Shown: positions 1 to 64,000 of the stretch, piece after piece
Layout: each line of letters begins with the position of its first letter
How positions within the stretch are numbered: position 1 is the stretch's first letter
Source of the DNA: Bryobacterales bacterium
Lineage (GTDB): Bacteria > Acidobacteriota > Terriglobia > Bryobacterales > UBA6623
Reading direction: 5' to 3'
Assembly (NCBI GenBank): GCA_022826925.1
Contig: JAJDTX010000011.1
Location: forward strand, 62,001-126,000
DNA: 64,000 nt
The notes under the pieces: generated by a model
Databases searched by the model: none
What the model saw: the letters and a program-made list of their open reading frames with translations, nothing else
Told to the model about the DNA's origin: nothing
Translations under genes and position numbers: made by a program

Positions 1-122
1 AGCTCCTCCAGAGCCTCTTCGACGGATACGAAGGCCACGGTTCGATCTTATCAGGGGAAGGTTTCCGACGAATCCGCGAGGCGGCGACCGCCACGCTACG
101 GGAACGGCAGAGACGATTCTGA
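1..122 (+). CDS. 3' end of an unidentified protein, cut by the window edge
   Basis: An open frame enters from the left edge (frame starting at base 3) and stops at the TGA at 120-122, giving a 39-residue C-terminus. It is charged, with an [18 protein letters not shown] tail that could form a helix. I do not recognise the family. It points the same way as enolase, which begins about 320 bases later. It could also be a chance open frame in GC-rich DNA. Confidence 0.35.
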
Positions 123-444
123 CGGAACGGCACCGATCGCGGATCGGAAGCTACGGCCCGAGCACTCGCAAGTCCAGAAGCGGCCACGAGCGTGCCGAGT
201 TTGGAGGGTCGGCCATGTCGCGGTCCGGAGCCGACAGCTGGAACCGCGCCCCTGGCGCGCTTGGGCAGAGCGGAACGAGCGCTCGCGACCACCGGGCCGG
301 GGGCATCAGGAGCCTGCGGCCGCACTGCTGAGGGCGGTGCGGACACCGTGCTACGCTTGGAATTCGAGGTGCCGGACGAAGCCGTCCGGAGCCCCCTTGC
401 CGAGCCCGGCCTGGGCTCTGCTGCTCTCCACGCGAGGAAGATCA
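123..444. other. intergenic region upstream of enolase
   Basis: GC-rich stretch of about 320 bases. An open frame at 192-641 overlaps the enolase start in another phase and has no family resemblance, so it is read as a shadow. The only element I can support is the GAGGAAG ribosome-binding site at 433-439 in front of enolase. No clear promoter or RNA gene was seen. Confidence 0.5.
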
Positions 445-1731
445 ATGTCAGCCATCACCAACCTGAGGGCCTTGGAAATCTTGGACTCCCGGGGCAACCC
501 CACGCTCCAGGTCGCCGCCGAGCTAGCGTCCGGCGCCAAGGGCTCCGCACGTGTTCCCTCGGGCGCATCCACGGGCATCAACGAAGCGGTCGAATTGCGG
601 GACGGAGACAGGGGGCGCTATGCAGGCAAAGGGGTCCTTAACGCCCGGAACAATGTCAACGGCGAGATCCTAGCCGCGCTGCGGGGCTTCGAGGCCTCGG
701 ACCAGCGAGCGATCGACGCAAAGCTGATCGCCCTGGACGGCACAGACAACAAGGGCCGCTTGGGCGCGAACGCGGTTCTCGGCGTGTCGATGGCCGTGGC
801 CCATGCCATGGCCGCCGAACAGGGTCGGCCGCTGTATCAAAGGCTCGCCGAACGCGACCGCTACACGCTCCCTGTTCCGATGTTCAACATCATGAACGGC
901 GGCCAGCACGCGGACAACAACGTCGACATTCAAGAGTTCATGATCCTGCCGATCGGGCTCGGCACCTTCTCAGAGGCTTTGCGGGCCGCGACCGAGACCT
1001 TCCACGCCCTGAAGGGCATCCTCAAGTCCAAGGGCTACGGCACGGCAGTGGGCGACGAGGGCGGGTTCGCGCCGGAGCTGAAATCTAACGAAGAACCCAT
1101 GGAATTGTTGGTGGATGCCATTTCCAAGGCAGGCTACGAGCCGGGAGAGGAGATGTTCATCGGCCTCGACGCCGCCGCGAGCGAGTTCTGCACCAACGGA
1201 GAATACATCTTCGACCAATCCGACGGCAGTCGCCACAATGCGGGCGAGATGGCCTCGATGTGGTCCGACTGGTCCGCCAAGTATCCGTTGATCTCCCTAG
1301 AGGACGGTTTCTCGGAGGTCGATCACGATGGTTGGAGAATCGGCACCGAGCGGCTAGCCAGCCAGCTGCAGCTCGTCGGGGACGATCTCTTCGTGACCAA
1401 TCCGGGGATCTTCCAATCCGGGATCTCTGACGGCCTGGGCAACTCGATACTGATCAAGCTCAATCAGATCGGCACTGTCACCGAGACGCTGGACTGCATT
1501 CAACTTGCACGCGACAACAACTACACCTTCATCATTTCGCACAGATCCGGCGAGACATCAGACACGACCATTGCAGACCTAGCGGTCGCCTGTGGCGGGG
1601 GCCAGATCAAGACCGGATCCACCTGTCGCAGCGACCGAGTCGCGAAGTATAACCGCCTGCTGGAGATCGAGTCCGAACTGGGGTCGCGCGCCGCCTATGC
1701 CGGCAAGGCAGCGTTCGAGTCTTGGCTCTGA
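445..1731 (+). CDS. eno: enolase (phosphopyruvate hydratase)
   Basis: Cytoplasmic glycolytic enzyme converting 2-phosphoglycerate to phosphoenolpyruvate; in many bacteria it also belongs to the RNA degradosome. The 428-residue product has the usual length. Visible motifs are the substrate loop SGASTG near residue 40, [14 protein letters not shown], the catalytic Glu in VGDEGGFAP, the catalytic Lys in LIKLNQIGT and the signature [17 protein letters not shown]. The frame is open from 337, but the ATG at 445 is chosen because enolases begin at MSAI-type sequence and a GAGGAAG box lies 5 bases upstream. Next gene on the strand is an S1-domain protein about 150 bases on. Identification is secure. 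Confidence 0.97.
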
Positions 1732-1790
1732 GTCAGCACGCACGGCGAGGCCATGCGCGCTCGAAAGGCGCCGCAGGAGGCCTAGCGTCC

Positions 1791-1808
1791 GCTCCGCCCG
1801 GACGGAGC
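1791..1808 (+). terminator. short hairpin after enolase
   Basis: GCTCCG and CGGAGC form perfect 6-base arms around a CCCGGA loop. It lies about 60 bases after the enolase stop and before the S1 gene. No T-run follows, so intrinsic termination is doubtful; it could be an attenuating or stabilising hairpin or chance in GC-rich DNA. Confidence 0.25.
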
Positions 1809-1883
1809 TGGCGGCGCGCGCGGAGCGGGCGCGGATGATGCCCGCCCTAGATTGTGAAACAATGAAAGTTCTTGGAGAAGCGA

Positions 1884-3818
1884 GTGAATTCGGACGTCCC
1901 AGAGTTGCCTAGCAACTCCGCCGAAGATGGTCCCGCGCCAGCGTTGCCAGGGCCGCCGAGCGACGGCCCCGCAGAGGAAGTGCCGCCGGCTGCTGCAGAC
2001 CAGAGCGCGGCCCCGGCCGATCCGCAGCCGGAGGGGCAAGAGGAGAGCGCGGCCAGCCCGCAGCCTCCAAGCACGCCAGCCATGCCGGCTATGCCCGGCG
2101 AACCGGCAGACGACGACTTCTTGGACGACGATGACGAGATCGAAATCCCCGAGGATGTCGGTTACGACCAAATTGTCAAGACCACGGACGCCGAGCCGTC
2201 CGCACCCCCCGAGACCGCCAAGGAACTGCTCCGTGGCACAGTCGTGAGCAAGCGCCACGACGGCGTCTTCGTCGATATCGGCCAGAAGGCCGAGGCATTT
2301 CTCCCGTTCGAGCCCAGCAAGCAGTCGGGCGAACAGCCCGAAATCGGCGAATCGATCGAAGTCGTCGTTACCGGCCAGTCGCATCAAGGCTACCTGCAGC
2401 TGAGCAGCTTGCAGACCCAGCGGCCGAGCAGCTGGTTTCAACTCGAGGCGGCCTTCAATTCCGGCAGCGCGGTGCTCGGCAAGGTCATCGGGACCACCAA
2501 GGGCGGGCTTTCCGTAGACGTGGGCGTGCGCGCGTTCATGCCCGCGTCGCGCTCGGGCGAGAGAAGCGACGAAGGCCTACAGGCGCTCGTGGGCCAAGAA
2601 ATCCGCGCGCGCATCGTCCAGTTCGACGAGGCCGACCGCAACGTCGTGCTCGACCGGCGGGCGGTGCTGAACGAGGAGCGCCACCGCTCACGCGAAGAGG
2701 CCATCGCCAATCTCAGTGTCGGGGAGACGGTGCCCGGCACAGTCCGCAGCATCCGCGACTTCGGAGCCTTCGTGGACATCGGAGGCATTGATGGCCTGTT
2801 GCACATCAGCGACATCGCGTGGCGGCACATCAAGACCCCGGCCGACGAACTTCACGTGGGCCAGAAGATCCAAGTCAAGATCCTCAAGATCGACCGCGCC
2901 TCGCAGAAGATCGGTGTCGGACTGAAGCAGACGCTGCCAGAGCCGTGGAGCGAGGTCCCCGACCGCATCTTCGTCGACGAGACCATCGAGGGCACGGTGA
3001 CCAAGCTCAAGGAATTCGGGGCATTCGTCGAAGTGCTCCCCGGGGTGGAGGGCTTGGTTCGGATCTCGGACATGTCGTACACCCAGCGGGTCAGGCATCC
3101 CAGCGAGCTAGTCCGGGCCGGCGACGTAGTCAAGGTGCTCGTCAAGAACGTAGACGTCAAGCGCAAGCGAATCGGCCTGAGCCTCAAGGAGGCGCTCGGC
3201 GACCCTTGGAAGAAACTGCCGGAAGAACACCCGGTGAACAGCGTCACGACCGGCAAGGTGCGCAAGATCATGCACTTCGGCGCGTTCGTGAACATCGCCG
3301 AAGGTGTGGACGCCCTGCTGCACATTTCAGACATCACCTCCGACCGGCGACTGAACAGCCCCGCGGAAATGCTTCGGGAGGGGCAGGATGTCCGGGTGAA
3401 GATATTGGAAATCAATCTCGACGACCGCAAGCTCCGGGTCGGGATGAAACAACTTGAACCGACCGAGGTCGAATCGGCCATGGATCAGATGGCAGTTGGT
3501 GAGATCCTGACGGGGCGGATCGCCAAGATCGAGGCTGGCAAAGCAACGGTGGAGATAGGCGACGGCGTGACGGGCGTCTGCTCGATCAAGCCCAAGAGCG
3601 CTACCAAAAAGAGCGTCGCACTCGGGCAGACTTCAGACTTGGGCTCTCTGAAGAGCATGCTGGAATCAGCCTGGAAGGGATCGGACGACGGCGAACAGGA
3701 TCCCGCACTGTCGGAGTCGAGCGCCGACGAGGAACCGCTGACATCCGGCTCGATTCACACGTTCAGGGTGGAAAGGCTCGACAAGGCCAACGGCGTGATC
3801 GAACTGACCAGGGTCTAG
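1884..3818 (+). CDS. S1 RNA-binding domain protein (ribosomal protein S1-like)
   Basis: RNA-binding protein probably acting in translation initiation, as S1 does in recruiting mRNA to the 30S subunit. After an acidic, Pro/Ala-rich and apparently disordered N-terminus of about 110 residues come about five S1 (OB-fold) repeats. Repeats 3-5 show the typical FGAFV and hydrophobic-LxHISD/VRISD pattern; the first two are less typical and a sixth near residues 540-590 is degenerate. The GTG at 1884 is preferred over the TTG at 1872 because GGAGAAG sits 6 bases before it. Length (644) is above the usual 560 because of the N-terminal extension. It shares the palindromic CTAG stop with the convergent efflux gene. 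Whether it is the sole S1 of the genome cannot be told here. Confidence 0.85.
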   Translation: MNSDVPELPSNSAEDGPAPALPGPPSDGPAEEVPPAAADQSAAPADPQPEGQEESAASPQPPSTPAMPAMPGEPADDDFLDDDDEIEIPEDVGYDQIVKTTDAEPSAPPETAKELLRGTVVSKRHDGVFVDIGQKAEAFLPFEPSKQSGEQPEIGESIEVVVTGQSHQGYLQLSSLQTQRPSSWFQLEAAFNSGSAVLGKVIGTTKGGLSVDVGVRAFMPASRSGERSDEGLQALVGQEIRARIVQFDEADRNVVLDRRAVLNEERHRSREEAIANLSVGETVPGTVRSIRDFGAFVDIGGIDGLLHISDIAWRHIKTPADELHVGQKIQVKILKIDRASQKIGVGLKQTLPEPWSEVPDRIFVDETIEGTVTKLKEFGAFVEVLPGVEGLVRISDMSYTQRVRHPSELVRAGDVVKVLVKNVDVKRKRIGLSLKEALGDPWKKLPEEHPVNSVTTGKVRKIMHFGAFVNIAEGVDALLHISDITSDRRLNSPAEMLREGQDVRVKILEINLDDRKLRVGMKQLEPTEVESAMDQMAVGEILTGRIAKIEAGKATVEIGDGVTGVCSIKPKSATKKSVALGQTSDLGSLKSMLESAWKGSDDGEQDPALSESSADEEPLTSGSIHTFRVERLDKANGVIELTRV

Positions 3819-5245
3819 GGAGCCCGCGCCTGCTGAACGGGCGGCGAGTCGCTAAAGCTGCCGCCCAAGGCGAGGTGCAAGTCGACTCGATTGTCAACCC
3901 TGGCTCGCTGGAGGGCGAGCACTGCACTCTGGGTCTCAAGAACGGATCTTTGCAGGGCAAGGATTGAAAATATGTCGCCCATGCCCGCCGCGTAGCGCTG
4001 CTCTGCCAGATCGATCGCCGCGCGGGTGGTGGTCTGGGAATCTTGCAGCAAGCGCTGCTGGTTCTGCAGCGTCTCCTCCGCCGCGAGCGCGGACTCCACT
4101 TCCAGATACGCCTTCCACATGAGGCTCTCGTAGTTGGCGGCCGCCTCGCGGGAACGCGCTTCCGTCGCCTGCACGTTGGCCTTCAGGCGCCCGCGATTGA
4201 AGAGCGGCTGCGCAATCCCGAGCGCGTAGCTCCATGCGTTCAGGCCGGGGTTGACCAAGTCGAGCAAGCGATTGCTGGCCGTGCCAGCTGTCGTCGTGAG
4301 CGCGAAGCCCGGACGCAGCGCCGCCCGCGCCCCCACGATCCGGGCGTCCGCTCCCAGCAGCGCTTGGTTGGCAGCAATCAGGTCGGGCCTGCGCTGGACC
4401 AGCTCAGACGGCAGACCCGCTGGAACCTGAGATGGGAGACTGGGCAACTCGGCCGCCAGCGCCCGCTCGCCAGCGGGATACTCGCAGGCCAGTACCTCGA
4501 CTTGGCGCACGAATCTGTCACGCGCCCGCTCGTGCTCCCGCACTCTCGCGCTGGCCCTTTCAATGTCGCTCTCGGCGACCCGCACATCGGACGGCGCTCG
4601 CGACCCGTGCAAGTAGCTCTCCCGCGTCCAGCCCGCTACCGCTTCCAAGTGTTCCACCACCGCTTGCGCGGCCTCGACTTGGCTGTGAGCCTCGACGGCG
4701 GCGAACCATGCCTTGGCAACTTGCCCGCTCAGGGACAGGCGCACGGCGAGCCGGTCAGCCTCCTGGGCAACAATGCCGGCATCTGCGGCCAGCTTCTGCG
4801 AGCTAAGCCGGTTCCAGAGGTCAGCCTCCCATCCAATATTGAACGTCAGGCCCGCGTTCGAGTACGTGCTCGTCAGGACTTGGTCAGAAAGGCCCGGAAA
4901 CGGCAGCCCTACGAAATTCTGGCGCTGTCGGATCCGGCTGGCGCCGATATTTATCTCCGGCCAGTCCGAGGCGCCGACGACGAGCCGCTCTTGGACCGCA
5001 ACTTCGATCCTGGCGGTGGCCGCTTGCAGGCTCTGGCTGCAGTCCAGCGCCTTACGAATCGCGGCATCGAGTCCCGGGTCGTCCAAGTAGGCCCACCAGT
5101 CAGAGCCGGGAGCCGATAGCTGGGTCGCCGCCCCCTGCCAGGCCTCTGGTGCCGGAACATTGAACTGGTGCACAGGCAGTTCCACCTGCTTCGAGCATGC
5201 TGCAACCACTAGGGCCGACACTGCGATTGCCAATCGAAGGTTCAT
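3815..5245 (-). CDS. outer-membrane efflux lipoprotein, NodT/TolC family
   Basis: Outer-membrane channel of a tripartite efflux pump. The N-terminus is a lipoprotein signal with lipobox LVVAAC, acylated Cys about residue 17. The rest has two outer-membrane-efflux repeats with long Ala/Gln/Glu-rich helices, such as SQSLQAATARIEVAVQER and the GIAQPLFNRGRLKANV turn typical of NodT-type factors. Length 476 is normal. The RND operon at 13.0-17.4 kb has an adaptor and a permease but no outer-membrane component, so this gene is a plausible partner although it is 8 kb away and on the other strand. It lies downstream of the Rieske oxygenase on the same strand, separated by about 235 bases. Confidence 0.9.
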   Translation of the reverse strand: MNLRLAIAVSALVVAACSKQVELPVHQFNVPAPEAWQGAATQLSAPGSDWWAYLDDPGLDAAIRKALDCSQSLQAATARIEVAVQERLVVGASDWPEINIGASRIRQRQNFVGLPFPGLSDQVLTSTYSNAGLTFNIGWEADLWNRLSSQKLAADAGIVAQEADRLAVRLSLSGQVAKAWFAAVEAHSQVEAAQAVVEHLEAVAGWTRESYLHGSRAPSDVRVAESDIERASARVREHERARDRFVRQVEVLACEYPAGERALAAELPSLPSQVPAGLPSELVQRRPDLIAANQALLGADARIVGARAALRPGFALTTTAGTASNRLLDLVNPGLNAWSYALGIAQPLFNRGRLKANVQATEARSREAAANYESLMWKAYLEVESALAAEETLQNQQRLLQDSQTTTRAAIDLAEQRYAAGMGDIFSILALQRSVLETQSAVLALQRARVDNRVDLHLALGGSFSDSPPVQQARAP

Positions 5246-5480
5246 CTCTATGCTGCTTGCGCCGCCTTCCCGATGCGTACGATTAGCTTAGCGCCCTCGG
5301 TCGTGGCGCGAAAGCCCGCGGCACAGCGGCCTGATGAACGTTGTCCGAGACCGGCTGGATTCCGAAACCTGTGTATTAAATCGGGAAGGCTGGCGAGCGG
5401 CAGTAGCGGTTCTGGCCGTGCAATTTCAGCTCGTGGGACCAAAGCCGCTATTGCCGAGCGTTTCGCTGGTTGCGGCGCCC

Positions 5481-6521
5481 CTAGCCAGTCGTTTGCTGGT
5501 CGGGGTAGAACTGCTCACAGTAGCGTCGATAGACCCCGATCTCGCCATCGGATCGGCAAAGTCGCGGCCGGGACTTGTGCTGCTTCCGTGCCCATATCTC
5601 CACGTCCTGCATGACGTCTCGCTCTTACGCGGAGATGATGATCTTGTTCATGAGCGGCGCACGAAAGCTCACCGGCAGAAATCTCAGTCCCACGATGGGC
5701 CGCTTCGGCCGGCGCATCTCGCGCGCCTGGCCGGCGAGCACAATCTCGACGAGCCTGCCGTCGACCGGAGCGGTGAGCACCCATAGCCGCGTATCCATCC
5801 CGATGGAGCGCTCACGGACTTCGACGTACGAATAGCCGAGGCCGAAAATACGGGTTACGGCTGCGACGTCGAAGACGACCTTGACGATGCCCGCGATCCG
5901 CCGCGTGCGCCTGAAGTCAAAGCAGGTCTCGAGTACTGCACCGTCGACCGACGTTTGCCCGACCTGCTTCACGTTGTCGTAGCCATGCACGTACCGAAGG
6001 TGGGCGAGGTCCACCGAATTCTCGGCGATGTCTTGAGGGTGGCCCGGAAACCGGACCGTCCGGAATTCCAAGCCGCTCCAATCGGGTCCAGACGGCGGGT
6101 CCGCAGGCAGTCTCCACTGAGGCGGCCGCCCATCGATCCCCCACCATGCGAAGACCATCCCGAGCAGCTCCCGCGTCTCGAACACCCTGAGTGTGGTGGC
6201 CCTTGGGGGAGGCGCGAAGGGGGTGGCGACGCATTGGCCCGATACGTCGTACTCGAAGCCGTGAAACGGACAGACAAGACGGCCGTCGCGCACCCGGCCA
6301 CCTGCAGCCGGAGCTAGGTCGGCTCCAAGGTGGGGGCACACCGCCTGTGCCACGCAAACATTCTCATCGGAACCGCACCAAGCCACGATTTCTTGGCCGA
6401 GCCAGGTCTTCTGGATCAGTCCCGTCTCGAGGATGGACTTGCGGCTGGCGACAAAGTACCAGCCCTCGGGAAAGGGGAAGAGCGGAACGCTACCCCCTAG
6501 ATCGGTGCGGTCCGTGTCCAT
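5481..6521 (-). pseudogene. Rieske [2Fe-2S] non-heme iron oxygenase, interrupted by in-frame TAA
   Basis: Oxygenase alpha-subunit type protein resembling KshA and cholesterol 7-desaturase (DAF-36/Neverland) enzymes, which act on steroids. The Rieske cluster site is CPHLG near residue 60 with CPFHGFEYD after it. The mononuclear iron site is ENSVDLAHLRYVHG near residue 180, supplying two His. Translation from ATG 6521, which has a GGAGGG box, stops at a TAA (5625-5627) after 298 residues. The same frame then continues 47 codons to a TAG at 5481-5483 and encodes the conserved family tail with QDVEIW, CRSDGEIG and YRRYCEQFYP. As I recall, the third iron ligand, an Asp, lies in the QDVEIW motif. 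Without readthrough the product should lack that ligand. A single-base error in the assembly is the main alternative. Confidence 0.85.
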
Positions 6522-7050
6522 CGCCCTCCGTATTCCCTTGCGACCGCGTCCCCTACGGTCCGGGCGACTAAATCAGGACCATCGGGATTGGTTCCATGAT
6601 ACATCACGGGTTGCGAGAGGGATGTTTGCTCTGAAACCGAGACTCCCGGAAGTCCAGGAGTCCGGGAAGTTCTTGTATCCCTCGCCCCTTTGACGGATTC
6701 GAGAGCCAGATCAACACCCTTCCAGCCCCCGCGCAGGCACCGCAGTCGACGCCGCGACCCATGCTTGCCGTCTGTTGGTTGCCCCGGGCGTACTCGTCCG
6801 CAACAGTAGGCTACGCCGCCCGCCTGCGCGCCCGAGCTCAGTTCGTCCTCAAGAAGATGGAACGCAGATTTACACGGATTGCTAATGCGCAATACTAGGT
6901 GAACCCACGTGTCCGCAACCATTGACATTGCGGCCGACAGCAGCGCCGGCCAAGATCGATTCCTCTGCCCGACATCCGTAGAGCCTACGCAATGTCATTC
7001 GAGCACGTCGCGGGAGATCGTCCAGTAGGAGTCGTTAGCGAAGCGTCGCA
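6522..7050. other. divergent intergenic region, Rieske oxygenase / FAD oxidoreductase
   Basis: About 530 bases between two divergent genes. Base composition shifts from GC-rich on the left to AT-richer on the right, near 7000. It contains one notable inverted repeat at 6644-6667, listed separately. No convincing reading frame, RNA gene or sigma-70 promoter was seen. Confidence 0.5.
6644..6667. repeat. inverted repeat in a divergent promoter region
   Basis: Perfect 7-base arms TCCCGGA and TCCGGGA are separated by 10 bases, and the core also holds two direct copies of AGTCC. It lies about 120 bases upstream of the Rieske oxygenase start, between divergent genes. It could be an operator for a dimeric regulator; no T-run supports a terminator. 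GC-rich DNA makes chance arms of this length possible. Confidence 0.3.
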
Positions 7051-8421
7051 ATGCCGAGAAACGTTGCAATTGTCGGTGGTGGAGTCTCTGGGCTTGGGTT
7101 GGCATGGGCGCTGCAGCAAAACCCTGAACGATTCGATTTTCGGCTATTCGAAGCAAGGTCTCGGATCGGCGGTAACGCAGTTACTGCCGATATGCTGCAA
7201 GATGATGGCACTTCGATTCCGTTCGATATTTCTGTCACCGCTTGCATTCCATCCGTATACCACCATATTCTCCAATTTATGCAAAAACACGACATCGAAT
7301 TAGTCGATACAAGGTTTAGCTACAGCGTCAGATATCGTGGTGAAGTCTATGCCCACGATTTCGATTCCGATATTAGGAGACAGTTGCAACCAGAAATCGA
7401 GAGATTTCAAAGGCTCTTGAAACTCTTGAAGCGATTCGGCCGACTCACGCGCTCTAGCTCCAGACTCCTCAATGCTCTCAATCCGTTCAACTATGTCAGC
7501 ATGAGCTTTGTTCTCAACCTAGGCCGGTTCTCTGGTGATTTCAGGTACAAAATACTGAAGCCGATGTTCGTCAATTTCTTGATGGCAACAAACGTGTTCG
7601 ACATGCCTGTCTCGCTGTTCTCTCGATATTTGGAGTTCTTTGATATTGAATTCGCGACGCCAATGCAAACTTGGGAACGAGGCACACGCCGCATCTATGA
7701 GGAGTTGTCGGCTTCGTTCAAGGACAAGATATACCTTGCCCGACCGGTTCGAAAGGTATACCGGCGTAAGTCTGAGATCGTTGTGGAAGACGAGAATGGG
7801 AAGACGGAGACATTTGACGATATAGTTTTTGCTTGCAATGCGAATCAAACATTGATGATCCTAGACAGACCGACCTTATTGGAGAGCTATCTGCTCTCTT
7901 CAATCCGTTACGAGAGCGAATTACACAATCACACGATCGTTCATTTCGATGCTTCAGTTCTGCCAGACAACGATGTCAAGCCGCTCGCCACGCGAAGCAA
8001 CCACATCGAACAATATGGTGTAAGACCCGACAACTATGAAATTACCTACATCATGCACAATCAGCAGCCTTGGGCAAATCGATCAGACAAGCCATGCTTG
8101 GTAACCTACAATCCGATCAGTCACATCGATGAAGAGAAAATCGTTAAGAAATGGTGGTTTCAGCACATCGTGCACGATGTTCGACACGTATCTTTTCTGA
8201 TCCATCTGTTTCGTTTTGTTCAGGGCAAGCGACGAACATGGCACTGCGGCGCTCACACTCTAATTAACAGTCAGGAGACCTGTTTCGTCTCCGGACTTGT
8301 TACGGCAAGGCAACTCGGAGCGGACTATCCGTTTCAGGATCCCGAAACAGGAAGGTGGTTCAACTACTACGGGCGCATGATGTACGGTTGGCGCTTCAGA
8401 AAGGCTCGAACTACTGCTTGA
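7051..8421 (+). CDS. FAD/NAD(P)-binding amine-oxidase-like oxidoreductase
   Basis: Flavoprotein of the amine oxidase/protoporphyrinogen oxidase fold; the substrate cannot be read from sequence. The N-terminus is a dinucleotide-binding site (VAIVGGGVSGLGLAWAL, residues 5-21) followed by an acidic FEARSRIGGNA motif that contacts the FAD ribose. The C-terminal CFVSGLVTARQLG segment fits the second flavin contact seen in this superfamily. It resembles proteins of the COG2907 type, often found beside cyclopropane-fatty-acid-synthase-like methyltransferases. The 456-residue gene is visibly AT-richer than its neighbours with different codon choice (many AAT, GAT, TTC/TTT, ATA), suggesting acquisition from another source. 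It sits between a Rieske oxygenase and a decayed insertion sequence. Confidence 0.75.
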   Translation: MPRNVAIVGGGVSGLGLAWALQQNPERFDFRLFEARSRIGGNAVTADMLQDDGTSIPFDISVTACIPSVYHHILQFMQKHDIELVDTRFSYSVRYRGEVYAHDFDSDIRRQLQPEIERFQRLLKLLKRFGRLTRSSSRLLNALNPFNYVSMSFVLNLGRFSGDFRYKILKPMFVNFLMATNVFDMPVSLFSRYLEFFDIEFATPMQTWERGTRRIYEELSASFKDKIYLARPVRKVYRRKSEIVVEDENGKTETFDDIVFACNANQTLMILDRPTLLESYLLSSIRYESELHNHTIVHFDASVLPDNDVKPLATRSNHIEQYGVRPDNYEITYIMHNQQPWANRSDKPCLVTYNPISHIDEEKIVKKWWFQHIVHDVRHVSFLIHLFRFVQGKRRTWHCGAHTLINSQETCFVSGLVTARQLGADYPFQDPETGRWFNYYGRMMYGWRFRKARTTA

Positions 8422-8777
8422 CCGAGGTACCTTAGCTCGAATCCACGTAGTGTGATTGACGGTTTCCCTCGGCCACCAGCGATCGTCAGTCCACTTCGCC
8501 CACGCTGGGTGGCTCAAGGCACGGGCCCCGGGGCAGTCCGTTGGCACTGCTCTAGGAGCCTTGCTGGACTACGTCAGCAAGCTGTGACGGAGCCCGCAGG
8601 CAACAAGCTGTCCCGCGAGGGCAAGGGCAGCTACGGTTGGCTGTACCTCGGGGCAGGATGACAATGGTGAAGTGGACGGAACTCAGCAAGGCGCTGCTGC
8701 TCGCGATGCTGAAGGAACTGGAGATAGAGAGGGGGGACTTCTAGCCATGAGGAGCGCATACCGGTGTGGCAGATCCC
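8422..8777. other. intergenic region before the IS21 remnant
   Basis: About 350 bases with no recognisable gene. A 28-codon open frame at 8658-8744 (ATG ACA ATG GTG to TAG) has no family resemblance that I can name. The stretch abuts the IS21-type terminal repeats at 8778 and may hold debris from earlier insertions. Confidence 0.4.
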
Positions 8778-8843
8778 GAATGAAAGTGAACACCCATTCC
8801 GATTGAAAATGAACGCTAATTCCGATCAAGAGTGTACGCTGAT
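8778..8843 (+). repeat. IS21-type terminal repeats (left end)
   Basis: Three imperfect tandem copies of a 23-base unit begin at 8778, 8801 and 8824, with the core TGAAARTGAACG followed by ATTCCGAT. Multiple internal terminal repeats of this kind are typical of one IS21 subgroup. They stand about 80 bases upstream of the istA remnant, in the right orientation. No matching right end was found downstream. Confidence 0.65.
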
Positions 8844-8921
8844 CCTCTCTTGTAGGAGAGCGTCGGAACGTTGCGACCGAGTGACGGGCGAACAAGCTCC
8901 TTCCCGAGAGGGAGTTTGCGC

Positions 8922-9708
8922 ATGCCAAGAGCGCGGATGGCCGTGCATTCGATTCAAGAGATTCTGAGGTTGCGCCACGAGTGCGGCTGTTCCCCGAGGG
9001 GAAATCGCCCGCTCGTGCGCGCTGTCGGCGGGCACGGTCAACCGGCTACTGCAGCAGGCTGAGCAGGCCGGGCTGGAATGCCCCTTGCCGCCGGATTGGG
9101 ACGAGGCGGAATCGCACCAGCGGCTGTACGGACAGCCGGCGGGAGCGCGGCCGAGCACCCTCCGCGAGGCGCTGGACTTCGCGGCGCTGCACAAGCAACG
9201 GTCCCGGCGCAAGCATCTGGCGTTGTAGCTGGTGCAGCAGGAGCATCGCGAGCAGCATCCGGACGGGTACAGCTACAGCCAGTTCTGCGAGCTATACCGG
9301 GACTGGAAAGTGCGCCAGGACTTGGTCATGCTGCAGGAGCACAAGGCCGGGGAGCGGATCTTCGTCAACTACGCCGGCGAGACGGTACCGGTCTACGCAG
9401 CGGAGCGGAGCGGGCCGCGCGAGGCGCACGTCTTCGTGGCGGTGCTGCGGGCGACTTCGTTCTTCTACACGGAGGCGAGCTGGGGCGAGGACATCGAGTC
9501 CTGGATCAGCGCGTATGTGCGCACCCTGGAGGACTTCGGCGGGGCGGCGCAGGTGTGGGTGCCAGACAACCTGAAGTCCGGCGTCACGCGCGCTTGCCGC
9601 TACGAACCGGTCCTGAACCGGAGCTACCGGGACATGGCGCGCCGCTACGGGATGGCGATCGTGCCCGCGCGCCCGTTTCGCCCCAAGGACAAGTCAATGG
9701 TTTCATGA
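8922..9708 (+). pseudogene. istA: IS21-family transposase IstA, broken and truncated
   Basis: Remnant of the DDE transposase of an IS21-family element. The start MPRARMAVHSIQEILRLRHECG is the normal IstA N-terminus. An extra G in the run at 8998-9001 shifts the frame: deleting it restores EIARSCALSAGTVNRLLQQA and then PDWDEAE. An in-frame TAG at 9226-9228 follows. The longest intact piece, from 9229, carries HPDGYSYSQFCELYRDW, the catalytic-core residues around FVNYAGETV and VPDNLKSGV. The sequence ends abruptly after RPFRPKDK, about where IstA continues for another 200 residues. istB is absent. The element is clearly dead. Confidence 0.85.
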
Positions 9709-10487
9709 TGCGTCCCTTCCGAACTGTCGTGCGGCGTCGGCCAACTCCGCCCCTCCCTGATCGTAACCTGCCGGCAGATCGTACGTGGTGCGTCTTCGGG
9801 ATGCTCGCGCTGACGGTGGACCAACTGATGCGCTGGACGCTTTGAGCGTGGCGCCCAAACCCCGCCAGCAGCCAGGCCTAGCGCCGCCCGGAACGGCCGG
9901 GACAAGCGCACTGCGCCTGCCTCTGGCACTGGCCCGCCAGTTGTGAGTAATTCAGGACGATTCCTGCGCGAATGTACGGCAATTGGTCACTGAACCCAGC
10001 ACTGCCAGCACGCTCTCGGCCAAATTGACCCGCGCCGGCTGGGATTCTGCGAAAGCGTCTCAGGTATGCTTTCGTACCGGGAAGGTTTCGTCGTGCGCCC
10101 AACCGGGCGAATCGCTTCGACTCCTTTCCTGCGGCGAGCGAGGGTGGCACGATGACGTGGCAACGAGCTGCGGTCACGATCGAACGCAGTTTGGTTCCGA
10201 TAGTTTCGAAGGTGGCGGCACGCTCGCGTCTCCGGATGCGCAGGAGCATCGCGCCATTGACGCTGCCGTGCATGAGTCCCGCACATCCGTTAGGATTCGG
10301 ATGGACAGGTGTCGAAGATGAGTGCCCGGCAGCAACGTATGGCGCCGGTCTCGCAACGCCCCAGCGGCGTGGGTGTTACGATCAGAGCCGAGCCACCCGC
10401 CCTCCCTCTCGGTGCATCCTTGGACGATCGGAACGCGACCGAGGGTTGAGCGCTACGCACTGATCTTCGAATCAGGATTGGAAGCAC
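9709..10487. other. intergenic region after the IS21 remnant
   Basis: Nearly 780 bases with several short overlapping open frames on both strands, none with a recognisable family. The piece at about 9796-9845 (VFGMLALTVDQLM) resembles the tail of some transposase-like proteins but is too short to assign. The expected right end of the IS21 element and istB are not here. It is best read as decayed mobile DNA in front of the GPP34-P450 gene. Confidence 0.4.
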
Positions 10488-12509
10488 GTGACCAAGACCG
10501 AAGAGACTCCGATATGCATTGCTGAAGAGCTGATCCTTCTGATGCTCAACGAGCAGAGCGGCTATCTGGAGATGGTGCCAGGCTGGGACTTCTCATGCGT
10601 CATGGCGGGCACCATCATCGCGGATCTTGCGTTGATGGGTCGCATCGACGCCGACTTAGAGTCGCTGTATGTCATCGATCCCACTCCGACAGGAGACGAC
10701 CTGCTCGACCCGACGCTCAAGGAAATCGCTGAAGCACAGGAAACTTCGGACACCCAATTCTGGGTAGAACGCAATACATCGCGCTGCGATGAAATCATCA
10801 GCGGCACGCTCGAACGCTTGGTGAACCGGGGGATCCTCGACTACGAGAGCGGCGATTTCTGGAGGCTCTCACGCGGCGTTTCGCGCTCAGGAAGCTATCC
10901 GACGTCCGACAACACGATCCGCCACGAAGCCAAGGCAAGAATCCTGGACATCATCTTGAACGACACCGTCCCGGATCCGCGGGACGCCATCCTGGTCGCC
11001 TTGATGCACTCATGGAACGGGTTCAAGCTACTCCTGGCGCCCGAAGAGCTCGACGAAAAGCTCGAGCGGATCGCGACCATCGCCCAGCTGGATCTGATCG
11101 GTCGCTCGGTCGCCAGCGCGGTGAATGAGAGCTCCATCAGACCGAAGACCCGGCGCTCTTTGCTAACCAAACCGATCCCGCAACTCCGGATCGTCGACAT
11201 CCTGCGACAGCGTGACTTCCTAAAGGGCAACATCCCCAAGGCAATGTATGGGATTTTCCGGAAGCATGGGCCGGTCGTGAGGATCCCTTTCAAGATGGCC
11301 AAGGCGCCGCTAGTCGCGCTGATGGGGGTGGAGGCAAACCGGTGGATCAACAAGTATGGCCGGTTTTATGTACGCTCCAAGGACTACATCCAAGGTCTGG
11401 AACACGTGTTCGGCGCATCTCGAAGCCTCCCTGGCATGGATGGCGCTGAACACTACAGGATGCGCAAGTCGCTTAGCGCCGCCTATTCCCGCGGTGCGCT
11501 TGCTCCGCGGCTACCGGAGTTGATCTCCCATTGCAGGAATTCGATCGGCTCGTGGAAGCAAGGCGACGTATTCAGTGTGACCGAGACGTTCCAGAAGCAC
11601 ATGAGCAGTCAAGTCTCGGGTCTGGCGATTGGGGTGGATTGCAGCGAATACGTCGACGAGTTGCTTGAATACGAACACCGCGCGCTGATAACACAGGTCC
11701 AGGGAGCACTGCCGAAGTTCATGATGTCGACGCCGAGGATGAAGCGTGCGCGCAAGCGTGTCGGCCAGCTACAAGAAGCAATCCTCGCATCGCACACGCC
11801 GGCCCAACGAAAGGGCAAGCCACCTGACATTGCCGACGCGATACTCGACCTGCATCGCAACGACCCGCAGTTCCTGCCGGAGACGGACCTCACGTTCCCG
11901 TTTGTCGCGTCCATGGTCGCCAGCATCTATCTCGGAAGCGCGCTAGGCTTCGCAGTCTATTGCATGGTTCGCCACCCGGATGTCTACGCGAGAATCCGCC
12001 GAGAAGCCGAGGCGCTCTTCGGTAACGGGCGCGAGCCAAGAGCGGAGGAGTTCACGCTCGATGCGGTCGACGTGTGCCACCGCCTCTGCCTAGAGTCGTC
12101 GCGCTTGTACCCGGTGATTCCCTGGCAATTGAGAACGGCCATGAATCCCTGCGTTATCAACGGCTTCGAAATACCGCCTCCGACGCGACTGTTGATTTGC
12201 CAGACGGCACCGCACTACGACGGCGATCACTTCAAGGACCCGTTGAAATTCGACATCGACCGTTACCTGCCTGATCGGGGTGAGCATTTGGTGCCAGGCG
12301 CGTACGCGCCCTATGGCCTAGGCACGCACATGTGCCTAGGAAACCGGTGGGTGGAGCTTCAGATGGGAGTCAACATCCTGCTCATCGCATACCACTTGGA
12401 TCTCGAAGTGTTGCCGGAAAACTATAGGCTCGCCATCAATCCGTTCCCGACAGCTGCCCCGAACAAGAAGCTGAAGTTCCGGGTCGCGCGCGTGGCAAAT
12501 CCAGTCTGA
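10488..12509 (+). CDS. GPP34 domain-cytochrome P450 fusion
   Basis: A 673-residue two-domain protein. Residues about 8-225 match the GPP34 (GOLPH3-like) family: AEELILLMLNEQSGYLE, a GTIIADLALMGRI helix, the hallmark PTGDDLLDPTLKEIAE, ERLVNRGIL and PDPRDAILVALMH. Eukaryotic GOLPH3 binds PI4P membranes. Residues about 235-673 are a P450: ExxR as LCLESSRLYP, the PERF-like FDIDRYLPDR, and the heme loop YAPYGLGTHMCLGNR with the Cys thiolate (Tyr in place of the usual Phe). The I-helix reads ASIYLGSALGF and lacks the acid-alcohol pair. There is no transmembrane anchor, so the GPP34 part may tether the enzyme to membrane. The start is GTG. Substrate is unknown; the sterol methyltransferase 5 kb away suggests a sterol or related lipid. 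Confidence 0.9.
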   Translation: MTKTEETPICIAEELILLMLNEQSGYLEMVPGWDFSCVMAGTIIADLALMGRIDADLESLYVIDPTPTGDDLLDPTLKEIAEAQETSDTQFWVERNTSRCDEIISGTLERLVNRGILDYESGDFWRLSRGVSRSGSYPTSDNTIRHEAKARILDIILNDTVPDPRDAILVALMHSWNGFKLLLAPEELDEKLERIATIAQLDLIGRSVASAVNESSIRPKTRRSLLTKPIPQLRIVDILRQRDFLKGNIPKAMYGIFRKHGPVVRIPFKMAKAPLVALMGVEANRWINKYGRFYVRSKDYIQGLEHVFGASRSLPGMDGAEHYRMRKSLSAAYSRGALAPRLPELISHCRNSIGSWKQGDVFSVTETFQKHMSSQVSGLAIGVDCSEYVDELLEYEHRALITQVQGALPKFMMSTPRMKRARKRVGQLQEAILASHTPAQRKGKPPDIADAILDLHRNDPQFLPETDLTFPFVASMVASIYLGSALGFAVYCMVRHPDVYARIRREAEALFGNGREPRAEEFTLDAVDVCHRLCLESSRLYPVIPWQLRTAMNPCVINGFEIPPPTRLLICQTAPHYDGDHFKDPLKFDIDRYLPDRGEHLVPGAYAPYGLGTHMCLGNRWVELQMGVNILLIAYHLDLEVLPENYRLAINPFPTAAPNKKLKFRVARVANPV

Positions 12510-12563
12510 GCTCGCGAGCCTGCATCGGCGTCACCGGCACCGCGAGTCGGTCGGCTCCCAAGC

Positions 12564-12663
12564 TTGGTTGACACCGAGGTTCCGGCGAACTACAGGCTAA
12601 GGATCCACCCACTGCCCAAGCGCAGTCCAAGCAAGAAATTCAGCTCCGGGTCGTTCGACATCG
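12564..12663 (+). pseudogene. fragment of a second P450 3' end
   Basis: About 100 bases downstream of the P450 stop encode EVPANYRLRIHPLP and SPSKK, aligning with EVLPENYRLAINPFP and APNKK at the end of the preceding P450. Restoring one missing base after TTC gives QLRVVR, against KFRVAR in the intact gene. It therefore looks like the tail of a diverged tandem P450 copy, otherwise deleted. It is not a functional gene. Confidence 0.7.
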
Positions 12664-13053
12664 GCTCTCTATCAAGACGGGCCCGGAGCCGTCGCAGTCT
12701 GATTGACGGACACACCAGCATGCTCTCCCTGATCCGACAAGTCCGCCGATTTCTGACCGGCTGAGCGCATTCCTAAACTACTGCGACACTTGAGCCAGAC
12801 AGCGCCAGCAGTTCGCCACAATGCGATACAATATTCACGCTGATTTGGTGGTCCTAGGTCACAGACCAGCATTTGGCTTGCGCCATGCCGACTGCGGGCC
12901 AGTGCTTCGCTTGGGGAGCACCGGGCGGCCAGTATCGCTCGGGATCTTCTCGGGCATGACTCCCCCGATTCTCCTAGCCAACCATTTCGAGATTGGCGGA
13001 TCCGTCACACAGCGGTACTGCGAGCCATATCGGTTTCTCCAGGGTTAACCAGA
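12664..13053. other. intergenic region before the RND operon
   Basis: About 390 bases without a supported gene. Short open frames on both strands show no family resemblance. No strong promoter hexamers were identified, although the RND operon probably begins to be transcribed from here. Confidence 0.4.
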
Positions 13054-14268
13054 GTGAGAAGAGGGATAGGTTACCTCGTAGCCGCTGCTATCGTCGGTGC
13101 CTCGATATGGCTGGCGTCCTATCTGGTGTCGCTAGCACCCCAGCCGGAACAACAGGAACGGGGCCCCCAGATTCCGTTCGCTCAGACCGGGCGGGTCGTG
13201 GCTGGCTCCGGTGCGATCCCCGTATTCGGAGCGGGCACGGTGAGAGTCAGTGCCGATGTCGATATCGCTCCGCAAGTCAGCGGTCGAGTCTCCTGGATGG
13301 AGCCGGGATTCCAGAGCGGTGGCCGCGTCGAGAATGGTCAGGCAATATTCCGCATCGAAGACACCGACTTTCTCCACCGCGTGCGGGAAGCTGAGATCGC
13401 GATCGAGGCCCGGCAGGCAGAGCTCGCAGTGCTCCAAGAGGAGGCGGCGTTCGCCAAGGCCCAATTCGAAAAGTACTCGCGCCTGCAACTCGAGACCGGC
13501 TCGTCGGTAATCCAACCCGGGCCCTTAGCCCTGCGAGAGCCTCAGATCAGGGCGTCCCGGGCCGCACTGGGACACGAAAATGTACGGCTTGCCGCTGCCA
13601 AGCTGGCCCTGTCCCGAACCGAGGTGCGAGCGCCCTTTGACGGCTATGTGCTCGAAGAGTCATTGGAAGCCGGCCAGATGGTGACTTCCGGCCAAGTCGT
13701 CGGACGCCTCTCCACGGCTGACGCCGTCGAGGTCGTCGTGCCGCTGTCGGATGCGATGGCAGCCTTGATCCCACGACTGTGGAAGCTTCGCGCGGGAGAT
13801 TCCGACCGTCGGGTCGCCGCCCGCGTGACAGCTGCCTACGGCGATGCAAGCTATGCCTGGCAGGGATACATAGACCGGGCTGAAGTTTCGCTCGACGAGC
13901 AGACACAAACGATCGACGTGATCGTCCGCGTGCCCAACCCCTTCGCCTCGGGCGACCCAGTCGAGGGGGCCATCAGCCCCGGGGGCTCTCCTCCGCTTCT
14001 GGTGAGGAAGTTCGTTGAGGTCGAGATCCAAGGCATTTCCCCGGAAAGCTACTTTCGCGTGCCGAGGCCCGCGCTGAGGCCGGGTCCCGAGGTATGGGTG
14101 GTCGAGGACCGAACGGTGAGTATTGTCCCCGTACGCGTCCTGCAGCGTATCGACGATGAAGCCACCGTGGTCGGGGGCCTGCAAGACGGGCAAGTAGTCA
14201 TTACCGGTGGCATTCAGTTTGCCACCCCAGGCATGGTTGTGCGGACCGTGGCCGATCTGGGGCAATGA
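13054..14268 (+). CDS. RND efflux periplasmic adaptor (membrane fusion protein)
   Basis: Adaptor linking an inner-membrane RND permease to an outer-membrane channel. It starts at GTG 13054 with an N-terminal membrane anchor (GYLVAAAIVGASIWLASYLV). Next come the first half of the lipoyl/barrel-sandwich domain (IAPQVSGRVSWMEPGFQSGGRV), a helical hairpin rich in Ala/Glu/Gln, and the second half (LSRTEVRAPFDGYVLEESLEAGQMVTSG). A beta-barrel and a membrane-proximal domain follow. Length 404 is normal. Its stop overlaps the permease start by 4 bases (ATGA), indicating translational coupling. No outer-membrane gene follows. Confidence 0.92.
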   Translation: MRRGIGYLVAAAIVGASIWLASYLVSLAPQPEQQERGPQIPFAQTGRVVAGSGAIPVFGAGTVRVSADVDIAPQVSGRVSWMEPGFQSGGRVENGQAIFRIEDTDFLHRVREAEIAIEARQAELAVLQEEAAFAKAQFEKYSRLQLETGSSVIQPGPLALREPQIRASRAALGHENVRLAAAKLALSRTEVRAPFDGYVLEESLEAGQMVTSGQVVGRLSTADAVEVVVPLSDAMAALIPRLWKLRAGDSDRRVAARVTAAYGDASYAWQGYIDRAEVSLDEQTQTIDVIVRVPNPFASGDPVEGAISPGGSPPLLVRKFVEVEIQGISPESYFRVPRPALRPGPEVWVVEDRTVSIVPVRVLQRIDDEATVVGGLQDGQVVITGGIQFATPGMVVRTVADLGQ

Positions 14269-17200
14269 GCCAGAACGACGAGCAATCAGCGGAACCCCGT
14301 GGGCCGATCGCCTATATGGCGGGCAACAGCGTCGCGTCCAATCTGCTGATGTTCGGCATCCTCGCTGCGGGCCTCGTGTCGCTGACCGGCCTCGAGCAGG
14401 AAGGGTGGCCCGAGGTGCCCTTCTATCAGTTCGAAATCTCCGTGACGCATCCCGGGGCAACGCCCGAAGAGGTGGAGGAGGCCATCGTCGTCAAGATCGA
14501 GGATGAGGTCCGGGGACTGGCGGACGTGAAGGCGGTCAGGTCCGTGGCGGCCCCGGGAATAGCGTCCGTCAGGGTCGAATTCAAATCGGGCACGGACATG
14601 GGCGCGAAGAGGGACGAAATCGAGTCGGCGGTCGGGCGTATTCAGACGTTCCCGGGCGGAGCCGAGCGGCCCCAAATCCGGGAAATGACCAACGCCCAGA
14701 GCATGATGCGCCTCATCCTCTACGGCGACGTTCCCGAGCGATCACTGAAAGAGCTCGCCTACCGTATCGAGGACGATCTCGCTTCGCTCCCGAACGTGTC
14801 CCAGGTCGAGACCAGCGGTGTGCGCAACTACGAGGTCTCGATCGAAGTGCCACTGCAGTGGCTGCGCACCGTTGGGCTTACTCTGACCGATATCGCCAGT
14901 ACGATCCGCCGCGGTTCCCTAGATCTGTCTGCGGGCAGCATCAATACCGAGGAGTCCCAAGTGCGGATTCGGACCCTCGGTCAGAGCTACGATCAGCTGG
15001 ATTTCGAGGACATCGTCATCCTCGGCCGCGACGACGGCACAGTGGTGCGCCTGGGTGATATTGCCGACGTGCGCGACGGCTTCGAGGACTCAGATTTGAT
15101 CGTGCGGCACCAGGGCCACCCAGCCGTGTTCGTCGAGGTTTCGCGAGCCGACGGCGAGAGGGTGATGGATGTGTCGCGCGCCGTTCGGGAGCATGTTGCG
15201 AGCGAGATAACGCCCTCGCTCCCCGAAGGCGTGGGCATCAATATCTGGAGCGACGACTCTTCGGTCTTCGTGGAGCGCGGCCTCATTCTCCTCAAGAACG
15301 GAGCCTTGGGGCTGTTGCTGGTCTTGCTCGCGCTGGGCCTTTTCCTCGAACTCCGGCTGGCATTTTGGGTCGCCGTCGGTCTCGGCGTTTCCGCGATCGG
15401 CGCCCTGGCCGCCATGATGATCTTCGACATCCCGCTCCATGAGATATCGCTCTTCGCGTTCGTGCTCGCGATCGGAATCGTGGTAGACGATGCGATCGTC
15501 GTGTCCGAGCACATTCACCAAGAGCGAATGCGCGGAACGGCGGGGGTTGTCGCGGCGATCCGGGGTGCGCGACGAATCAAGGTGCCACTGGTCTTCGCCG
15601 TGCTGACAACGATCGTGGCATTCCTTCCGCTGCTCTTCATACCCGCGGGCTTCGGAGAGGTCTGGAAGGCACTGCCGATCGTCGCCATTGCCACGCTGGT
15701 GATTTCGCTGGTCGAATCGCTGCTGGTGCTGCCCAACCATCTATCCCATCATCTGCACGGCCCGGATTGGGTGCCCGGCACGGGCATGGCACGAATCGTC
15801 TCCCGGATCCAGAATCGTGTCGATTCCTGGTTGAACAGCTTTGTACAGGGTCCCCTCGATCGTGGGATACAGTTCGCGACGGACTGGCCCGAGGTGACGG
15901 TCGCGGGGGCCGTCGCGCTGCTCATCCTGAGCATTTCCCTCCTTCCGGCCGGCATCGTCCCCACCACCTTCGCAACAGCGGTCGAAGGCGACTTCGCAAT
16001 CGCCACCCTCGAGATGCCGGACGGTACGACCTCGCAGCAGACGTACGCAGTGGCGCAACAGTTGGAATCAGCCGGTCGCCGGGCCATGGAGCGGCTTTCC
16101 GAAGGCCGGCCCGCGGATGCGCCTCCTCTGCTGTCCGGCGTTACAGTCGTCGTCGGTCAGCGTTCGCGGATCGAAACCGGGGGCCTCAACCCCTCGCCCA
16201 CCCTGAACCCGGAAGCCAATGTCGCCAGCATCGAGTTCAAGCTCCTGAGCGCGCAGCAACGGCGCATCACTTCGGGAGAAGTCGTGCAGGCTTGGCGCGA
16301 GGAGATGGGTGTCATGCCTCATGTGCGCGCGGTCACCTTCATCAGCGAGATCTACACACTGGGCAACCCGGTAGAGGCCGCGCTGTCGCACCCGGACCCG
16401 GAACGCCTGGTCGAGATCGCATCTTCCGCAGTCGCTGGCCTGGGCGGAGTCGGAGGCGTCTTCGACATACGCTCTGATCACACTCGCGGCATCCCGGAGG
16501 TTCAGGTGGGATTGCGTCCCGAAGCGCGCACCCTCGGCCTCACGCTTGATGATCTTGCCTGGCAGACGAGAGCCGCCTTCTTTGGCGTAGAGGCCGTGCG
16601 GGTGCAGCGAGGACGTGAAGAAGTTCGGGTCTATGTGCGGCTACCCGAGGAGCAGCGTAACGCGATCACCGACGTCGAGAGATACTGGCTGCGTACGCCA
16701 ACCGGTGCCGACGTGCCGTTAAGCCGCGTGGCTTCGCTGAGTTCGGGCACATCGCCGCCGGCAATCCGGCGCCAAGACGGCCAGCGCATTGTCACGGTTA
16801 CCGCTGACGTGGATACCAGTGTGATTTCCGCCGCGACCGCCAATGACATTCTGGAGAACACTATCCTCGCGGAACTCATCGACGAAAACCCGGAACTCAC
16901 TTACACCTTCGGAGGTGAACAGCAGCAACAGCTCGATTCTTTAGGCGGTCTATATCGCGGATTCGTGATCGCGTTGCTCATGATCTTCGCGCTGCTAGCC
17001 ATTCCGCTACGCTCCTACACCAAACCGTTCATCGTCATGGCCATCATCCCGTTTGGGTTCATCGGGGTGATCCTGGGTCACTGGGTCCTTGGGGTAGCCG
17101 TGAGCGCGGAGTCCTTTGTCGGGATATTCGGCCTCGCCGGCGTGGTGGTGAACGATTCCCTAGTGATGATCGATTTCACCGATCAGAAGCTCAGGGAAGA

Positions 17201-17444
17201 AATCCCGGCGCGAACCGCGATCATCGAGGGCGCGAAGGGACGGTTTCGCCCGATCATGCTTACTTCCCTGACCACATTCCTCGGCTTCACCCCCCTTATT
17301 TTCGAAGACGCCATTCAGGCGCAGTTCTTTGTTCCCTTCTCTGCCTCGATCGGCTGCGGCATCCTCTTCACCACGGCCCTCGTGATGTTTCTGGTGCCGG
17401 CGCTTTCCTCGTTCCATCAGCGCCTGACCTCGGCGCGGGGCTGA
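14265..17444 (+). CDS. RND-family efflux permease
   Basis: Proton-driven inner-membrane pump of the AcrB/hydrophobe-exporter type, 1059 residues. It shows the N-terminal helix, two large periplasmic loops and two blocks of membrane helices (for example GALGLLLVLLALGLFLEL and FVIALLMIFALLAIPL). The paired aspartates of the proton relay are visible in AIGIVVDDAIVVSE, and the repeat-related VVVNDSLVMIDF is present near the C-terminus. It is the second gene of a two-gene operon with the adaptor. Placement between a P450 and a sterol-methyltransferase-like gene makes lipid export an attractive guess, but the substrate is not readable from sequence. Confidence 0.95.
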   Translation: MSQNDEQSAEPRGPIAYMAGNSVASNLLMFGILAAGLVSLTGLEQEGWPEVPFYQFEISVTHPGATPEEVEEAIVVKIEDEVRGLADVKAVRSVAAPGIASVRVEFKSGTDMGAKRDEIESAVGRIQTFPGGAERPQIREMTNAQSMMRLILYGDVPERSLKELAYRIEDDLASLPNVSQVETSGVRNYEVSIEVPLQWLRTVGLTLTDIASTIRRGSLDLSAGSINTEESQVRIRTLGQSYDQLDFEDIVILGRDDGTVVRLGDIADVRDGFEDSDLIVRHQGHPAVFVEVSRADGERVMDVSRAVREHVASEITPSLPEGVGINIWSDDSSVFVERGLILLKNGALGLLLVLLALGLFLELRLAFWVAVGLGVSAIGALAAMMIFDIPLHEISLFAFVLAIGIVVDDAIVVSEHIHQERMRGTAGVVAAIRGARRIKVPLVFAVLTTIVAFLPLLFIPAGFGEVWKALPIVAIATLVISLVESLLVLPNHLSHHLHGPDWVPGTGMARIVSRIQNRVDSWLNSFVQGPLDRGIQFATDWPEVTVAGAVALLILSISLLPAGIVPTTFATAVEGDFAIATLEMPDGTTSQQTYAVAQQLESAGRRAMERLSEGRPADAPPLLSGVTVVVGQRSRIETGGLNPSPTLNPEANVASIEFKLLSAQQRRITSGEVVQAWREEMGVMPHVRAVTFISEIYTLGNPVEAALSHPDPERLVEIASSAVAGLGGVGGVFDIRSDHTRGIPEVQVGLRPEARTLGLTLDDLAWQTRAAFFGVEAVRVQRGREEVRVYVRLPEEQRNAITDVERYWLRTPTGADVPLSRVASLSSGTSPPAIRRQDGQRIVTVTADVDTSVISAATANDILENTILAELIDENPELTYTFGGEQQQQLDSLGGLYRGFVIALLMIFALLAIPLRSYTKPFIVMAIIPFGFIGVILGHWVLGVAVSAESFVGIFGLAGVVVNDSLVMIDFTDQKLREEIPARTAIIEGAKGRFRPIMLTSLTTFLGFTPLIFEDAIQAQFFVPFSASIGCGILFTTALVMFLVPALSSFHQRLTSARG

Positions 17445-17479
17445 CGACCGGTGGGGAAGGTGGCGCGCACCGAGGCCTC

Positions 17480-17510
17480 ACCGGGAGAACCGGCCAGCGA
17501 GGTTCCCGGT
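17480..17510. terminator. hairpin between convergent RND and methyltransferase genes
   Basis: Arms ACCGGGA-GA-ACC and GGTTCCCGGT pair over 10 bases with a two-base bulge, around a GGCCAGCGA loop. The position, just after the RND stop and before the stop of the convergent methyltransferase gene, suits a bidirectional terminator. There is no T-run on either side, so the call is tentative. Confidence 0.35.
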
Positions 17511-17661
17511 TGCCAGGGCGAGTGAGGCAGGAGCCCCCACCGGGAGGACTGGCCCGGGCGTGTTCCGACCGAAACTCGACGATGAGAGCTGCGAAGCGAT
17601 GCGTTCTCGCCGGGATCCGTCGCCGGTCGAATGCCACACTACCGTGTCTACAGGCCTCCAG

Positions 17662-18714
17662 TCACCCCCGGAGAGGCCGGCGCGCCACGAAGCAGTAGAG
17701 CGGCGTGAAGATCCCGGCCCTGCCCCCCGCGACATAGGCGCCTGCGGTCCGATCCAGCAACGCGACGACCTCCGCCGAGCCCTTCGGGAACACACCGAGA
17801 GATTCGGCCATCTTGGATCCCATCCTCAATGCCTTGCGGCCCACCGGAATCCGGACGAAATCGCCGCCGATCAGTCCACCCCGGGTTTCCATCGGCCGGT
17901 ACCACGGCGTGATCGGACCATGCTGGTCGACAGCGAGGTCCGACCCCTCCATGATTTCGAATCCCGCGGTTTCCAGCGCCCGGTTTACCTCCCGAAACGT
18001 CGCGATTTCCTTGAGCGCGATGCCGTGCATGAGTTCCCGCTTGATTTCGCGATGCCGATCGTCACCGGGGTCGAACGTGTCCGTCATGCACATTTCCTGC
18101 CCCCAGAAGAGGGCACCCGGTTTCAGGACGCGGTAGATTTCGGCGAACGCAGCCGCCTTGTCGGCCGCGTGGCAGGTCGATTCGATCGCGTAGCCACTGT
18201 CGAACGTCTTGTCCGCGATGGCGCTCATTTCCATGAAGCTGCACACCAAGCAGTCGGTCATGTCATCGAGCCCCGCAGCGGAGTTCAGCCGCTTGGCTTT
18301 GTTGCACTGGACTTCACTTATGTTGACCCCGACGACCCTGACACCGGCCTCGCGGGCGACCCGGCGCATCGGACCACCGATCCCGCAGCCGATGTCGACT
18401 ACCGTCATTCCCGGCCGCAGCTCGAGCTTGGAGACCATGAGCTGCTGGTGCCGGATCTTGGAGTCCTCCAAGCTCTCGCCAGGCGACAGCGGCGCGAAGT
18501 GCAGGGATTCTCCCCAACCCAAGACCATGAATTCGCTACAGAGGTCGTAGTATTCCCTGACGGTCGGCGTGTGGTCGTAGCCCGCTTCGGAGTCCTGGTG
18601 GGACACATTGTTGGTCCATCGTTCGAAGTCCTGTACGCGGCGGACGACGTTCGATCCGTCGAAAGCGGCCTTCAGCCCATTGGATAGTCTGCGGAGTTGC
18701 GCGGCGGGCCTCAT
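17662..18714 (-). CDS. sterol 24-C-methyltransferase-like (Erg6/SMT family)
   Basis: SAM-dependent methyltransferase resembling eukaryotic Erg6/SMT1, which alkylates the sterol side chain at C-24. With the ATG at 18714, which has GGAG 8 bases upstream, the product is 350 residues. Region I reads EFMVLGWGESLHF (residues 61-73); the SAM motif is VVDIGCGIGGPMRRVAR (105-121); region IV is YAIESTCHAADK. Homology continues past the Rossmann fold into the SMT-specific C-terminal domain: ITPWYRPM, FPKGSAEVV and AGGRAGIFTPLYCFVARRP parallel yeast Erg6. That rules out most generic methyltransferases, such as tocopherol or cyclopropane types. The Tyr-Glu-Tyr of yeast region I is Met-Val-Leu here, so the substrate or product may differ. 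It is transcribed toward the RND operon. Confidence 0.85.
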   Translation of the reverse strand: MRPAAQLRRLSNGLKAAFDGSNVVRRVQDFERWTNNVSHQDSEAGYDHTPTVREYYDLCSEFMVLGWGESLHFAPLSPGESLEDSKIRHQQLMVSKLELRPGMTVVDIGCGIGGPMRRVAREAGVRVVGVNISEVQCNKAKRLNSAAGLDDMTDCLVCSFMEMSAIADKTFDSGYAIESTCHAADKAAAFAEIYRVLKPGALFWGQEMCMTDTFDPGDDRHREIKRELMHGIALKEIATFREVNRALETAGFEIMEGSDLAVDQHGPITPWYRPMETRGGLIGGDFVRIPVGRKALRMGSKMAESLGVFPKGSAEVVALLDRTAGAYVAGGRAGIFTPLYCFVARRPLRG

Positions 18715-19358
18715 GGCAGCTTCTCCAGCCACCCCAAGAACGCCGGGCGGGGCAGTGACGCGCTTGTCCCGCATAGCTCACAACAGGGGGCGGCATGGGG
18801 CATGAAACGGCTTCAACTAGCGAAACGGACGCATTTCGGCGCCGTGGAGGCCACCAAGCAGCTACGATGGGGCGCCCCGCGCACCAATAGGGCTTGCTGA
18901 AACCAGCGTCTGTAGAAACAGCGACGAGCCTTTTGCAACATTGCCGAGGTAGCGGATCCTAGAGTTGAGGAGACTGGGGCGCCGGGCCGGGTCGAAACAA
19001 GTTCAATCTCTGTTGGATGACGGAAGTTGTTGTCGGTGATTTACGTGCTACCGAAGTATGCACCCCATGCCCGCACACTGTATCACAATCGATCACCCCA
19101 GAGTCCAGTCAGGGCCGTCAGAGGGTGTGTGCATTGTGCCGTTAAGACCTGCCGCATCTTGGCTAGCTAGCAGCCCTGGTTCGTTGGCCAATCGCGAGAC
19201 TGACACAGCGCAAGACCTTGCCGCATTCTTCCGCCGCGCCCCCGCTCTGGCCCGCGGCATATCACGGCACGGCAAGAAGCGCCAGACTGGAAGTCCACCA
19301 TCGGACGCTTTGCTCCGTCGCAGGTCCAGGACGAGGCCCCGACTCCGGAGCGCTTCGC
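18715..19358. other. intergenic region between SMT-like and lyase genes
   Basis: About 640 bases. The ATG at 18772-18774 extends the methyltransferase frame by 20 residues but lacks a ribosome-binding site and conserved sequence. Near 18895-18960 there is somewhat AT-richer DNA (GGGCTTGCTGAAACCAGC) that could be an old insertion-sequence edge, unproven. An open frame at 19058-19798 runs antisense into the lyase gene and is a shadow. No gene is supported. Confidence 0.4.
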
Positions 19359-22250
19359 TCATTCAAACGTCGAACTCTGCGCTCGGAGATCGATGGGGCG
19401 ACGTCGGCCGGGCTCGGGCGTATCTTCCACTCCCTGAGTCACGGGAGTGGCAGTCTCGCACGGTTGCAACAGAACCTCCGTGCTCATGCCGTCCCGGCAC
19501 TGCAATTGGAGCACGGTCTCGCCGGAGCGGTGGATGGACTCTGTCCCGGGGGGCGAGCCTGCCGCGTCCGGGCACCATGTCCCGCGCAGTGCCAGCGTCA
19601 GCGTATGCTCTTCGGCAACCTGGAACGCGAAATGCTTGGAAGCGTAGTTCAGGCCGCGCGAGACGATGTCATCCTCGAAAGTCCATCCAATATCGGGAAC
19701 GCTCGCCGCGAGTCGAACGGGCGCCGCTTGTGCCACCGCCTGACCCAGCGGGCTTGATCCCTCCAGCTCTTGGACGATCACCGCCGCCGACTGGCTGACC
19801 GTTCGGATCAGCTCGCCTTCGGGCGTCTCCACGACTTCGTAGAACGCATAGGCCGTCAGACGCTGCTGAGGAAATCTGACCAAGTGCATTCCGCTCGAAT
19901 CGAGTATCTGGTAGAAGCTTGACGGATCGGACGCCAACTCGCCCAGCTCCGTGGCATCGGTGTCAGCCGGGATTACCACATACTGGTAGCTGTCGCCATC
20001 GGGCTTGATGCCGTGATTGAGATAGGCTTGCGCATACGCGCCTTCGGTCTCCTCGTGGTCTTGCGTCAGGCTCTGTTGGAGACTGCGGGACACCACCAAC
20101 GGCGCCGTGCTTCCCGCCAAGAAGTAGCTGTTCCCCACGCTGTCGGTCATCCTCGCCTGTGTGCCCGCAGGGTGCTCGATCAAGCTCTCGAGCCCGGTAA
20201 GCTGCTCGTCGTTGACTTGCGTGGGGGAACTCGCGTCCTCCAAGAAAGTCTGGAAGAGAGTCGTGTGCGTTTCGTCCTCTTGCGTGCCTCCTTGGATGTG
20301 CGTCCCTAGAGCCAAGACTTTGTCGCCGACAAAGAAGTAGCTCTTCCGCGCGCGCAAGTCTGTCGGCGCGGTGAACGGCACCGCCTCCAAGTCTTGGACG
20401 AAGAAGCCGTGGTCTCCTAGGCTTACCCCGCCCACAAAGGTCTTCGTGTTGTAGTTTCGGTGCGTGTCCCGCTGCCTGATTCCCTGCTCCTTGCGAGACG
20501 CGCGCACTTCTGACTCATTCCGCGGCTCGATGGGATAGTGACTCGCGGTTGTCCCCGGCACGTGGTACCAGTCCCAGCCGGAGAACAGGACTTGCCCGGA
20601 CCCTCGCTCGCTGACTGGGTCACCCGCGCTGAAGACCGCCAGCGAACCGTATGCCCAGTTCTGGCCGAAGTTGTTCTGGCGCGCATTCAGCGGTCCCTCG
20701 TAGTCCCAGAAATACTGGCTGAAACCCTTCGCGGTCACTAGCCAGTCATCGTTGCGGAAGAAGCCCGCCGCGGCGTAGGGTTTGATCCAAGCGCCTGACG
20801 GAGGCTCGGCGGCGGCGATGCTCTGGGCCTGCAGTTCCGCGACCAGGCGATAGATCCCTAGGCCCCGGAAGGGCATTCCGCGCTGTCCTTCGTAGTACTG
20901 GCTCTGCCGGTCCGCGGAGAAGAAGTAGCCAGCGTCGAAGAACTCCCCAAAGCGAGCCTTCATCTCCAGATCATCCATTCCGTCCGGATGAGCCATGAAT
21001 GCCATGGCCTTTGAGATCGCGGCCGATCTGCCTTCCCCGCTCCCGGCTATGAGGCGTCCTCGGAGGGCAGCGGACGGATCGTATCTCTGGACCATCACCC
21101 GATAGCTGTCCAGCGCCAGCTTGAGGGCTTCGACGTTCTCGGTGCGGTAGATCGTCGTTCCCTTGAGGAGGTAGAGCAAGCGGGCGAAGGCTTCAAAGGC
21201 GAATGGGCTGTACGCTCCGACATATGCCGTAGCATGGTGAAAGCCGGTGCCGTCGGGCTTGATCGTCCCGTATACCCCCGGCTTGATTGCAATGTTCGTC
21301 TCGATGACTTTGCCCAAGACGGTAGCCGCGCTGGTCCGCTCGATGCCATTGTCGATCAGCAGGTAGTACGGCCAGAAATAGTCCGCAAAGAGGCGCACGC
21401 CATCTGCGTTGAGATGGTACTGGCGCTCGACTGGCAACGGGGCGGGGTAGCTGACCCCGGCTTCCTGCCGTGCGACTTGGAAGAATGCACCGTACATCGT
21501 CCCGTGGTTTACCGCCAGATTGCGGACGACCGCTCGGTACTTCGCCAGCAACCCGGCCTCGGCTAGAGCCTCCCGCATCAGGAAAACGCTCTGGATGTAT
21601 CCTCCCAGCCGCAGGGAGATCTCGGAAAAATCACCGGCTGTTCGGACCAAGCCTTGCGCAAGTGCATCCCCGCTTGCGTTGCCTGCGTGATCGGGGAGCC
21701 AAGCATCCTCGGTGAGGCCCCGGCTGTAGCTGTAATCGAGTATCGCGAGGCAAAGCTGCAAGACAGCTGCGTTGTGGTAGTAAGGGTTCCGCCTGTCGGA
21801 AGTACCGGGCGTGTGGTACGCGAGCGCCAGTGTCGGGAGGACTTGGTTGAACAGGTTGTGAAACTCGCCGTTGGCTGCCTCGCGCGCCCTTCGTTCCGCG
21901 TCCGTCTCGTTGGCGCCGCCGCCCAAGTCCGAGAGGAAGTAGGCGATTTCTCCGCGGCGCTCGTACGAAAACGATCCGGCTGAGCGAACGGCCCTCCGGA
22001 AACGCCCCCGAAGACCGTTCTCGAAGGCTGCCTTGGCAGCCTCGGAAATCTCATAGTCGTCAGGGCTGAATAGCAGCAGCCTCTCGTACCTCGCGACCAG
22101 TTCCTCTTGGCTTCCTGAATTCGCCTGCAGCGGCCCTGCCAGCCAGAGACAGAGGCAGACCAAGAGCGCGCAGAACCTCGATCCCGGCAGTGCCGTGCAA
22201 AGCCGAGACGGGCTGCTGCCGTGCAGTACGCGAAAGGGCTCGGATGGCAT
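19359..22250 (-). CDS. polysaccharide lyase family 8, chondroitin ABC lyase-like
   Basis: Secreted or periplasmic lyase expected to cleave uronic-acid-containing glycosaminoglycans by beta-elimination. A signal peptide is visible (FCALLVCLCLWLAGPLQANS, ending near residue 44). An alpha-toroid region is followed by the catalytic segment PDGTGFHHATAYVGAYSPFA (332-351), matching the chondroitinase ABC PDGTAWRHEGNYPGYSFPAF segment; His338/339 and Tyr347 correspond to the catalytic His and Tyr. A large beta-sandwich region fills the second half. Length 963 is similar to chondroitin ABC lyases (about 1000). UxaC, UxaE and a sulfatase elsewhere in the window fit a glycosaminoglycan-using lifestyle. 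Exact polymer specificity is uncertain. Confidence 0.85.
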   Translation of the reverse strand: MPSEPFRVLHGSSPSRLCTALPGSRFCALLVCLCLWLAGPLQANSGSQEELVARYERLLLFSPDDYEISEAAKAAFENGLRGRFRRAVRSAGSFSYERRGEIAYFLSDLGGGANETDAERRAREAANGEFHNLFNQVLPTLALAYHTPGTSDRRNPYYHNAAVLQLCLAILDYSYSRGLTEDAWLPDHAGNASGDALAQGLVRTAGDFSEISLRLGGYIQSVFLMREALAEAGLLAKYRAVVRNLAVNHGTMYGAFFQVARQEAGVSYPAPLPVERQYHLNADGVRLFADYFWPYYLLIDNGIERTSAATVLGKVIETNIAIKPGVYGTIKPDGTGFHHATAYVGAYSPFAFEAFARLLYLLKGTTIYRTENVEALKLALDSYRVMVQRYDPSAALRGRLIAGSGEGRSAAISKAMAFMAHPDGMDDLEMKARFGEFFDAGYFFSADRQSQYYEGQRGMPFRGLGIYRLVAELQAQSIAAAEPPSGAWIKPYAAAGFFRNDDWLVTAKGFSQYFWDYEGPLNARQNNFGQNWAYGSLAVFSAGDPVSERGSGQVLFSGWDWYHVPGTTASHYPIEPRNESEVRASRKEQGIRQRDTHRNYNTKTFVGGVSLGDHGFFVQDLEAVPFTAPTDLRARKSYFFVGDKVLALGTHIQGGTQEDETHTTLFQTFLEDASSPTQVNDEQLTGLESLIEHPAGTQARMTDSVGNSYFLAGSTAPLVVSRSLQQSLTQDHEETEGAYAQAYLNHGIKPDGDSYQYVVIPADTDATELGELASDPSSFYQILDSSGMHLVRFPQQRLTAYAFYEVVETPEGELIRTVSQSAAVIVQELEGSSPLGQAVAQAAPVRLAASVPDIGWTFEDDIVSRGLNYASKHFAFQVAEEHTLTLALRGTWCPDAAGSPPGTESIHRSGETVLQLQCRDGMSTEVLLQPCETATPVTQGVEDTPEPGRRRPIDLRAQSSTFE

Positions 22251-22380
22251 GGGCAGCCCCCTAGGTTCATTCTAACCGTAAAGGAGCGCGTCGAAATGTA
22301 AGAAGCGTGTGGAGTGAGTCGAAGTCAAACGACCACAGAGTTCCCTACGAGAGACGGCAGCTCGCAAGGCACGAGCCGAC

Positions 22381-23850
22381 ATGTGTGCGCCATCCGTCGT
22401 TGCTACGATCTCGGGTGTGCTGCGCGAGGCTATTCTGGCCGCCTCACTCGTCGGCGGCTGCGTCCCTAGCTTGCTCGCGAACACAGAGATCGACCGCTTT
22501 GTACAAGCCGAACTGGCTCTGAACAGTGTTCCCGGCCTCGCACTCGCGATCGTGGACCGCGGCGAGATCGGCCTAGTACGGGCCTACGGCATCCAAAGTG
22601 TCGAATCCGAGCAACCATTGACGGTGAACACCCCGGTGGGGCTGGCCTCTGTGAGCAAGGCTCTGACTGCGCTGGCCATCCTGAGGCTGGAACAGGAGGG
22701 ACGGATCCAACGAGGCGCGGGCGCCGTCAAAATCTTGCCGAGACTGACCGGCGCCGACTGGGCGGGCGTCACCCTGAGCCACCTGCTCCAGCACCGTAGC
22801 GGCCTGCGCCGCAGCCACGACCTCCTGCTGCCCTGCTGCCGGTCGCCGGACGAGCTGGACTTGGAGGCGGCAGTCGAACGCCTGAGCGACGCGCATCTCG
22901 AAGGCCAGCCCGGCGAGTCGGTGTCTTATGCCAATAGCAATTACGTATTGTTGGCCGCCATCGTCGAGCGTGCGTCCGGAATCTCGTTCAGCACCTATAT
23001 GCAGCAGAACGTGTTCAGGCCGCTGGGCATGCGGCATACAAGCATCGAGGGCGCTCGTCCTTCGACCGAGGTGGCGGCCCTGCCCCATGAATGGCAGTGG
23101 GGGAGCGTGAGCGTCAGCCCGTCGCGCTTTCTCGGTTGGAGCGGAAGCTCGCTGGTAAGGGCCAGCGCCGCGGATATGGCCGTATATCTGGAGGCGCTGC
23201 TAAGAGGGAAGCCTGGCGACTTCGAGTTCCTCCACGCTGACGGCCCGTGGTGGGGCCGCCTCGGTCCCGGATACGACCTAGGCTGGACCGTGCAGGAGAA
23301 TCCCGAATGGTTCGGCGACGGGCTGGTGCTCGAGCACACCGGCAAGACCTGGGGCGGGCGCACGGCGGCGGTCATGGCACCGCAGACGCGCTCCGCAGTT
23401 GCCGTCCTAGGCAACCTGGGCACGACGCGGTCGCAAGCGATCGCGCGTGCCATCTTGCGCAGTCTGACCGGCAAGGACCTACCTGCTCCACGGCGGGCGG
23501 ACAGGGCCGAAATCCCCGACACGTGGGCGATGGTCCTGCTCGCAGCCGCGATCGGCCTAGGCGGGCTTGCCGGTTGGCTCGGCTGGCGGACACGCCACCA
23601 GTTGCGGAGCGGCCAACGGACGTGGCGGCTGACTACCGGGAGATTCGGACGCTCCATAGTCCTGGCTTTCCTCGCCGCAACCTTGCTCTATCGCTATAAC
23701 TTTGCGGGCCCGCCACACGCGGCGTTCCCGACGACAATTCAGGTGGCGCTGCCGACGCTGGTCACCAGCGTGTTCGCAGTGCTTGTTGCCTCTGCGGTCC
23801 GAGGCTTGACGGCCGTTCCAGCCAAGATGCGCGATCGCGCTAGCCTTTGA
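22381..23850 (+). CDS. serine hydrolase, beta-lactamase/penicillin-binding-protein family
   Basis: Class C beta-lactamase-like serine hydrolase (esterase, peptidase or peptidoglycan enzyme; the substrate is not readable). It has the SxxK nucleophile motif in LASVSKALTAL (near residue 90), the YxN motif in SYANSNY, and an HTG triad-like motif in LEHTGKTWGG. An N-terminal hydrophobic signal-like stretch and two C-terminal membrane segments (WAMVLLAAAIGLGGLAGWLG and VALPTLVTSVFAVLVASAV) suggest periplasmic exposure with membrane anchoring. Its 3' end overlaps the convergent acyl-CoA ligase by 11 bases. Confidence 0.85.
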   Translation: MCAPSVVATISGVLREAILAASLVGGCVPSLLANTEIDRFVQAELALNSVPGLALAIVDRGEIGLVRAYGIQSVESEQPLTVNTPVGLASVSKALTALAILRLEQEGRIQRGAGAVKILPRLTGADWAGVTLSHLLQHRSGLRRSHDLLLPCCRSPDELDLEAAVERLSDAHLEGQPGESVSYANSNYVLLAAIVERASGISFSTYMQQNVFRPLGMRHTSIEGARPSTEVAALPHEWQWGSVSVSPSRFLGWSGSSLVRASAADMAVYLEALLRGKPGDFEFLHADGPWWGRLGPGYDLGWTVQENPEWFGDGLVLEHTGKTWGGRTAAVMAPQTRSAVAVLGNLGTTRSQAIARAILRSLTGKDLPAPRRADRAEIPDTWAMVLLAAAIGLGGLAGWLGWRTRHQLRSGQRTWRLTTGRFGRSIVLAFLAATLLYRYNFAGPPHAAFPTTIQVALPTLVTSVFAVLVASAVRGLTAVPAKMRDRASL

Positions 23851-25459
23851 TGCGGCCGCCGGAGCCCTGCCACTCCCTGTCGCGCAGGACGAATTTCTGG
23901 ATCTTGCCTGTCGCGGTCTTCGGCAGGTCTCCGAACTCCACGTGCTTCGGGCACTTGAAGTGCGCCAAGCGCTCGCGGGTGAACTCGATGATGGCGGCAG
24001 CCGCGACCTCGGACCCCGGTCGGCGCACGACGAATGCCTTCGGCACCTCGCCCCACGTGTCGTCCGGGACCCCAACGACGCACACCTCCAGCACGTCGGG
24101 ATGCTCCATGACGACCTTCTCCACCTCTTGGCTGGAAATGTTCTCGCCGCCGGAGATGATGATGTCCTTGGAGCGATCCTTCAGCTCTACGTAGCCGTCG
24201 GAGTGCCACACCGCCAAGTCGCCGGAGTGGAACCAGCCGCCTCGAAACGCAGCAGTGGTGGCCTCGGCGTCGTTGTAGTATCCGGTCATCACCATGTTCC
24301 CGCGCATCACGACCTCGCCCATGGTCTGGCCATCGCGGGGGACATCCTGCATTTCCTCGTCGACCACGCGCAAGCCGTCACCCGCAACGCCATACGGCAC
24401 GCCTTGGCGAGCCTTGACCAGTGCCCGCTGCTCAGGATCGAGATCGCTCCAGCCGGGCTGATCGGCACAGACTGTGTAGGGGCCGTACGTCTCGGTCAAG
24501 CCGTACAGGTGTTGGATCTGCGCGCCCATCCGCTCCATCGTGCGAATGACCTGTGGCGCTGGCGGCGCGCCAGCCGTGGCAACAGTGACACCGCTGAGGT
24601 CTTGGCCCGCCGCGTCGGGACTAGAGTAGAGGGCGGTCAGGACGGTCGGTGCGCAGCACATGTGCGTGACGCCCCAGCGGTTGACGAGTCGGTAGACTTC
24701 CGCGGGCACGACCTTGCGCAAGCAGACGCTCGTGGCGCCGATGGCCACGATGCCCCATGGAAAGCACCAGCCGTTGCAGTGGAACAAGGGCAGGGTCCAC
24801 AAATAGACCGAGCGCCAGTTCATGCCCGTCTCGATCACCTCGCCGACCGCGTTGATCCATGCGCCGCGCGCGTGGAAGACGACACCCTTCGGAAATCCCG
24901 TCGTGCCGGACGTGTAGTTGATGCAGATCGCGTCGTTCTCGTCGATTTCCGCCGCCGGACCCGGCTCTGACGGGGCCGCATCTAGGAATTCCTCGTATTC
25001 CGGCCCGGGAATGTCGTCGGCCTTGGGGGCGGCGTCCACTATCTGCACGTACGACATGGCCGAAGAAACGTCCTGCCTGAGCTCGCTCACCGTGTCGGCG
25101 AGCTCCGAATCGAAGATCAAGACCTTGGCGCCGGAATGGTTCAGGATGTAGGCGATCTCACGCGCAGACAGCCGGATGTTGAGCGGAACGAGGATCGCCC
25201 CGATGCGCATCGGGCCGAACTTCGCGTCGAGCATCGGAGGGATGTTCGGCGCCAGAATCGCGACCCGATCGCCTCGGCCGACTCCGACAGCCCTCAATGC
25301 CTCGCCGAGGCGGCAGATGCGGTCACTGTACTGGGCGTAGGTGTAGACACTCTCCCCATAAACGACCGCGGGCTTGTTCGGATACACGAGCAGGCTGCGC
25401 TCCAAGAATGCCAGCGGCGAGAGCGGCGCATAGTTGACAGATGGGCTCGTCATTGGCAT
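23840..25459 (-). CDS. AMP-dependent acyl-CoA synthetase/ligase
   Basis: Adenylate-forming enzyme that activates a carboxylic acid to its CoA thioester using ATP. Motifs in order: the phosphate-binding loop INYTSGTTGFPKGV (near residue 185), the aromatic motif YGLTETYGPY, the hinge region HSGDLAVWHSDGYVELKDRSKD, and the C-terminal catalytic Lys in TATGKIQKF. Length 539 is typical of medium/long-chain fatty-acyl or methylmercaptopropionyl-type ligases. No neighbour fixes the substrate. The start is taken at the first Met of MPMTS; the second Met is equally possible. Confidence 0.92.
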   Translation of the reverse strand: MPMTSPSVNYAPLSPLAFLERSLLVYPNKPAVVYGESVYTYAQYSDRICRLGEALRAVGVGRGDRVAILAPNIPPMLDAKFGPMRIGAILVPLNIRLSAREIAYILNHSGAKVLIFDSELADTVSELRQDVSSAMSYVQIVDAAPKADDIPGPEYEEFLDAAPSEPGPAAEIDENDAICINYTSGTTGFPKGVVFHARGAWINAVGEVIETGMNWRSVYLWTLPLFHCNGWCFPWGIVAIGATSVCLRKVVPAEVYRLVNRWGVTHMCCAPTVLTALYSSPDAAGQDLSGVTVATAGAPPAPQVIRTMERMGAQIQHLYGLTETYGPYTVCADQPGWSDLDPEQRALVKARQGVPYGVAGDGLRVVDEEMQDVPRDGQTMGEVVMRGNMVMTGYYNDAEATTAAFRGGWFHSGDLAVWHSDGYVELKDRSKDIIISGGENISSQEVEKVVMEHPDVLEVCVVGVPDDTWGEVPKAFVVRRPGSEVAAAAIIEFTRERLAHFKCPKHVEFGDLPKTATGKIQKFVLRDREWQGSGGRIKG

Positions 25460-25809
25460 TCAAGCGTAATCGATTCGCGCCCGCTCTGCCTACAAACGAG
25501 GCTCTTTCGCGCCACGCCTGGACACGCGAGGCCAGCATGCGGAGAGCGGTAGTGTGTGGAGCGCAGGATCGTGCGCCTCGGAGTCAGCGGGCCGGTCAGG
25601 CAGGCTTGCTTCAAGAGATACTTACGCTGAGGCTCGCTGGCCATTCAGGGGTTCCGGCCCACGACTTCCTCCATCGCGTCGCTTCCCCGCCAGCTATCGC
25701 AAGGGCGCTGCTTGACGAATAGGATCCCGGAATCGGACACGCTCACGCATCCGTTGCGATGGCCCGAGCCCGTGTGCCGGGCTGATCAGCACCCCGTCCA
25801 GAGGTTGCG
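25460..25809. other. intergenic region between two minus-strand genes
   Basis: About 350 bases with short overlapping frames only. It should contain the promoter of the acyl-CoA ligase gene, but no clear hexamers stand out. I see no RNA gene or repeat. Confidence 0.4.
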
Positions 25810-26766
25810 CTACAGAGCCAGCTCGCCCTTGTAGACCATGTCCTTGAGGCGGAACTTGCGCTTGATCTCTTTGCCAAAGATGGCCATCGCCATCCCGGCG
25901 CCGCGACCCGCTCCCCCGGCCCGCTGGCCGCCGCCACCTTGGCCTTGGCCGCCACCTCTCTGCTGGCGCTGGCCGCCCTGGCCAGCCTGACCGCGCTGGC
26001 CACGACCTTGGGGGCCGCCGCCTCCGGCACCCGGACGCATGCCCGCCATCATCTCGCGCTCGAACTTCATGAAGAACTCCACTTCTCTGTCTTCAAGCAT
26101 GATCGGGTCGTTTTGGGGGAAATAGTACTTCAGCGTCGCGCGCTGGTTCGCCTGGACCTCTACCTTGGCCGGGTAGATGTCGTCTTTCTTCTTGCGCCGC
26201 AAGCGGGCTGTGGTCGCAAGCTTTTCCGGCTCCTCCTCGAAGCGAGCCAAGAGTGCGGGAAGGCCCTCAACGGCCACGATGTAGTACGGCTCTTGGTTTT
26301 CCAGGTACATCTGCATCTGGGGGGTAAGCTCCGTGCCCTCGCCGAGGTTGAACTTGACTTTCGCGTGCTTCATCGGAGCGGCCTCTTCGAATCGAACCAC
26401 CAAGTTCAGCGAGGGAGCCTGCTGAGGCATCTGCCCGGCACCGCCGCCACCGCCGCGGCCGCCGCCACCGCCGCGACCGCCGCCACCGCCGCCAGCGCCG
26501 CCACCGCCGCTTGGAGCACCTCCGCCGCGGCGTCCGGCCCCGGCCCCACCGCCGCCGCTAAAGGCGGCCACCGGCGCACCCATCGGGATGCTCAGGCGCT
26601 TGGCCCATGGAGAGTCCATGTACATCTTCTCCACTTCCTTGGGGGACCACTGCATGAAGTCCTTCTTGTCCCAGAATCCGGCACCGTACAATGCCGTGGT
26701 CAGGACCACCAAGCCGAGCAGGACCGGCAGCAAGGTTTTTGAACGTGACGAGTTTAGGCGCGACAT
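25810..26766 (-). CDS. glycine-rich hypothetical protein with N-terminal membrane segment
   Basis: The 318-residue product has an N-terminal signal or anchor (TLLPVLLGLVVLTTALYGAG), then a WSPKEVEKMYMDSPWAKRL motif. I associate that motif with an uncharacterised family common in acidobacteria. Two low-complexity Gly/Arg/Gln-rich blocks lie near residues 70-115 and 248-295. Between them is an ordered region with a KKDDIYPAKVEV segment and a FMKFEREM helix. The C-terminus ends in FGKEIKRKFRLKDMVYKG. Probably periplasmic or envelope-attached; function unknown. The Gly blocks are encoded by GCC/CCG/CGC-rich DNA that produces false open frames on the other strand. Confidence 0.75.
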   Translation of the reverse strand: MSRLNSSRSKTLLPVLLGLVVLTTALYGAGFWDKKDFMQWSPKEVEKMYMDSPWAKRLSIPMGAPVAAFSGGGGAGAGRRGGGAPSGGGGAGGGGGGRGGGGGRGGGGGAGQMPQQAPSLNLVVRFEEAAPMKHAKVKFNLGEGTELTPQMQMYLENQEPYYIVAVEGLPALLARFEEEPEKLATTARLRRKKKDDIYPAKVEVQANQRATLKYYFPQNDPIMLEDREVEFFMKFEREMMAGMRPGAGGGGPQGRGQRGQAGQGGQRQQRGGGQGQGGGGQRAGGAGRGAGMAMAIFGKEIKRKFRLKDMVYKGELAL

Positions 26767-26953
26767 GACTTTACCCTACCCGATTATGGCGCAGGCCGGC
26801 GGGCGCTAGGTTACGAATTGCTAATAGAATTTCGTCGGACTGCCCGGTGGATACTAGGGGGCGCATCGCGAGTTCTGACTGTGGACGCTCGCGGAGAGTA
26901 GCGGGGCTTGGTGGCAGGCAGCAAGCGCATGATATGGTTGGAGTTACCGTCCC

Positions 26954-28366
26954 ATGAGCATCAAGCCAAGGCTGTCGCGGGGCCTCCGCGACCTGTTGCC
27001 CGACACGATGCTGGCGCGGCAGCGGCTGATCGACACGGTTCGCGAAGTCTACGAGACTTACGGTTTCGCGCCCCTCGACACTCCTGCGATCGAGTATCTC
27101 GACGTGCTCTCGGGCTCGGCCGGAGCGGAAGCGCAGCAGTCGATTTTCCGAGTCTCGAACCCGGAAGAGGAGGAACTCGGCCTGCGCTTCGACCTGACGG
27201 TGCCGCTCTCCAGGGTGGTCAGCCAGTACCCAGAGGTGACGCTGCCCTTCAGGCGCTATCAAGTCTCCCAAGTGTGGCGTGCTGACAAGCCGCATCCGGG
27301 ACGCTTCCGGCAGTTTACGCAATTCGACCTGGATGCCGTGGGTGCACCCTGCGGCACGGCCGACACCGAGATCCTCGCCGCCATCTGCGACTCGCTCAGC
27401 GCCATTGGCGTCGGTCCGTACGAAGTGCGCTTCTCCAGCCGGGAAATCCTGAACCTGTTGCTGCGACACGCGTCGATCAGCGCAGACCGCGCAGAAGACG
27501 TCTTCCGCGTCCTCGACAAGCTGGAGAAGATCGGAATCGAGAAGGTCAAGCTAGAGCTGACGAACGGCTATCGGGACGAGTCCGGGGATATGATCCCCGG
27601 ACTCGGACTCGGCGACGACCAAGTCTCCGCGATCGAGCGGTTCCTGTCGATCCAAGGCACTGATCGCGGGGATGTCCTGCAACAGCTGCGTTCGCTGTTC
27701 GCGGACATCGAGACCAGCGCCGAACAGTTGGATGTGATCGAGAGCATCTCATCCGACCTCGACACGCTAGGGTACGGCAGCGATCGCGTGGCCCTGGACG
27801 TGAGCATCGCACGCGGATTGGCGTACTACACCGGACCGGTCTTCGAGGCCGTATTGCTGGACGCTCCCCAGTTCGGGTCGGTCTTCGGCGGAGGGCGCTA
27901 CGACAACCTAGTCGCTCGCTTCGGAGGCCCGCCTATTCCCGCGACCGGGGCTTCGCTGGGCGTGGATCGCATTTTGGCGGCGATGGAGCATCTTGGCAAG
28001 GTCCGGCCGGCCAAGACCCCTGCCGAGGTGTTGGTGACGGTGATGGACGGCGGGCTTCGGCAAGAGTGCCTGCAGCTCGCCTTCGAACTGCGGCGAGCCG
28101 GGATTCGCACTGAGATCCATGTGGGCTCAGGCAGGCTCGGAAAGCAGCTCAAGCGGGCCGACAGACTCGGCATCCCCTACGCGATCCTGATGGGCACCAA
28201 CGAAGCCGAGCAGGGGGTGGTAACCCTCAAGCAGATGGAGGTCGCCCACCAAGCGGGGGGCGCGATCACTCAACACGAGGACTGGAAAGCAGCCCGGTTC
28301 GGCCAGCGCGAAGTGTCCCGGGCGGACATAGTCCAAACGCTCGCTTCCCTCCTGGGCCGCGACTAG
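26954..28366 (+). CDS. hisS: histidyl-tRNA synthetase
   Basis: Class II aminoacyl-tRNA synthetase charging tRNA-His. Motif 2 is recognisable in RRYQVSQVWRADKP and GRFRQFTQFDLDAVG, the histidine-binding RGLAYYTGPVFEA lies near residue 280, and motif 3 is the GASLGVDRILAAM region. A C-terminal anticodon-binding domain (AEVLVTVMDGG onward) completes the 470-residue protein. The ATG at 26954 has GGAG 11 bases upstream. Its stop shares the palindromic CTAG with the convergent CoA-transferase gene. Confidence 0.95.
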   Translation: MSIKPRLSRGLRDLLPDTMLARQRLIDTVREVYETYGFAPLDTPAIEYLDVLSGSAGAEAQQSIFRVSNPEEEELGLRFDLTVPLSRVVSQYPEVTLPFRRYQVSQVWRADKPHPGRFRQFTQFDLDAVGAPCGTADTEILAAICDSLSAIGVGPYEVRFSSREILNLLLRHASISADRAEDVFRVLDKLEKIGIEKVKLELTNGYRDESGDMIPGLGLGDDQVSAIERFLSIQGTDRGDVLQQLRSLFADIETSAEQLDVIESISSDLDTLGYGSDRVALDVSIARGLAYYTGPVFEAVLLDAPQFGSVFGGGRYDNLVARFGGPPIPATGASLGVDRILAAMEHLGKVRPAKTPAEVLVTVMDGGLRQECLQLAFELRRAGIRTEIHVGSGRLGKQLKRADRLGIPYAILMGTNEAEQGVVTLKQMEVAHQAGGAITQHEDWKAARFGQREVSRADIVQTLASLLGRD

Positions 28367-29553
28367 ACCACCCGCGCGGCCCGCAAACGCCCCACTTCGT
28401 CCGGCGTGTAGCCAAGTTCCGCCAAGATCTCGTCGGTGTGCTCGCCGAGCTGCGGGGCACGTCGGCGAATCCCCCCAGGGGTGTCGGCGAGCCGTACCGG
28501 AGTCGGCACGAGAGGCGCCGGGGCAGGAGCGCCAGGATAGGCGAACTCCTCAAGAAATCCGCTCTCCCTTACCTGGGGATCGTCCAGCGCCTCCTGGGGC
28601 GTGTAGACGGGTCCGGCCGGCACTCGCGCCGCCTCTAGTTCCGCGAGCGCTTGCTCGGTAGTCCTGCATGCGCACCATTCCGCCATCCGGGCACTAAAGA
28701 GCTCCCCATACTCGCCCCGGGAGTCGTCCGTTTGGAAGCGCTCGTCCTCGAGCCACTGGGGCTCGCCCAGAAATTTCGCCCAGCGAGCGTACATGGGCGT
28801 TCCAGTGACCAAGATCATGATGCGGCCATCCTGCGTCTTGAACACGTCGGACGGAGCATTGAGCTGGCCGCGGTTGCCGGTCGCCACGCGATCAGGCTTG
28901 TTGACAGCTTGCTCGATCAGGGCCGGGCTGGCGGTGGTCAGCGCCGTCAATAGCAGCGCACCTTGCACTTCCTGGCCGCGGCCGGTCTGTTGGCGCGCCA
29001 CCAAGGCGACCACGGTGCCGAGGGCACACAGCGCGGCAGTGCCGAAGTCAACCCACGGAGCATAGGACTTCATCGGCTCCTCAGGCGTCCCGGTCAGGTG
29101 CATGTTCCCACACATCGCCTGAGCCAGCCCGTCAAATCCCAGCTTGGCTGCGTACGGTCCGGCATTCCCGAAACAGGTGTTCGAGACGAGGATCACATCG
29201 GAACGGACGGCGCTTAGCGCGGCGTAGTCAAGTCCGAGCTTCTCGAGAGCGCGCTGCGGCATGTTGGCGACCACGATGTCGGCGGTGGCTACGAGCCGAC
29301 GCTGCACTTCCCTGCCCGCCTCGGTGGTGGGATCGAGAGTAAGGCAGCGCTTGTTGCGGTTGACTTGGAGGTACATCGCACCGCTGCAGTCCTCGCGGCT
29401 GATCTGGCTGATGAAGCGGTCTTCGCCACCATCAACCTTCTCGACCCGAATCACGTCCGCCCCGAAGTCACCCAGAAGCGCCGCGCACCACGGACCGGCG
29501 ATATACCGCCCGAAGTCGACAACCCGCACTCCGTCAAGGACACCCGCCATCAA
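28363..29553 (-). CDS. family III CoA-transferase (CaiB/BaiF type)
   Basis: Transfers CoA between carboxylic acids through an aspartyl-CoA intermediate. The N-terminus GVRVVDFGRYIAGPWC and VIRVEKVDGGEDR are typical of the family. Asp169 in APWVDFG falls at the position of the catalytic Asp of formyl-CoA transferase. Length 396 is normal. No pathway partner lies next to it, although an acyl-CoA ligase is 3 kb away on the same strand, so the substrate is open. Confidence 0.92.
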   Translation of the reverse strand: MMAGVLDGVRVVDFGRYIAGPWCAALLGDFGADVIRVEKVDGGEDRFISQISREDCSGAMYLQVNRNKRCLTLDPTTEAGREVQRRLVATADIVVANMPQRALEKLGLDYAALSAVRSDVILVSNTCFGNAGPYAAKLGFDGLAQAMCGNMHLTGTPEEPMKSYAPWVDFGTAALCALGTVVALVARQQTGRGQEVQGALLLTALTTASPALIEQAVNKPDRVATGNRGQLNAPSDVFKTQDGRIMILVTGTPMYARWAKFLGEPQWLEDERFQTDDSRGEYGELFSARMAEWCACRTTEQALAELEAARVPAGPVYTPQEALDDPQVRESGFLEEFAYPGAPAPAPLVPTPVRLADTPGGIRRRAPQLGEHTDEILAELGYTPDEVGRLRAARVV

Positions 29554-29768
29554 TCCCGAATCCTCCTTCTATCTGCGGACGACGCCCCGACCGCCGCAAT
29601 CCCGAAGGAGAATTATAGATGGCGCATGTAATCCGGAGGGCAACCGAACTGCGATCCTCGCCATCCGGGCGTGCATGTGGCTGCCACGCCCCGGGCTCAC
29701 CCTAGTGGAGACCGATAACCAACCTTGGCCCCACCGGATCTGGACCGCGCAGTGCAAGTTCCCCGCGT

Positions 29769-30143
29769 TCAGTCCTGGGCCAAATCGAGGACCTCGAGCA
29801 AGGCCTCTCCCACTCTAGTCATCAGGCGCCCTCCCGCCTGAGTGAGTGGCCCACGAACCAGTCGGCGGTTGTCGATCGCACGCAGTTGGTCGATCAGGAT
29901 GTCCGAATCCCGGCGCAGATCTCCCGCGGCCGGAATCCTGATCCGGAGTGGCTCGGCTTCATCCACCAAGCGAGTCGTGAGCGGAGCCACGAGGGTCGAC
30001 GGATGCGCGGCGTCGAACAGCGCCTGAACCTGCACGATCAGCACGGTGCGGACTTTGCCGGATCCAGTCCCACTTCGCGGATTCAGGTCCGCGGTCCACA
30101 CCTCACCGCGCTCAGGCTTCGACGTCCGATTCGATGGCGTCAA
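29769..30143 (-). CDS. MazF/PemK-family endoribonuclease toxin
   Basis: Type II toxin of the MazF/PemK fold, expected to cut mRNA. The product of about 124 residues has RGEVWTADLNPRSGTGSGKVR, the conserved N-terminal beta strand and loop, then TVLIVQVQ and APLTTRL in the core. It appears to start at a TTG (30141-30143) inside the preceding antitoxin frame, overlapping it by about 32 bases. That is the usual antitoxin-toxin coupling. The upstream antitoxin is interrupted by a stop, so a free toxin would be a problem unless the toxin is silent or another antitoxin acts. Confidence 0.8.
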   Translation of the reverse strand: MTPSNRTSKPERGEVWTADLNPRSGTGSGKVRTVLIVQVQALFDAAHPSTLVAPLTTRLVDEAEPLRIRIPAAGDLRRDSDILIDQLRAIDNRRLVRGPLTQAGGRLMTRVGEALLEVLDLAQD

Positions 30144-30348
30144 ACTCGGCGTTGATGCGCATGCTCTCCCGGCGAACCCGGCGAGAGGCGGCCTAGAGCC
30201 GTTGCGCGCGCATGTGGGCCCGCGTATGGCGGTTCATGCGCTCCAGCGCTTGACGAGTGTACTCGGCACGCGACAACCGAAGGGCTGTGGCACACTCGTC
30301 GGAAGTAGCGAGCAATCGTTCCGAGAGCCTCAGGGAGATCGCCAGCAT
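30112..30348 (-). pseudogene. ribbon-helix-helix antitoxin for the MazF toxin, interrupted by in-frame TAG
   Basis: Starting at ATG 30348, 51 codons encode SLRLSERLLATSDECA and SRAEYTRQALERMN, a ribbon-helix-helix DNA-binding domain. A TAG at 30193-30195 stops it. The same frame then stays open for 26 codons (MRINAEFDAIESDVEA end) to a TGA at 30112-30114, which overlaps the toxin start. In this family the C-terminal part neutralises the toxin, so the stop would separate DNA binding from toxin binding. A point mutation or sequence error are both possible. Confidence 0.6.
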
Positions 30349-30491
30349 AACTACTCAATATAGGTGCGGAGCACCGGCCGACATGTGAACCGGAATCCAA
30401 GGGATCCACGATTTAGTGTCGCCGAGCCGGGCTTACGCCGGCACAGTTGGGCTACGATTGATCTGGTGGAAGTCCCCGTCACGGGCTAGGT

Positions 30492-32336
30492 GTGGCGCGC
30501 ATGCAGAGCTGCGAAAGGTACTGGCGCGTCTACGCACCGATAATTCGGACGAGTTTGGCAGGAACTCTGTTGTGGATTCCCGCATTGGCAGGATCCGAAA
30601 ACTTGCCAGCGACCAGCTGGGTCGACGACCTGACTGCGATCAGCCAAGCTGACTGGAGCTACGATCTGGCCGGCCACTTGCTGGAGCGAGCGGGCTTCGG
30701 CGGCAGCCCGCAAGAAATCCAGGCACTCGCCGAAAAGCCCGTGGCCGGAGCGATAGACCACGTCGTCCACTACGAGCAGATCGATGCCTCGGTGCTGGAG
30801 GACTTCGACGAGTCGGACGTGTGGGATCCCGGGATGGACCCGTTCCCGCCGAGCCGGGCGGAAGCTGTGCGGATCGCACGGGACGAGGGGCGTGCCCTAG
30901 GCATGGACGTGCTTCCGCCGGGATCGACCCGCCGGCTGCAGCCCGTGGTGGACAAGTTTTTCTACGGCTTGCGCGCCAACGCGCTGGAAACGCGTCGCGT
31001 GGCACTGTGGTGGGCGGATCGCATGGTGGCAACGCCACGCCCGCTAGAAGAGAAGATGACTCTGTTCTGGCACGGGCACTTCGCCACCTCGGAAACCAAG
31101 GTGCGCGACTATCGCAAGCTGCTGCTGCAGAACCGGACGCTGCGAGAGCACGCCACCGGGAATTTCCGCGAACTGTTGATGGCCGTGATGCGCGATCCAG
31201 CAATGCTGGTGTACCTGGACAACGGGCAGAACATCAAGGACCACCCCAACGAGAACTTTGGAAGGGAGTTGCTGGAACTCTTCACCATGGGCGTCGGGAA
31301 CTACACCGAACGCGACATCCGCGAAGCGTCCCGTGCGTTCACTGGCTGGACGAATAACGCGCTCGAATTCCGATTCGACCGGGACAAGCACGACGACGGG
31401 CCAAAGGAATTCTTGGGGCAGCGCGGCGCCTTCGACGGGGATGACATCGTCGACATCATCTTGGCCCAGCCCGTGACGGCGGAATTCGTATCGTCGAAGC
31501 TCTACCGCTTCTTCGTGCGGGAAGCCCCGTCCGCGACCACCATCACCCGTCTGGCGCGAGTCTTCCGCGAAGCGGACTACGAGCTCAAGCCGCTTCTCCG
31601 GGCAATCTTCCTCTCGCGGGACTTCTATAGCGCCCCGTCGGTAGCCACCCAGATCAAGAGCCCGGTCCAGATCCTCGTTTCCACCTACCGCAAGCTGGGT
31701 CTTTCCCAAGCCCCGACGATTCCGGACTTCAACGCGCAGACGAGACGCTTAGGCCAGGCCCTGCTCTATCCACCCAACGTGGCCGGCTGGTCCGGAGGCC
31801 GCACGTGGATCACGCCCGCGACCCTGCTCGAGCGGGGCAACTCGATGCGGGACGTGCTGTTCCCGCAGGATCCGGAGTCGTTCGGGCACCCAGAGCGACG
31901 CCTGCCCGGCATCTACGCGCGCGTGGCCGAGCGCTTGGCGCAGGGCATGAACATCACCAACGCCACGCGCTCGGGGGATTCGGGCTCGAGCATGCTGGCC
32001 GACGCTGACGAGGAGTACAACACGCGCTACGGGGGCTACCGGGGCTACGTGCTGGCGTACGAGCGGGTCAAGCTTGTACCGCGTCACTCGGCCGACTTCG
32101 AGCTCGCGGAAATCGTGCGAGAGTCCGGCGCAGCGACCGCAAGCGAGGCGGTCGACCATCTAGTGAAGCGCTTCTTGCGCGCGCCGCTGGCGGCCGCCGA
32201 CAGACAGCAGCTGGTCGACCTGCTGACAGGCCAGATCGGATCGCGGGAGCTAGGAGACAATCGTGCCGAGCTGGAAACGGCGCTTCGGAGCGTGCTGTAC
32301 GTCGTGCTGTGCTCCCCGGAATACCAAGTGGGGTAA
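30492..32336 (+). CDS. DUF1800 family protein
   Basis: Member of the DUF1800 family, uncharacterised proteins found in acidobacteria, planctomycetes and proteobacteria and nearly always paired with a DUF1501 protein. An N-terminal hydrophobic segment (TSLAGTLLWIPALAGS) suggests export. Family motifs include HLLERAGFGG, VALWWADRM, FWHGHFATS, ENFGRELLELFTMG and TGWTNN, with NVAGWSGGRTWI near the end. Length 614 is typical. The DUF1501 gene starts 4 bases after its stop, so the two form an operon. GTG 30492 or ATG 30501 may be the true start. Confidence 0.88.
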   Translation: MARMQSCERYWRVYAPIIRTSLAGTLLWIPALAGSENLPATSWVDDLTAISQADWSYDLAGHLLERAGFGGSPQEIQALAEKPVAGAIDHVVHYEQIDASVLEDFDESDVWDPGMDPFPPSRAEAVRIARDEGRALGMDVLPPGSTRRLQPVVDKFFYGLRANALETRRVALWWADRMVATPRPLEEKMTLFWHGHFATSETKVRDYRKLLLQNRTLREHATGNFRELLMAVMRDPAMLVYLDNGQNIKDHPNENFGRELLELFTMGVGNYTERDIREASRAFTGWTNNALEFRFDRDKHDDGPKEFLGQRGAFDGDDIVDIILAQPVTAEFVSSKLYRFFVREAPSATTITRLARVFREADYELKPLLRAIFLSRDFYSAPSVATQIKSPVQILVSTYRKLGLSQAPTIPDFNAQTRRLGQALLYPPNVAGWSGGRTWITPATLLERGNSMRDVLFPQDPESFGHPERRLPGIYARVAERLAQGMNITNATRSGDSGSSMLADADEEYNTRYGGYRGYVLAYERVKLVPRHSADFELAEIVRESGAATASEAVDHLVKRFLRAPLAAADRQQLVDLLTGQIGSRELGDNRAELETALRSVLYVVLCSPEYQVG

Positions 32337-32340
32337 TACC

Positions 32341-33597
32341 ATGAACCTGCGTCACTTATCCAAGGAGCCGCGGCGGCGCGATTTCTTGCGACAGGGCCTG
32401 AACGGGCTTGGCGTCGGCCTCGGCCTGCCCGCCCTGCTCCGCTCGACGTCAGATGCGCTCGCCGCGGACACGCTGGAAGGCAAGCCGGGATCGAATCCGG
32501 AACGGATTCTCGTCGTGGTGGAATTGACCGGCGGCAACGACGGCCTCAACACTGTCGTCCCGTATCGCGACGACGAGTACTACCGAGTGCGCCCGCGCAT
32601 CGGGATTCGCAAGAGTGATGCCATTGAGATCAGCGACGAAGCGGGGTTCCACCCGTCTTTGGTGGGCTTCGAGAGGCTGTACAAGGACGGCAAGCTGGCT
32701 GTGGTCGAAGGGTGCGGCTATCCCGATCCGAGCCTGTCCCACTTCTCATCCATGAGCTTCTGGCACACCGGCGTGCCGAACGGCGGCGAGACCTTGGGGT
32801 GGGTCGGGAGATTTGCGGACGCCTACTCGGCCCCCGGGACACGCAACGCGATCGTGAATATCGGAAGTTCGCAATCGCTGGCGGTGCGAGGCAAGCTGCA
32901 CCCACCGCTGGTCTTCGCCGAGCCCTCGCAGCTGCGGCGCATCGGATCGGAAACGGAAAAGCGCTCGATCTCAGCCTTCGATCTCACCGCTGAGTCGCAG
33001 AATCCGACACTGGCATTCTTGCGCTCGGTCGCGCGCAACGCAGCGGACAGCGGCGCACTGGTGCGTGACGCCTGGAGTTCGTACCGCACGCCGGTCGACT
33101 ATGGCATCGCCGGGGGGCTTTCGAGCGATCTGCGCAAGGTGGCGGCTCTGATCTCTGCCGGATTGCCGACACAGGTGTATTACGTGGCCTACCGCGGAAA
33201 CTCCTTTGACACGCACGTGCATCAGGCCGACCTGCACAGCCGGCTGCTGATGTACACGGCCGACGCGATCCGGGGATTCATGCTGGACATGGGCCGCATC
33301 GGGCGCTCGGCCGATGTCTCGATGATGGTCTTCACCGAGTTTGGTCGGCGCATCGAGGAAAACGCCAGCGAGGGCACGGACCATGGCACGGCCGGGCCGA
33401 TGTTCTTGGTCGGCGACAACGTCAAGGGCGGCTTCTACGGCGCCACGCCGAGCCTGACCGACACCGATGCCGGCAATCTGAAAATGACCACGGACTTCCG
33501 GCGGGTCTACGCATCGATGATCGGCGAGTGGATGGGGCACGCGGACACGCGTTCGATCCTGAAGGGAGAGTTCGAGCCGCTCGGCGCGTTCGCCTAG
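32341..33597 (+). CDS. DUF1501 family protein with Tat signal
   Basis: Partner of the DUF1800 protein; its biochemical function is unknown though the fold resembles alkaline phosphatase/sulfatase superfamily enzymes. A twin-arginine signal begins the protein (RRRDFLRQGLNGLGVGLGLP), implying folding before export. Motifs VVVELTGGNDGLNTVVPY, FHPSLVGFERLY, SHFSSMSFWHTG and VFTEFGRRIEENASEGTDHG are family-typical. The ATG at 32341 is chosen because the longer frame from 32263 only overlaps the preceding gene. 418 residues. Confidence 0.9.
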   Translation: MNLRHLSKEPRRRDFLRQGLNGLGVGLGLPALLRSTSDALAADTLEGKPGSNPERILVVVELTGGNDGLNTVVPYRDDEYYRVRPRIGIRKSDAIEISDEAGFHPSLVGFERLYKDGKLAVVEGCGYPDPSLSHFSSMSFWHTGVPNGGETLGWVGRFADAYSAPGTRNAIVNIGSSQSLAVRGKLHPPLVFAEPSQLRRIGSETEKRSISAFDLTAESQNPTLAFLRSVARNAADSGALVRDAWSSYRTPVDYGIAGGLSSDLRKVAALISAGLPTQVYYVAYRGNSFDTHVHQADLHSRLLMYTADAIRGFMLDMGRIGRSADVSMMVFTEFGRRIEENASEGTDHGTAGPMFLVGDNVKGGFYGATPSLTDTDAGNLKMTTDFRRVYASMIGEWMGHADTRSILKGEFEPLGAFA

Positions 33598-33792
33598 TCT
33601 TGGGCGAGGCCCCTTGGCCCGGTCTGCTCCCGCGCCTGCGTGCGGACGGACGGTCACCGGCTTGCCGTGCTTGACGGCTCTGTATCGCACCGAGCGACGA
33701 CCGGCTAGCAACGGGGGTATTCGCTAACATGTCACTAGCCGCCTGGGACAGGCTCTTGTAGTTACATATCGTCCTTGGATGGTTTCTCTGCA

Positions 33793-35043
33793 ATGCAAAT
33801 CGAGAAGTACACCTTTGGAGTCGGCGACCGATTCGCTCACCAGGCACGTCCGCAGCTGCGGGCCTGCATGCTGGCCGAGGAGCAAGGCGTGGAGGTAATC
33901 CCGACCTGGAACAAGTCCCACCGCGAGCACCTCACAGTCGGCACCCAGCCTCCCAGCGTGCGGGCCGCGGCGGACGAGGCCGTGCGCGAACTGGGCTGGA
34001 GCAAGGCCTACTACGTCGATGCCGACCACATCAACCTCGACACGGTCGATGGCTACGTTGACACGAGCGACTTCTACACGCTCGACGTTGCGTATGCGAT
34101 TGGCACGCCCGCCGGCGCGGCGGCGGTCGATGCCTTGATCGGCGCCCACCCCGAACTGGTCGGCAAGATCGAAATCGAGGGCATTGACGAGGCCTTCGAA
34201 ACGACCCGGGAAAGCGTCGAGCGCACTGCCGCCCAGTTCTTGTTCGCCGTGCAGGAAGCAGGTCGAATCTACCGCCACATCGAGTCCGCCAAGGGCAGCG
34301 GGAACTTCATCACCGAGGTCTCGATGGACGAGACCGACAATCCGCAGACTCCTGCCGAACTGCTGGTGATCCTCGCAGCCATCGCTGACGAGGGCATCCC
34401 GATCCAGACCATCGCGCCGAAATTCACGGGCCGCTTCAACAAGGGCGTGGACTATGTCGGCGACACGGACCAGTTCAACAAGGAGTTCTCCGACGACGTC
34501 GCGGTCATCCGCCACGCGGTGCGAGAGTACGGCCTGCCCGCGGGCCTGAAGCTCAGCGTCCACTCCGGCTCGGACAAGTTCTCGATCTATGACGCCATTC
34601 GCAACGGCACCCGCAAGTTCGGGGCGGGCGTCCACGTCAAGACCGCGGGCACCAACTGGCTGGAAGAACTGATCGGCCTTGCCGAGGCCGACGGCGAGGG
34701 CTTGGCGCTGGCCAAGGACGTTTATTCGGCGGCATTCGCGGCGCGCGAGGCGCTGTGCGCCCCGTATGCGGCCGTCATCGATATCGACGCGAGCAGACTT
34801 CCGGCACCGGAGGAGGTCGCCGGCTGGGATGCAGCCCAGTACACTTCGGCGCTGCGGCACGACCAGAATTGCCCGCAATTCAACCTGCACGTGCGACAGC
34901 TCCTTCACGTGGGCTACAAGATCGCGGCCAAGATGGGCGATCGTTACCTCGGCATGCTCGGTGAGTGCGAAGAGACGATCTCCAAGAACGTGACCGAGAA
35001 TCTCTACGAGAGGCACATCAAGCCACTGTTCCTCGCGCCCTGA
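33793..35043 (+). CDS. uxaE: tagaturonate epimerase family protein (UxaE-like)
   Basis: Likely hexuronate epimerase interconverting tagaturonate and fructuronate, the step that lets galacturonate and glucuronate branches merge. Family-typical segments include HREHLTVGTQPPSVRAAADEA-like sequence near the N-terminus, SMDETDNPQTPAELL, PKFTGRFNKGVDYVGD and LKLSVHSGSDKFSIY. Length 416 fits. The ATG at 33793 is favoured over the TTG at 33775; GGATGG lies 9 bases upstream. Glucuronate isomerase UxaC is 3 kb downstream on the same strand, supporting the pathway. Assignment is from family memory, not from a search. Confidence 0.75.
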   Translation: MQIEKYTFGVGDRFAHQARPQLRACMLAEEQGVEVIPTWNKSHREHLTVGTQPPSVRAAADEAVRELGWSKAYYVDADHINLDTVDGYVDTSDFYTLDVAYAIGTPAGAAAVDALIGAHPELVGKIEIEGIDEAFETTRESVERTAAQFLFAVQEAGRIYRHIESAKGSGNFITEVSMDETDNPQTPAELLVILAAIADEGIPIQTIAPKFTGRFNKGVDYVGDTDQFNKEFSDDVAVIRHAVREYGLPAGLKLSVHSGSDKFSIYDAIRNGTRKFGAGVHVKTAGTNWLEELIGLAEADGEGLALAKDVYSAAFAAREALCAPYAAVIDIDASRLPAPEEVAGWDAAQYTSALRHDQNCPQFNLHVRQLLHVGYKIAAKMGDRYLGMLGECEETISKNVTENLYERHIKPLFLAP

Positions 35044-35083
35044 CCGCTCGAAGGCAAGATTCCGCACCGACCGGGAGATCCCA

Positions 35084-35908
35084 GTGCCGACAGACGTGAT
35101 CGGAACGAACGAGCCGCTCCAAGACAGTGGCTCGCTGCTGGCGCCGCACGAGCCGCGGCCCTATCGGATTGCGAACGCCAACGGGCGGGCACCGCTGCTG
35201 TTCACCTGCGACCACGCGTCGTGCGCTGTGCCGCAGAGCCTCGACAGCCTAGGCTTGCAAGCAAGCGACCTGCAGCGCCACATCGGCTGGGACCGCGGCG
35301 CGGCCGAGGCAACCGTCCGGCTTTCGAAGCGCTTCGACGCACCGGCGATCATGACGCGCTATTCGAGACTCGTGATCGATTGCAACCGCGCACCGCGCAC
35401 CGCGGCCTCGATCCCCGAGACGAGCGACGGCACGGCGATCCCGGGAAACCAAGGCCTGTCGCAGTCGGAGGCGGCCAGGCGCGAAGACGCCCTGTTCAAG
35501 CCCTATCACGCCGCGATCGCCGAGCTGCTGCAAAAGATGCGCGAGGGCGGAGCGACACCGATCTACATCGCCATGCATACGTTCACTCCAAGGATGAACG
35601 GCTTCAAGCGCCCGTGGCACTTCGGCGTCCTGTGGGACCGAGACACCGCTCTGGCCAGACAGCTGATTGCCGAGCTGGAGCGCAATCCGGGCATGGTGGT
35701 TGGTAACAACGAACCCTATTCGGCCAAGGGAAAGTTCGACTTCTCCCGGATGCACCACGCCTCAACTGCCGGACTGCCTTACGCGTTGGTGGAGATCCGC
35801 GAGGACTTGCTAGCCAGTCCACGCAGGATCACATATTTTTCCAACATGCTGGGCGATGCCCTGGAGCGGGCCCTTGACGCTGCCCAGTGCCATTGGCGGG
35901 TGCCCTAG
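35084..35908 (+). CDS. N-formylglutamate amidohydrolase family protein
   Basis: Zinc-dependent amidohydrolase of the N-formylglutamate deformylase family. Residues include LLFTCDHASCAVP (the family's xEHAxxxxP metal site with Asp for Glu), RHIGWDRGA, MTRYSRLVIDCNR and IAMHTFTPRMNG. GTG start at 35084 with GGGAG just upstream. The final base of its TAG stop is the first base of the next gene's GTG (TAGTG). That tight coupling to a YbdK-type ligase suggests a role in gamma-glutamyl or related amide metabolism rather than histidine degradation; no hut genes are near. Confidence 0.82.
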   Translation: MPTDVIGTNEPLQDSGSLLAPHEPRPYRIANANGRAPLLFTCDHASCAVPQSLDSLGLQASDLQRHIGWDRGAAEATVRLSKRFDAPAIMTRYSRLVIDCNRAPRTAASIPETSDGTAIPGNQGLSQSEAARREDALFKPYHAAIAELLQKMREGGATPIYIAMHTFTPRMNGFKRPWHFGVLWDRDTALARQLIAELERNPGMVVGNNEPYSAKGKFDFSRMHHASTAGLPYALVEIREDLLASPRRITYFSNMLGDALERALDAAQCHWRVP

Positions 35909-37044
35909 TGCCGCTGCCCGAGCCGAGCTTCAGTATCGGAATCGAAGAGGAGTACCTGCTCGTCAACCGCGAGTCCCGCGATCTGGTCGACGAGCCGCCG
36001 CCCGCGCTCGTCGAGGCATTCGAGACCCACCTGAAGGGCCACTTCAGCACGGAGATGCTGCGCACGCAGGTGGAGGTGGGCACCTCGATCTGCCGCACGA
36101 TCGCGGAGGTTCGCGACGAGGTCACGCGCCTGCGGCGCACGGTGGCCGACCTGTCCGCGGAGCACGGCCTGGCCCCGATCGCCGCATCCACCCATCCGTT
36201 TGCCCGATGGAAGGACCAAAAACGAACGGACAAGGAACGTTACCACGTGCTCCAGCAGGACATGCAGCTGGTCGCTGACAGGCTGCTGATCTGCGGCATG
36301 CACGTGCATGTCGGCATTGAGGACAACAATCTCCGGATAGACACGCTCAACCAGATCGCCTATTTTCTGCCACATCTGCTCGCTCTGAGCACCTCGTCCC
36401 CGTTTTGGGAGGGCACGGACACCGGACTGCGCGCCTACCGCCTGTGCGTGTTCGACGAGCTTCCGCGCACCGGGCTGCCCGAACGGTTCGAGAGCTACGG
36501 GGAGTACCGACGGGCGGTCGACCTGATGATCTCGGCCGGCCTGCTGGAAGACGCAACCAAGATCTGGTGGGACGTCAGACCAAGCGCACGATTCCCCACC
36601 TTGGAAATGCGCGTCACGGATGTTTGCACACGGGTCGAAGACGCGATCTGCTGCGCGGCATACTACCGCTGCCTGTGCCGCATGCTGTACCGGTTGCGGC
36701 GCGACAACCAGCGCTGGCGGGTCTACGCGCGCATGCTGGTCGACGAGAACCGCTGGCGCGCGCAGCGCTACGGAGTGGATCGGGGCATGGTCGACTTCGG
36801 CCGCGGCGAGATCGCGCCCTTCGCGGACCTGATGGAAGAGCTGATCGGAATCCTGCGCGACGATTCCGACTACTTCGACTGTGTCCGGGAGATCGAGCAT
36901 GCCCGCACGATCATTTCGAGAGGCACCAGCTCGCACCAACAACTCGAGACCTACCGGCAGGCGGTCGACTCCGGCGCCACCCACGAAGAGGCACTCGCAC
37001 GGGTAGTGGACTGGCTGATCGACGCCACCGTGGAGGGCCTCTAA
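35908..37044 (+). CDS. YbdK-type carboxylate-amine ligase (glutamate-cysteine ligase 2 family)
   Basis: ATP-dependent ligase of the GCS2 family, with weak glutamate-cysteine ligase activity in the E. coli YbdK prototype; the physiological substrate is unknown. Motifs: SIGIEEEYLLV at the N-terminus with the metal-binding Glu cluster, TEMLRTQVEVGTSIC, GMHVHVGIED, WWDVRPSARFPTLEMRVTD and ISRGTSSHQQLE. GTG start at 35908, since the upstream extension only overlaps the preceding gene. 378 residues, normal length. Overlaps the amidohydrolase gene by one base. Confidence 0.9.
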   Translation: MPLPEPSFSIGIEEEYLLVNRESRDLVDEPPPALVEAFETHLKGHFSTEMLRTQVEVGTSICRTIAEVRDEVTRLRRTVADLSAEHGLAPIAASTHPFARWKDQKRTDKERYHVLQQDMQLVADRLLICGMHVHVGIEDNNLRIDTLNQIAYFLPHLLALSTSSPFWEGTDTGLRAYRLCVFDELPRTGLPERFESYGEYRRAVDLMISAGLLEDATKIWWDVRPSARFPTLEMRVTDVCTRVEDAICCAAYYRCLCRMLYRLRRDNQRWRVYARMLVDENRWRAQRYGVDRGMVDFGRGEIAPFADLMEELIGILRDDSDYFDCVREIEHARTIISRGTSSHQQLETYRQAVDSGATHEEALARVVDWLIDATVEGL

Positions 37045-37387
37045 GGCGAGTCCCGGCGCACCGAGCCTACTGTTCAGTTCCCGCTGGCACACGATTGACC
37101 GGCTCTGTGCGAGCGGCCTAACGATCCAGGATTTACGAGTTGCTGTTTGGTGGGATCGCATAGCGACTGCACCACTAGACGTCGCCCTAGCAACCGAGCC
37201 ATTGGTGCAGGCCATCGGACTGGCTGCGCTCTTGTTTGCGATGGCGCTCGGTTGGACTCGAGTACTATTGCGGGCGGGCTGACCCAGCCGGCAGCCACTG
37301 AACAGCGCCTCTGACAAAGGTGCGGGATCCGGAATTGGCCGCTGGTTTGATCGACGGTCGTTGGCCTACAGTGAGGGGAACTAGGTC
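37045..37387. other. intergenic region with a start-less open frame
   Basis: About 340 bases between the YbdK stop and the convergent DUF6088 gene. On the plus strand a frame is open from about 37045 to a TGA near 37280 and ends in a hydrophobic stretch (AIGLAALLFAMALGW), but no start codon precedes most of it. It may be the remnant of a membrane-protein gene or chance. Confidence 0.35.
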
Positions 37388-37984
37388 TTACGCACAGGCC
37401 ACCAGCCGGCTGATCGGCTCTGCGAGCCACGCGGGCAGCACCGCACGGACGCTAGCGAGGTCCGCGAGATCCTCCGCTGAAATCCGAGGCGCTAGCCGCT
37501 CCAATCCGTCATCGACCTCTAGGGGCCCCAGCCAAGCGAGGGCCCGCACGATATTGCCAGCAAGCCGATTCGGCGCGACCAGTTGCCAGCGCGGAGCGTG
37601 TCTCAAAACCACCGGTCGGTCACCAAGCCATAGCCGACGCTCGGGCCCTGAGGTCAGGTAGACAGATCGCACCGGCACGTGCTTCGTAAGGCCGAGAAAG
37701 TTAGCAGCGGCGCCGCCGCTATAGACGATGACCTCGCCCCACAACTCCGAGAGCGATGCGATCACTTTGTCCTCGCTTGGCGGGCATTTGCCAAATCGTG
37801 TCTCAACTGGTCGCATGTAGACCCCTTGGAAGATGCGCATGAGCCGACCGCGGCGGGCAAGGCGGGACAACGCTTGGTCGACCGCCGCACGGGTGCCTAG
37901 ATGCAGCAACGCGCTTGGGCACAGGGGCGCGCCCTCGGGCAACGTCGCCGCGTAGTCTTCAATCTGACGAGGCAGGCTGGGCAT
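37388..37984 (-). CDS. DUF6088/AbiEi-like antitoxin-type protein, without partner
   Basis: A 198-residue protein resembling DUF6088/AbiEi family transcriptional regulators, usually the antitoxin of type IV toxin-antitoxin (AbiE-like) pairs. The N-terminal half is a winged-helix-like domain (VDQALSRLARRGRLMRIFQGVYMRP). The middle reads VIVYSGGAAANFLGLTKHVPVRSVYLTSGPERR, the typical region after it. ATG 37984 has GGAG 9 bases upstream and an extended -10 promoter about 30 bases upstream. No nucleotidyltransferase-type toxin follows, so it is an orphan or solitary regulator. Confidence 0.75.
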   Translation of the reverse strand: MPSLPRQIEDYAATLPEGAPLCPSALLHLGTRAAVDQALSRLARRGRLMRIFQGVYMRPVETRFGKCPPSEDKVIASLSELWGEVIVYSGGAAANFLGLTKHVPVRSVYLTSGPERRLWLGDRPVVLRHAPRWQLVAPNRLAGNIVRALAWLGPLEVDDGLERLAPRISAEDLADLASVRAVLPAWLAEPISRLVACA

Positions 37985-38013
37985 GATGATCTACTCCAAT
38001 TTATGTCAGAAAT

Positions 38014-38022
38014 ATTATAGCA
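38014..38022 (-). promoter_or_regulatory. extended -10 promoter for the DUF6088 gene
   Basis: Read on the minus strand the sequence is TGC-TATAAT: a consensus -10 hexamer with the TGn extension, about 30 bases before the start codon at 37984. No good -35 is seen at 16-18 bases, as is usual for extended -10 promoters. The local DNA is much AT-richer than its surroundings. Confidence 0.6.
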
Positions 38023-38244
38023 ACACTGACTAAATCTTAGGAGTTCGAGGAATCCCCTACGAGATCGCGCCCGTCAAAATGGCGAACATCGCGGAATGGC
38101 GCTTGGTCTCCGCAATTGCCACTTATCCACGCATGCCCGCAGTGAATGTTGAGGGACGATATCTGGCGGGAATGCCCCGGATTGCTCTTGCCGTTCCGGT
38201 GGGTAGCCTTGTGCTTATGATGGGGATTGCACCGGAGCAGCCGG

Positions 38245-39651
38245 ATGTCCTTTATCCACGAAGATTTCTTACTCCAGACCGAGCACGCCAAGCGGCTCTA
38301 CCACGGCTATGCCAAGGACGAGCCCATCATTGACTATCACTGCCACCTGCCGCCCGAGGACATCGCGTCGAACCGGCAGTTCCAGAACCTATTCGAGATC
38401 TGGCTCGAAGGCGACCACTACAAGTGGCGCGCCATGCGCGCTAACGGGGTCGGCGAGGCCTATTGCACCGGAGAGGCTGACCCGCACGACAAGTTCCTGG
38501 CGTGGGCCAAGACCATGCCGCATACCTTGCGCAACCCGCTCTACCATTGGAGCCACCTTGAGCTGAAGCGCTATTTCGGCTTCGACGGGCTGCTCGACGA
38601 GTCCAACGCCGAAGAAGTCTGGCAGCTTTGCAACGACAAGCTGGCGACTGACGAGCTCAGGGTGTTCGGCATCCTTCGCAGGTTCGATGTCCGGGCGCTG
38701 TGCACTACCGACGATCCGACGGATGATCTCTCGCACCACCGAGTGATCGCCGCATCGGACCTTGAGACCAAGGTCTATCCAGCCTTCCGACCGGACAAGG
38801 CGTTGACAGTGAACCAACCGGACACGTTTAACGCCTGGGTAGCGAAGCTCGAGCAGGCTGCCAACCGCGAGATCCACTCCTTCCAAGACTTCTTGGCCGC
38901 TCTGCAACAGCGGCACGACTCGTTCGACAAGATGGGCTGTCGCCTCTCGGACCACGGCCTGGACCACGCCTTCTGCGACTTCCCCGCTCAATCGAGTGCG
39001 GGCAAGATCTTCGACGCAGCGCGCAGCGGGCTCCACGCCTCGGCAGAAGAGCATGGCCAGTTCGCCGCGTTCATGATGCTGTATTTCGGCCAGCTCGATT
39101 CCGCCAAGGGCTGGACCAAGCAGATGCATCTCGGCGCCCGCCGCAACAACAACACGAGGGGATTTCGCGCCGCCGGCGCGGACACGGGCTTCGATTCGAT
39201 CGGAGACTGGTCCCAGGTGGACGCGCTAGGGCGGTACCTGGATCGCCTCGACCACGAGGACGCGCTGCCGCGCCTGATCCTGTACAACAACAACCCGAAC
39301 GACAACTACACCTTCGCGACCATGCTGGGCAACTTCCAGGACGGAAAGATCCCGGGTAAGATGCAATTCGGCTCGGGCTGGTGGTACCTCGACCAGAAGG
39401 AGGCGATGGAGTGGCAGCTGAACTGCCTGTCCAATGTCGGCCTGCTGTCCCGCTTCGTGGGCATGCTGACGGATTCGCGGTCATTCATGTCTTATCCGCG
39501 CCACGAATACTTCCGCCGCGTGCTGTGCAACCTGCTCGGCAATGACATGGCCAAGGGCGAGATTCCCAACGACGAAGCGCTCGTGGGCGATCTGGTTCGG
39601 CGGCTGAGCTTCGGCAACGTTCGCGACTACCTCGCGCTCGCTGGTGTCTAG
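38245..39651 (+). CDS. uxaC: glucuronate isomerase
   Basis: Cytoplasmic isomerase converting D-glucuronate to fructuronate (and galacturonate to tagaturonate), the entry to hexuronate catabolism. The metal-binding IIDYHCHLPPEDIA lies near residue 30; NRQFQNLFEIWLEGDHYKWR, RNNNTRGFRAAGADTGFDSIGD and QFGSGWWYLDQK are family-typical. The ATG at 38245, preceded by GGAGCAG, is chosen over the in-frame start at 38227. 468 residues, normal. It fits with the UxaE-like epimerase and the PL8 lyase, which yields uronic acid ends. Confidence 0.95.
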   Translation: MSFIHEDFLLQTEHAKRLYHGYAKDEPIIDYHCHLPPEDIASNRQFQNLFEIWLEGDHYKWRAMRANGVGEAYCTGEADPHDKFLAWAKTMPHTLRNPLYHWSHLELKRYFGFDGLLDESNAEEVWQLCNDKLATDELRVFGILRRFDVRALCTTDDPTDDLSHHRVIAASDLETKVYPAFRPDKALTVNQPDTFNAWVAKLEQAANREIHSFQDFLAALQQRHDSFDKMGCRLSDHGLDHAFCDFPAQSSAGKIFDAARSGLHASAEEHGQFAAFMMLYFGQLDSAKGWTKQMHLGARRNNNTRGFRAAGADTGFDSIGDWSQVDALGRYLDRLDHEDALPRLILYNNNPNDNYTFATMLGNFQDGKIPGKMQFGSGWWYLDQKEAMEWQLNCLSNVGLLSRFVGMLTDSRSFMSYPRHEYFRRVLCNLLGNDMAKGEIPNDEALVGDLVRRLSFGNVRDYLALAGV

Positions 39652-39699
39652 GAACCGTAGGACATCCATGGCTGCGGCTTGGTCGCGATCCGGAACACC

Positions 39700-41661
39700 A
39701 TGATCACGCGACGGGCGTTCGCAACCTCCCTGTTTGCAGGAGCTTCCGGTGCAGGGCTCGGCTGCCGTCGGGAACTGCGGCTCTCAGGAAACGGCCGACG
39801 GGTGATCGTGCTCGGCCTGGACGGTCTCGACCCCAAGATCATCCAAGCCCTGATGGACGAAGGGCGGGCACCGAACTTTAGCAAGCTAGCAGCGAGCGGC
39901 TCGTTCCACGAACTCGGCACGACCATGCCGGCACTGAGCCCTGTGGCCTGGAGCACGTTCATCACGGGAACAGATCCGGGCAGTCACACGATCGCGGACT
40001 TCATCATGCGCGATCCGTTGACCTACGAACCGTACTTCTCGATTTGGGAGTCGAGCCCGCCCGCTCGCACGTTCAGCCTGGGCGACTACGAGCTCGCCAT
40101 GGGCGGCCCGGGCATCGTCAACAAGCGCGTGGGGGTGCCATTCTGGACCTACCTCACCGATGCCGGGATTCCCTCCACGGTGATCAAGATCCCGACGAAT
40201 TTCCCGGTCGACGACACAGCGACCCGGGCCCTCAGTGGCATGGGCACGCCGGACTTGGCAGACTCGTTCGGTCGCTTCAACTACTTCACGACGGACAGGC
40301 AAGAGCTCTATCCCGGCTTGACGGGCGGGATCGTGCACCATGTCACGCTCAGCGAGGGCCGCGTCACGACAGAACTCGCCGGCCCCGACGATTCCCTCCA
40401 CAAGGACAAGCCCGCCACCTCGATTCCCTTCACGATTGATGTCGATCCAGTCAACGGAGCCGTGTTGGTCTCCATCCAAGGCCAGCAGCACCTGCTCCAA
40501 GAGGGCGAGTACAGCGACTGGACGAAGGTGCGGTTCGGAATGGCTTCTGGCTTGGTGGGTGTCGCGGGCATCTGCCGCTTCTACCTCAAGCAGGCGCACC
40601 CGCACCTGCAGCTGTATGTCACTCCCATCAACATCGACCCGGCAGCGCAAGCAATGCCTGTCTCCCATCCTGAGGAAGTCGGCGGTGAGATCGCCAGCGC
40701 GATCGGACCGTTCTGGACCAAGGGACTGCCCTCGGACACCAAGGCCCTCGACTACCGCATCCTGGACGACGAGGGCTATGTCAAGCAGGCCGAGCTGATC
40801 CTCAAGGACCGCATACGCCTTTTCGAGCACGAGTGGGAGCGGTTTCGCGAGGGTCTGTTTTTCTTCTACGTCTCCAGCACCGACCAAGACACGCACATGT
40901 TGTGGCGCAACATGGACGAGACCCATCCGATGCACGGCGCCAGCGATGTCCGCTACTCCGGGTATATCCACCACCTATACGAAGAAATGGACAGACTCCT
41001 CGGCCGCGTCCTGCCCGCAGCGGACGATGACACGCTGCTGCTGGTGTGCTCGGACCACGGGTTCGCGCCGTTCGGCCGCCAGTTCCACCTCAACTCGTGG
41101 CTCCGCCAGCAGGGCTACCTAGCGATCAAGGACGAAGCCGCGAGCAAGGACAAGGCGAGCGTCCTCGATATCGACTGGTCAGCCACGGCGGCCTACGGCA
41201 TCGGGTTCAACGGCCTGTATATCAACCGCCTGGGCCGCGAGGGCCAAGGCACCTTGGGCGATGACGAGGCCGGCCGGCTGGCAGAGCGCATCGCAGGGGA
41301 ACTCGAAGCGATCCGCGATCCGGACACCGGCGAGCGCCCAGTGCACCGGGCATATCGCAAGAGCGAAGTCTACAGCGGCGAGTTCTCCCGCGAGATGCCC
41401 GAGCTGCTGGTCGGGTACACCCCCGGATACCGCTCTTCTTCCGAGTCGGTCATGGGCGAGAGCGGTAGCGAGATCCTGAACCTCAACCCTTGGGCGTGGG
41501 CAGGAGATCACTCCATGGCGAGGGACCTTGTGCCGGGGTGCCTGTTCAGCAGCCACGCCGTCAACATCAAAGACCCCAACATCATGGATCTGCCGACCAC
41601 CATCCTCGACTTCTTCGGCATACCTAAGCCTTTCGGCTTGAAGGGCCGCATCCTGCTCTGA
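39700..41661 (+). CDS. exported alkaline phosphatase superfamily phosphodiesterase-like protein
   Basis: Member of the type I phosphodiesterase/nucleotide pyrophosphatase family with a twin-arginine signal (ITRRAFATSLFAGASGAGLGC), which may also be lipid-modified at Cys. Metal and nucleophile motifs: VLGLDGLDP, SPVAWSTFITG (Thr or Ser nucleophile), STDQDTHMLW, VCSDHGFAPFG and GDHSMARD. The chosen ATG at 39700 begins right before the RR motif; the longer TTG start has no support. Length about 653. Probably hydrolyses phosphodiesters or phospho-glycans outside the cytoplasm; it follows uxaC by 48 bases on the same strand. Confidence 0.85.
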   Translation: MITRRAFATSLFAGASGAGLGCRRELRLSGNGRRVIVLGLDGLDPKIIQALMDEGRAPNFSKLAASGSFHELGTTMPALSPVAWSTFITGTDPGSHTIADFIMRDPLTYEPYFSIWESSPPARTFSLGDYELAMGGPGIVNKRVGVPFWTYLTDAGIPSTVIKIPTNFPVDDTATRALSGMGTPDLADSFGRFNYFTTDRQELYPGLTGGIVHHVTLSEGRVTTELAGPDDSLHKDKPATSIPFTIDVDPVNGAVLVSIQGQQHLLQEGEYSDWTKVRFGMASGLVGVAGICRFYLKQAHPHLQLYVTPINIDPAAQAMPVSHPEEVGGEIASAIGPFWTKGLPSDTKALDYRILDDEGYVKQAELILKDRIRLFEHEWERFREGLFFFYVSSTDQDTHMLWRNMDETHPMHGASDVRYSGYIHHLYEEMDRLLGRVLPAADDDTLLLVCSDHGFAPFGRQFHLNSWLRQQGYLAIKDEAASKDKASVLDIDWSATAAYGIGFNGLYINRLGREGQGTLGDDEAGRLAERIAGELEAIRDPDTGERPVHRAYRKSEVYSGEFSREMPELLVGYTPGYRSSSESVMGESGSEILNLNPWAWAGDHSMARDLVPGCLFSSHAVNIKDPNIMDLPTTILDFFGIPKPFGLKGRILL

Positions 41662-41668
41662 CGCCTAG

Positions 41669-42481
41669 TCAGTCTTGGGCCAGTTCTTCCGAGCGTTCGC
41701 TGGCGGCCTCTACCGCAGCCAGCAAGGCACCGCGCACGGCGTGTGACTCTAATTCCTGCAGCCCTGCGATGGTCGTCCCGGCCGGAGTCGAGACCTGATC
41801 CTTCAACACAGCCGGATGGAGCCCCTTCTCAAGCAGCAGCTTGGCGGAGCCAAATAGCAGCTGGCACGCGAATTCCTGAGCTAGCGCAGGCTGGAGTCCC
41901 TTCTTTACCGCGCCAGCTACCAGACCCTCCACGATCAAGCTCACGTAAGCGGGACCGCTACCTGTCAAGCCCGTGACAGCGTGCATCTGGTGCTCTTCCA
42001 CGCGCGCCACCCTGCCTACAGCGCGGAAGATCGATTCGACCTGCGACACCTGCTCTGAGGTCGCGAATCGGTTCGCACAGATCGCTGTCGCGCTTTCGCC
42101 CACTAGCATGGCGAGGTTGGGCATGGCCCGCACGACCGGCCACTCTTCTGGGAGCTCCGCTTCGATGCGGCCGATCTGGACGCCAGCCGCCACCGATACA
42201 ACCGGACAGCCGGGCAACAAGGCGGCCCGAGCTTCTGCAAGCGCCGTTGGAATGATGTGTGGCTTGACCGCGAACACAAGCACGTCAGCCTGGCCGGCAA
42301 CCTCGGCAACACCCCCCGGAACGAACGACCGGCCGATGCGACCGGCGAGTTCCCGGAGCCTTCCCTCGGCGACGTCGAACGCAGCGACGCGTGCCACCGC
42401 ACCTGCCTCGAGCGCACCCTCGGCCAATGCGCCGCCCAGATTTCCAACGCCGATAACGCCCAGCGTTACGCCACTGCTCAT
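41669..42481 (-). CDS. proC: pyrroline-5-carboxylate reductase
   Basis: Last step of proline synthesis, reducing pyrroline-5-carboxylate with NAD(P)H. The N-terminal Rossmann motif is GVIGVGNLGGALAEGAL; VFAVKPH, the RAMPNLAM segment and the C-terminal VTGLTGSGPAYV and STPAGTTIAGLQELE signature are all present. Length 270 is standard. Stands alone on the minus strand, convergent with the phosphodiesterase-like gene. Confidence 0.95.
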   Translation of the reverse strand: MSSGVTLGVIGVGNLGGALAEGALEAGAVARVAAFDVAEGRLRELAGRIGRSFVPGGVAEVAGQADVLVFAVKPHIIPTALAEARAALLPGCPVVSVAAGVQIGRIEAELPEEWPVVRAMPNLAMLVGESATAICANRFATSEQVSQVESIFRAVGRVARVEEHQMHAVTGLTGSGPAYVSLIVEGLVAGAVKKGLQPALAQEFACQLLFGSAKLLLEKGLHPAVLKDQVSTPAGTTIAGLQELESHAVRGALLAAVEAASERSEELAQD

Positions 42482-42873
42482 GACCTCAAGTGTACGACGC
42501 AGGCTCTGACCTCACTCCAACGTACTCGCGCCGGCAGGAACCCCGCGAATCTTGGATGCTCAGAAGCTTGTACTGCAACCGAAAGCCGACGGTGTTTCGT
42601 CCGCTATCTGATGGCAGCCCGGCCCTTACTTTCGTCTAGCCCTTACAGTAGGTCTCCAACAAATGATCAAAGTCTCTCAATACGGCGGCATCGTAAGTGT
42701 CATGATTGCTGAGTCGTTAACGGCCCAAAAAACAGATTTAAACTCAATTCTCGTGACAATTCCGCATAAAACGACTTGTATCATGTAAAATGACTCTGCT
42801 TGGTCGCAAATCTACTCAGTCCGTTGCGATCTTCGCAGATGGGATCTGAATCAAGACAACCATAGGAGCTTTC
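42482..42873. other. AT-rich intergenic region upstream of the RloA/RloB pair
   Basis: About 390 bases, markedly AT-richer from 42560 onward than the rest of the window. It ends with a strong GGAG (42865-42868) before the RloA start. A TAAAAT hexamer occurs near 42785, but no -35 at the right spacing accompanies it. The composition suggests an incoming defence island edge. Confidence 0.45.
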
Positions 42874-44214
42874 ATGATGAGTGAAGATTCTCGAATCCGC
42901 GAGGATGTGCTAGTCGCATTCAAGGCACGCAACATACGCTGCTACCGAGACCAAGCGGTTCTTTCTCTGGAAGCGACGCGTGTGGCCAACTCCGACATTG
43001 TGCGCAACGTGAAAACGGCTTCCTCTACACCTGCGAGGGTCCTCCCGAGCGCAGGCGTGTTCGGCGCGAACGGTTCGGGGAAATCCGCGCTGTTGTGGGC
43101 CATGCGCGACATGCAGGTCCTAGTTGCCAACTCGTTCCGGCGGGGCTCCCGCGGCACAGGTTTGCCCCGACGCTCATTCATGCTCGGCTCACAAGAGGAT
43201 GGAGCGACCTCTGCGTTTGAAGTTGAATTGATTCTGAATGGCGTGTTCTGGCAGTACGGATTCGAGTTTGACGACGAACGGGTGTTGCATGAATTCGCTT
43301 ATCACTACCCACGCGGACGCCAGGCCTTGGTCTTCGAGCGATTGGATGACAATATCGTGTTCGGTGCATCATTTCGAACAACTGGTAGGGCCTTGAAAAC
43401 GCTGCTCCGGGAAAACTCGCTGCTCCTTTCGGCTTTCGGTGCCACGACGGATGAGCATGCGGGACCGCTCTATGCATGGTGGCGACGCAACTTGAAGATC
43501 GCCACCGCCGGGAATCGTTGGTCGCGAGCCGCCTATACGGCACATCTCGCCAATGAGAGGGGCTTTCGGTCCGGGGTGCTAGGTCTCCTTCACGCTGCTG
43601 ACGAAACGGCGGTCGACCTAAAGATTGTGGATCTGGATGCCGATACTGTCGAGAGGCTGCGGCAGATCACGCGCATACTTGGCGGGGACAATGCGAGCGA
43701 CGAAGATGTCCTGCTTGAGGGTGAACTGCAACTTGTGCATCGTGGCAGCGAACGCACCGTGGCATTCGATCCGGAAGACGAGTCACAGGGCACACAGGTT
43801 TGGATCGGGCTCGTTGGACCGGTGCTCGAGGCTCTCGCCGACGGAAGCGTTCTCCTAGTCGACGAGATCGATACGAGCCTCCATCCACATCTCGTCACCC
43901 GGTTGGTTGATCTGTTCCAAGACCCTGAGTCGAATCCCAAATGTGCGCAACTCGTGTTCAATGCGCATGACACAAACATCCTTGGCAATCTAGAGAACCA
44001 CGCGCTTGGGCGCGATCAAGTCTGGTTCACGGAAAAGGACGAGGTCGGAGCCAGCCGCCTGTATTCCCTGTCTGAGTTCCGTCCGCGCAGAGACGAGTCC
44101 ATCCAACGCGGGTACCTCAGTGGTCGATACGGCGGCGTCCCAGAATTGGATCCGATGGCATTTGGTCGCTCGGTCGAAGGCCTCAGCCCTACCTTTTCCG
44201 GTACCGAGAGATGA
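42874..44214 (+). CDS. AAA ATPase of a RloA/AbiLi-type defence pair
   Basis: ATPase of the AAA_15/AAA_21 (COG1106, OLD-like) class. The Walker A is GVFGANGSGKSALL (near residue 65), and a Walker B-like GSVLLVDEIDTSLHPH lies near residue 330, followed by QLVFNAHDTNILGN. Length 446 is usual. Its stop overlaps the next gene by 4 bases (ATGA). Together they match RloA/RloB and AbiLi/AbiLii abortive-infection systems, in which the ATPase likely senses infection and the partner acts as nuclease. Two adjacent ATGs (42874, 42877) follow GGAG. Confidence 0.85.
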   Translation: MMSEDSRIREDVLVAFKARNIRCYRDQAVLSLEATRVANSDIVRNVKTASSTPARVLPSAGVFGANGSGKSALLWAMRDMQVLVANSFRRGSRGTGLPRRSFMLGSQEDGATSAFEVELILNGVFWQYGFEFDDERVLHEFAYHYPRGRQALVFERLDDNIVFGASFRTTGRALKTLLRENSLLLSAFGATTDEHAGPLYAWWRRNLKIATAGNRWSRAAYTAHLANERGFRSGVLGLLHAADETAVDLKIVDLDADTVERLRQITRILGGDNASDEDVLLEGELQLVHRGSERTVAFDPEDESQGTQVWIGLVGPVLEALADGSVLLVDEIDTSLHPHLVTRLVDLFQDPESNPKCAQLVFNAHDTNILGNLENHALGRDQVWFTEKDEVGASRLYSLSEFRPRRDESIQRGYLSGRYGGVPELDPMAFGRSVEGLSPTFSGTER

Positions 44215-44789
44215 AGAGGCGACCGCAACGAACCCGGCGCAAAGTTGGCCAGCGCGAACGACGCACTGTTATTCGGGTTCTCACGGAGGGCGAAGCTACC
44301 GAGCCCCAGTACCTCCGACTCATTTGCAGCGACTCGGTGAAGCTCGATGTTCGCAATAGTAAGAGAACTACACCAATACAGTTGGTTGAACAAGCGAAGC
44401 ATGACCGGAGCACGGACCGACGTGTTCAGGCCGTCAACAGGTCGTTCGATGAGGTCTGGTGCATCTTTGATCGCGACGATCACCATAGGTTCGGCGAGGC
44501 GATTCAAGCGGCTGCGAATGCGGATATCCCAACTGCTGTATCTAACCCTTGTTTCGAGCTATGGCTAATCCTGCACGTGACGGAGCAGACTGCTCATATC
44601 AGCACCGCAAGGGCGCAGACGCTTGCAGAGCAGTTGAACTTGGACACGTTGAGGAGTTCCTGTCTAGAGGCAAAACGTCGTGCACTTCGATTGGACAAGA
44701 TGCACGAGCGCAATGGCTCGCCACCAAGATCGAACCCCAGCAGCGGGGTTTGGAGAATTGTGGATCGCTTGCGGGGTCCGTCGGATTGA
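44211..44789 (+). CDS. RloB/AbiLii-like TOPRIM-type effector
   Basis: A 192-residue RloB-family protein. The N-terminal VLTEGEATEPQYL supplies the catalytic Glu of a TOPRIM-like fold, and VWCIFDRDDHHRF gives the DxD motif. AVSNPCFELWLILHV is the third conserved RloB segment. The N-terminus is strongly basic (KRRPQRTRRK), suited to nucleic acid binding. Coupled to the upstream ATPase by a 4-base overlap. Probable nuclease effector of phage defence; activity is inferred from the family. Confidence 0.82.
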   Translation: MKRRPQRTRRKVGQRERRTVIRVLTEGEATEPQYLRLICSDSVKLDVRNSKRTTPIQLVEQAKHDRSTDRRVQAVNRSFDEVWCIFDRDDHHRFGEAIQAAANADIPTAVSNPCFELWLILHVTEQTAHISTARAQTLAEQLNLDTLRSSCLEAKRRALRLDKMHERNGSPPRSNPSSGVWRIVDRLRGPSD

Positions 44790-44832
44790 TTCGGTGACGA
44801 CGTTGATCCAACAGCACGCACCATGCGCTGCC

Positions 44833-46275
44833 TTAACCCTTCGAGTCCAGAAACTCGAACTCCCAGCCCGCATGGTCGTACTGGCTGCGAATGCGCCATG
44901 TCAGGAGCGCATCGAGCAGTTCGCGCTTCTTGGCCTGGCTGCCGTGATCGTTCCACAGATTGCGGACTTCATCGGGATCATTGGCCAAGTCGAACAGCTG
45001 GCCGTCTTCGGCGTCCAAAAAGTGGACCAGCTTCCAGTCGCGCGTTCGGATCATGGTCTGGAAATCGTTGGTGGTGAAATTCACGTCCCGAGCCGACTCG
45101 CAAAAAACCTGGTCCCGGCCTTCCCATGGCTCGCCCTGCAGCGCACCTAGCAGCGACTCGGCCTCCATCTTGCGTGGCGGCTCAAGCCCTGCCATCTCAA
45201 GAATCGTGGGGCCCAGATCCAGCAGAGAGCACAGCCCGTCCAGCCTGCGACCCCCGCCGAGGCGTTTCGGCGACCACACGATCAGGGGCATTCTCGTGAC
45301 GGTGTCATACATCGTCCATTTCTGACTGTGCCCGTGGTCAGTCAGGCAGTCCCCGTGATCCGACGTGAAGATCACGATCGAGTTGTCGAGGTATCCGGAT
45401 GTCTCGAGCGTCTCCATGATCCTGCCAACTTGCTCGTCGATCAGGGTCACGTTGCCGCAATAGTAAGCCCGCTGGCGGTGCCGCGCCTCCCGCGACGGAT
45501 GCCATTGATGCACGACCGAGTCGTGATCCACTTCGCAGTTGTGTTGGATCATGCCGCGATATGCCTCGGGCTGGCCGTCCAGTTCCTCTTGCGTGACCTC
45601 CAGCAACGGCAGGTCCTTGTCCATGTACGGGTCGGAATAGCGCGTGGGAGGATCATACGGCGGGTGCGGCCCCGGAAATCCGATTTCCAAGAACAATGGC
45701 TCTGTCCTGGGGTAGTTTTCGAGCCACCAAGTGGCCGTCTCGCCCACGAAGGTGTCCGGGTGCATGTCCTCGTCGATGGGCCACTCGAAAGCTCCGAGCC
45801 GCTCGCGGTAATCGGGCATGCTGCGATAGGACAGACGTCCGGGCTTCTTGAGCCCGCGCGCTTTCAAGGCCTTGTCCCACTCGTCGAAGAAGTAGCGGCC
45901 TTCCAAGTGCCTGTCTTTGTTTTCCACCGTGTAGCGCTGCCGGAACCCGAACAGCTCGTTGTAGGGGAAGGTGTGCATCTTGCCGATGTTGATCGTGTTG
46001 TAGCCGGAACGCTTGAGGTTCTCGACCCAGCTATGCCTCCAGCGATCGCCGTTGCGCAACACGCCGTGTGAATGCGGGTACTGACCTGTGAAGAGGCTCG
46101 CGCGGCACGGCGCGCAAGACGCCGCGGGTATGTAGCAATTGGTGAAAGTCACCCCTTCGCGCACGAGCCGGTCCAGATTGGGCGTGTCCATGTGGCCAAA
46201 GCCCAGTTCGCGAATCGTGTCGAAGCGCTGTTGGTCGGTGATGATGAAAATGATGTTCGGCCGCGAGTCAGACAT
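44833..46275 (-). CDS. type I sulfatase
   Basis: Sulfatase of the alkaline phosphatase superfamily, hydrolysing sulfate esters. The formylglycine motif is C54-A-P-C-R in AASCAPCRASLFTG, so Cys54 would need conversion by a maturase not present here. Metal-site elements are IIFIITDQQR at the N-terminus and VIFTSDHGDCLTDHG near residue 325. No signal peptide is visible, suggesting cytoplasmic action on imported oligosaccharides, unlike most secreted sulfatases. Length 480 is normal. A PL8 lyase and uronate genes in the window suggest a glycosaminoglycan substrate, by inference. Confidence 0.92.
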   Translation of the reverse strand: MSDSRPNIIFIITDQQRFDTIRELGFGHMDTPNLDRLVREGVTFTNCYIPAASCAPCRASLFTGQYPHSHGVLRNGDRWRHSWVENLKRSGYNTINIGKMHTFPYNELFGFRQRYTVENKDRHLEGRYFFDEWDKALKARGLKKPGRLSYRSMPDYRERLGAFEWPIDEDMHPDTFVGETATWWLENYPRTEPLFLEIGFPGPHPPYDPPTRYSDPYMDKDLPLLEVTQEELDGQPEAYRGMIQHNCEVDHDSVVHQWHPSREARHRQRAYYCGNVTLIDEQVGRIMETLETSGYLDNSIVIFTSDHGDCLTDHGHSQKWTMYDTVTRMPLIVWSPKRLGGGRRLDGLCSLLDLGPTILEMAGLEPPRKMEAESLLGALQGEPWEGRDQVFCESARDVNFTTNDFQTMIRTRDWKLVHFLDAEDGQLFDLANDPDEVRNLWNDHGSQAKKRELLDALLTWRIRSQYDHAGWEFEFLDSKG

Positions 46276-46388
46276 AAGCCTCGTATTCTAGGGGAGTTAT
46301 ATACACAGGCGCTCAAGCACGCCAACCTTGACAGTGCGGACCGGACGCACAGAATGCCCGACCTTGGCCGCCGTCGCCAGCAGACGCG

Positions 46389-47741
46389 TTACGCGAGCCC
46401 GCCCAGCGGTTCCGTGCTGTCCCCGAACGAGCGGGCTTCATGCAGGCCCATACGGTGCATCAAGGCCAGATAGAGGTTGCACAAGGGCGTGTCTTCCTTC
46501 GCGACCACCCTGCGCCCCGGACGCAGCGAGCCTTTGCCCCGCCCTGCCAAGATGAGCGGGAGGTTCGATGGATCGTGGGCGTTGCCGTCGCGCAGCGAGG
46601 ATCCGAACATCACCATGGAATTGTCCAGCAGGGAGGAGCCGCCCTCGTCCAGATTGCTCATGCGCGTCAGGAAGTAGGCTGTCTGGCGCATATGCCAGTT
46701 GATGATGGTCTCGTACTCCGCCAGTCTGTCGGGTTCGTTGCGATGGTGCGAGATTCCGTGGAAGGTCGAGTTCACGCCGTCCAAGAAGGAGAAGTTGCGG
46801 CCGGTCTGAGCGTCGCCGTACATGAATGTCGCGACTCGCGTGGTATCAGTCCAGAATGCCAGCAGAAGGATGTCCAGCATCAGCCGCACATGCTCCTCGT
46901 GGCTGTCGGGAATCCCCTTGGCCGGTCGTTCCACTCCTAGATCGCCCTCATTGATCCAGCGCGGCTGGGGCCTCATTGACGCTTGGATGCGAGCCTCCAC
47001 CGAGCGGACAGACTCCATGTACTCGTCAAGCTTGAGCTGGTCGCGGCGACTGCCGCGCCGCCGCACGGCCTTGGCCTCGCCGAGCACCACGTCCAAGATG
47101 CTGGCTTCGTCGCGCTGGACAGGCGAAGACGCCCCGTTCGTCCCCGGGGCACCGTTGCGGAAAAGCCTGTCAAACGCAAGCGCCGGGACGATTTCCTTGG
47201 CCGCGGGCGTGTGCGGATCGCGCCAAGAAATGTACGAGCCTACGATCCGTGCGAATCCGCCGCCGATATTGTCCACGCCAGTCCTTGGCTCGTCCACTCC
47301 GAAGTGAACAGACGGCAGGGGCGTTCGCGTCCCGATGCGACTGGAGACGACCTGGTCTATCGATGTGCCCCCGGTATTGATGTCCCTGCCCGTAGAACGC
47401 TCGACATATCCGCCGGAGAGCCAAGCGGGAACCTTCGCCCAGTGGCCGTTGCGGCCTACCGCGTTAGAGTTCCAGAGGTTCTCAAGCAGCAAGATCTCGT
47501 TCTTCAGCGGTGCGAAAGGCTCGAGGTGCTCCTTGATCTCGTAGCCTTCCCCAGTCCCCTCCGGAAACCACTTGTCAGGGTTCACGCCACACGGCATGAA
47601 CAGGAACGCGAGACGCAGCGGGGGTTCGGCCAGCTTGCTCGGCCCCACCGCCGCGGCAGGCGCCAAGGCCTCGAGCCATGGCAGCGCAAGACTCACCCCC
47701 GCACCGCGGAGAATCGTCCGCCGAGAGATCGCTGGTCGCAT
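46389..47741 (-). CDS. DUF1552 family protein with Tat signal
   Basis: Uncharacterised family that travels with DUF1592 proteins in acidobacteria, planctomycetes and marine gammaproteobacteria. A twin-arginine signal opens the protein (SRRTILRGAGVSLALPWLEA). Typical segments include FLFMPCGVNPDKWFP, SIDQVVSSRIG, DRPAKG-like linker regions and NSMVMFGSSLRDGNAHDPSNLP. The ATG at 47741 is chosen; it is preceded by GAGG overlapping the stop of the upstream DUF1592 gene, 4 bases away, so the two are one operon. About 450 residues. Confidence 0.9.
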   Translation of the reverse strand: MRPAISRRTILRGAGVSLALPWLEALAPAAAVGPSKLAEPPLRLAFLFMPCGVNPDKWFPEGTGEGYEIKEHLEPFAPLKNEILLLENLWNSNAVGRNGHWAKVPAWLSGGYVERSTGRDINTGGTSIDQVVSSRIGTRTPLPSVHFGVDEPRTGVDNIGGGFARIVGSYISWRDPHTPAAKEIVPALAFDRLFRNGAPGTNGASSPVQRDEASILDVVLGEAKAVRRRGSRRDQLKLDEYMESVRSVEARIQASMRPQPRWINEGDLGVERPAKGIPDSHEEHVRLMLDILLLAFWTDTTRVATFMYGDAQTGRNFSFLDGVNSTFHGISHHRNEPDRLAEYETIINWHMRQTAYFLTRMSNLDEGGSSLLDNSMVMFGSSLRDGNAHDPSNLPLILAGRGKGSLRPGRRVVAKEDTPLCNLYLALMHRMGLHEARSFGDSTEPLGGLA

Positions 47742-47745
47742 AGTT

Positions 47746-50085
47746 CTACCTCGCTTCCGCCCCAATCGTATCACGCGAGGCCTGCTGATAGGCCTCCGAA
47801 TTCTGCGTGTAGCGAAACGGCACGCTGAGCGCGATCTCGCGAACGAGCGACCGCGTGCCGTAGCCAGAGTCCTTCAAGTTGCCAAGGATGGTCTCGATCG
47901 TACATTCGTCGCGATCGAGCAGGCTCCTGCCGAGCGCATAGCCGAGAACTTTGCGAGTGACCTGCCGCAGGAATTGACCCTGCTTGGCCAACAGCACTCC
48001 CCGCAATCCCGCCGGGCCGTCAAACGATTCGCCCGAAGGCAGCGTGCCGGTCGCGTCGACGGGTTCCCCGCCCTCGTCAACGTCCCGCCAGCGACCTAAC
48101 CAGTCGTAGTTCTCAAGGCCGAATCCGATCGGATCGATCAAGTCGTGGCAGGCCGCGCACGAGGGGTCGGCGCGATGCCGGTTCAAGACCTCGCGCATTG
48201 TCTTGCCATGGACCTCGCCATCGTCATCTTCGAGTGTCGGGATGTCCGGCGGGGGCGTGGGGATCTTGGTGCCGAGTAGCGTCTCGAGCACCCATACCCC
48301 CCGCAGCACCGGGCTGGTCCGCTTGTATCCGGCGTTCATCGCCTGCACAGCCCCGAGGCCCAGCAGCCCGCCCCGCCGGCCATCGAGCGTGCTCGCCAGC
48401 TGGAAATCGTTGCCCTGAACCGCACCCGGCATGCCGTAGAACTGCGCTAGGCGTTCGGTGAGATAGGTGTAGTCGGCTGAGACGAAGTCGAGCAGGCTCC
48501 GATCTTCCGCCAGCATCCTGCGGAACAGCAGAACGGGCTCTTCGCGCATGTCCGCGGCGATGCGCGGCGTGTAGAAGTGCTGGATCTCGTTCAGCGTCGG
48601 CGCGACGCGACCGCCGACGTCCTTGGTGCCCAGCCACTGGCCGATAAACGTGCGCGCGAAAAACCGCGAGCGCGGGTGGTCAATCAGCCGATCAACCTGT
48701 GCCGCTAGCACTTCGTCGTCCTGCAAGCGCCCTTCGTTCGCTAGGTGCATCAGCTCCGAGTCCGGAGTTGTGCCCCATAGGAAGTACGACAAGCGAGTCG
48801 CCAACTCTTGGCCGGACAGCGGCTTGATACCGGGCCCCGAGGCCGCTTCCTCGATGCGATAGAGAAAAGCAGGCGAGACGAGTACTGCCTTGAGAGCCAG
48901 CCGGACGGCTTCCTCGAACGGATCTCCCCGCGCTGCAGAGCGATCAAACAAGGCGAGATAGGGCTCCTCTTCCGCAGGCTCGAGGGGTCGGCGAAACGCC
49001 TGCGTCATGAATCGACGCAGCAAGCGTGCGGCCTCGGCGCGCGGCGAGATGACGGTCTCCCCCGGCTCGCTGCCAAACAGCCGCAGGTGCGCTGCAAGCT
49101 TGGCGGGCTGAGGATCCTGGCTCTTGTGTGAGATGTCCACGGTGATCAGCCGCAGTGTTGGGCCTTGTTCGGCCACCGCAAGCTCGACCGTATGCTCGCC
49201 CCGAGTTACGGGGATCGCGGTGGTTCTGGTGGTAGCCTCCGCTGCGGACCATGCGAAACGCAGCTTTCCGGCGGGGCGCCCGTCCACCAGCACGTCCATC
49301 AGCGGAGTCTCATCCGTCGGCGGAGAACTGATCCAGACCGTGAGCGAGTACTCGCCATCCTGAAAGAAGGACAGCTTGCGACTCACCGATTCGCCCTGCG
49401 CCATCGCCACCGAATCTTGCTCGTCCACTTCTCGGCCTGGCAGGAGATCCTTTGCCACGAACGACCTAGTCAAAGCCGGCGTAACCACCACGTGGTCCAG
49501 CACCAGGTCTGCCACTTCCAGATAGCGCTCGGCCAGCAACGGCGACAGGAATAGCGTCTCGCCATTGTTGTCGAAGCCCTCCCCGCCCGATCCGTCGACC
49601 GGGAAGAGTTCCGCGACATCGATGGGGATCCCGGTCAGGTCGCGAACGGTGTTCTGGTACTCGGTGCGGTTGAGCCTCCGGACAGTCACAGGGCCAGCAT
49701 AGACACCGAGGTCACATGCGCCGGAGCGCAGCGTGCGGTCGATCCAGTCAGCGATTTGCATCCGGTCGCGTTCGGACGGCTGCGGCCCGGTCGGAGGCAT
49801 CGTGCGGTTGCGCAGCTGCATCGCGACATTGCGCCACAGGCTAGGCTCAGCCGCTACCGAATCTGCCGATGACGCCTCCAAGAAGCGAATCCGGTTGTCG
49901 GCACCGCCGGAGTGGCACGCGCCGCAATACTCCACCAAGACAGGGCGGATGCTGGTTTCGTACTCAGTGGCAACCAGCAGCGCGACGCTTGCCGCGCCGC
50001 AGAGCACCATCCTCAGGCAGGCTTGCATTGGCAGCGCCGAACCGGCACCACTCAACAGTCTGCGCTTGTTGGCGCTCAAATTCAA
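47746..50085 (-). CDS. DUF1592/DUF1588-type planctomycete-like cytochrome protein
   Basis: Large exported protein (779 residues) made of the DUF1587-DUF1592-DUF1588-DUF1585 series. A hydrophobic signal (ACLRMVLCGAASVALLVA) precedes a CxxCH heme site, VEYCGACHSGG, near residue 55. Later regions show VRRLNRTEYQNTVRDLTG, LATRLSYFLWGTTPD, TSPVLRGVWVLETLLG and a second heme-type site SCAACHDLIDPIGFGLENYD. The reaction is unknown; the heme sites imply redox chemistry in the periplasm. First gene of an operon with DUF1552. Confidence 0.9.
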   Translation of the reverse strand: MNLSANKRRLLSGAGSALPMQACLRMVLCGAASVALLVATEYETSIRPVLVEYCGACHSGGADNRIRFLEASSADSVAAEPSLWRNVAMQLRNRTMPPTGPQPSERDRMQIADWIDRTLRSGACDLGVYAGPVTVRRLNRTEYQNTVRDLTGIPIDVAELFPVDGSGGEGFDNNGETLFLSPLLAERYLEVADLVLDHVVVTPALTRSFVAKDLLPGREVDEQDSVAMAQGESVSRKLSFFQDGEYSLTVWISSPPTDETPLMDVLVDGRPAGKLRFAWSAAEATTRTTAIPVTRGEHTVELAVAEQGPTLRLITVDISHKSQDPQPAKLAAHLRLFGSEPGETVISPRAEAARLLRRFMTQAFRRPLEPAEEEPYLALFDRSAARGDPFEEAVRLALKAVLVSPAFLYRIEEAASGPGIKPLSGQELATRLSYFLWGTTPDSELMHLANEGRLQDDEVLAAQVDRLIDHPRSRFFARTFIGQWLGTKDVGGRVAPTLNEIQHFYTPRIAADMREEPVLLFRRMLAEDRSLLDFVSADYTYLTERLAQFYGMPGAVQGNDFQLASTLDGRRGGLLGLGAVQAMNAGYKRTSPVLRGVWVLETLLGTKIPTPPPDIPTLEDDDGEVHGKTMREVLNRHRADPSCAACHDLIDPIGFGLENYDWLGRWRDVDEGGEPVDATGTLPSGESFDGPAGLRGVLLAKQGQFLRQVTRKVLGYALGRSLLDRDECTIETILGNLKDSGYGTRSLVREIALSVPFRYTQNSEAYQQASRDTIGAEAR

Positions 50086-50164
50086 GTCGCTGCCCGCAGC
50101 CCGCGCTGCCTCGCGCCCGGCGCACGCCCGAGAGACGGAGCCGTTGCTGCCGCGCTGGCGGAAT

Positions 50165-50193
50165 TTGACACCCCTCTGCGCGGCTGATAAGTT
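50165..50193 (+). promoter_or_regulatory. sigma-70-like promoter upstream of gcvT
   Basis: A consensus TTGACA (50165-50170) is followed after 17 bases by TAAGTT (50188-50193). It stands about 45 bases before the gcvT start in the region between two divergent genes. The -10 is poor but position and spacing are right. No glycine riboswitch was found between it and gcvT. Confidence 0.45.
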
Positions 50194-50238
50194 ACGCTTC
50201 TATCCTTGGCCTGCCCTCAATTCCGGCGGGCCGCCCAC

Positions 50239-51354
50239 ATGGCAACAGTTGAGAGCCAATCCGCCCTAAAGCGGACGCCACTGCACGGCGTCCACTGCGA
50301 AGCCAAGGCCCGCATGGTGGACTTCGGCGGCTGGCACATGCCCGTGGAGTACGACGGTATCGTTGCCGAGCACAATGCCGTGCGCTCGAGCGTCGGCCTG
50401 TTCGACGTCAGCCACATGGGAGAGATCGTGATCCGCGGCCCCCAAAGCGTGGACCTGATCGACTCGCTGTGTTCCAATCGCGCCGCGGATCTGCAAGACG
50501 GACAGGCCCAGTACTCCGGACTGCTCAACCCCCAAGGTGGATTCGTGGACGACCTGCTGGTCCACCGGATCGCATCGGACCACTACTTCCTGTGCGTCAA
50601 CGCTGCCAACCAAGAGGGGGATTTCGCCTGGATCCGCGACCACAACTCGTTCGACGCGGAGGTGACGTTTGCTAGCGCCGACTACGCCCAGCTCGCGATC
50701 CAAGGGCCTCGGGCGCTGGTAACGGCCTCGAAGCTGACGGGACTCGACCTAGCCGCAATGCGATACTACTGGTTTGAGTCGGGCGAGTTCGCCGGGGCGC
50801 CTGCCTTGGTTGCCCGCACCGGGTATACCGGCGAGGACGGATTCGAAGTCTACGTGGCTCCGGGGGAGGCTGTTGCCGTGTGGCGGGCGATCTTGGACGC
50901 GGGCGCTGAGTACTCGATCCGCCCCTGCGGGCTCGGAGCGCGGAACACCCTCCGGCTCGAGGCTGCGATGTCCCTCTACGGGCACGAAATCGATGCCACC
51001 GTCACGCCGTACGAGGCGGGCCTGGGCTGGATCGTCAAGCTCGACAAACCCGCTTTTTGCGGGCGCGACGTGCTGGCCGAGCAGAAGCAGCGAGGCGTGA
51101 GCCGCAAGCTTGTCGGCTTCGAGATGACAGGGCGCGGGATCGCCCGGGACGGCTACGGCGTGCTGGTGGAAGGGGCCGAGCTAGGCCACGTTACGAGCGC
51201 TTCTCCAGCGCCGTGGCTCGGCAAGAACATCGGCCTGTGCATGCTGCCAGTGGAGCATGCGCGGCCCGGCCGCGAGATCGATATCGCAATCCGTGGCCGG
51301 GCAGTCGGCGCCAAGACCGTCCGCATACCGTTTTACAAGCGCACGAGGCAATGA
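50239..51354 (+). CDS. gcvT: glycine cleavage system T protein (aminomethyltransferase)
   Basis: Transfers the methylene carbon from the aminomethyl-lipoyl H protein to tetrahydrofolate, releasing ammonia. Motifs: MVDFGGWHMPVEY, VGLFDVSHMGEI, folate-site Asp-type residues around ALVARTGYTGEDGFEVY, and RLEAAMSLYGHEID. The ATG at 50239 fits the family start better than the in-frame 50206. 371 residues. First gene of gcvT-gcvH-gcvPA-gcvPB; its stop overlaps the gcvH start as ATGA. Confidence 0.95.
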   Translation: MATVESQSALKRTPLHGVHCEAKARMVDFGGWHMPVEYDGIVAEHNAVRSSVGLFDVSHMGEIVIRGPQSVDLIDSLCSNRAADLQDGQAQYSGLLNPQGGFVDDLLVHRIASDHYFLCVNAANQEGDFAWIRDHNSFDAEVTFASADYAQLAIQGPRALVTASKLTGLDLAAMRYYWFESGEFAGAPALVARTGYTGEDGFEVYVAPGEAVAVWRAILDAGAEYSIRPCGLGARNTLRLEAAMSLYGHEIDATVTPYEAGLGWIVKLDKPAFCGRDVLAEQKQRGVSRKLVGFEMTGRGIARDGYGVLVEGAELGHVTSASPAPWLGKNIGLCMLPVEHARPGREIDIAIRGRAVGAKTVRIPFYKRTRQ

Positions 51355-51752
51355 GTTTCATGAAATATCCGGCGGAATATCGCTACTCCCGCGAGCACGA
51401 GTGGGTGCAGGTCAACGGCAGCACGGCAACCGTTGGCATCACGCACCATGCGCAAGACCAGCTCGGCGACGTGGTCTTTGTCGAACTGCCGTCCGTCGGC
51501 GCCAGGCTGCAGGCGGGCGGTGCGTTCGGCGCGGTCGAGTCCGTCAAGGCCGTCTCCGACATCTACGCCCCGATCAGCGGTGACGTTACCGAAGTGAACG
51601 ATTCACTGATCGACGCTCCCGAGAAGATCAACGAGGATCCGCACGGCGAGGGCTGGCTGGTGCGCCTGACCGTGGCCGACAGCAATGAACTGCCGCTGCT
51701 GCTAAGCGCGGAGCAATACGCCGAGTACGTGGCGGCCGAAATCGACGGGTAG
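51351..51752 (+). CDS. gcvH: glycine cleavage system H protein (lipoyl carrier)
   Basis: Carries the aminomethyl group on a lipoylated Lys. The lipoyl site is in GAVESVKAVSDIYAP, and the family N-terminus YRYSREHEWVQVNGSTATVGIT is intact. The start ATG at 51351 overlaps the gcvT stop; a second ATG at 51360 is possible. 133 residues, normal length. The longer open frame from 51057 is only overlap with gcvT. Confidence 0.96.
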   Translation: MSFMKYPAEYRYSREHEWVQVNGSTATVGITHHAQDQLGDVVFVELPSVGARLQAGGAFGAVESVKAVSDIYAPISGDVTEVNDSLIDAPEKINEDPHGEGWLVRLTVADSNELPLLLSAEQYAEYVAAEIDG

Positions 51753-51767
51753 GCCAGGGTCCACTCC

Positions 51768-53111
51768 GTGCGCTACCTGCCCAAGTCCCCTGCCGAGCGC
51801 GAGGCGATGTTCGCCGAGCTGGGGCTGGCCTCCGAAGAAGACCTGTTCGAGAGCATCCCCGCAGACCTGCGCCAGCAAGCCCCGCTGTCGATTCCGCCGG
51901 GGCAGTCCGAGTACGAGATCAAGGACTACTTCGAGGCTCGGGCGCGAGACGCCGCTCGCGGCTACGCGTGCTTCCTCGGCGCCGGCGCCTACCACCACTA
52001 CAGACCGGTGGTGATCGACTCGGTCGCTACGCGGGGCGAATTCCTCACCGCTTACACGCCGTACCAAGCCGAGATTTCCCAAGGCGTGCTGACGACGATC
52101 TTCGAATTCCAAACGATGGTGGCGCAACTCACAGGGATGGATGTCGCAAACGCCTCGATGTACGACGGGTCCACGGCCGTGCCCGAGGCCGGGATGATGG
52201 CTGCGCGCATCACGCGGCGCAACCGCCTGCTGGTAGCGCGCTCGCTCCATCCGGAGTACCGCCAGGTGATGGAGACGTACGACCGCTACCAAGGACTGCC
52301 CTCGGAGACGGTGGCGTACGACCCGCAGACCGGCCAGTTGGACCTGGAGGATCTCGACGCCAGGCTGTCTTCCGATGTAGCGGCGGTTCTCGTGCAGTCG
52401 CCTAACTTCTTCGGTATTGTCGAACCCGTCCGCGAAGCGGCCGAACTCGCCCACAAGCACGGGGCGCTGCTGGTAGTGATCTTTTCCGAAGCGGCTTCGC
52501 TCGGCCTGCTGCAGCCGCCCGAGGAGGCTGACATCGTGGCGGGCGAGCTCCAGTCGTTCGCCCACCCGCCCAGCTTCGGAGGGCCGTACGTAGGGATCCT
52601 CGCAACCAAGTCCAAGTACCTTCGCCAGATGCCGGGCCGACTGGTCGGCGAGACGCTGGATGCCGATGGCAGGCGCGCTTTCTGCCTGACCCTGTCGACG
52701 CGCGAGCAGCACATCCGGCGGGCCAAGGCAACTTCCAACATCTGCACGAACCAAGCGCTGGTCGCCCTGATGGCGACCGTCTACATGGCCCTGCTAGGCA
52801 AGCGCGGCCTGCGCGAGCTGGCCGAGCAAAACCTCTCCAAAGCGCATTTCCTGGCCGGCGCGCTGCGCTCGGCGGGAGCAGAGCTGCCGTTTTCCGGACC
52901 GTTCTTCAATGAATTCGCTGTCCGTCCCGCCGGACGCTCCGCCAGCGAGGTCAATGATCTCGCCCTAGAGCGGAAGATCATCGGCGGCTTGGATCTTGGC
53001 CGCTTCTACCCCGAGCTGGCCGGCGCGCTGCTGGTCTGCGCGACAGAGACTGCCAAGCGCGAGCAGATCGAAGTCTACGCCGACTGCTTCCGGGAGGCGG
53101 CCAATGGGTAG
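51768..53111 (+). CDS. gcvPA: glycine dehydrogenase (decarboxylating) subunit 1
   Basis: N-terminal half of the P protein, here a separate subunit. With subunit 2 it decarboxylates glycine onto the H protein. Visible sequence: YFEARARDAARGYACFLGAGAYHHYRP pattern (split from 51950 on), FEFQTMVAQLTGMDVANASMYDG and ICTNQALVALMATVYMALLG. Start is GTG 51768, 447 residues. It overlaps gcvPB by 8 bases. The split form is common in acidobacteria, Firmicutes and deltaproteobacteria, unlike the single chain of E. coli. Confidence 0.96.
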   Translation: MRYLPKSPAEREAMFAELGLASEEDLFESIPADLRQQAPLSIPPGQSEYEIKDYFEARARDAARGYACFLGAGAYHHYRPVVIDSVATRGEFLTAYTPYQAEISQGVLTTIFEFQTMVAQLTGMDVANASMYDGSTAVPEAGMMAARITRRNRLLVARSLHPEYRQVMETYDRYQGLPSETVAYDPQTGQLDLEDLDARLSSDVAAVLVQSPNFFGIVEPVREAAELAHKHGALLVVIFSEAASLGLLQPPEEADIVAGELQSFAHPPSFGGPYVGILATKSKYLRQMPGRLVGETLDADGRRAFCLTLSTREQHIRRAKATSNICTNQALVALMATVYMALLGKRGLRELAEQNLSKAHFLAGALRSAGAELPFSGPFFNEFAVRPAGRSASEVNDLALERKIIGGLDLGRFYPELAGALLVCATETAKREQIEVYADCFREAANG

Positions 53112-54582
53112 GATCCGCCAGCACCAGGCCTTGGAAGAACGGCTTCTGTTCGAGCGTTCCTCGCCGGGCAAGGTCGGCTACCAATTGCCCGCCCTGGACG
53201 TACCCCAGGTCGATCCGGAGGAGGCCCTAGGTTCCGCACACGTCCGCGATGAGATCCCGGGATTTCCAGAGGTCAGCGAGGTTGAAGTGATCCGCCACTT
53301 CACCCGGCTGTCGAGCTGGAACTATGCCATCGACTCCGGGATGTATCCCCTCGGCTCGTGCACGATGAAGTACAATCCCCGCCTCAACGAGGCGGTGGCT
53401 CGCATCGACGGCATCATCGACGCGCACCCATACCAGCCCGAGTGCCTGGCTCAAGGCATGTTGGAGATCCAGCGCACGCTGGAAGCGTACCTGGCGGAAA
53501 TCTGCGGCATGGATGCGGTGACCCTCCAGCCGGCCGCAGGGGCTCACGGCGAGTTGACGGGCCTGCTGCTGATCCGGGCGTATCTCGAATCGCAGGGGGA
53601 TGCCCGTCGCGTGGTCTTGATCCCGGACTCGGCTCACGGGACCAATCCCGCTACCGCCAGCATCGCGGGCTACGAAGTCGTCGAGATCCCCTCGAACCGC
53701 CTGGGCATGATCGACCTGGCAACGCTGCGGGACGCTGTCGATGATTCGGTCGCGGCCCTGATGGTGACCAATCCGAACACGGTCGGCATCTTCGAACAGG
53801 ACATAGCGGCAGTGGCGGCGGCGCTGCACGAGCGCGGCGCCCAGCTCTACATGGACGGCGCCAACATGAATGCTCTGGTTGGCATCGCCCGGCCAGGCGA
53901 CTTCGGCGTCGACGTGATGCACCTAAACTTGCACAAGACCTTTTCCACGCCGCACGGAGGAGGAGGCCCGGGTGCGGGACCGGTAGCGGTCAAGCGCCAC
54001 CTCGAGCCGCATCTGCCTCTGCCGCGCGTCCGGGCGGCAGAATCTGGCTTGAGTTTCGACTGGGATCGCCCCGCTTCGATTGGACGGGTGCGCGCCTTCT
54101 ACGGCAACTTCGGGGTGCTCGTCCGAGCATTGGCATACATCCTCGCGCACGGCGGGGACGGCCTGCGCAACGCGACGGTGGATGCGGTCTTGAACGCAAA
54201 CTACATCCGCAAGGGGCTCGAGGGCCACTACGAGCTTCCCTACCAAGCTGCGTCGATGCACGAGTGCATCTTCAGCGATAGCCGCCAAGCCAAGCACGGC
54301 GTGAAGACGGGCGACATCGCAAAGAGGCTGATTGACTACGGCTTCCATCCCTATACCGTCAGCTTCCCGCTCATTGTGCGCGGAGCCCTGATGATCGAGC
54401 CGACCGAGACCGAGAGCAAGCACGAGCTCGATGAATTCATCGCGGCGATGCAGTCCATCGCCGAAGAAGCCGAACGGGATCCAGAGCTGATCCACCGTTC
54501 CCCGGTCACGACCCGCACGAGCCGCGTGGACGAGACCAGGGCGGCCCGCAAGCCGATCCTCAAGTGGCAGGGCGCGGGCTAG
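53104..54582 (+). CDS. gcvPB: glycine dehydrogenase (decarboxylating) subunit 2
   Basis: Catalytic, PLP-bearing half of the P protein. The PLP Lys is in LNLHKTFSTPHGGGGPG (near residue 285). SGMYPLGSCTMKYNP, QPAAGAHGELTG and DSAHGTNPATASI are conserved. The ATG at 53104 lies inside the end of gcvPA; the longer frame from 52996 is rejected because its extra residues read through gcvPA. 492 residues, standard. Last gene of the gcv operon. Confidence 0.96.
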   Translation: MGRIRQHQALEERLLFERSSPGKVGYQLPALDVPQVDPEEALGSAHVRDEIPGFPEVSEVEVIRHFTRLSSWNYAIDSGMYPLGSCTMKYNPRLNEAVARIDGIIDAHPYQPECLAQGMLEIQRTLEAYLAEICGMDAVTLQPAAGAHGELTGLLLIRAYLESQGDARRVVLIPDSAHGTNPATASIAGYEVVEIPSNRLGMIDLATLRDAVDDSVAALMVTNPNTVGIFEQDIAAVAAALHERGAQLYMDGANMNALVGIARPGDFGVDVMHLNLHKTFSTPHGGGGPGAGPVAVKRHLEPHLPLPRVRAAESGLSFDWDRPASIGRVRAFYGNFGVLVRALAYILAHGGDGLRNATVDAVLNANYIRKGLEGHYELPYQAASMHECIFSDSRQAKHGVKTGDIAKRLIDYGFHPYTVSFPLIVRGALMIEPTETESKHELDEFIAAMQSIAEEAERDPELIHRSPVTTRTSRVDETRAARKPILKWQGAG

Positions 54583-54920
54583 GAAAAGCTGGAGACGCAA
54601 GCACGCGAAGGTTGACCAAGACGCCGCAACCCGATCCTTGCCAAGTTGGTGAGATATGCGGGCTTGAGGGTGTATCGCCCGAAGACGAGGTCCATGTCTC
54701 CTACTTCGTCGTTGTTGTCCTTGGCGTTGCCGTAGACCGGAATCAATGTGTGGTCGAAGGGAAGGCCCCAATTGAACGTGAGCTTGTCCGAGACCCTCCA
54801 TGTGTCCTGGATGGTGCCGTTAATGGCGGATGTGGATGTCTGCGCGAGACCCGCAACAGGCAAGAGCAACCCGAGGCCTCCGACTGCAATGCGTGCAGCA
54901 GTGGACATGAGATGAGTCAT
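54579..54920 (-). pseudogene. remnant of a TonB-dependent receptor with internal deletion
   Basis: The ATG at 54920 has a strong GGAGG box and is followed by a signal peptide (VGGLGLLLPVAGLAQ) and STSAINGTI, the start of a carboxypeptidase-regulatory-type domain as in acidobacterial Oar-like receptors. The text then jumps to DTWRVSDKLTFNWGLPFD and VGDMDLVFGRYTL, which normally lie hundreds of residues later in the beta-barrel. The 113-residue product lacks plug and most of the barrel. It is convergent with gcvPB, sharing the last bases. Very likely the result of a large in-frame deletion. Confidence 0.65.
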
Positions 54921-55104
54921 CTCACTCCTCCCGCGAGTGGAATTTGATCGCTTTTGGGAATCGACCGTACCCCGAAAACTCAATGTCATCAGGGGAACTT
55001 TAAGGGAAATCCCGGGAAAAATCCCGAAGGCGCCCGAAATCGCCTCGCGTCAGGTCACGCCACCTACGACGAGGCAGAACGGTCCCCTCCGAAGCTGACT
55101 CGTC

Positions 55105-56679
55105 CTAGCGGCCCTGGAGCCGCTGAAAGGTCTCAAGCTCCTTTCGAGCCTCCTCCGCGTTGCCCAGGCGGCGGTGAATCATCGACATTCGATAGTGAGG
55201 GGTCGGGTCATCCGGCGACAGTTGCACGGCGATCCTCAGCTCCTCAAGCGCCTTGTCGAAACGTCCTTCGGCGAAATAGATGCGTTCAATCGCAAGATGG
55301 GCCTCGAAGAGGTCCTCATTCAAGCGCAGGGCTTCGAGAAGATGCGTCTTCGCTTCGCTCTCGCGCCCATCGACCTGCAGGATGTCCCCCAGCACATAGT
55401 GCGCTTCGGCGTGGTTCGGGTTGATCCGCAATTCGGCTTCCAACTCGCGTTTCGCCTCCTCAAGCCGCGACGCGGCCCAGAGCATGGTCCCGATTGCGAA
55501 ATGGACGTTTTGCAGGTCTGGCATGATCCTAAGAGCCGCATGATATTCCCGCATTGCATCATCGACTTCACCCTTCGCTTCATGCAGCTGCGCTCTGAGC
55601 TGGTGAGCCCGGTAGGAACCGGGATCGTTCTTGCTGATCCAGCGCGCCGCCAAATAGGAGGCGACCTGGTAGTCCTCCGCGATCCGGTAGATCTCCCGCT
55701 CCGTGCCGTCGAGCTTAGGCGCGCGCTGCATCCGGTCCGCGTACTCGCCCAAAAGGGTGTCGATCGCTTGGTCGGGTGGCGGCCGATACAGCATGGACAG
55801 CATCGTCGGCTCCGCGTCGGGAAGCGGCGGCGGGGCACCCGCCGGACGGTCGGGATCCACGTGGAGGTTGACCCATCGGCGTCGCTCCTCCACGCCCGCG
55901 GCTCCCGGGTTGATCTCCAGGGCCTTGCGGTACGCATCCTCTGCCTCTTGCCAGTTCTTCCGCCCTTCCTCGAAATAGCCCCGAGCGAGTTGAATATAAA
56001 AGGAGCGACGATACTTCGCACCCAGCGTTTCCATCGCTTGCCTGGATAACGTTCCGTAAGACTTACTCAAGTAGTAGTAGGAATCGGCGCGGAATTCAGG
56101 CTGGGCGGTTGCCTTCCGAAAAGGCCCGATTGCGTCCGAGTAACGGCCGGTCGCAAAGTAAGCTTCCCCGAGATAGTAGGAAACAACCAGATTGGAGGGA
56201 TCGATTCCCTGCGCGGTAACCAGGTGACGAATCGATTGCTCGTGCTGTTGGTGCCGAGCGGCGATGACTCCCAGGAAAAAATGGGGCCCGGCACCTAATC
56301 GCGGATTCAGTTCGAGCGCCCTCTCAAGGGCCGCCTTGGCCTTTGCGTCCTCTCGCATCTGGTAGTAGATCGAGCCGAGATTGGCGTGCGCTTCGGCAAG
56401 ATGCGGTACGAGGCCCAGGAGTTCTTCGTAGTGGTTGGCCGCGGACCGGAAGTCGCCGGCCTGCTGAGCCGCCTGGGCTCCTTCGTAGAGCTCGCGCAGC
56501 CGGGCTTCCTGCGCAAGTGCGGTGCCCGGACACAGCCAGAGCCCCGCAAGCATGACGACTAAGGCCCGAAGAGGCTTGGAACGGATTCGGAAATCTCGGT
56601 GCGAAAACCCCTGGGGCGGGCGATCAGCACCCTTGGGGCGATCCGCAGTTGGACGCCATTGGGCCCACACGTCCCGCAT
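55105..56679 (-). CDS. TPR-repeat protein, exported
   Basis: About 520 residues dominated by tetratricopeptide repeats, a scaffold for protein-protein contacts. TPR units are clear at HYEELLGLVPHLAEAHANLG, ALERALELNPRLG, AYRKALEINPGAAGV and REYHAALRIMPDLQNVHFAIG, and again near the C-terminus. A signal-like segment RALVVMLAGLWLCPGTALAQ precedes them. The start is uncertain: the frame is open to 56772, but the extra residues look unrelated; the ATG at 56679 is a compromise. Divergent from the second TPR gene, with which it likely shares a promoter region. Confidence 0.75.
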   Translation of the reverse strand: MRDVWAQWRPTADRPKGADRPPQGFSHRDFRIRSKPLRALVVMLAGLWLCPGTALAQEARLRELYEGAQAAQQAGDFRSAANHYEELLGLVPHLAEAHANLGSIYYQMREDAKAKAALERALELNPRLGAGPHFFLGVIAARHQQHEQSIRHLVTAQGIDPSNLVVSYYLGEAYFATGRYSDAIGPFRKATAQPEFRADSYYYLSKSYGTLSRQAMETLGAKYRRSFYIQLARGYFEEGRKNWQEAEDAYRKALEINPGAAGVEERRRWVNLHVDPDRPAGAPPPLPDAEPTMLSMLYRPPPDQAIDTLLGEYADRMQRAPKLDGTEREIYRIAEDYQVASYLAARWISKNDPGSYRAHQLRAQLHEAKGEVDDAMREYHAALRIMPDLQNVHFAIGTMLWAASRLEEAKRELEAELRINPNHAEAHYVLGDILQVDGRESEAKTHLLEALRLNEDLFEAHLAIERIYFAEGRFDKALEELRIAVQLSPDDPTPHYRMSMIHRRLGNAEEARKELETFQRLQGR

Positions 56680-56803
56680 CGCGGTATCGATGGTAGCACT
56701 CGCTCGAAATCCCAGAGAACGCCCTTGGAAGCAACCAAGCCTTCGTCCGCGCCAGGCGTCCGCGGAACTCAAGTAAGATGGAGCCGGACGCCCGGAAGTA
56801 TCG

Positions 56804-57826
56804 ATGAATCACGGACCTGGAAGCCTGCGCGGCGCGGCATCGGTGCTTGTTGCAGTGATCCTCCACCTAGGCGTCGCGACAGGCCAGCTTGCTCAGCGAG
56901 AGTCCCTCGGGATTGCGGCGGAACTCGTCCGTCAAGAGCGTTTTGCGGAGGCAAGGAAGATCCTGGAAACCTTGGTGCAGGACTCGTCGAACGTCCCCGC
57001 CGAAGCCTACTACCACCTTGCTGTCTGCGATGCACGACAAGGCCGGAGACATGCTGCCGATACGAACCTGAATCTCGCCCTCGCCCGGGATTCCGGCTAC
57101 CTGCCTGCGGTCCACCTCAAGGCCTATTTCGAGTTCTCAGCAGGGCGCTACAGCGAAGCCTTGGGCTGGACTGGACACTATCTGGACCAGCGCCCGGAGG
57201 GGGGCGAGACTCGGAAGATCTCTGGATTGGCTCGGTTCATGCTCGGTGACCGGCCCGGCGCCGAGCTCGACCTGAAGCGGGCGGCTAGGCTGCTGCCACA
57301 GGACTTCGATGCGCATTACTACCTCGGCCGCGTTTACTTCGAGGGCTCCAAGCTCACACTTGCGCTGAGCGCATTTCGGAAAGCCATCGAGCTGGATCCT
57401 CGGAGTGCGAAAGCTCGCAACCACCTAGGGCAGACGCTGGAAGGGCTGACGCGATTCGAGGAGGCCGAAGATGCCTACCGCGACGCGATCCACGTCGAAA
57501 AGGAGGGTGCGGAACGGTCCGAATGGCCGTACTACAACCTAGGCTCCCTATTGCTCGCCGAAGGGGACACCGAGAATGCAGTCACGCTCCTCGAGGAGGC
57601 TCTCGCCCGCAACCCGTCCTCGTTGCAGACCCGAACTAGGCTTGGCGCCGCCTACAGCGCTGCGTCCCGTCTGGCGGATGCAGAAAAGCAGCTCCGCGCG
57701 GTTGTTCTGGAGGAGCCCACCAATGCGGATGCCCACTACCAGCTGGGGCGGGTCCTGATGAAGCTCGGCCTGAAGGACGAAGGACGGAAGCACCTCGCGC
57801 AGTTCGAAAGGTTCCGCGAGCCGTGA
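56804..57826 (+). CDS. TPR-repeat protein upstream of CRTAC1 protein
   Basis: A 340-residue protein with an N-terminal signal-like segment (AASVLVAVILHLGVATGQ) and at least six TPR-like units, such as AFRKAIELDPRSAKARNHLG, EDAYRDAIHVEKEG and LEEALARNPSSLQTRTRLG. Probably periplasmic. Its TGA overlaps the GTG start of the FG-GAP protein by 4 bases (GTGA), so the two are translationally coupled and likely work together. TPR genes adjoin CRTAC1 genes repeatedly in acidobacteria, by my recollection. Confidence 0.85.
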   Translation: MNHGPGSLRGAASVLVAVILHLGVATGQLAQRESLGIAAELVRQERFAEARKILETLVQDSSNVPAEAYYHLAVCDARQGRRHAADTNLNLALARDSGYLPAVHLKAYFEFSAGRYSEALGWTGHYLDQRPEGGETRKISGLARFMLGDRPGAELDLKRAARLLPQDFDAHYYLGRVYFEGSKLTLALSAFRKAIELDPRSAKARNHLGQTLEGLTRFEEAEDAYRDAIHVEKEGAERSEWPYYNLGSLLLAEGDTENAVTLLEEALARNPSSLQTRTRLGAAYSAASRLADAEKQLRAVVLEEPTNADAHYQLGRVLMKLGLKDEGRKHLAQFERFREP

Positions 57827-59538
57827 GGATATCGTCCTCGCTGGCCGAAAAATGTGCCGCCCTGACCTCTCTGACCCTGCTTGCATTGGGCGCGCCTCAT
57901 GCTTATTCAGGAGCTGCGGGCGCCCCCCTGCGGTTCGTCAATGTCGCTGGGGAGGTCGGGCTGACTCCCCAAGTCGCTCACGGCGGGCCCCAGAAGAACT
58001 GGATCGCAGAAGCCAATGGGAGCGGCGCGGCGGTTCTCGACTATGACAACGACGGCTGGATGGACATCCTTATCGTGAGCGGAGCGACGATGAGCGACCT
58101 TCGCGAGATCGTTGCCGGACGCACACCCTCCCGGTCCGGCCGCCGCGTGTATTTGTACCGAAATCTCGAGGGCCGCGAATTCGAAGACGTCACTGAGGAG
58201 TCAGGGCTAGCCTGCCAATACTGGAGCACCGGTGCCAACGCCGCAGACTATGACAATGACGGCGACGTGGACGTCCTGATCACGACAATCGGAAGGGACC
58301 TGCTGTATCGGAACGATGGAGACGGCAGGTTCACTGAAACCGGTGTGGCGTCGGGCTTGCTTGATAGCCACGCGTGGCACACCGGGAGCAGCTTCGGCGA
58401 CATCGACGCAGATGGCGACCTCGATCTCTACGTGGCCGCCTACCTGAGGCTGGACACGCTTCCAGTCGACGGAGAGCCACCAGTGTGCGACTACCGGGGT
58501 CTCAACGTGTTCTGCGGGCCAATGCAGCTCGAGCCTGGGGTGGATGTCCTGTATCGAAACAACGGAGATGGAACATTCTCCGACATCACGGACGAGTCCG
58601 GCGTCCTGGCGGAAACGCCGGGCTACGGATTCACGCCCTTGATCAGCGATTTCAATGGAGACGGGCTGCCCGACATCTTCGTGTCAAACGACTCGTCGGC
58701 GAATTTCCTGTTTGTCAACCAGGGAGGGAGCAGCTTCCTGAACGACGCGCTAGCCGCGGGGCTCGCCTACAATGCCGATGGCGAGACCCAGGCTGACATG
58801 GGAGTCTGCGTGGGCGACTACGACGGAGACGGCGACCCGGATCTTCTCACCACGACCTTTTCCGAGGACCACTTCCCGCTCTTCCAGCAGCAGGAGCCCG
58901 GGCTTTTCGAGGACGTGTCTTTCCGCGTCGGGCTACGGAACGCCACCGTGCCGTATCTCGGATGGGGATGTGGGTTCTCGGACCTGGACAACGACGGGGA
59001 TGGCGACCTCTGGGTCGCCAATGGCCACGTCTACCCTACGGCAGGCGAGTTGGCGACAACCTCCTACCACCAGCGCATCGGCATCCTGGAGAACATACAG
59101 GGCCGGTTCGGCGTCTCTGAAGGTGCGGTTGAGCAAACAGAACCCAGTTCCTACCGGGGAGCCGCAAGCGTTGACTTCGATAACGACGGCAGGATCGATC
59201 TGCTCATGCTTCCAATCGACGGAATTCCCGCGGTGCTGAGGAATCGCTCCACTGCTGCGAACTCCTGGCTAGGCGTAAGGCTGCAGGGAACTCGCGTAAA
59301 CCGGGAAGGAATAGGCGCGCTGGTGGAGGTCGAATTCTGCGGAAAGGTGCAAGTCGTTGCGGTTCGTAACGGAGGCAGCTACGCGTCAAGAAGCGATCCG
59401 CGAGTGCATGTTGGCATTGGCAACTGCGATGTCCCGGGGCGCGTGACAGTCGAATGGGCGCGGGGCAGGCACCAGGAACTTGAAAACGTCCGTGCGAATC
59501 AGTGGGTCACCCTTGAGGAGCGGGGGACTCCCGAGTGA
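57823..59538 (+). CDS. CRTAC1 family FG-GAP/ASPIC-UnbV protein
   Basis: Exported 571-residue protein (signal CAALTSLTLLALGAPHAYSG) built of FG-GAP/VCBS beta-propeller repeats with repeated calcium-type DxDxDG loops: DYDNDGWMDILIV, DYDNDGDVDVLI, DIDADGDLDLYVA, DYDGDGDPDLL and DLDNDGDGDLWVANG. The C-terminus is an ASPIC/UnbV domain (NSWLGVRLQGTRVNREGIGA, RVTVEWARG). Likely a surface or extracellular adhesin-like or carbohydrate-binding protein; its function is not established. GTG start at 57823, coupled to the TPR gene. Confidence 0.92.
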   Translation: MRISSSLAEKCAALTSLTLLALGAPHAYSGAAGAPLRFVNVAGEVGLTPQVAHGGPQKNWIAEANGSGAAVLDYDNDGWMDILIVSGATMSDLREIVAGRTPSRSGRRVYLYRNLEGREFEDVTEESGLACQYWSTGANAADYDNDGDVDVLITTIGRDLLYRNDGDGRFTETGVASGLLDSHAWHTGSSFGDIDADGDLDLYVAAYLRLDTLPVDGEPPVCDYRGLNVFCGPMQLEPGVDVLYRNNGDGTFSDITDESGVLAETPGYGFTPLISDFNGDGLPDIFVSNDSSANFLFVNQGGSSFLNDALAAGLAYNADGETQADMGVCVGDYDGDGDPDLLTTTFSEDHFPLFQQQEPGLFEDVSFRVGLRNATVPYLGWGCGFSDLDNDGDGDLWVANGHVYPTAGELATTSYHQRIGILENIQGRFGVSEGAVEQTEPSSYRGAASVDFDNDGRIDLLMLPIDGIPAVLRNRSTAANSWLGVRLQGTRVNREGIGALVEVEFCGKVQVVAVRNGGSYASRSDPRVHVGIGNCDVPGRVTVEWARGRHQELENVRANQWVTLEERGTPE

Positions 59539-59640
59539 TCGAAACATGGTCTTGGCTGGCGCTATCTCGTAGAACCCGTCAAGGTGCGGAAGGCCATCGC
59601 CAGTAGACGATTCATCAGCTCCGGCAAGGGTACCGCGGCA

Positions 59641-59958
59641 GTCGATCGGGAACTCTTCCTCTCCCGCGTAGACGACGAACCGCTCCGAGGATTAGGGCTC
59701 AGCTCCGGCAATTCGGAATCCCTTGCTCAGCTTGGGTGCCGATTTGCGCTTGACCCCGATCTCCCAGTGACGCCGGTCCGGCAGGCGTAGCAACAGGTCA
59801 ATTCCCGCTCCGGCCCGCGTCCTGTAACGGAATGCGTCGGTTTGCGGGGGAGCGGCGGAGATCAGCTTCTCCATGACGAAGCCCTCCCAGCTCGGGCCAG
59901 CGACCGGATGAGGAATGACGTCGTCGAGCACCCGAAACGGGATCTGATTGATCAGCAA
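59641..59958 (-). pseudogene. C-terminal fragment of a DUF4143 AAA ATPase, interrupted
   Basis: Only the tail of a DUF4143-type AAA protein is present: HPVAGPSWEGFVMEKL, YRTRAGAGIDLLLRLP, and KRKSAPKLSKGF. A TAA at 59692-59694 interrupts it, after which the same frame reads SSERFVVYAGEEEFPID, again family-like. The ATPase half that should precede it is missing. It is a decayed gene, not a product. Confidence 0.7.
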
Positions 59959-60204
59959 TGATTATGGAGAATTCTTGACCAAACTCTATTGCTGGGTCCT
60001 GACCTCGCGATGCATGACAGCAACGGTTCGCGACGCGTTGCCGGGGCGGCGGGTGGCTGGTACTACACGCCGAAATATCGGGCGATGGCTCAGATGAACA
60101 TGGCTGCAGCCGCGAAGCCTTCATTGCAGGACACTGCAACAGTTGGTACGGTAACTTGTCGCTTAGACGGTTCCGCTTAGGCACGGACCGTAGCAACGCG
60201 CGAC

Positions 60205-63159
60205 ATGCGTCGTCTCCAGCCGGTACTGCTAGGCCTATTCCTGGTTACCGGCTTCACCGGGCTAGTGTACGAGCTGCTGTGGGCTCGCATGTTCACCGTG
60301 GTCTTCGGTGCCACCGTCCTGGCGGTCAGCACGGTGCTGGCTGCTTATTTTGCCGGCTTGGCCTTGGGCAGCTGGGTGTTCGGAAGGATCGTCGACCAGT
60401 TCGGGAGGCCCCTACTTCTCTATGGCCTGCTCGAACTGGGGATCGGCGGATACGCCGCCTTCCTGCCGTCACTGATTCCGCACGCCCAAGGCATCGCAGC
60501 CGATCTCAGCCACCTCGCGCCGGACTCGTTCCTGGGTGTTTCGCTCGCGCGCTTTCTCGCCAGTCTCTTGGTGATGCTGCTGCCAACCACGCTCATGGGC
60601 GCCTCGCTGCCGGTCCTTGGCAGATTTATTGTCGAGGCCCGTGACCGTATCGGCAGGGGCCTGGGCTACCTGTACGCGGTGAACACTATCGGGGCCGCGC
60701 TGGGTTGCGTGGTGACAGGTTTCCTGCTGATCGAGACCTTGGGTGTCTCGGCCTCCCATACCTTGGCGATCGTGCTGAACCTCGCCGTTGGCTGCTTCGC
60801 ACTGGTCCTGCACCGCACCGCTGCCCCGGCAGTCGCGGAGGCCCGGACGCCCAAAGGTTCGCGGCTTCGCGTCAAGTCGTCAGGCGACAGCCGTGAACGG
60901 CCCCTTGGACAGGGCTCGCAGCGCGCGGCGCGTTCCGGATCGAAACAAGGCTCGGCCGCTGAAGTGTACTCGCCAAAACTCGTCCTGTTGGTTCTTGGCG
61001 CGTTCGGGATCTCCGGTGCGGCAGCTCTCGGGTACGAAGTCCTCTGGACTCGTAACCTCGGCGTCACCTTGCACTCGACGACCTACAGCTTCACCTTGAT
61101 CCTGGCAGCGTTCCTGTGCGGAATCGGCATAGGGAGCTTCCTCTACGGAAAGTACTGGCAGCGGTCTCGGCGACCGGTCTTCTTGTTCGGAACCATCCAG
61201 GTTGCAGTTGGCCTCTACGCATTGGCACTGATTCACTTCTTTCGCGTGATGCCCAACTTGGCTTCGGGAATCATCCAACCTGCGGAGGCCGATTGGGGAA
61301 TCATGATCGCCCTCCAACTGCTGCTGTGCTTTGTGGTCATGCTAATCCCGACCTTGCTGCTGGGCTGCACGTTTCCGCTTGTGAGCCGAATCTGCGTAAC
61401 CGGGATGGAAGGATTAGGCAGGACGGTCGGCGGCGTCTACGCGGTGAACTGTATCGGCGCAATTGCCGGCTCCTTCCTGGCCGGATTCGTGATCATCCCG
61501 ACGATCGGGGTGAAGTACGGAATGATGCTCGTGTCAGCCGTCAGTATCGCGGTGGGGCTGGTCTTGCTGGCGCTGGAGTCTGGTGCCGGCCGGGCGGCGA
61601 AGCGATCCGTGATGGCCGCGACAGTGGCTCTGGCAGCCATCGGTCTCGCAGCGGGGCACGCGACTGACCTCTACGTTGGCATTGGCGCGTCTGCCGACGC
61701 GAGGAAACTCCTCTTTTACAAGGACGGATTGGTAGCCAACGTGCGAGTCGAGCAGACAGAGGACAACGTGCTGCTGATGATCGACAACAAGGTCCAGGCA
61801 GGCAGGCTCGGGGCGCGCTCGTCCCAGGGGCTGGGGCACATTCCGATGCTGTTGCACCCCGACCCCCGTAAGGTATTGACGATCGGGATGGGCGCAGGGA
61901 TGACTGCCGGAGCTGTCGCCAGGCATCCCGTCGAAACGATTTGGATCGTTGACCTGGTCGAGAGTCTTGCGGAAACAGCACCGTACTTCTCCGGGCAGAA
62001 CCACGACATCCTGAAGGACGAGCGAACGCGTTTCGTGGTCGGGGACGGACGCAATTTCTTGCTGACGACCAGCGAGCGATTCGACGTGATCGTGGCCGAC
62101 ATCTTCTTTCCGGCCAACGCCGGCACAGGAAGCCTGTATTCCCTCGGGCACTACGAGGTCGCCAAGTCTCGGCTCGCCGACCGAGGCGTCGTGGTCCAGT
62201 GGGTTCCGCTCTATCAGCTGACCGAGGCGGAGTTCCGAACCATAGCCGCCACGTTCCTAGAAGTGTTCCCCGAGGCGGAGCTCTGGTTGGGGGATCCGGA
62301 CATGATGTACCCGGTGGTCGGCTTGGTCGGCAGGAACGGCTCATCCTTGCTCGAGATCGCTCGCCTGCGCCAACGCCTGCTGGACCGGGCAGTTTCCGAC
62401 GGGCTCGTCTTCGGAAACGATGAAATCAGCCTGCTCTGCGCGTTCCTGATGCGCGGGCGGGAACTCGCGGAATTCGCTGCCGGTGCACCGTTGAACACCG
62501 ACGACCGGCCGAGGATCGAGTTCTCGGCTCCACGCAACGACTACACCAACAGGCGGTACGGCTGGGAGACGGTCCAGAAGCTGGCCCGCTTGAAGACGAG
62601 CGTCGTGCCCCTGCTAAACGTTGAATCCCTCGGTGCCGATGTCAACGACAGCATCCGGCGGATCGAACGCCGCGAAACCGCTATGCGGCACTTGTACCGT
62701 GGCACGTTCGCCCTCGGTAACGGCCAGGCCGAAGACGGCTTTCAGGCGTTCCGCGAAGCTCGCTCGCTTGCTCCGGAAGACGCATTCATCGACTTCCATG
62801 CATCTGAGAGCATTGGCCGCCTGCATGCAGCCGTGGGAGATCGGGACCGGGCCGCAACGCTGCTCGAGATGGCTGTGAGGCTCCGTCCGGATGAGCCAAG
62901 TCCCCGTCTGCTTCTGGCCGACCTATACGCCGAGGACGGTCGCTGGGAACTGGCGGAGGGGCATCTGGTGCAGGTGGTGGAACAGCATTCGGAACACGCT
63001 GTGGCACTTGGCCGCCTAGGTGAAGTCTATGCCCTGCAAGGACGATGGGAGGACGCAATTCTCGTCTTGGTGCGGGCGCTGGAAATCCTACCCGTCCCCT
63101 CGCCGAGGATCCAGCAATTATATGATCAGGCGCTAGCCCATGCAGGGAGTCGGCCTTGA
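60205..63159 (+). CDS. fused MFS-like membrane/spermidine-synthase-like/TPR protein
   Basis: A 984-residue three-part protein. The first about 480 residues hold two blocks of hydrophobic helices with GLVYELLWARMFTVVFGAT and, again, ALGYEVLWTRNLGVTLHSTT, a known repeat in this family. Next is a spermidine synthase-like Rossmann domain: IDNKVQAGRLGARSSQGLGH, VLTIGMGAGMTAG and VIVADIFFPANAG. TPR-like repeats end the protein (ALGRLGEVYALQGRWEDAI). Whether it makes polyamines is doubtful. It could act in membrane-linked sensing or transfer. Start ATG 60205. The preceding 45 residues of upstream frame are not family-like. Confidence 0.88.
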   Translation: MRRLQPVLLGLFLVTGFTGLVYELLWARMFTVVFGATVLAVSTVLAAYFAGLALGSWVFGRIVDQFGRPLLLYGLLELGIGGYAAFLPSLIPHAQGIAADLSHLAPDSFLGVSLARFLASLLVMLLPTTLMGASLPVLGRFIVEARDRIGRGLGYLYAVNTIGAALGCVVTGFLLIETLGVSASHTLAIVLNLAVGCFALVLHRTAAPAVAEARTPKGSRLRVKSSGDSRERPLGQGSQRAARSGSKQGSAAEVYSPKLVLLVLGAFGISGAAALGYEVLWTRNLGVTLHSTTYSFTLILAAFLCGIGIGSFLYGKYWQRSRRPVFLFGTIQVAVGLYALALIHFFRVMPNLASGIIQPAEADWGIMIALQLLLCFVVMLIPTLLLGCTFPLVSRICVTGMEGLGRTVGGVYAVNCIGAIAGSFLAGFVIIPTIGVKYGMMLVSAVSIAVGLVLLALESGAGRAAKRSVMAATVALAAIGLAAGHATDLYVGIGASADARKLLFYKDGLVANVRVEQTEDNVLLMIDNKVQAGRLGARSSQGLGHIPMLLHPDPRKVLTIGMGAGMTAGAVARHPVETIWIVDLVESLAETAPYFSGQNHDILKDERTRFVVGDGRNFLLTTSERFDVIVADIFFPANAGTGSLYSLGHYEVAKSRLADRGVVVQWVPLYQLTEAEFRTIAATFLEVFPEAELWLGDPDMMYPVVGLVGRNGSSLLEIARLRQRLLDRAVSDGLVFGNDEISLLCAFLMRGRELAEFAAGAPLNTDDRPRIEFSAPRNDYTNRRYGWETVQKLARLKTSVVPLLNVESLGADVNDSIRRIERRETAMRHLYRGTFALGNGQAEDGFQAFREARSLAPEDAFIDFHASESIGRLHAAVGDRDRAATLLEMAVRLRPDEPSPRLLLADLYAEDGRWELAEGHLVQVVEQHSEHAVALGRLGEVYALQGRWEDAILVLVRALEILPVPSPRIQQLYDQALAHAGSRP

Positions 63160-63595
63160 ATACGTGGCTACAGGCTATCAGGAGGCGGGACACTTTGAAC
63201 TACCCTGCGCGAGCCACAGACCGAAGGGTCAGGTTATGGCCGCTAGGGTAGACGGCCCACGAGGCCTGAGTCCGCACCGAAACGAAGTTGCGGCTCTCGC
63301 GTCGCTCACGTCTCCCGGCTTACCCTCGGTCTCCCACACCATGCTGGGCGGGGAGAGGACAATGCATCAGCACCAGCGTTGGCTATCCGCGTCCGCGTTC
63401 ACCGACAACGCTCGGTACGCCGACCACAAGAGTCAGCGCATGGACTGTTGGGTGCGACCGGACGTTCGATGGCAATTCGCTGCCCCGTGCACGCGCCGGT
63501 CAAGAGTGTATTCCACCGGGCTCGCCTCGGCAAGGCGAAGCCGTCTAAAGCCCCGGCATGGATTTCACGACTTAGCCAAGACCAGGATCCGCACG
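63160..63595. other. intergenic region before the cytochrome gene
   Basis: About 435 bases. A plus-strand frame is open from ATG 63362 into the cytochrome frame, but its residues (MHQHQRWLSASAFTDN onward) look unlike a signal peptide and unlike the family. I therefore treat it as upstream frame. No promoter is clear. Confidence 0.4.
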
Positions 63596-64000
63596 TTGGG
63601 ATTCGCGTTGGCCGCCATGCTGACCGTTCTGAGTGGTTCCGGCATCGCTGACGACTCGCCATGCACTGCTTGTCACGCCGAGCAGGTTGAAGCGTACCTG
63701 GAAACCGGCATGGGGCGCTCGTTGAGCCGCTCACACCACCGGCTGGACGCCTCGTTTAGTCACGAATTCTCCGGATCCCGGTTCGTTGTCGAGTCGACAG
63801 CAAAAGGAATGCTTCAACGGGTGGAGCGAGACGGTTGGGACTCAGAGAATCGAGTCGAGTTCGTGATCGGATCGGGAAACCATGCCTTCGGTTACTTGGT
63901 AGCGCGCGGCAGGCACCTGTTCCAGTCCCCCATTTCCTACTACACGAGACGCGGCCTTTGGGATGTCGCTCCGGGATACGAAGACAACGCCCACCCTGAA
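63596..64000 (+). CDS. cytochrome c-type protein, 5' part, cut by the window edge
   Basis: Frame open to the right edge. From a TTG at 63596, which has AGGA 8 bases upstream, the sequence gives a signal peptide (LGFALAAMLTVLSGSGIADD), then a CxxCH heme site in SPCTACHAEQVEAYLETGMG and later SGNHAFGYLVARGRHLFQ and PISYYTRRGLWDVAPGYEDN. This pattern is found in exported multiheme or TPR-containing cytochromes of acidobacteria and planctomycetes, as I recall. More heme sites are expected beyond the window. Start is uncertain (ATG 63617 or an upstream codon). Confidence 0.7.
   Translation, partial: MGFALAAMLTVLSGSGIADDSPCTACHAEQVEAYLETGMGRSLSRSHHRLDASFSHEFSGSRFVVESTAKGMLQRVERDGWDSENRVEFVIGSGNHAFGYLVARGRHLFQSPISYYTRRGLWDVAPGYEDNAHPE

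Follow-up and report, generated by a model that had tools for sequence, protein, structure and literature searches.

What does a sterol methyltransferase (SMT)-like protein act on in a bacterium that may not make sterols of its own? The gene in question lies in a 64,000-nucleotide stretch of DNA (the window) from a 140-kb contig of a Bryobacterales genome (G000, phylum Acidobacteriota; 6.0 Mb, 196 contigs, 93% complete). A sequence-only reading had described its product as one of few bacterial C-24 sterol methyltransferases, with relevance for sterane biomarkers. Its coordinates, 17662..18714, are correct, and its bacterial origin is upheld by the 140-kb contig of a bacterial genome on which it is encoded. 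The coding strand is the minus strand, where the gene starts at an ATG at position 18714 and encodes 350 aa (an upstream in-frame ATG at 18774 gives the 370-aa version of the window ORF); the plus-strand frame across 17662-18714 was rejected as an antisense shadow ORF. We refer to the protein as SMT-A.

SMT-A combines a SAM methyltransferase domain (Pfam Methyltransf_11, 65 bits; the broader CMAS family, 68 bits) with the C-terminal domain typical of SMTs (Sterol_MT_C, 53.5 bits; curated cut-off, 21.7). This pairing places it in the SMT family, as had been proposed, and the motifs quoted in that proposal (GWGESLHF, YAIESTCHA, PWYRPM, KGSAEVV and AGGRAGIFTP...FVARRP) are all present in the translation. 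Among eukaryotic reference sequences, blastp gave 250 bits to Arabidopsis SMT1 and 207 bits to yeast Erg6, at 36-40% identity over 338-345 columns, and the best solved non-SMT protein reached 83 bits (phmmer). No NCBIfam family scored above its own cut-off; the top match was the sarcosine/dimethylglycine methyltransferase family NF041675, at 68.1 bits against a cut-off of 550, and none of the 24 NCBIfam families listed is of the tocopherol type. Judged by these scores, SMT-A is nearer to SMTs than to sarcosine-type methyltransferases. The predicted structure (pLDDT 84.6) has the class I methyltransferase fold among its best 50 of 1969 matches, which include MitM, AtmM, TleD and a geranyl-diphosphate methyltransferase; the sequence search of solved chains returned a single 24-sterol C-methyltransferase by name, of 231 aa. 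The reading frame is not a chance one: 27 further members of the clade share 57-91% identity with the window protein, and dN/dS is 0.31-0.48 (15 pairs from six close orthologues), which indicates moderate purifying selection.

SMT-A departs from other SMTs at a fixed set of residues. We compared 28 members of its clade (clade A) with the yeast and Arabidopsis SMTs and with 12 other bacterial SMTs, using yeast numbering. All 28 members carry the replacements Y81M, F89L, A221W, Y223Q, W225M and M360L and a Cys at 362, and all keep W85, H90, F91, D125, E195 and H199, while E82 is a variable residue kept in a single member. Among the other bacterial SMTs, Y81 is present in 11 of 12, the Glu before GWG in all 12, Y223 in all 12 and W225 in 11; Tyr-Glu before GWG is present in the yeast and Arabidopsis sequences as well. 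Of the claimed match to region I of Erg6, the GWG part stands, but Tyr-Glu before it is Met plus a variable residue, so that the aromatic motif Y81-E-Y-G-W-G-x-x-F-H-F is half kept. Region I, from Tyr81 to Phe91, is described in PMC5711494 as steering the reaction through cation-pi stabilisation. Because these residues are replaced on a kept catalytic scaffold, the substrate site of SMT-A has probably been rebuilt, and its substrate or regiochemistry has likely changed.

The same separation is seen in the phylogeny. In an unrooted IQ-TREE tree of 42 rows, all 28 clade-A rows fall together across a branch with 100/100 support, on the other side of which are the bacterial SMTs of sterol clusters and two eukaryotic SMTs. 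The window protein lies outside the clade of cluster-borne SMTs (clade B). L069, L075, L077 and two partial clade-B proteins were left out of this tree, and L053 (clade A) and L059 were kept for alignment and tree with an X at the internal stop. The latter two SMT genes (L053:8001-9035 and L059:8001-8903) have one in-frame stop each, and are either pseudogenes or the product of assembly errors. A tree of 40 rows rooted on two distant methyltransferases had very long outgroup branches that did not fall on one side; it lacked seven rows of the aligned set and was superseded by the unrooted tree. In the bacterial family to which the window genome belongs, 9 of 18 genomes encode Sterol_MT_C proteins, of two kinds (clade A and clade B) that are about 36-40% identical to each other. 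SMT-A is found in seven of these genomes (G000, G003, G005, G008, G009, G013 and G016). A further SMT type is encoded at L065, L170, L176 and L183 (G035, G019, G024 and G034, respectively), in genomes that gave no match of oxidosqualene cyclase (OSC) grade; region I is intact in L065, the member of this type that was checked.

SMT-A occurs in at least six phyla, Acidobacteriota included. A contig scan, from which 80 of 269 confirmed loci were taken so that its locus counts are minima, yielded at least 21 named clade-A loci (L037-L057; 57-71% identity) in Chloroflexota, Gemmatimonadota, Pseudomonadota, Actinomycetota, Bacteroidota and one unplaced MAG. Within Acidobacteriota, 11 of the 396 genomes drawn (the window genome counted) show matches at 64% identity or higher, and further matches at 35-36% identity represent another SMT kind. 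Phylum labels change five times on the tree, over 20 labelled clade-A rows from five phyla, where the minimum possible is four, and the G016 protein groups with Gemmatimonadota (100/97) although G016 shares its genus with the window genome. These changes and this placement suggest that SMT-A has spread by horizontal transfer, with mis-binning as the alternative. A plasmid search returned 57 records, none covering 80% of the SMT-A query and all below 60% identity. Of the 21 named carriers, at least 9 come from MAG series of sponges; the rest are eight SB06xx bins, which we take to come from the sponge Ircinia, two PNGco bins, Plut_88859 and a CATOSI record. Four of the nine are jk18x bins from the Ircinia study (PMC9531527), and the other five have RHO, IRC or APA names that appear, from their initials, to match the species list of PMC8163846. 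By that list, the RHO bins would derive from the sponge Rhopaloeides odorabile; the carrier G005, from the window's own family, is the MAG Bryobacterales bacterium RHO3_bin_12.

SMT-A lies at the end of a run of genes that recur near it in other phyla. In the window, this cassette starts with an outer-membrane efflux protein (OEP; 3815..5245, minus strand), likely the third part of an RND system, with homologues of 28-30% identity near SMT-A in other phyla. Next are a KshA-like Rieske oxygenase (5625..6521, minus strand; Pfam Rieske and KshA_C, with a CxH..CxxH motif), whose nearest solved relative is 3-ketosteroid 9alpha-hydroxylase, and an FAD-dependent oxidoreductase of the 'amine oxidase' family (7051..8421, plus strand). 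The nearest solved relative of the FAD oxidase is LkcE, a lankacidin enzyme; its homologues are 86% identical in the congener G016 and 74-78% identical near SMT-A in other phyla. These are followed on the plus strand by a GPP34-cytochrome P450 fusion (10488..12509; heme motif YGLGTHMCLG and ExxR), an RND periplasmic adaptor (HlyD/MFP; 13054..14268; TIGR01730, 156.8 bits) with homologues near SMT-A in other phyla, and an RND efflux permease (14265..17444; Pfam ACR_tran, 514.9 bits) for which relatives have 71-97% identical proteins encoded near SMT-A. The heme and ExxR motifs of the P450 and the cluster motif of the Rieske protein are intact in the window. A 255-aa ORF within the cassette (9078..9845, plus strand) may be spurious, having no Pfam or NCBIfam match and no homologue at the compared loci.

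Two neighbouring genes outside this set were also noted. A polysaccharide lyase of family 8 (chondroitin/hyaluronate lyase type; 19359-22250) is encoded beside SMT-A and conserved in G008, G009 and G013, with two copies in the last, and would fit life on animal glycosaminoglycans. The other gene encodes a repetitive, glycine-rich protein (25810-26766) that matches no Pfam family and is kept in close relatives.

Cassette partners were counted at 35 SMT-A loci up to a centre-to-centre distance of 10 kb, or over a shorter span if the contig stopped earlier; in the window itself, the Rieske and FAD oxidase genes fall just past this limit. The GPP34-P450 fusion is present at 22 loci, an RND system at 20, an MMPL protein at 5 (either transporter at 25), the Rieske oxygenase at 14 and the FAD oxidase at 9. 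No OSC gene lies within this distance at any of the 35 loci; G046 is just outside, with 8.9 kb between the start of its SMT-A gene and the cyclase gene. Eight loci have no cassette partner, and among these another P450 is close by in L043 and L054 and an MFS transporter gene is just upstream in L050 and L053. GPP34 alone was dropped as a cassette marker because all 30 genomes searched encode GPP34 proteins, so it is not specific to SMT-A. In G016 (L030:7717-10412) the GPP34-P450 is 548 aa long, compared with about 673 elsewhere, and has no Pfam P450 match; its P450 part may have decayed. The locus in G046 (L169:2820-19562, on C23) holds a sterol cluster (SMT, ERG2, a fusion of squalene epoxidase (SE) and OSC, P450, ERG24, SdmA and an SDR) flanked by SMT-A, GPP34-P450 and an FAD-oxidase gene split across two frames.

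To judge from sequence, SMT-A most likely methylates the side chains of sterols that the cell did not make. Foreign sterols are favoured as substrate because most of the carriers tested show no OSC. In the fuller account, to which we would give an even chance, SMT-A is a SAM-dependent C-methyltransferase of the SMT family that belongs to a mobile cassette for tailoring and exporting foreign sterols. We infer that the substrate would be a sterol with a side-chain double bond, supplied by the sponge host or by sterol-making co-symbionts. Its side chain would be alkylated by SMT-A, oxidation or desaturation would fall to the cassette's P450, Rieske and FAD enzymes, and an RND or MMPL transporter would pump the product to the envelope or outside. 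The putatively mobile unit would comprise SMT-A, GPP34-P450, the KshA-like Rieske oxygenase, the FAD oxidase and the RND or MMPL transporter.

The partners of SMT-A bear on whether its substrate is a sterol. The MMPL partner is 58-61% identical to a protein with a sterol-sensing domain (62.5 bits) at L027, and the sterol transporter BstA is itself assigned to Pfam MMPL (PMC10942540). Homologues of the GPP34-P450 fusion are found near OSC in G012, G043 and G046. Two ERG4/ERG24-family reductases are encoded beside the cassette at L039, and in the window's family the reductase (PF01222) is present in all seven SMT-A genomes, with one copy in G000, versus 1 of the 11 others. The nearest solved relative of this reductase is delta14-sterol reductase, and its gene adjoins that of a Rieske protein 59-61% like the window's in G008, G009, G013 and G016. 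Against a sterol, the ERG4/24-type reductase is absent from 6 of the 21 genomes that had been selected for carrying SMT-A. G023 has the sterol-cluster type only, the other type being present in 14 of the 21, and two of the five named cyclase genomes without SMT-A (G041 and G045) carry an additional, untyped PF01222 match of comparable score. ERG4/ERG24-family reductase, Rieske and DUF1295 genes stand together at L162:7569-16460 (G008), L163, L164 and L166, in what looks like a second steroid-tailoring locus, to which L162 adds a sulfotransferase and two SDR genes.

SMT-A might instead contribute to a natural product exported by the RND system by methylating a non-sterol isoprenoid (squalene, a polyprenyl chain or some other terpenoid, for instance), an explanation that we regard as possible but doubtful. 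The loss of canonical aromatic residues in all 28 members (Y81M, F89L, Y223Q and W225M) makes such a substrate conceivable, and cyclases are seldom found in SMT-A genomes. P450s, LkcE-like FAD oxidases and RND pumps are common in natural-product pathways; as these families are broad, such neighbours would also suit drug efflux and the tailoring of natural products in general. SMT-like triterpene methyltransferases of Botryococcus act on squalene. However, SMT-A has retained Sterol_MT_C, the MMPL protein (related to a sterol-sensing-domain protein), the ERG4/24-type reductase and the KshA-like Rieske oxygenase point to steroid nuclei, and in G046 the SMT-A gene has a full sterol cluster close by.

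Less probable still, and in our view improbable, is that the cell makes sterols de novo, with SMT-A as the pathway's canonical C-24 SMT and the assembly simply lacking the cyclase and epoxidase genes. The two genes had been named as a check on the C-24 assignment, and neither was matched in G000: the profile search of this 93% complete draft gave no SQHop_cyclase_N match, and SE gave no match in G000, the sole genome searched for it. G000 does hold a second Sterol_MT_C protein, of clade B, whose 3' part is preserved at a contig end and is followed by an ERG2 homologue (L003:1-1323, on C43; E 5.5e-62). In the congener G010, a single cluster carries the clade-B SMT (SMT-B), ERG2, an SE-OSC fusion, P450, ERG4/ERG24 and an SdmA-like Rieske gene, and an M28 peptidase gene is positioned after this sterol block. 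In both G000 and G011, the M28 peptidase gene comes directly after the clade-B SMT and ERG2, which indicates that this site lacks the cyclase block. The replaced region I residues of SMT-A also argue against a canonical enzyme. An ordinary SMT of a bacterial sterol pathway was dropped as a candidate because G000 yields no cyclase or epoxidase and the neighbourhood in relatives is different.

The cyclase counts extend this argument beyond G000. An OSC was found in 5 of the 32 SMT-A genomes tested (G023, G040, G044, G046 and G047), so that SMT-A and a cyclase do share a genome in these five, and 27 have no OSC-type cyclase. The 32 comprise 25 named genomes, which are not a random sample, and 7 of the window's family (5/25 and 0/7 with OSC, respectively); G097, G155, G253 and other Acidobacteriota carriers fall outside this set. 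Among the 21 named genomes chosen by SMT-A, one has an OSC-grade match (G023, more than 700 bits to TIGR03463), six have squalene-hopene-cyclase-grade matches only, one has fragments only and 13 have nothing. These absences rest on draft MAGs; gaps will explain some of them, but hardly 27 of 32. A clean split between SMT-A genomes (OSC in 1/21) and genomes with other SMTs (9/9) was abandoned because SMT-A and OSC co-occur in G040, G044, G046 and G047. In the window's family, only G010 and G012 have an OSC, both without SMT-A; the other family cyclases are called hopene cyclases by length and score, one (G011) being typed by NCBIfam, and G009 has an untyped, partial cyclase hit of 44 bits. In G012, which gave no Sterol_MT_C match, SE and OSC genes adjoin a GPP34-P450 fusion and the MMPL protein with the sterol-sensing domain (L027:3210-11262).

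Clade-B SMTs have different surroundings. At 12 clade-B loci in 11 genomes (L062 and L168 are from one genome), OSC, SE, P450, ERG24 and SdmA genes are each present at 10, and the window neighbourhood of SMT-A does not have the make-up of a sterol cluster as defined by OSC, SE, CYP51-like P450, ERG24 and SdmA. OSC is present in all eight named clade-B genomes and in one of the four from the window's family (G010, but not G000, G005 or G011); clade-B-like proteins of 43-50% identity occur in G023 and G046, which have an OSC, and in G030, which does not. With no SE or OSC match, a divergent clade with replaced residues, and a cyclase seldom present in carriers, the C-24 activity and biomarker relevance claimed from sequence are not established for the window gene.

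Two further readings are weaker. SMT-A could be a new type of side-chain methyltransferase with changed regiochemistry, for example one that methylates C-26 and so accounts for side chains of the aplysterol and 26-methylstigmastane types, spread horizontally among non-sterol-making sponge symbionts that remodel host sterols; we think this very unlikely. Equally slim is the prospect that the cassette breaks down or detoxifies host sterols and that methylation is a side reaction or a block in this process. A KshA-like Rieske oxygenase, an RND efflux system, an acyl-CoA dehydrogenase on C43 and, within the window, an AMP-binding ligase and a CoA-transferase III would suit it, but side-chain methylation is not known to be part of any sterol degradation route, and the ligase is syntenic in close relatives only, with one 29% match (L043) among the named loci.

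C-24 and C-26 alkylated steranes are taken as fossils of eukaryotes and sponges, a use already qualified by the existence of bacteria that have complete sterol pathways. Should SMT-A act on foreign sterols, symbionts alkylating sterols made by others would be an added caveat, and searches based on OSC would miss them. If the horizontally spread remodelling type were real, part of the 'sponge' sterane signal would be bacterial tailoring of host sterols.

The rarity of bacterial SMTs assumed in the sequence-only reading is outdated: such enzymes have been known to be functional since 2023 and are active in vitro, according to Brown et al. (PMC10070321). As described there, those SMTs resemble SMT-A in having methyltransferase and Sterol_MT_C domains and in coming from uncultured bacteria, part of them sponge-associated; however, 13 of the 24 tested are in clusters or MAGs with an OSC, whereas SMT-A shares a genome with one in 5 of 32 cases and has its own cassette. 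The SMT-A subtype looks new, and Brown et al. state that C-26 sterol methyltransferases remain to be found. The literature passages searched gave no earlier description of the cassette, including those on the steroid clusters of Ircinia symbionts (PMC9531527), the source of the jk18x MAGs, some of which carry SMT-A. In that account SMT1/ERG6 flanks an ERG24-CYP51-ERG7 operon, with ERG2 in several, a gene order that fits clade B. The MMPL/RND-superfamily inner-membrane protein BstA of Methylococcus, encoded beside sterol genes (PMC10942540), has a counterpart in the SMT-A cassette, but the window transporter is an ACR_tran tripartite system, MMPL being the near neighbour of SMT-A at 5 of 35 loci. 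Eukaryotic Erg6/SMT1 share with SMT-A 36-40% identity, GW..HF, the SAM motif, E195, H199 and the C-terminal domain, and differ from it by Y81M, F89L, Y223Q, W225M and A221W in 28/28 members.
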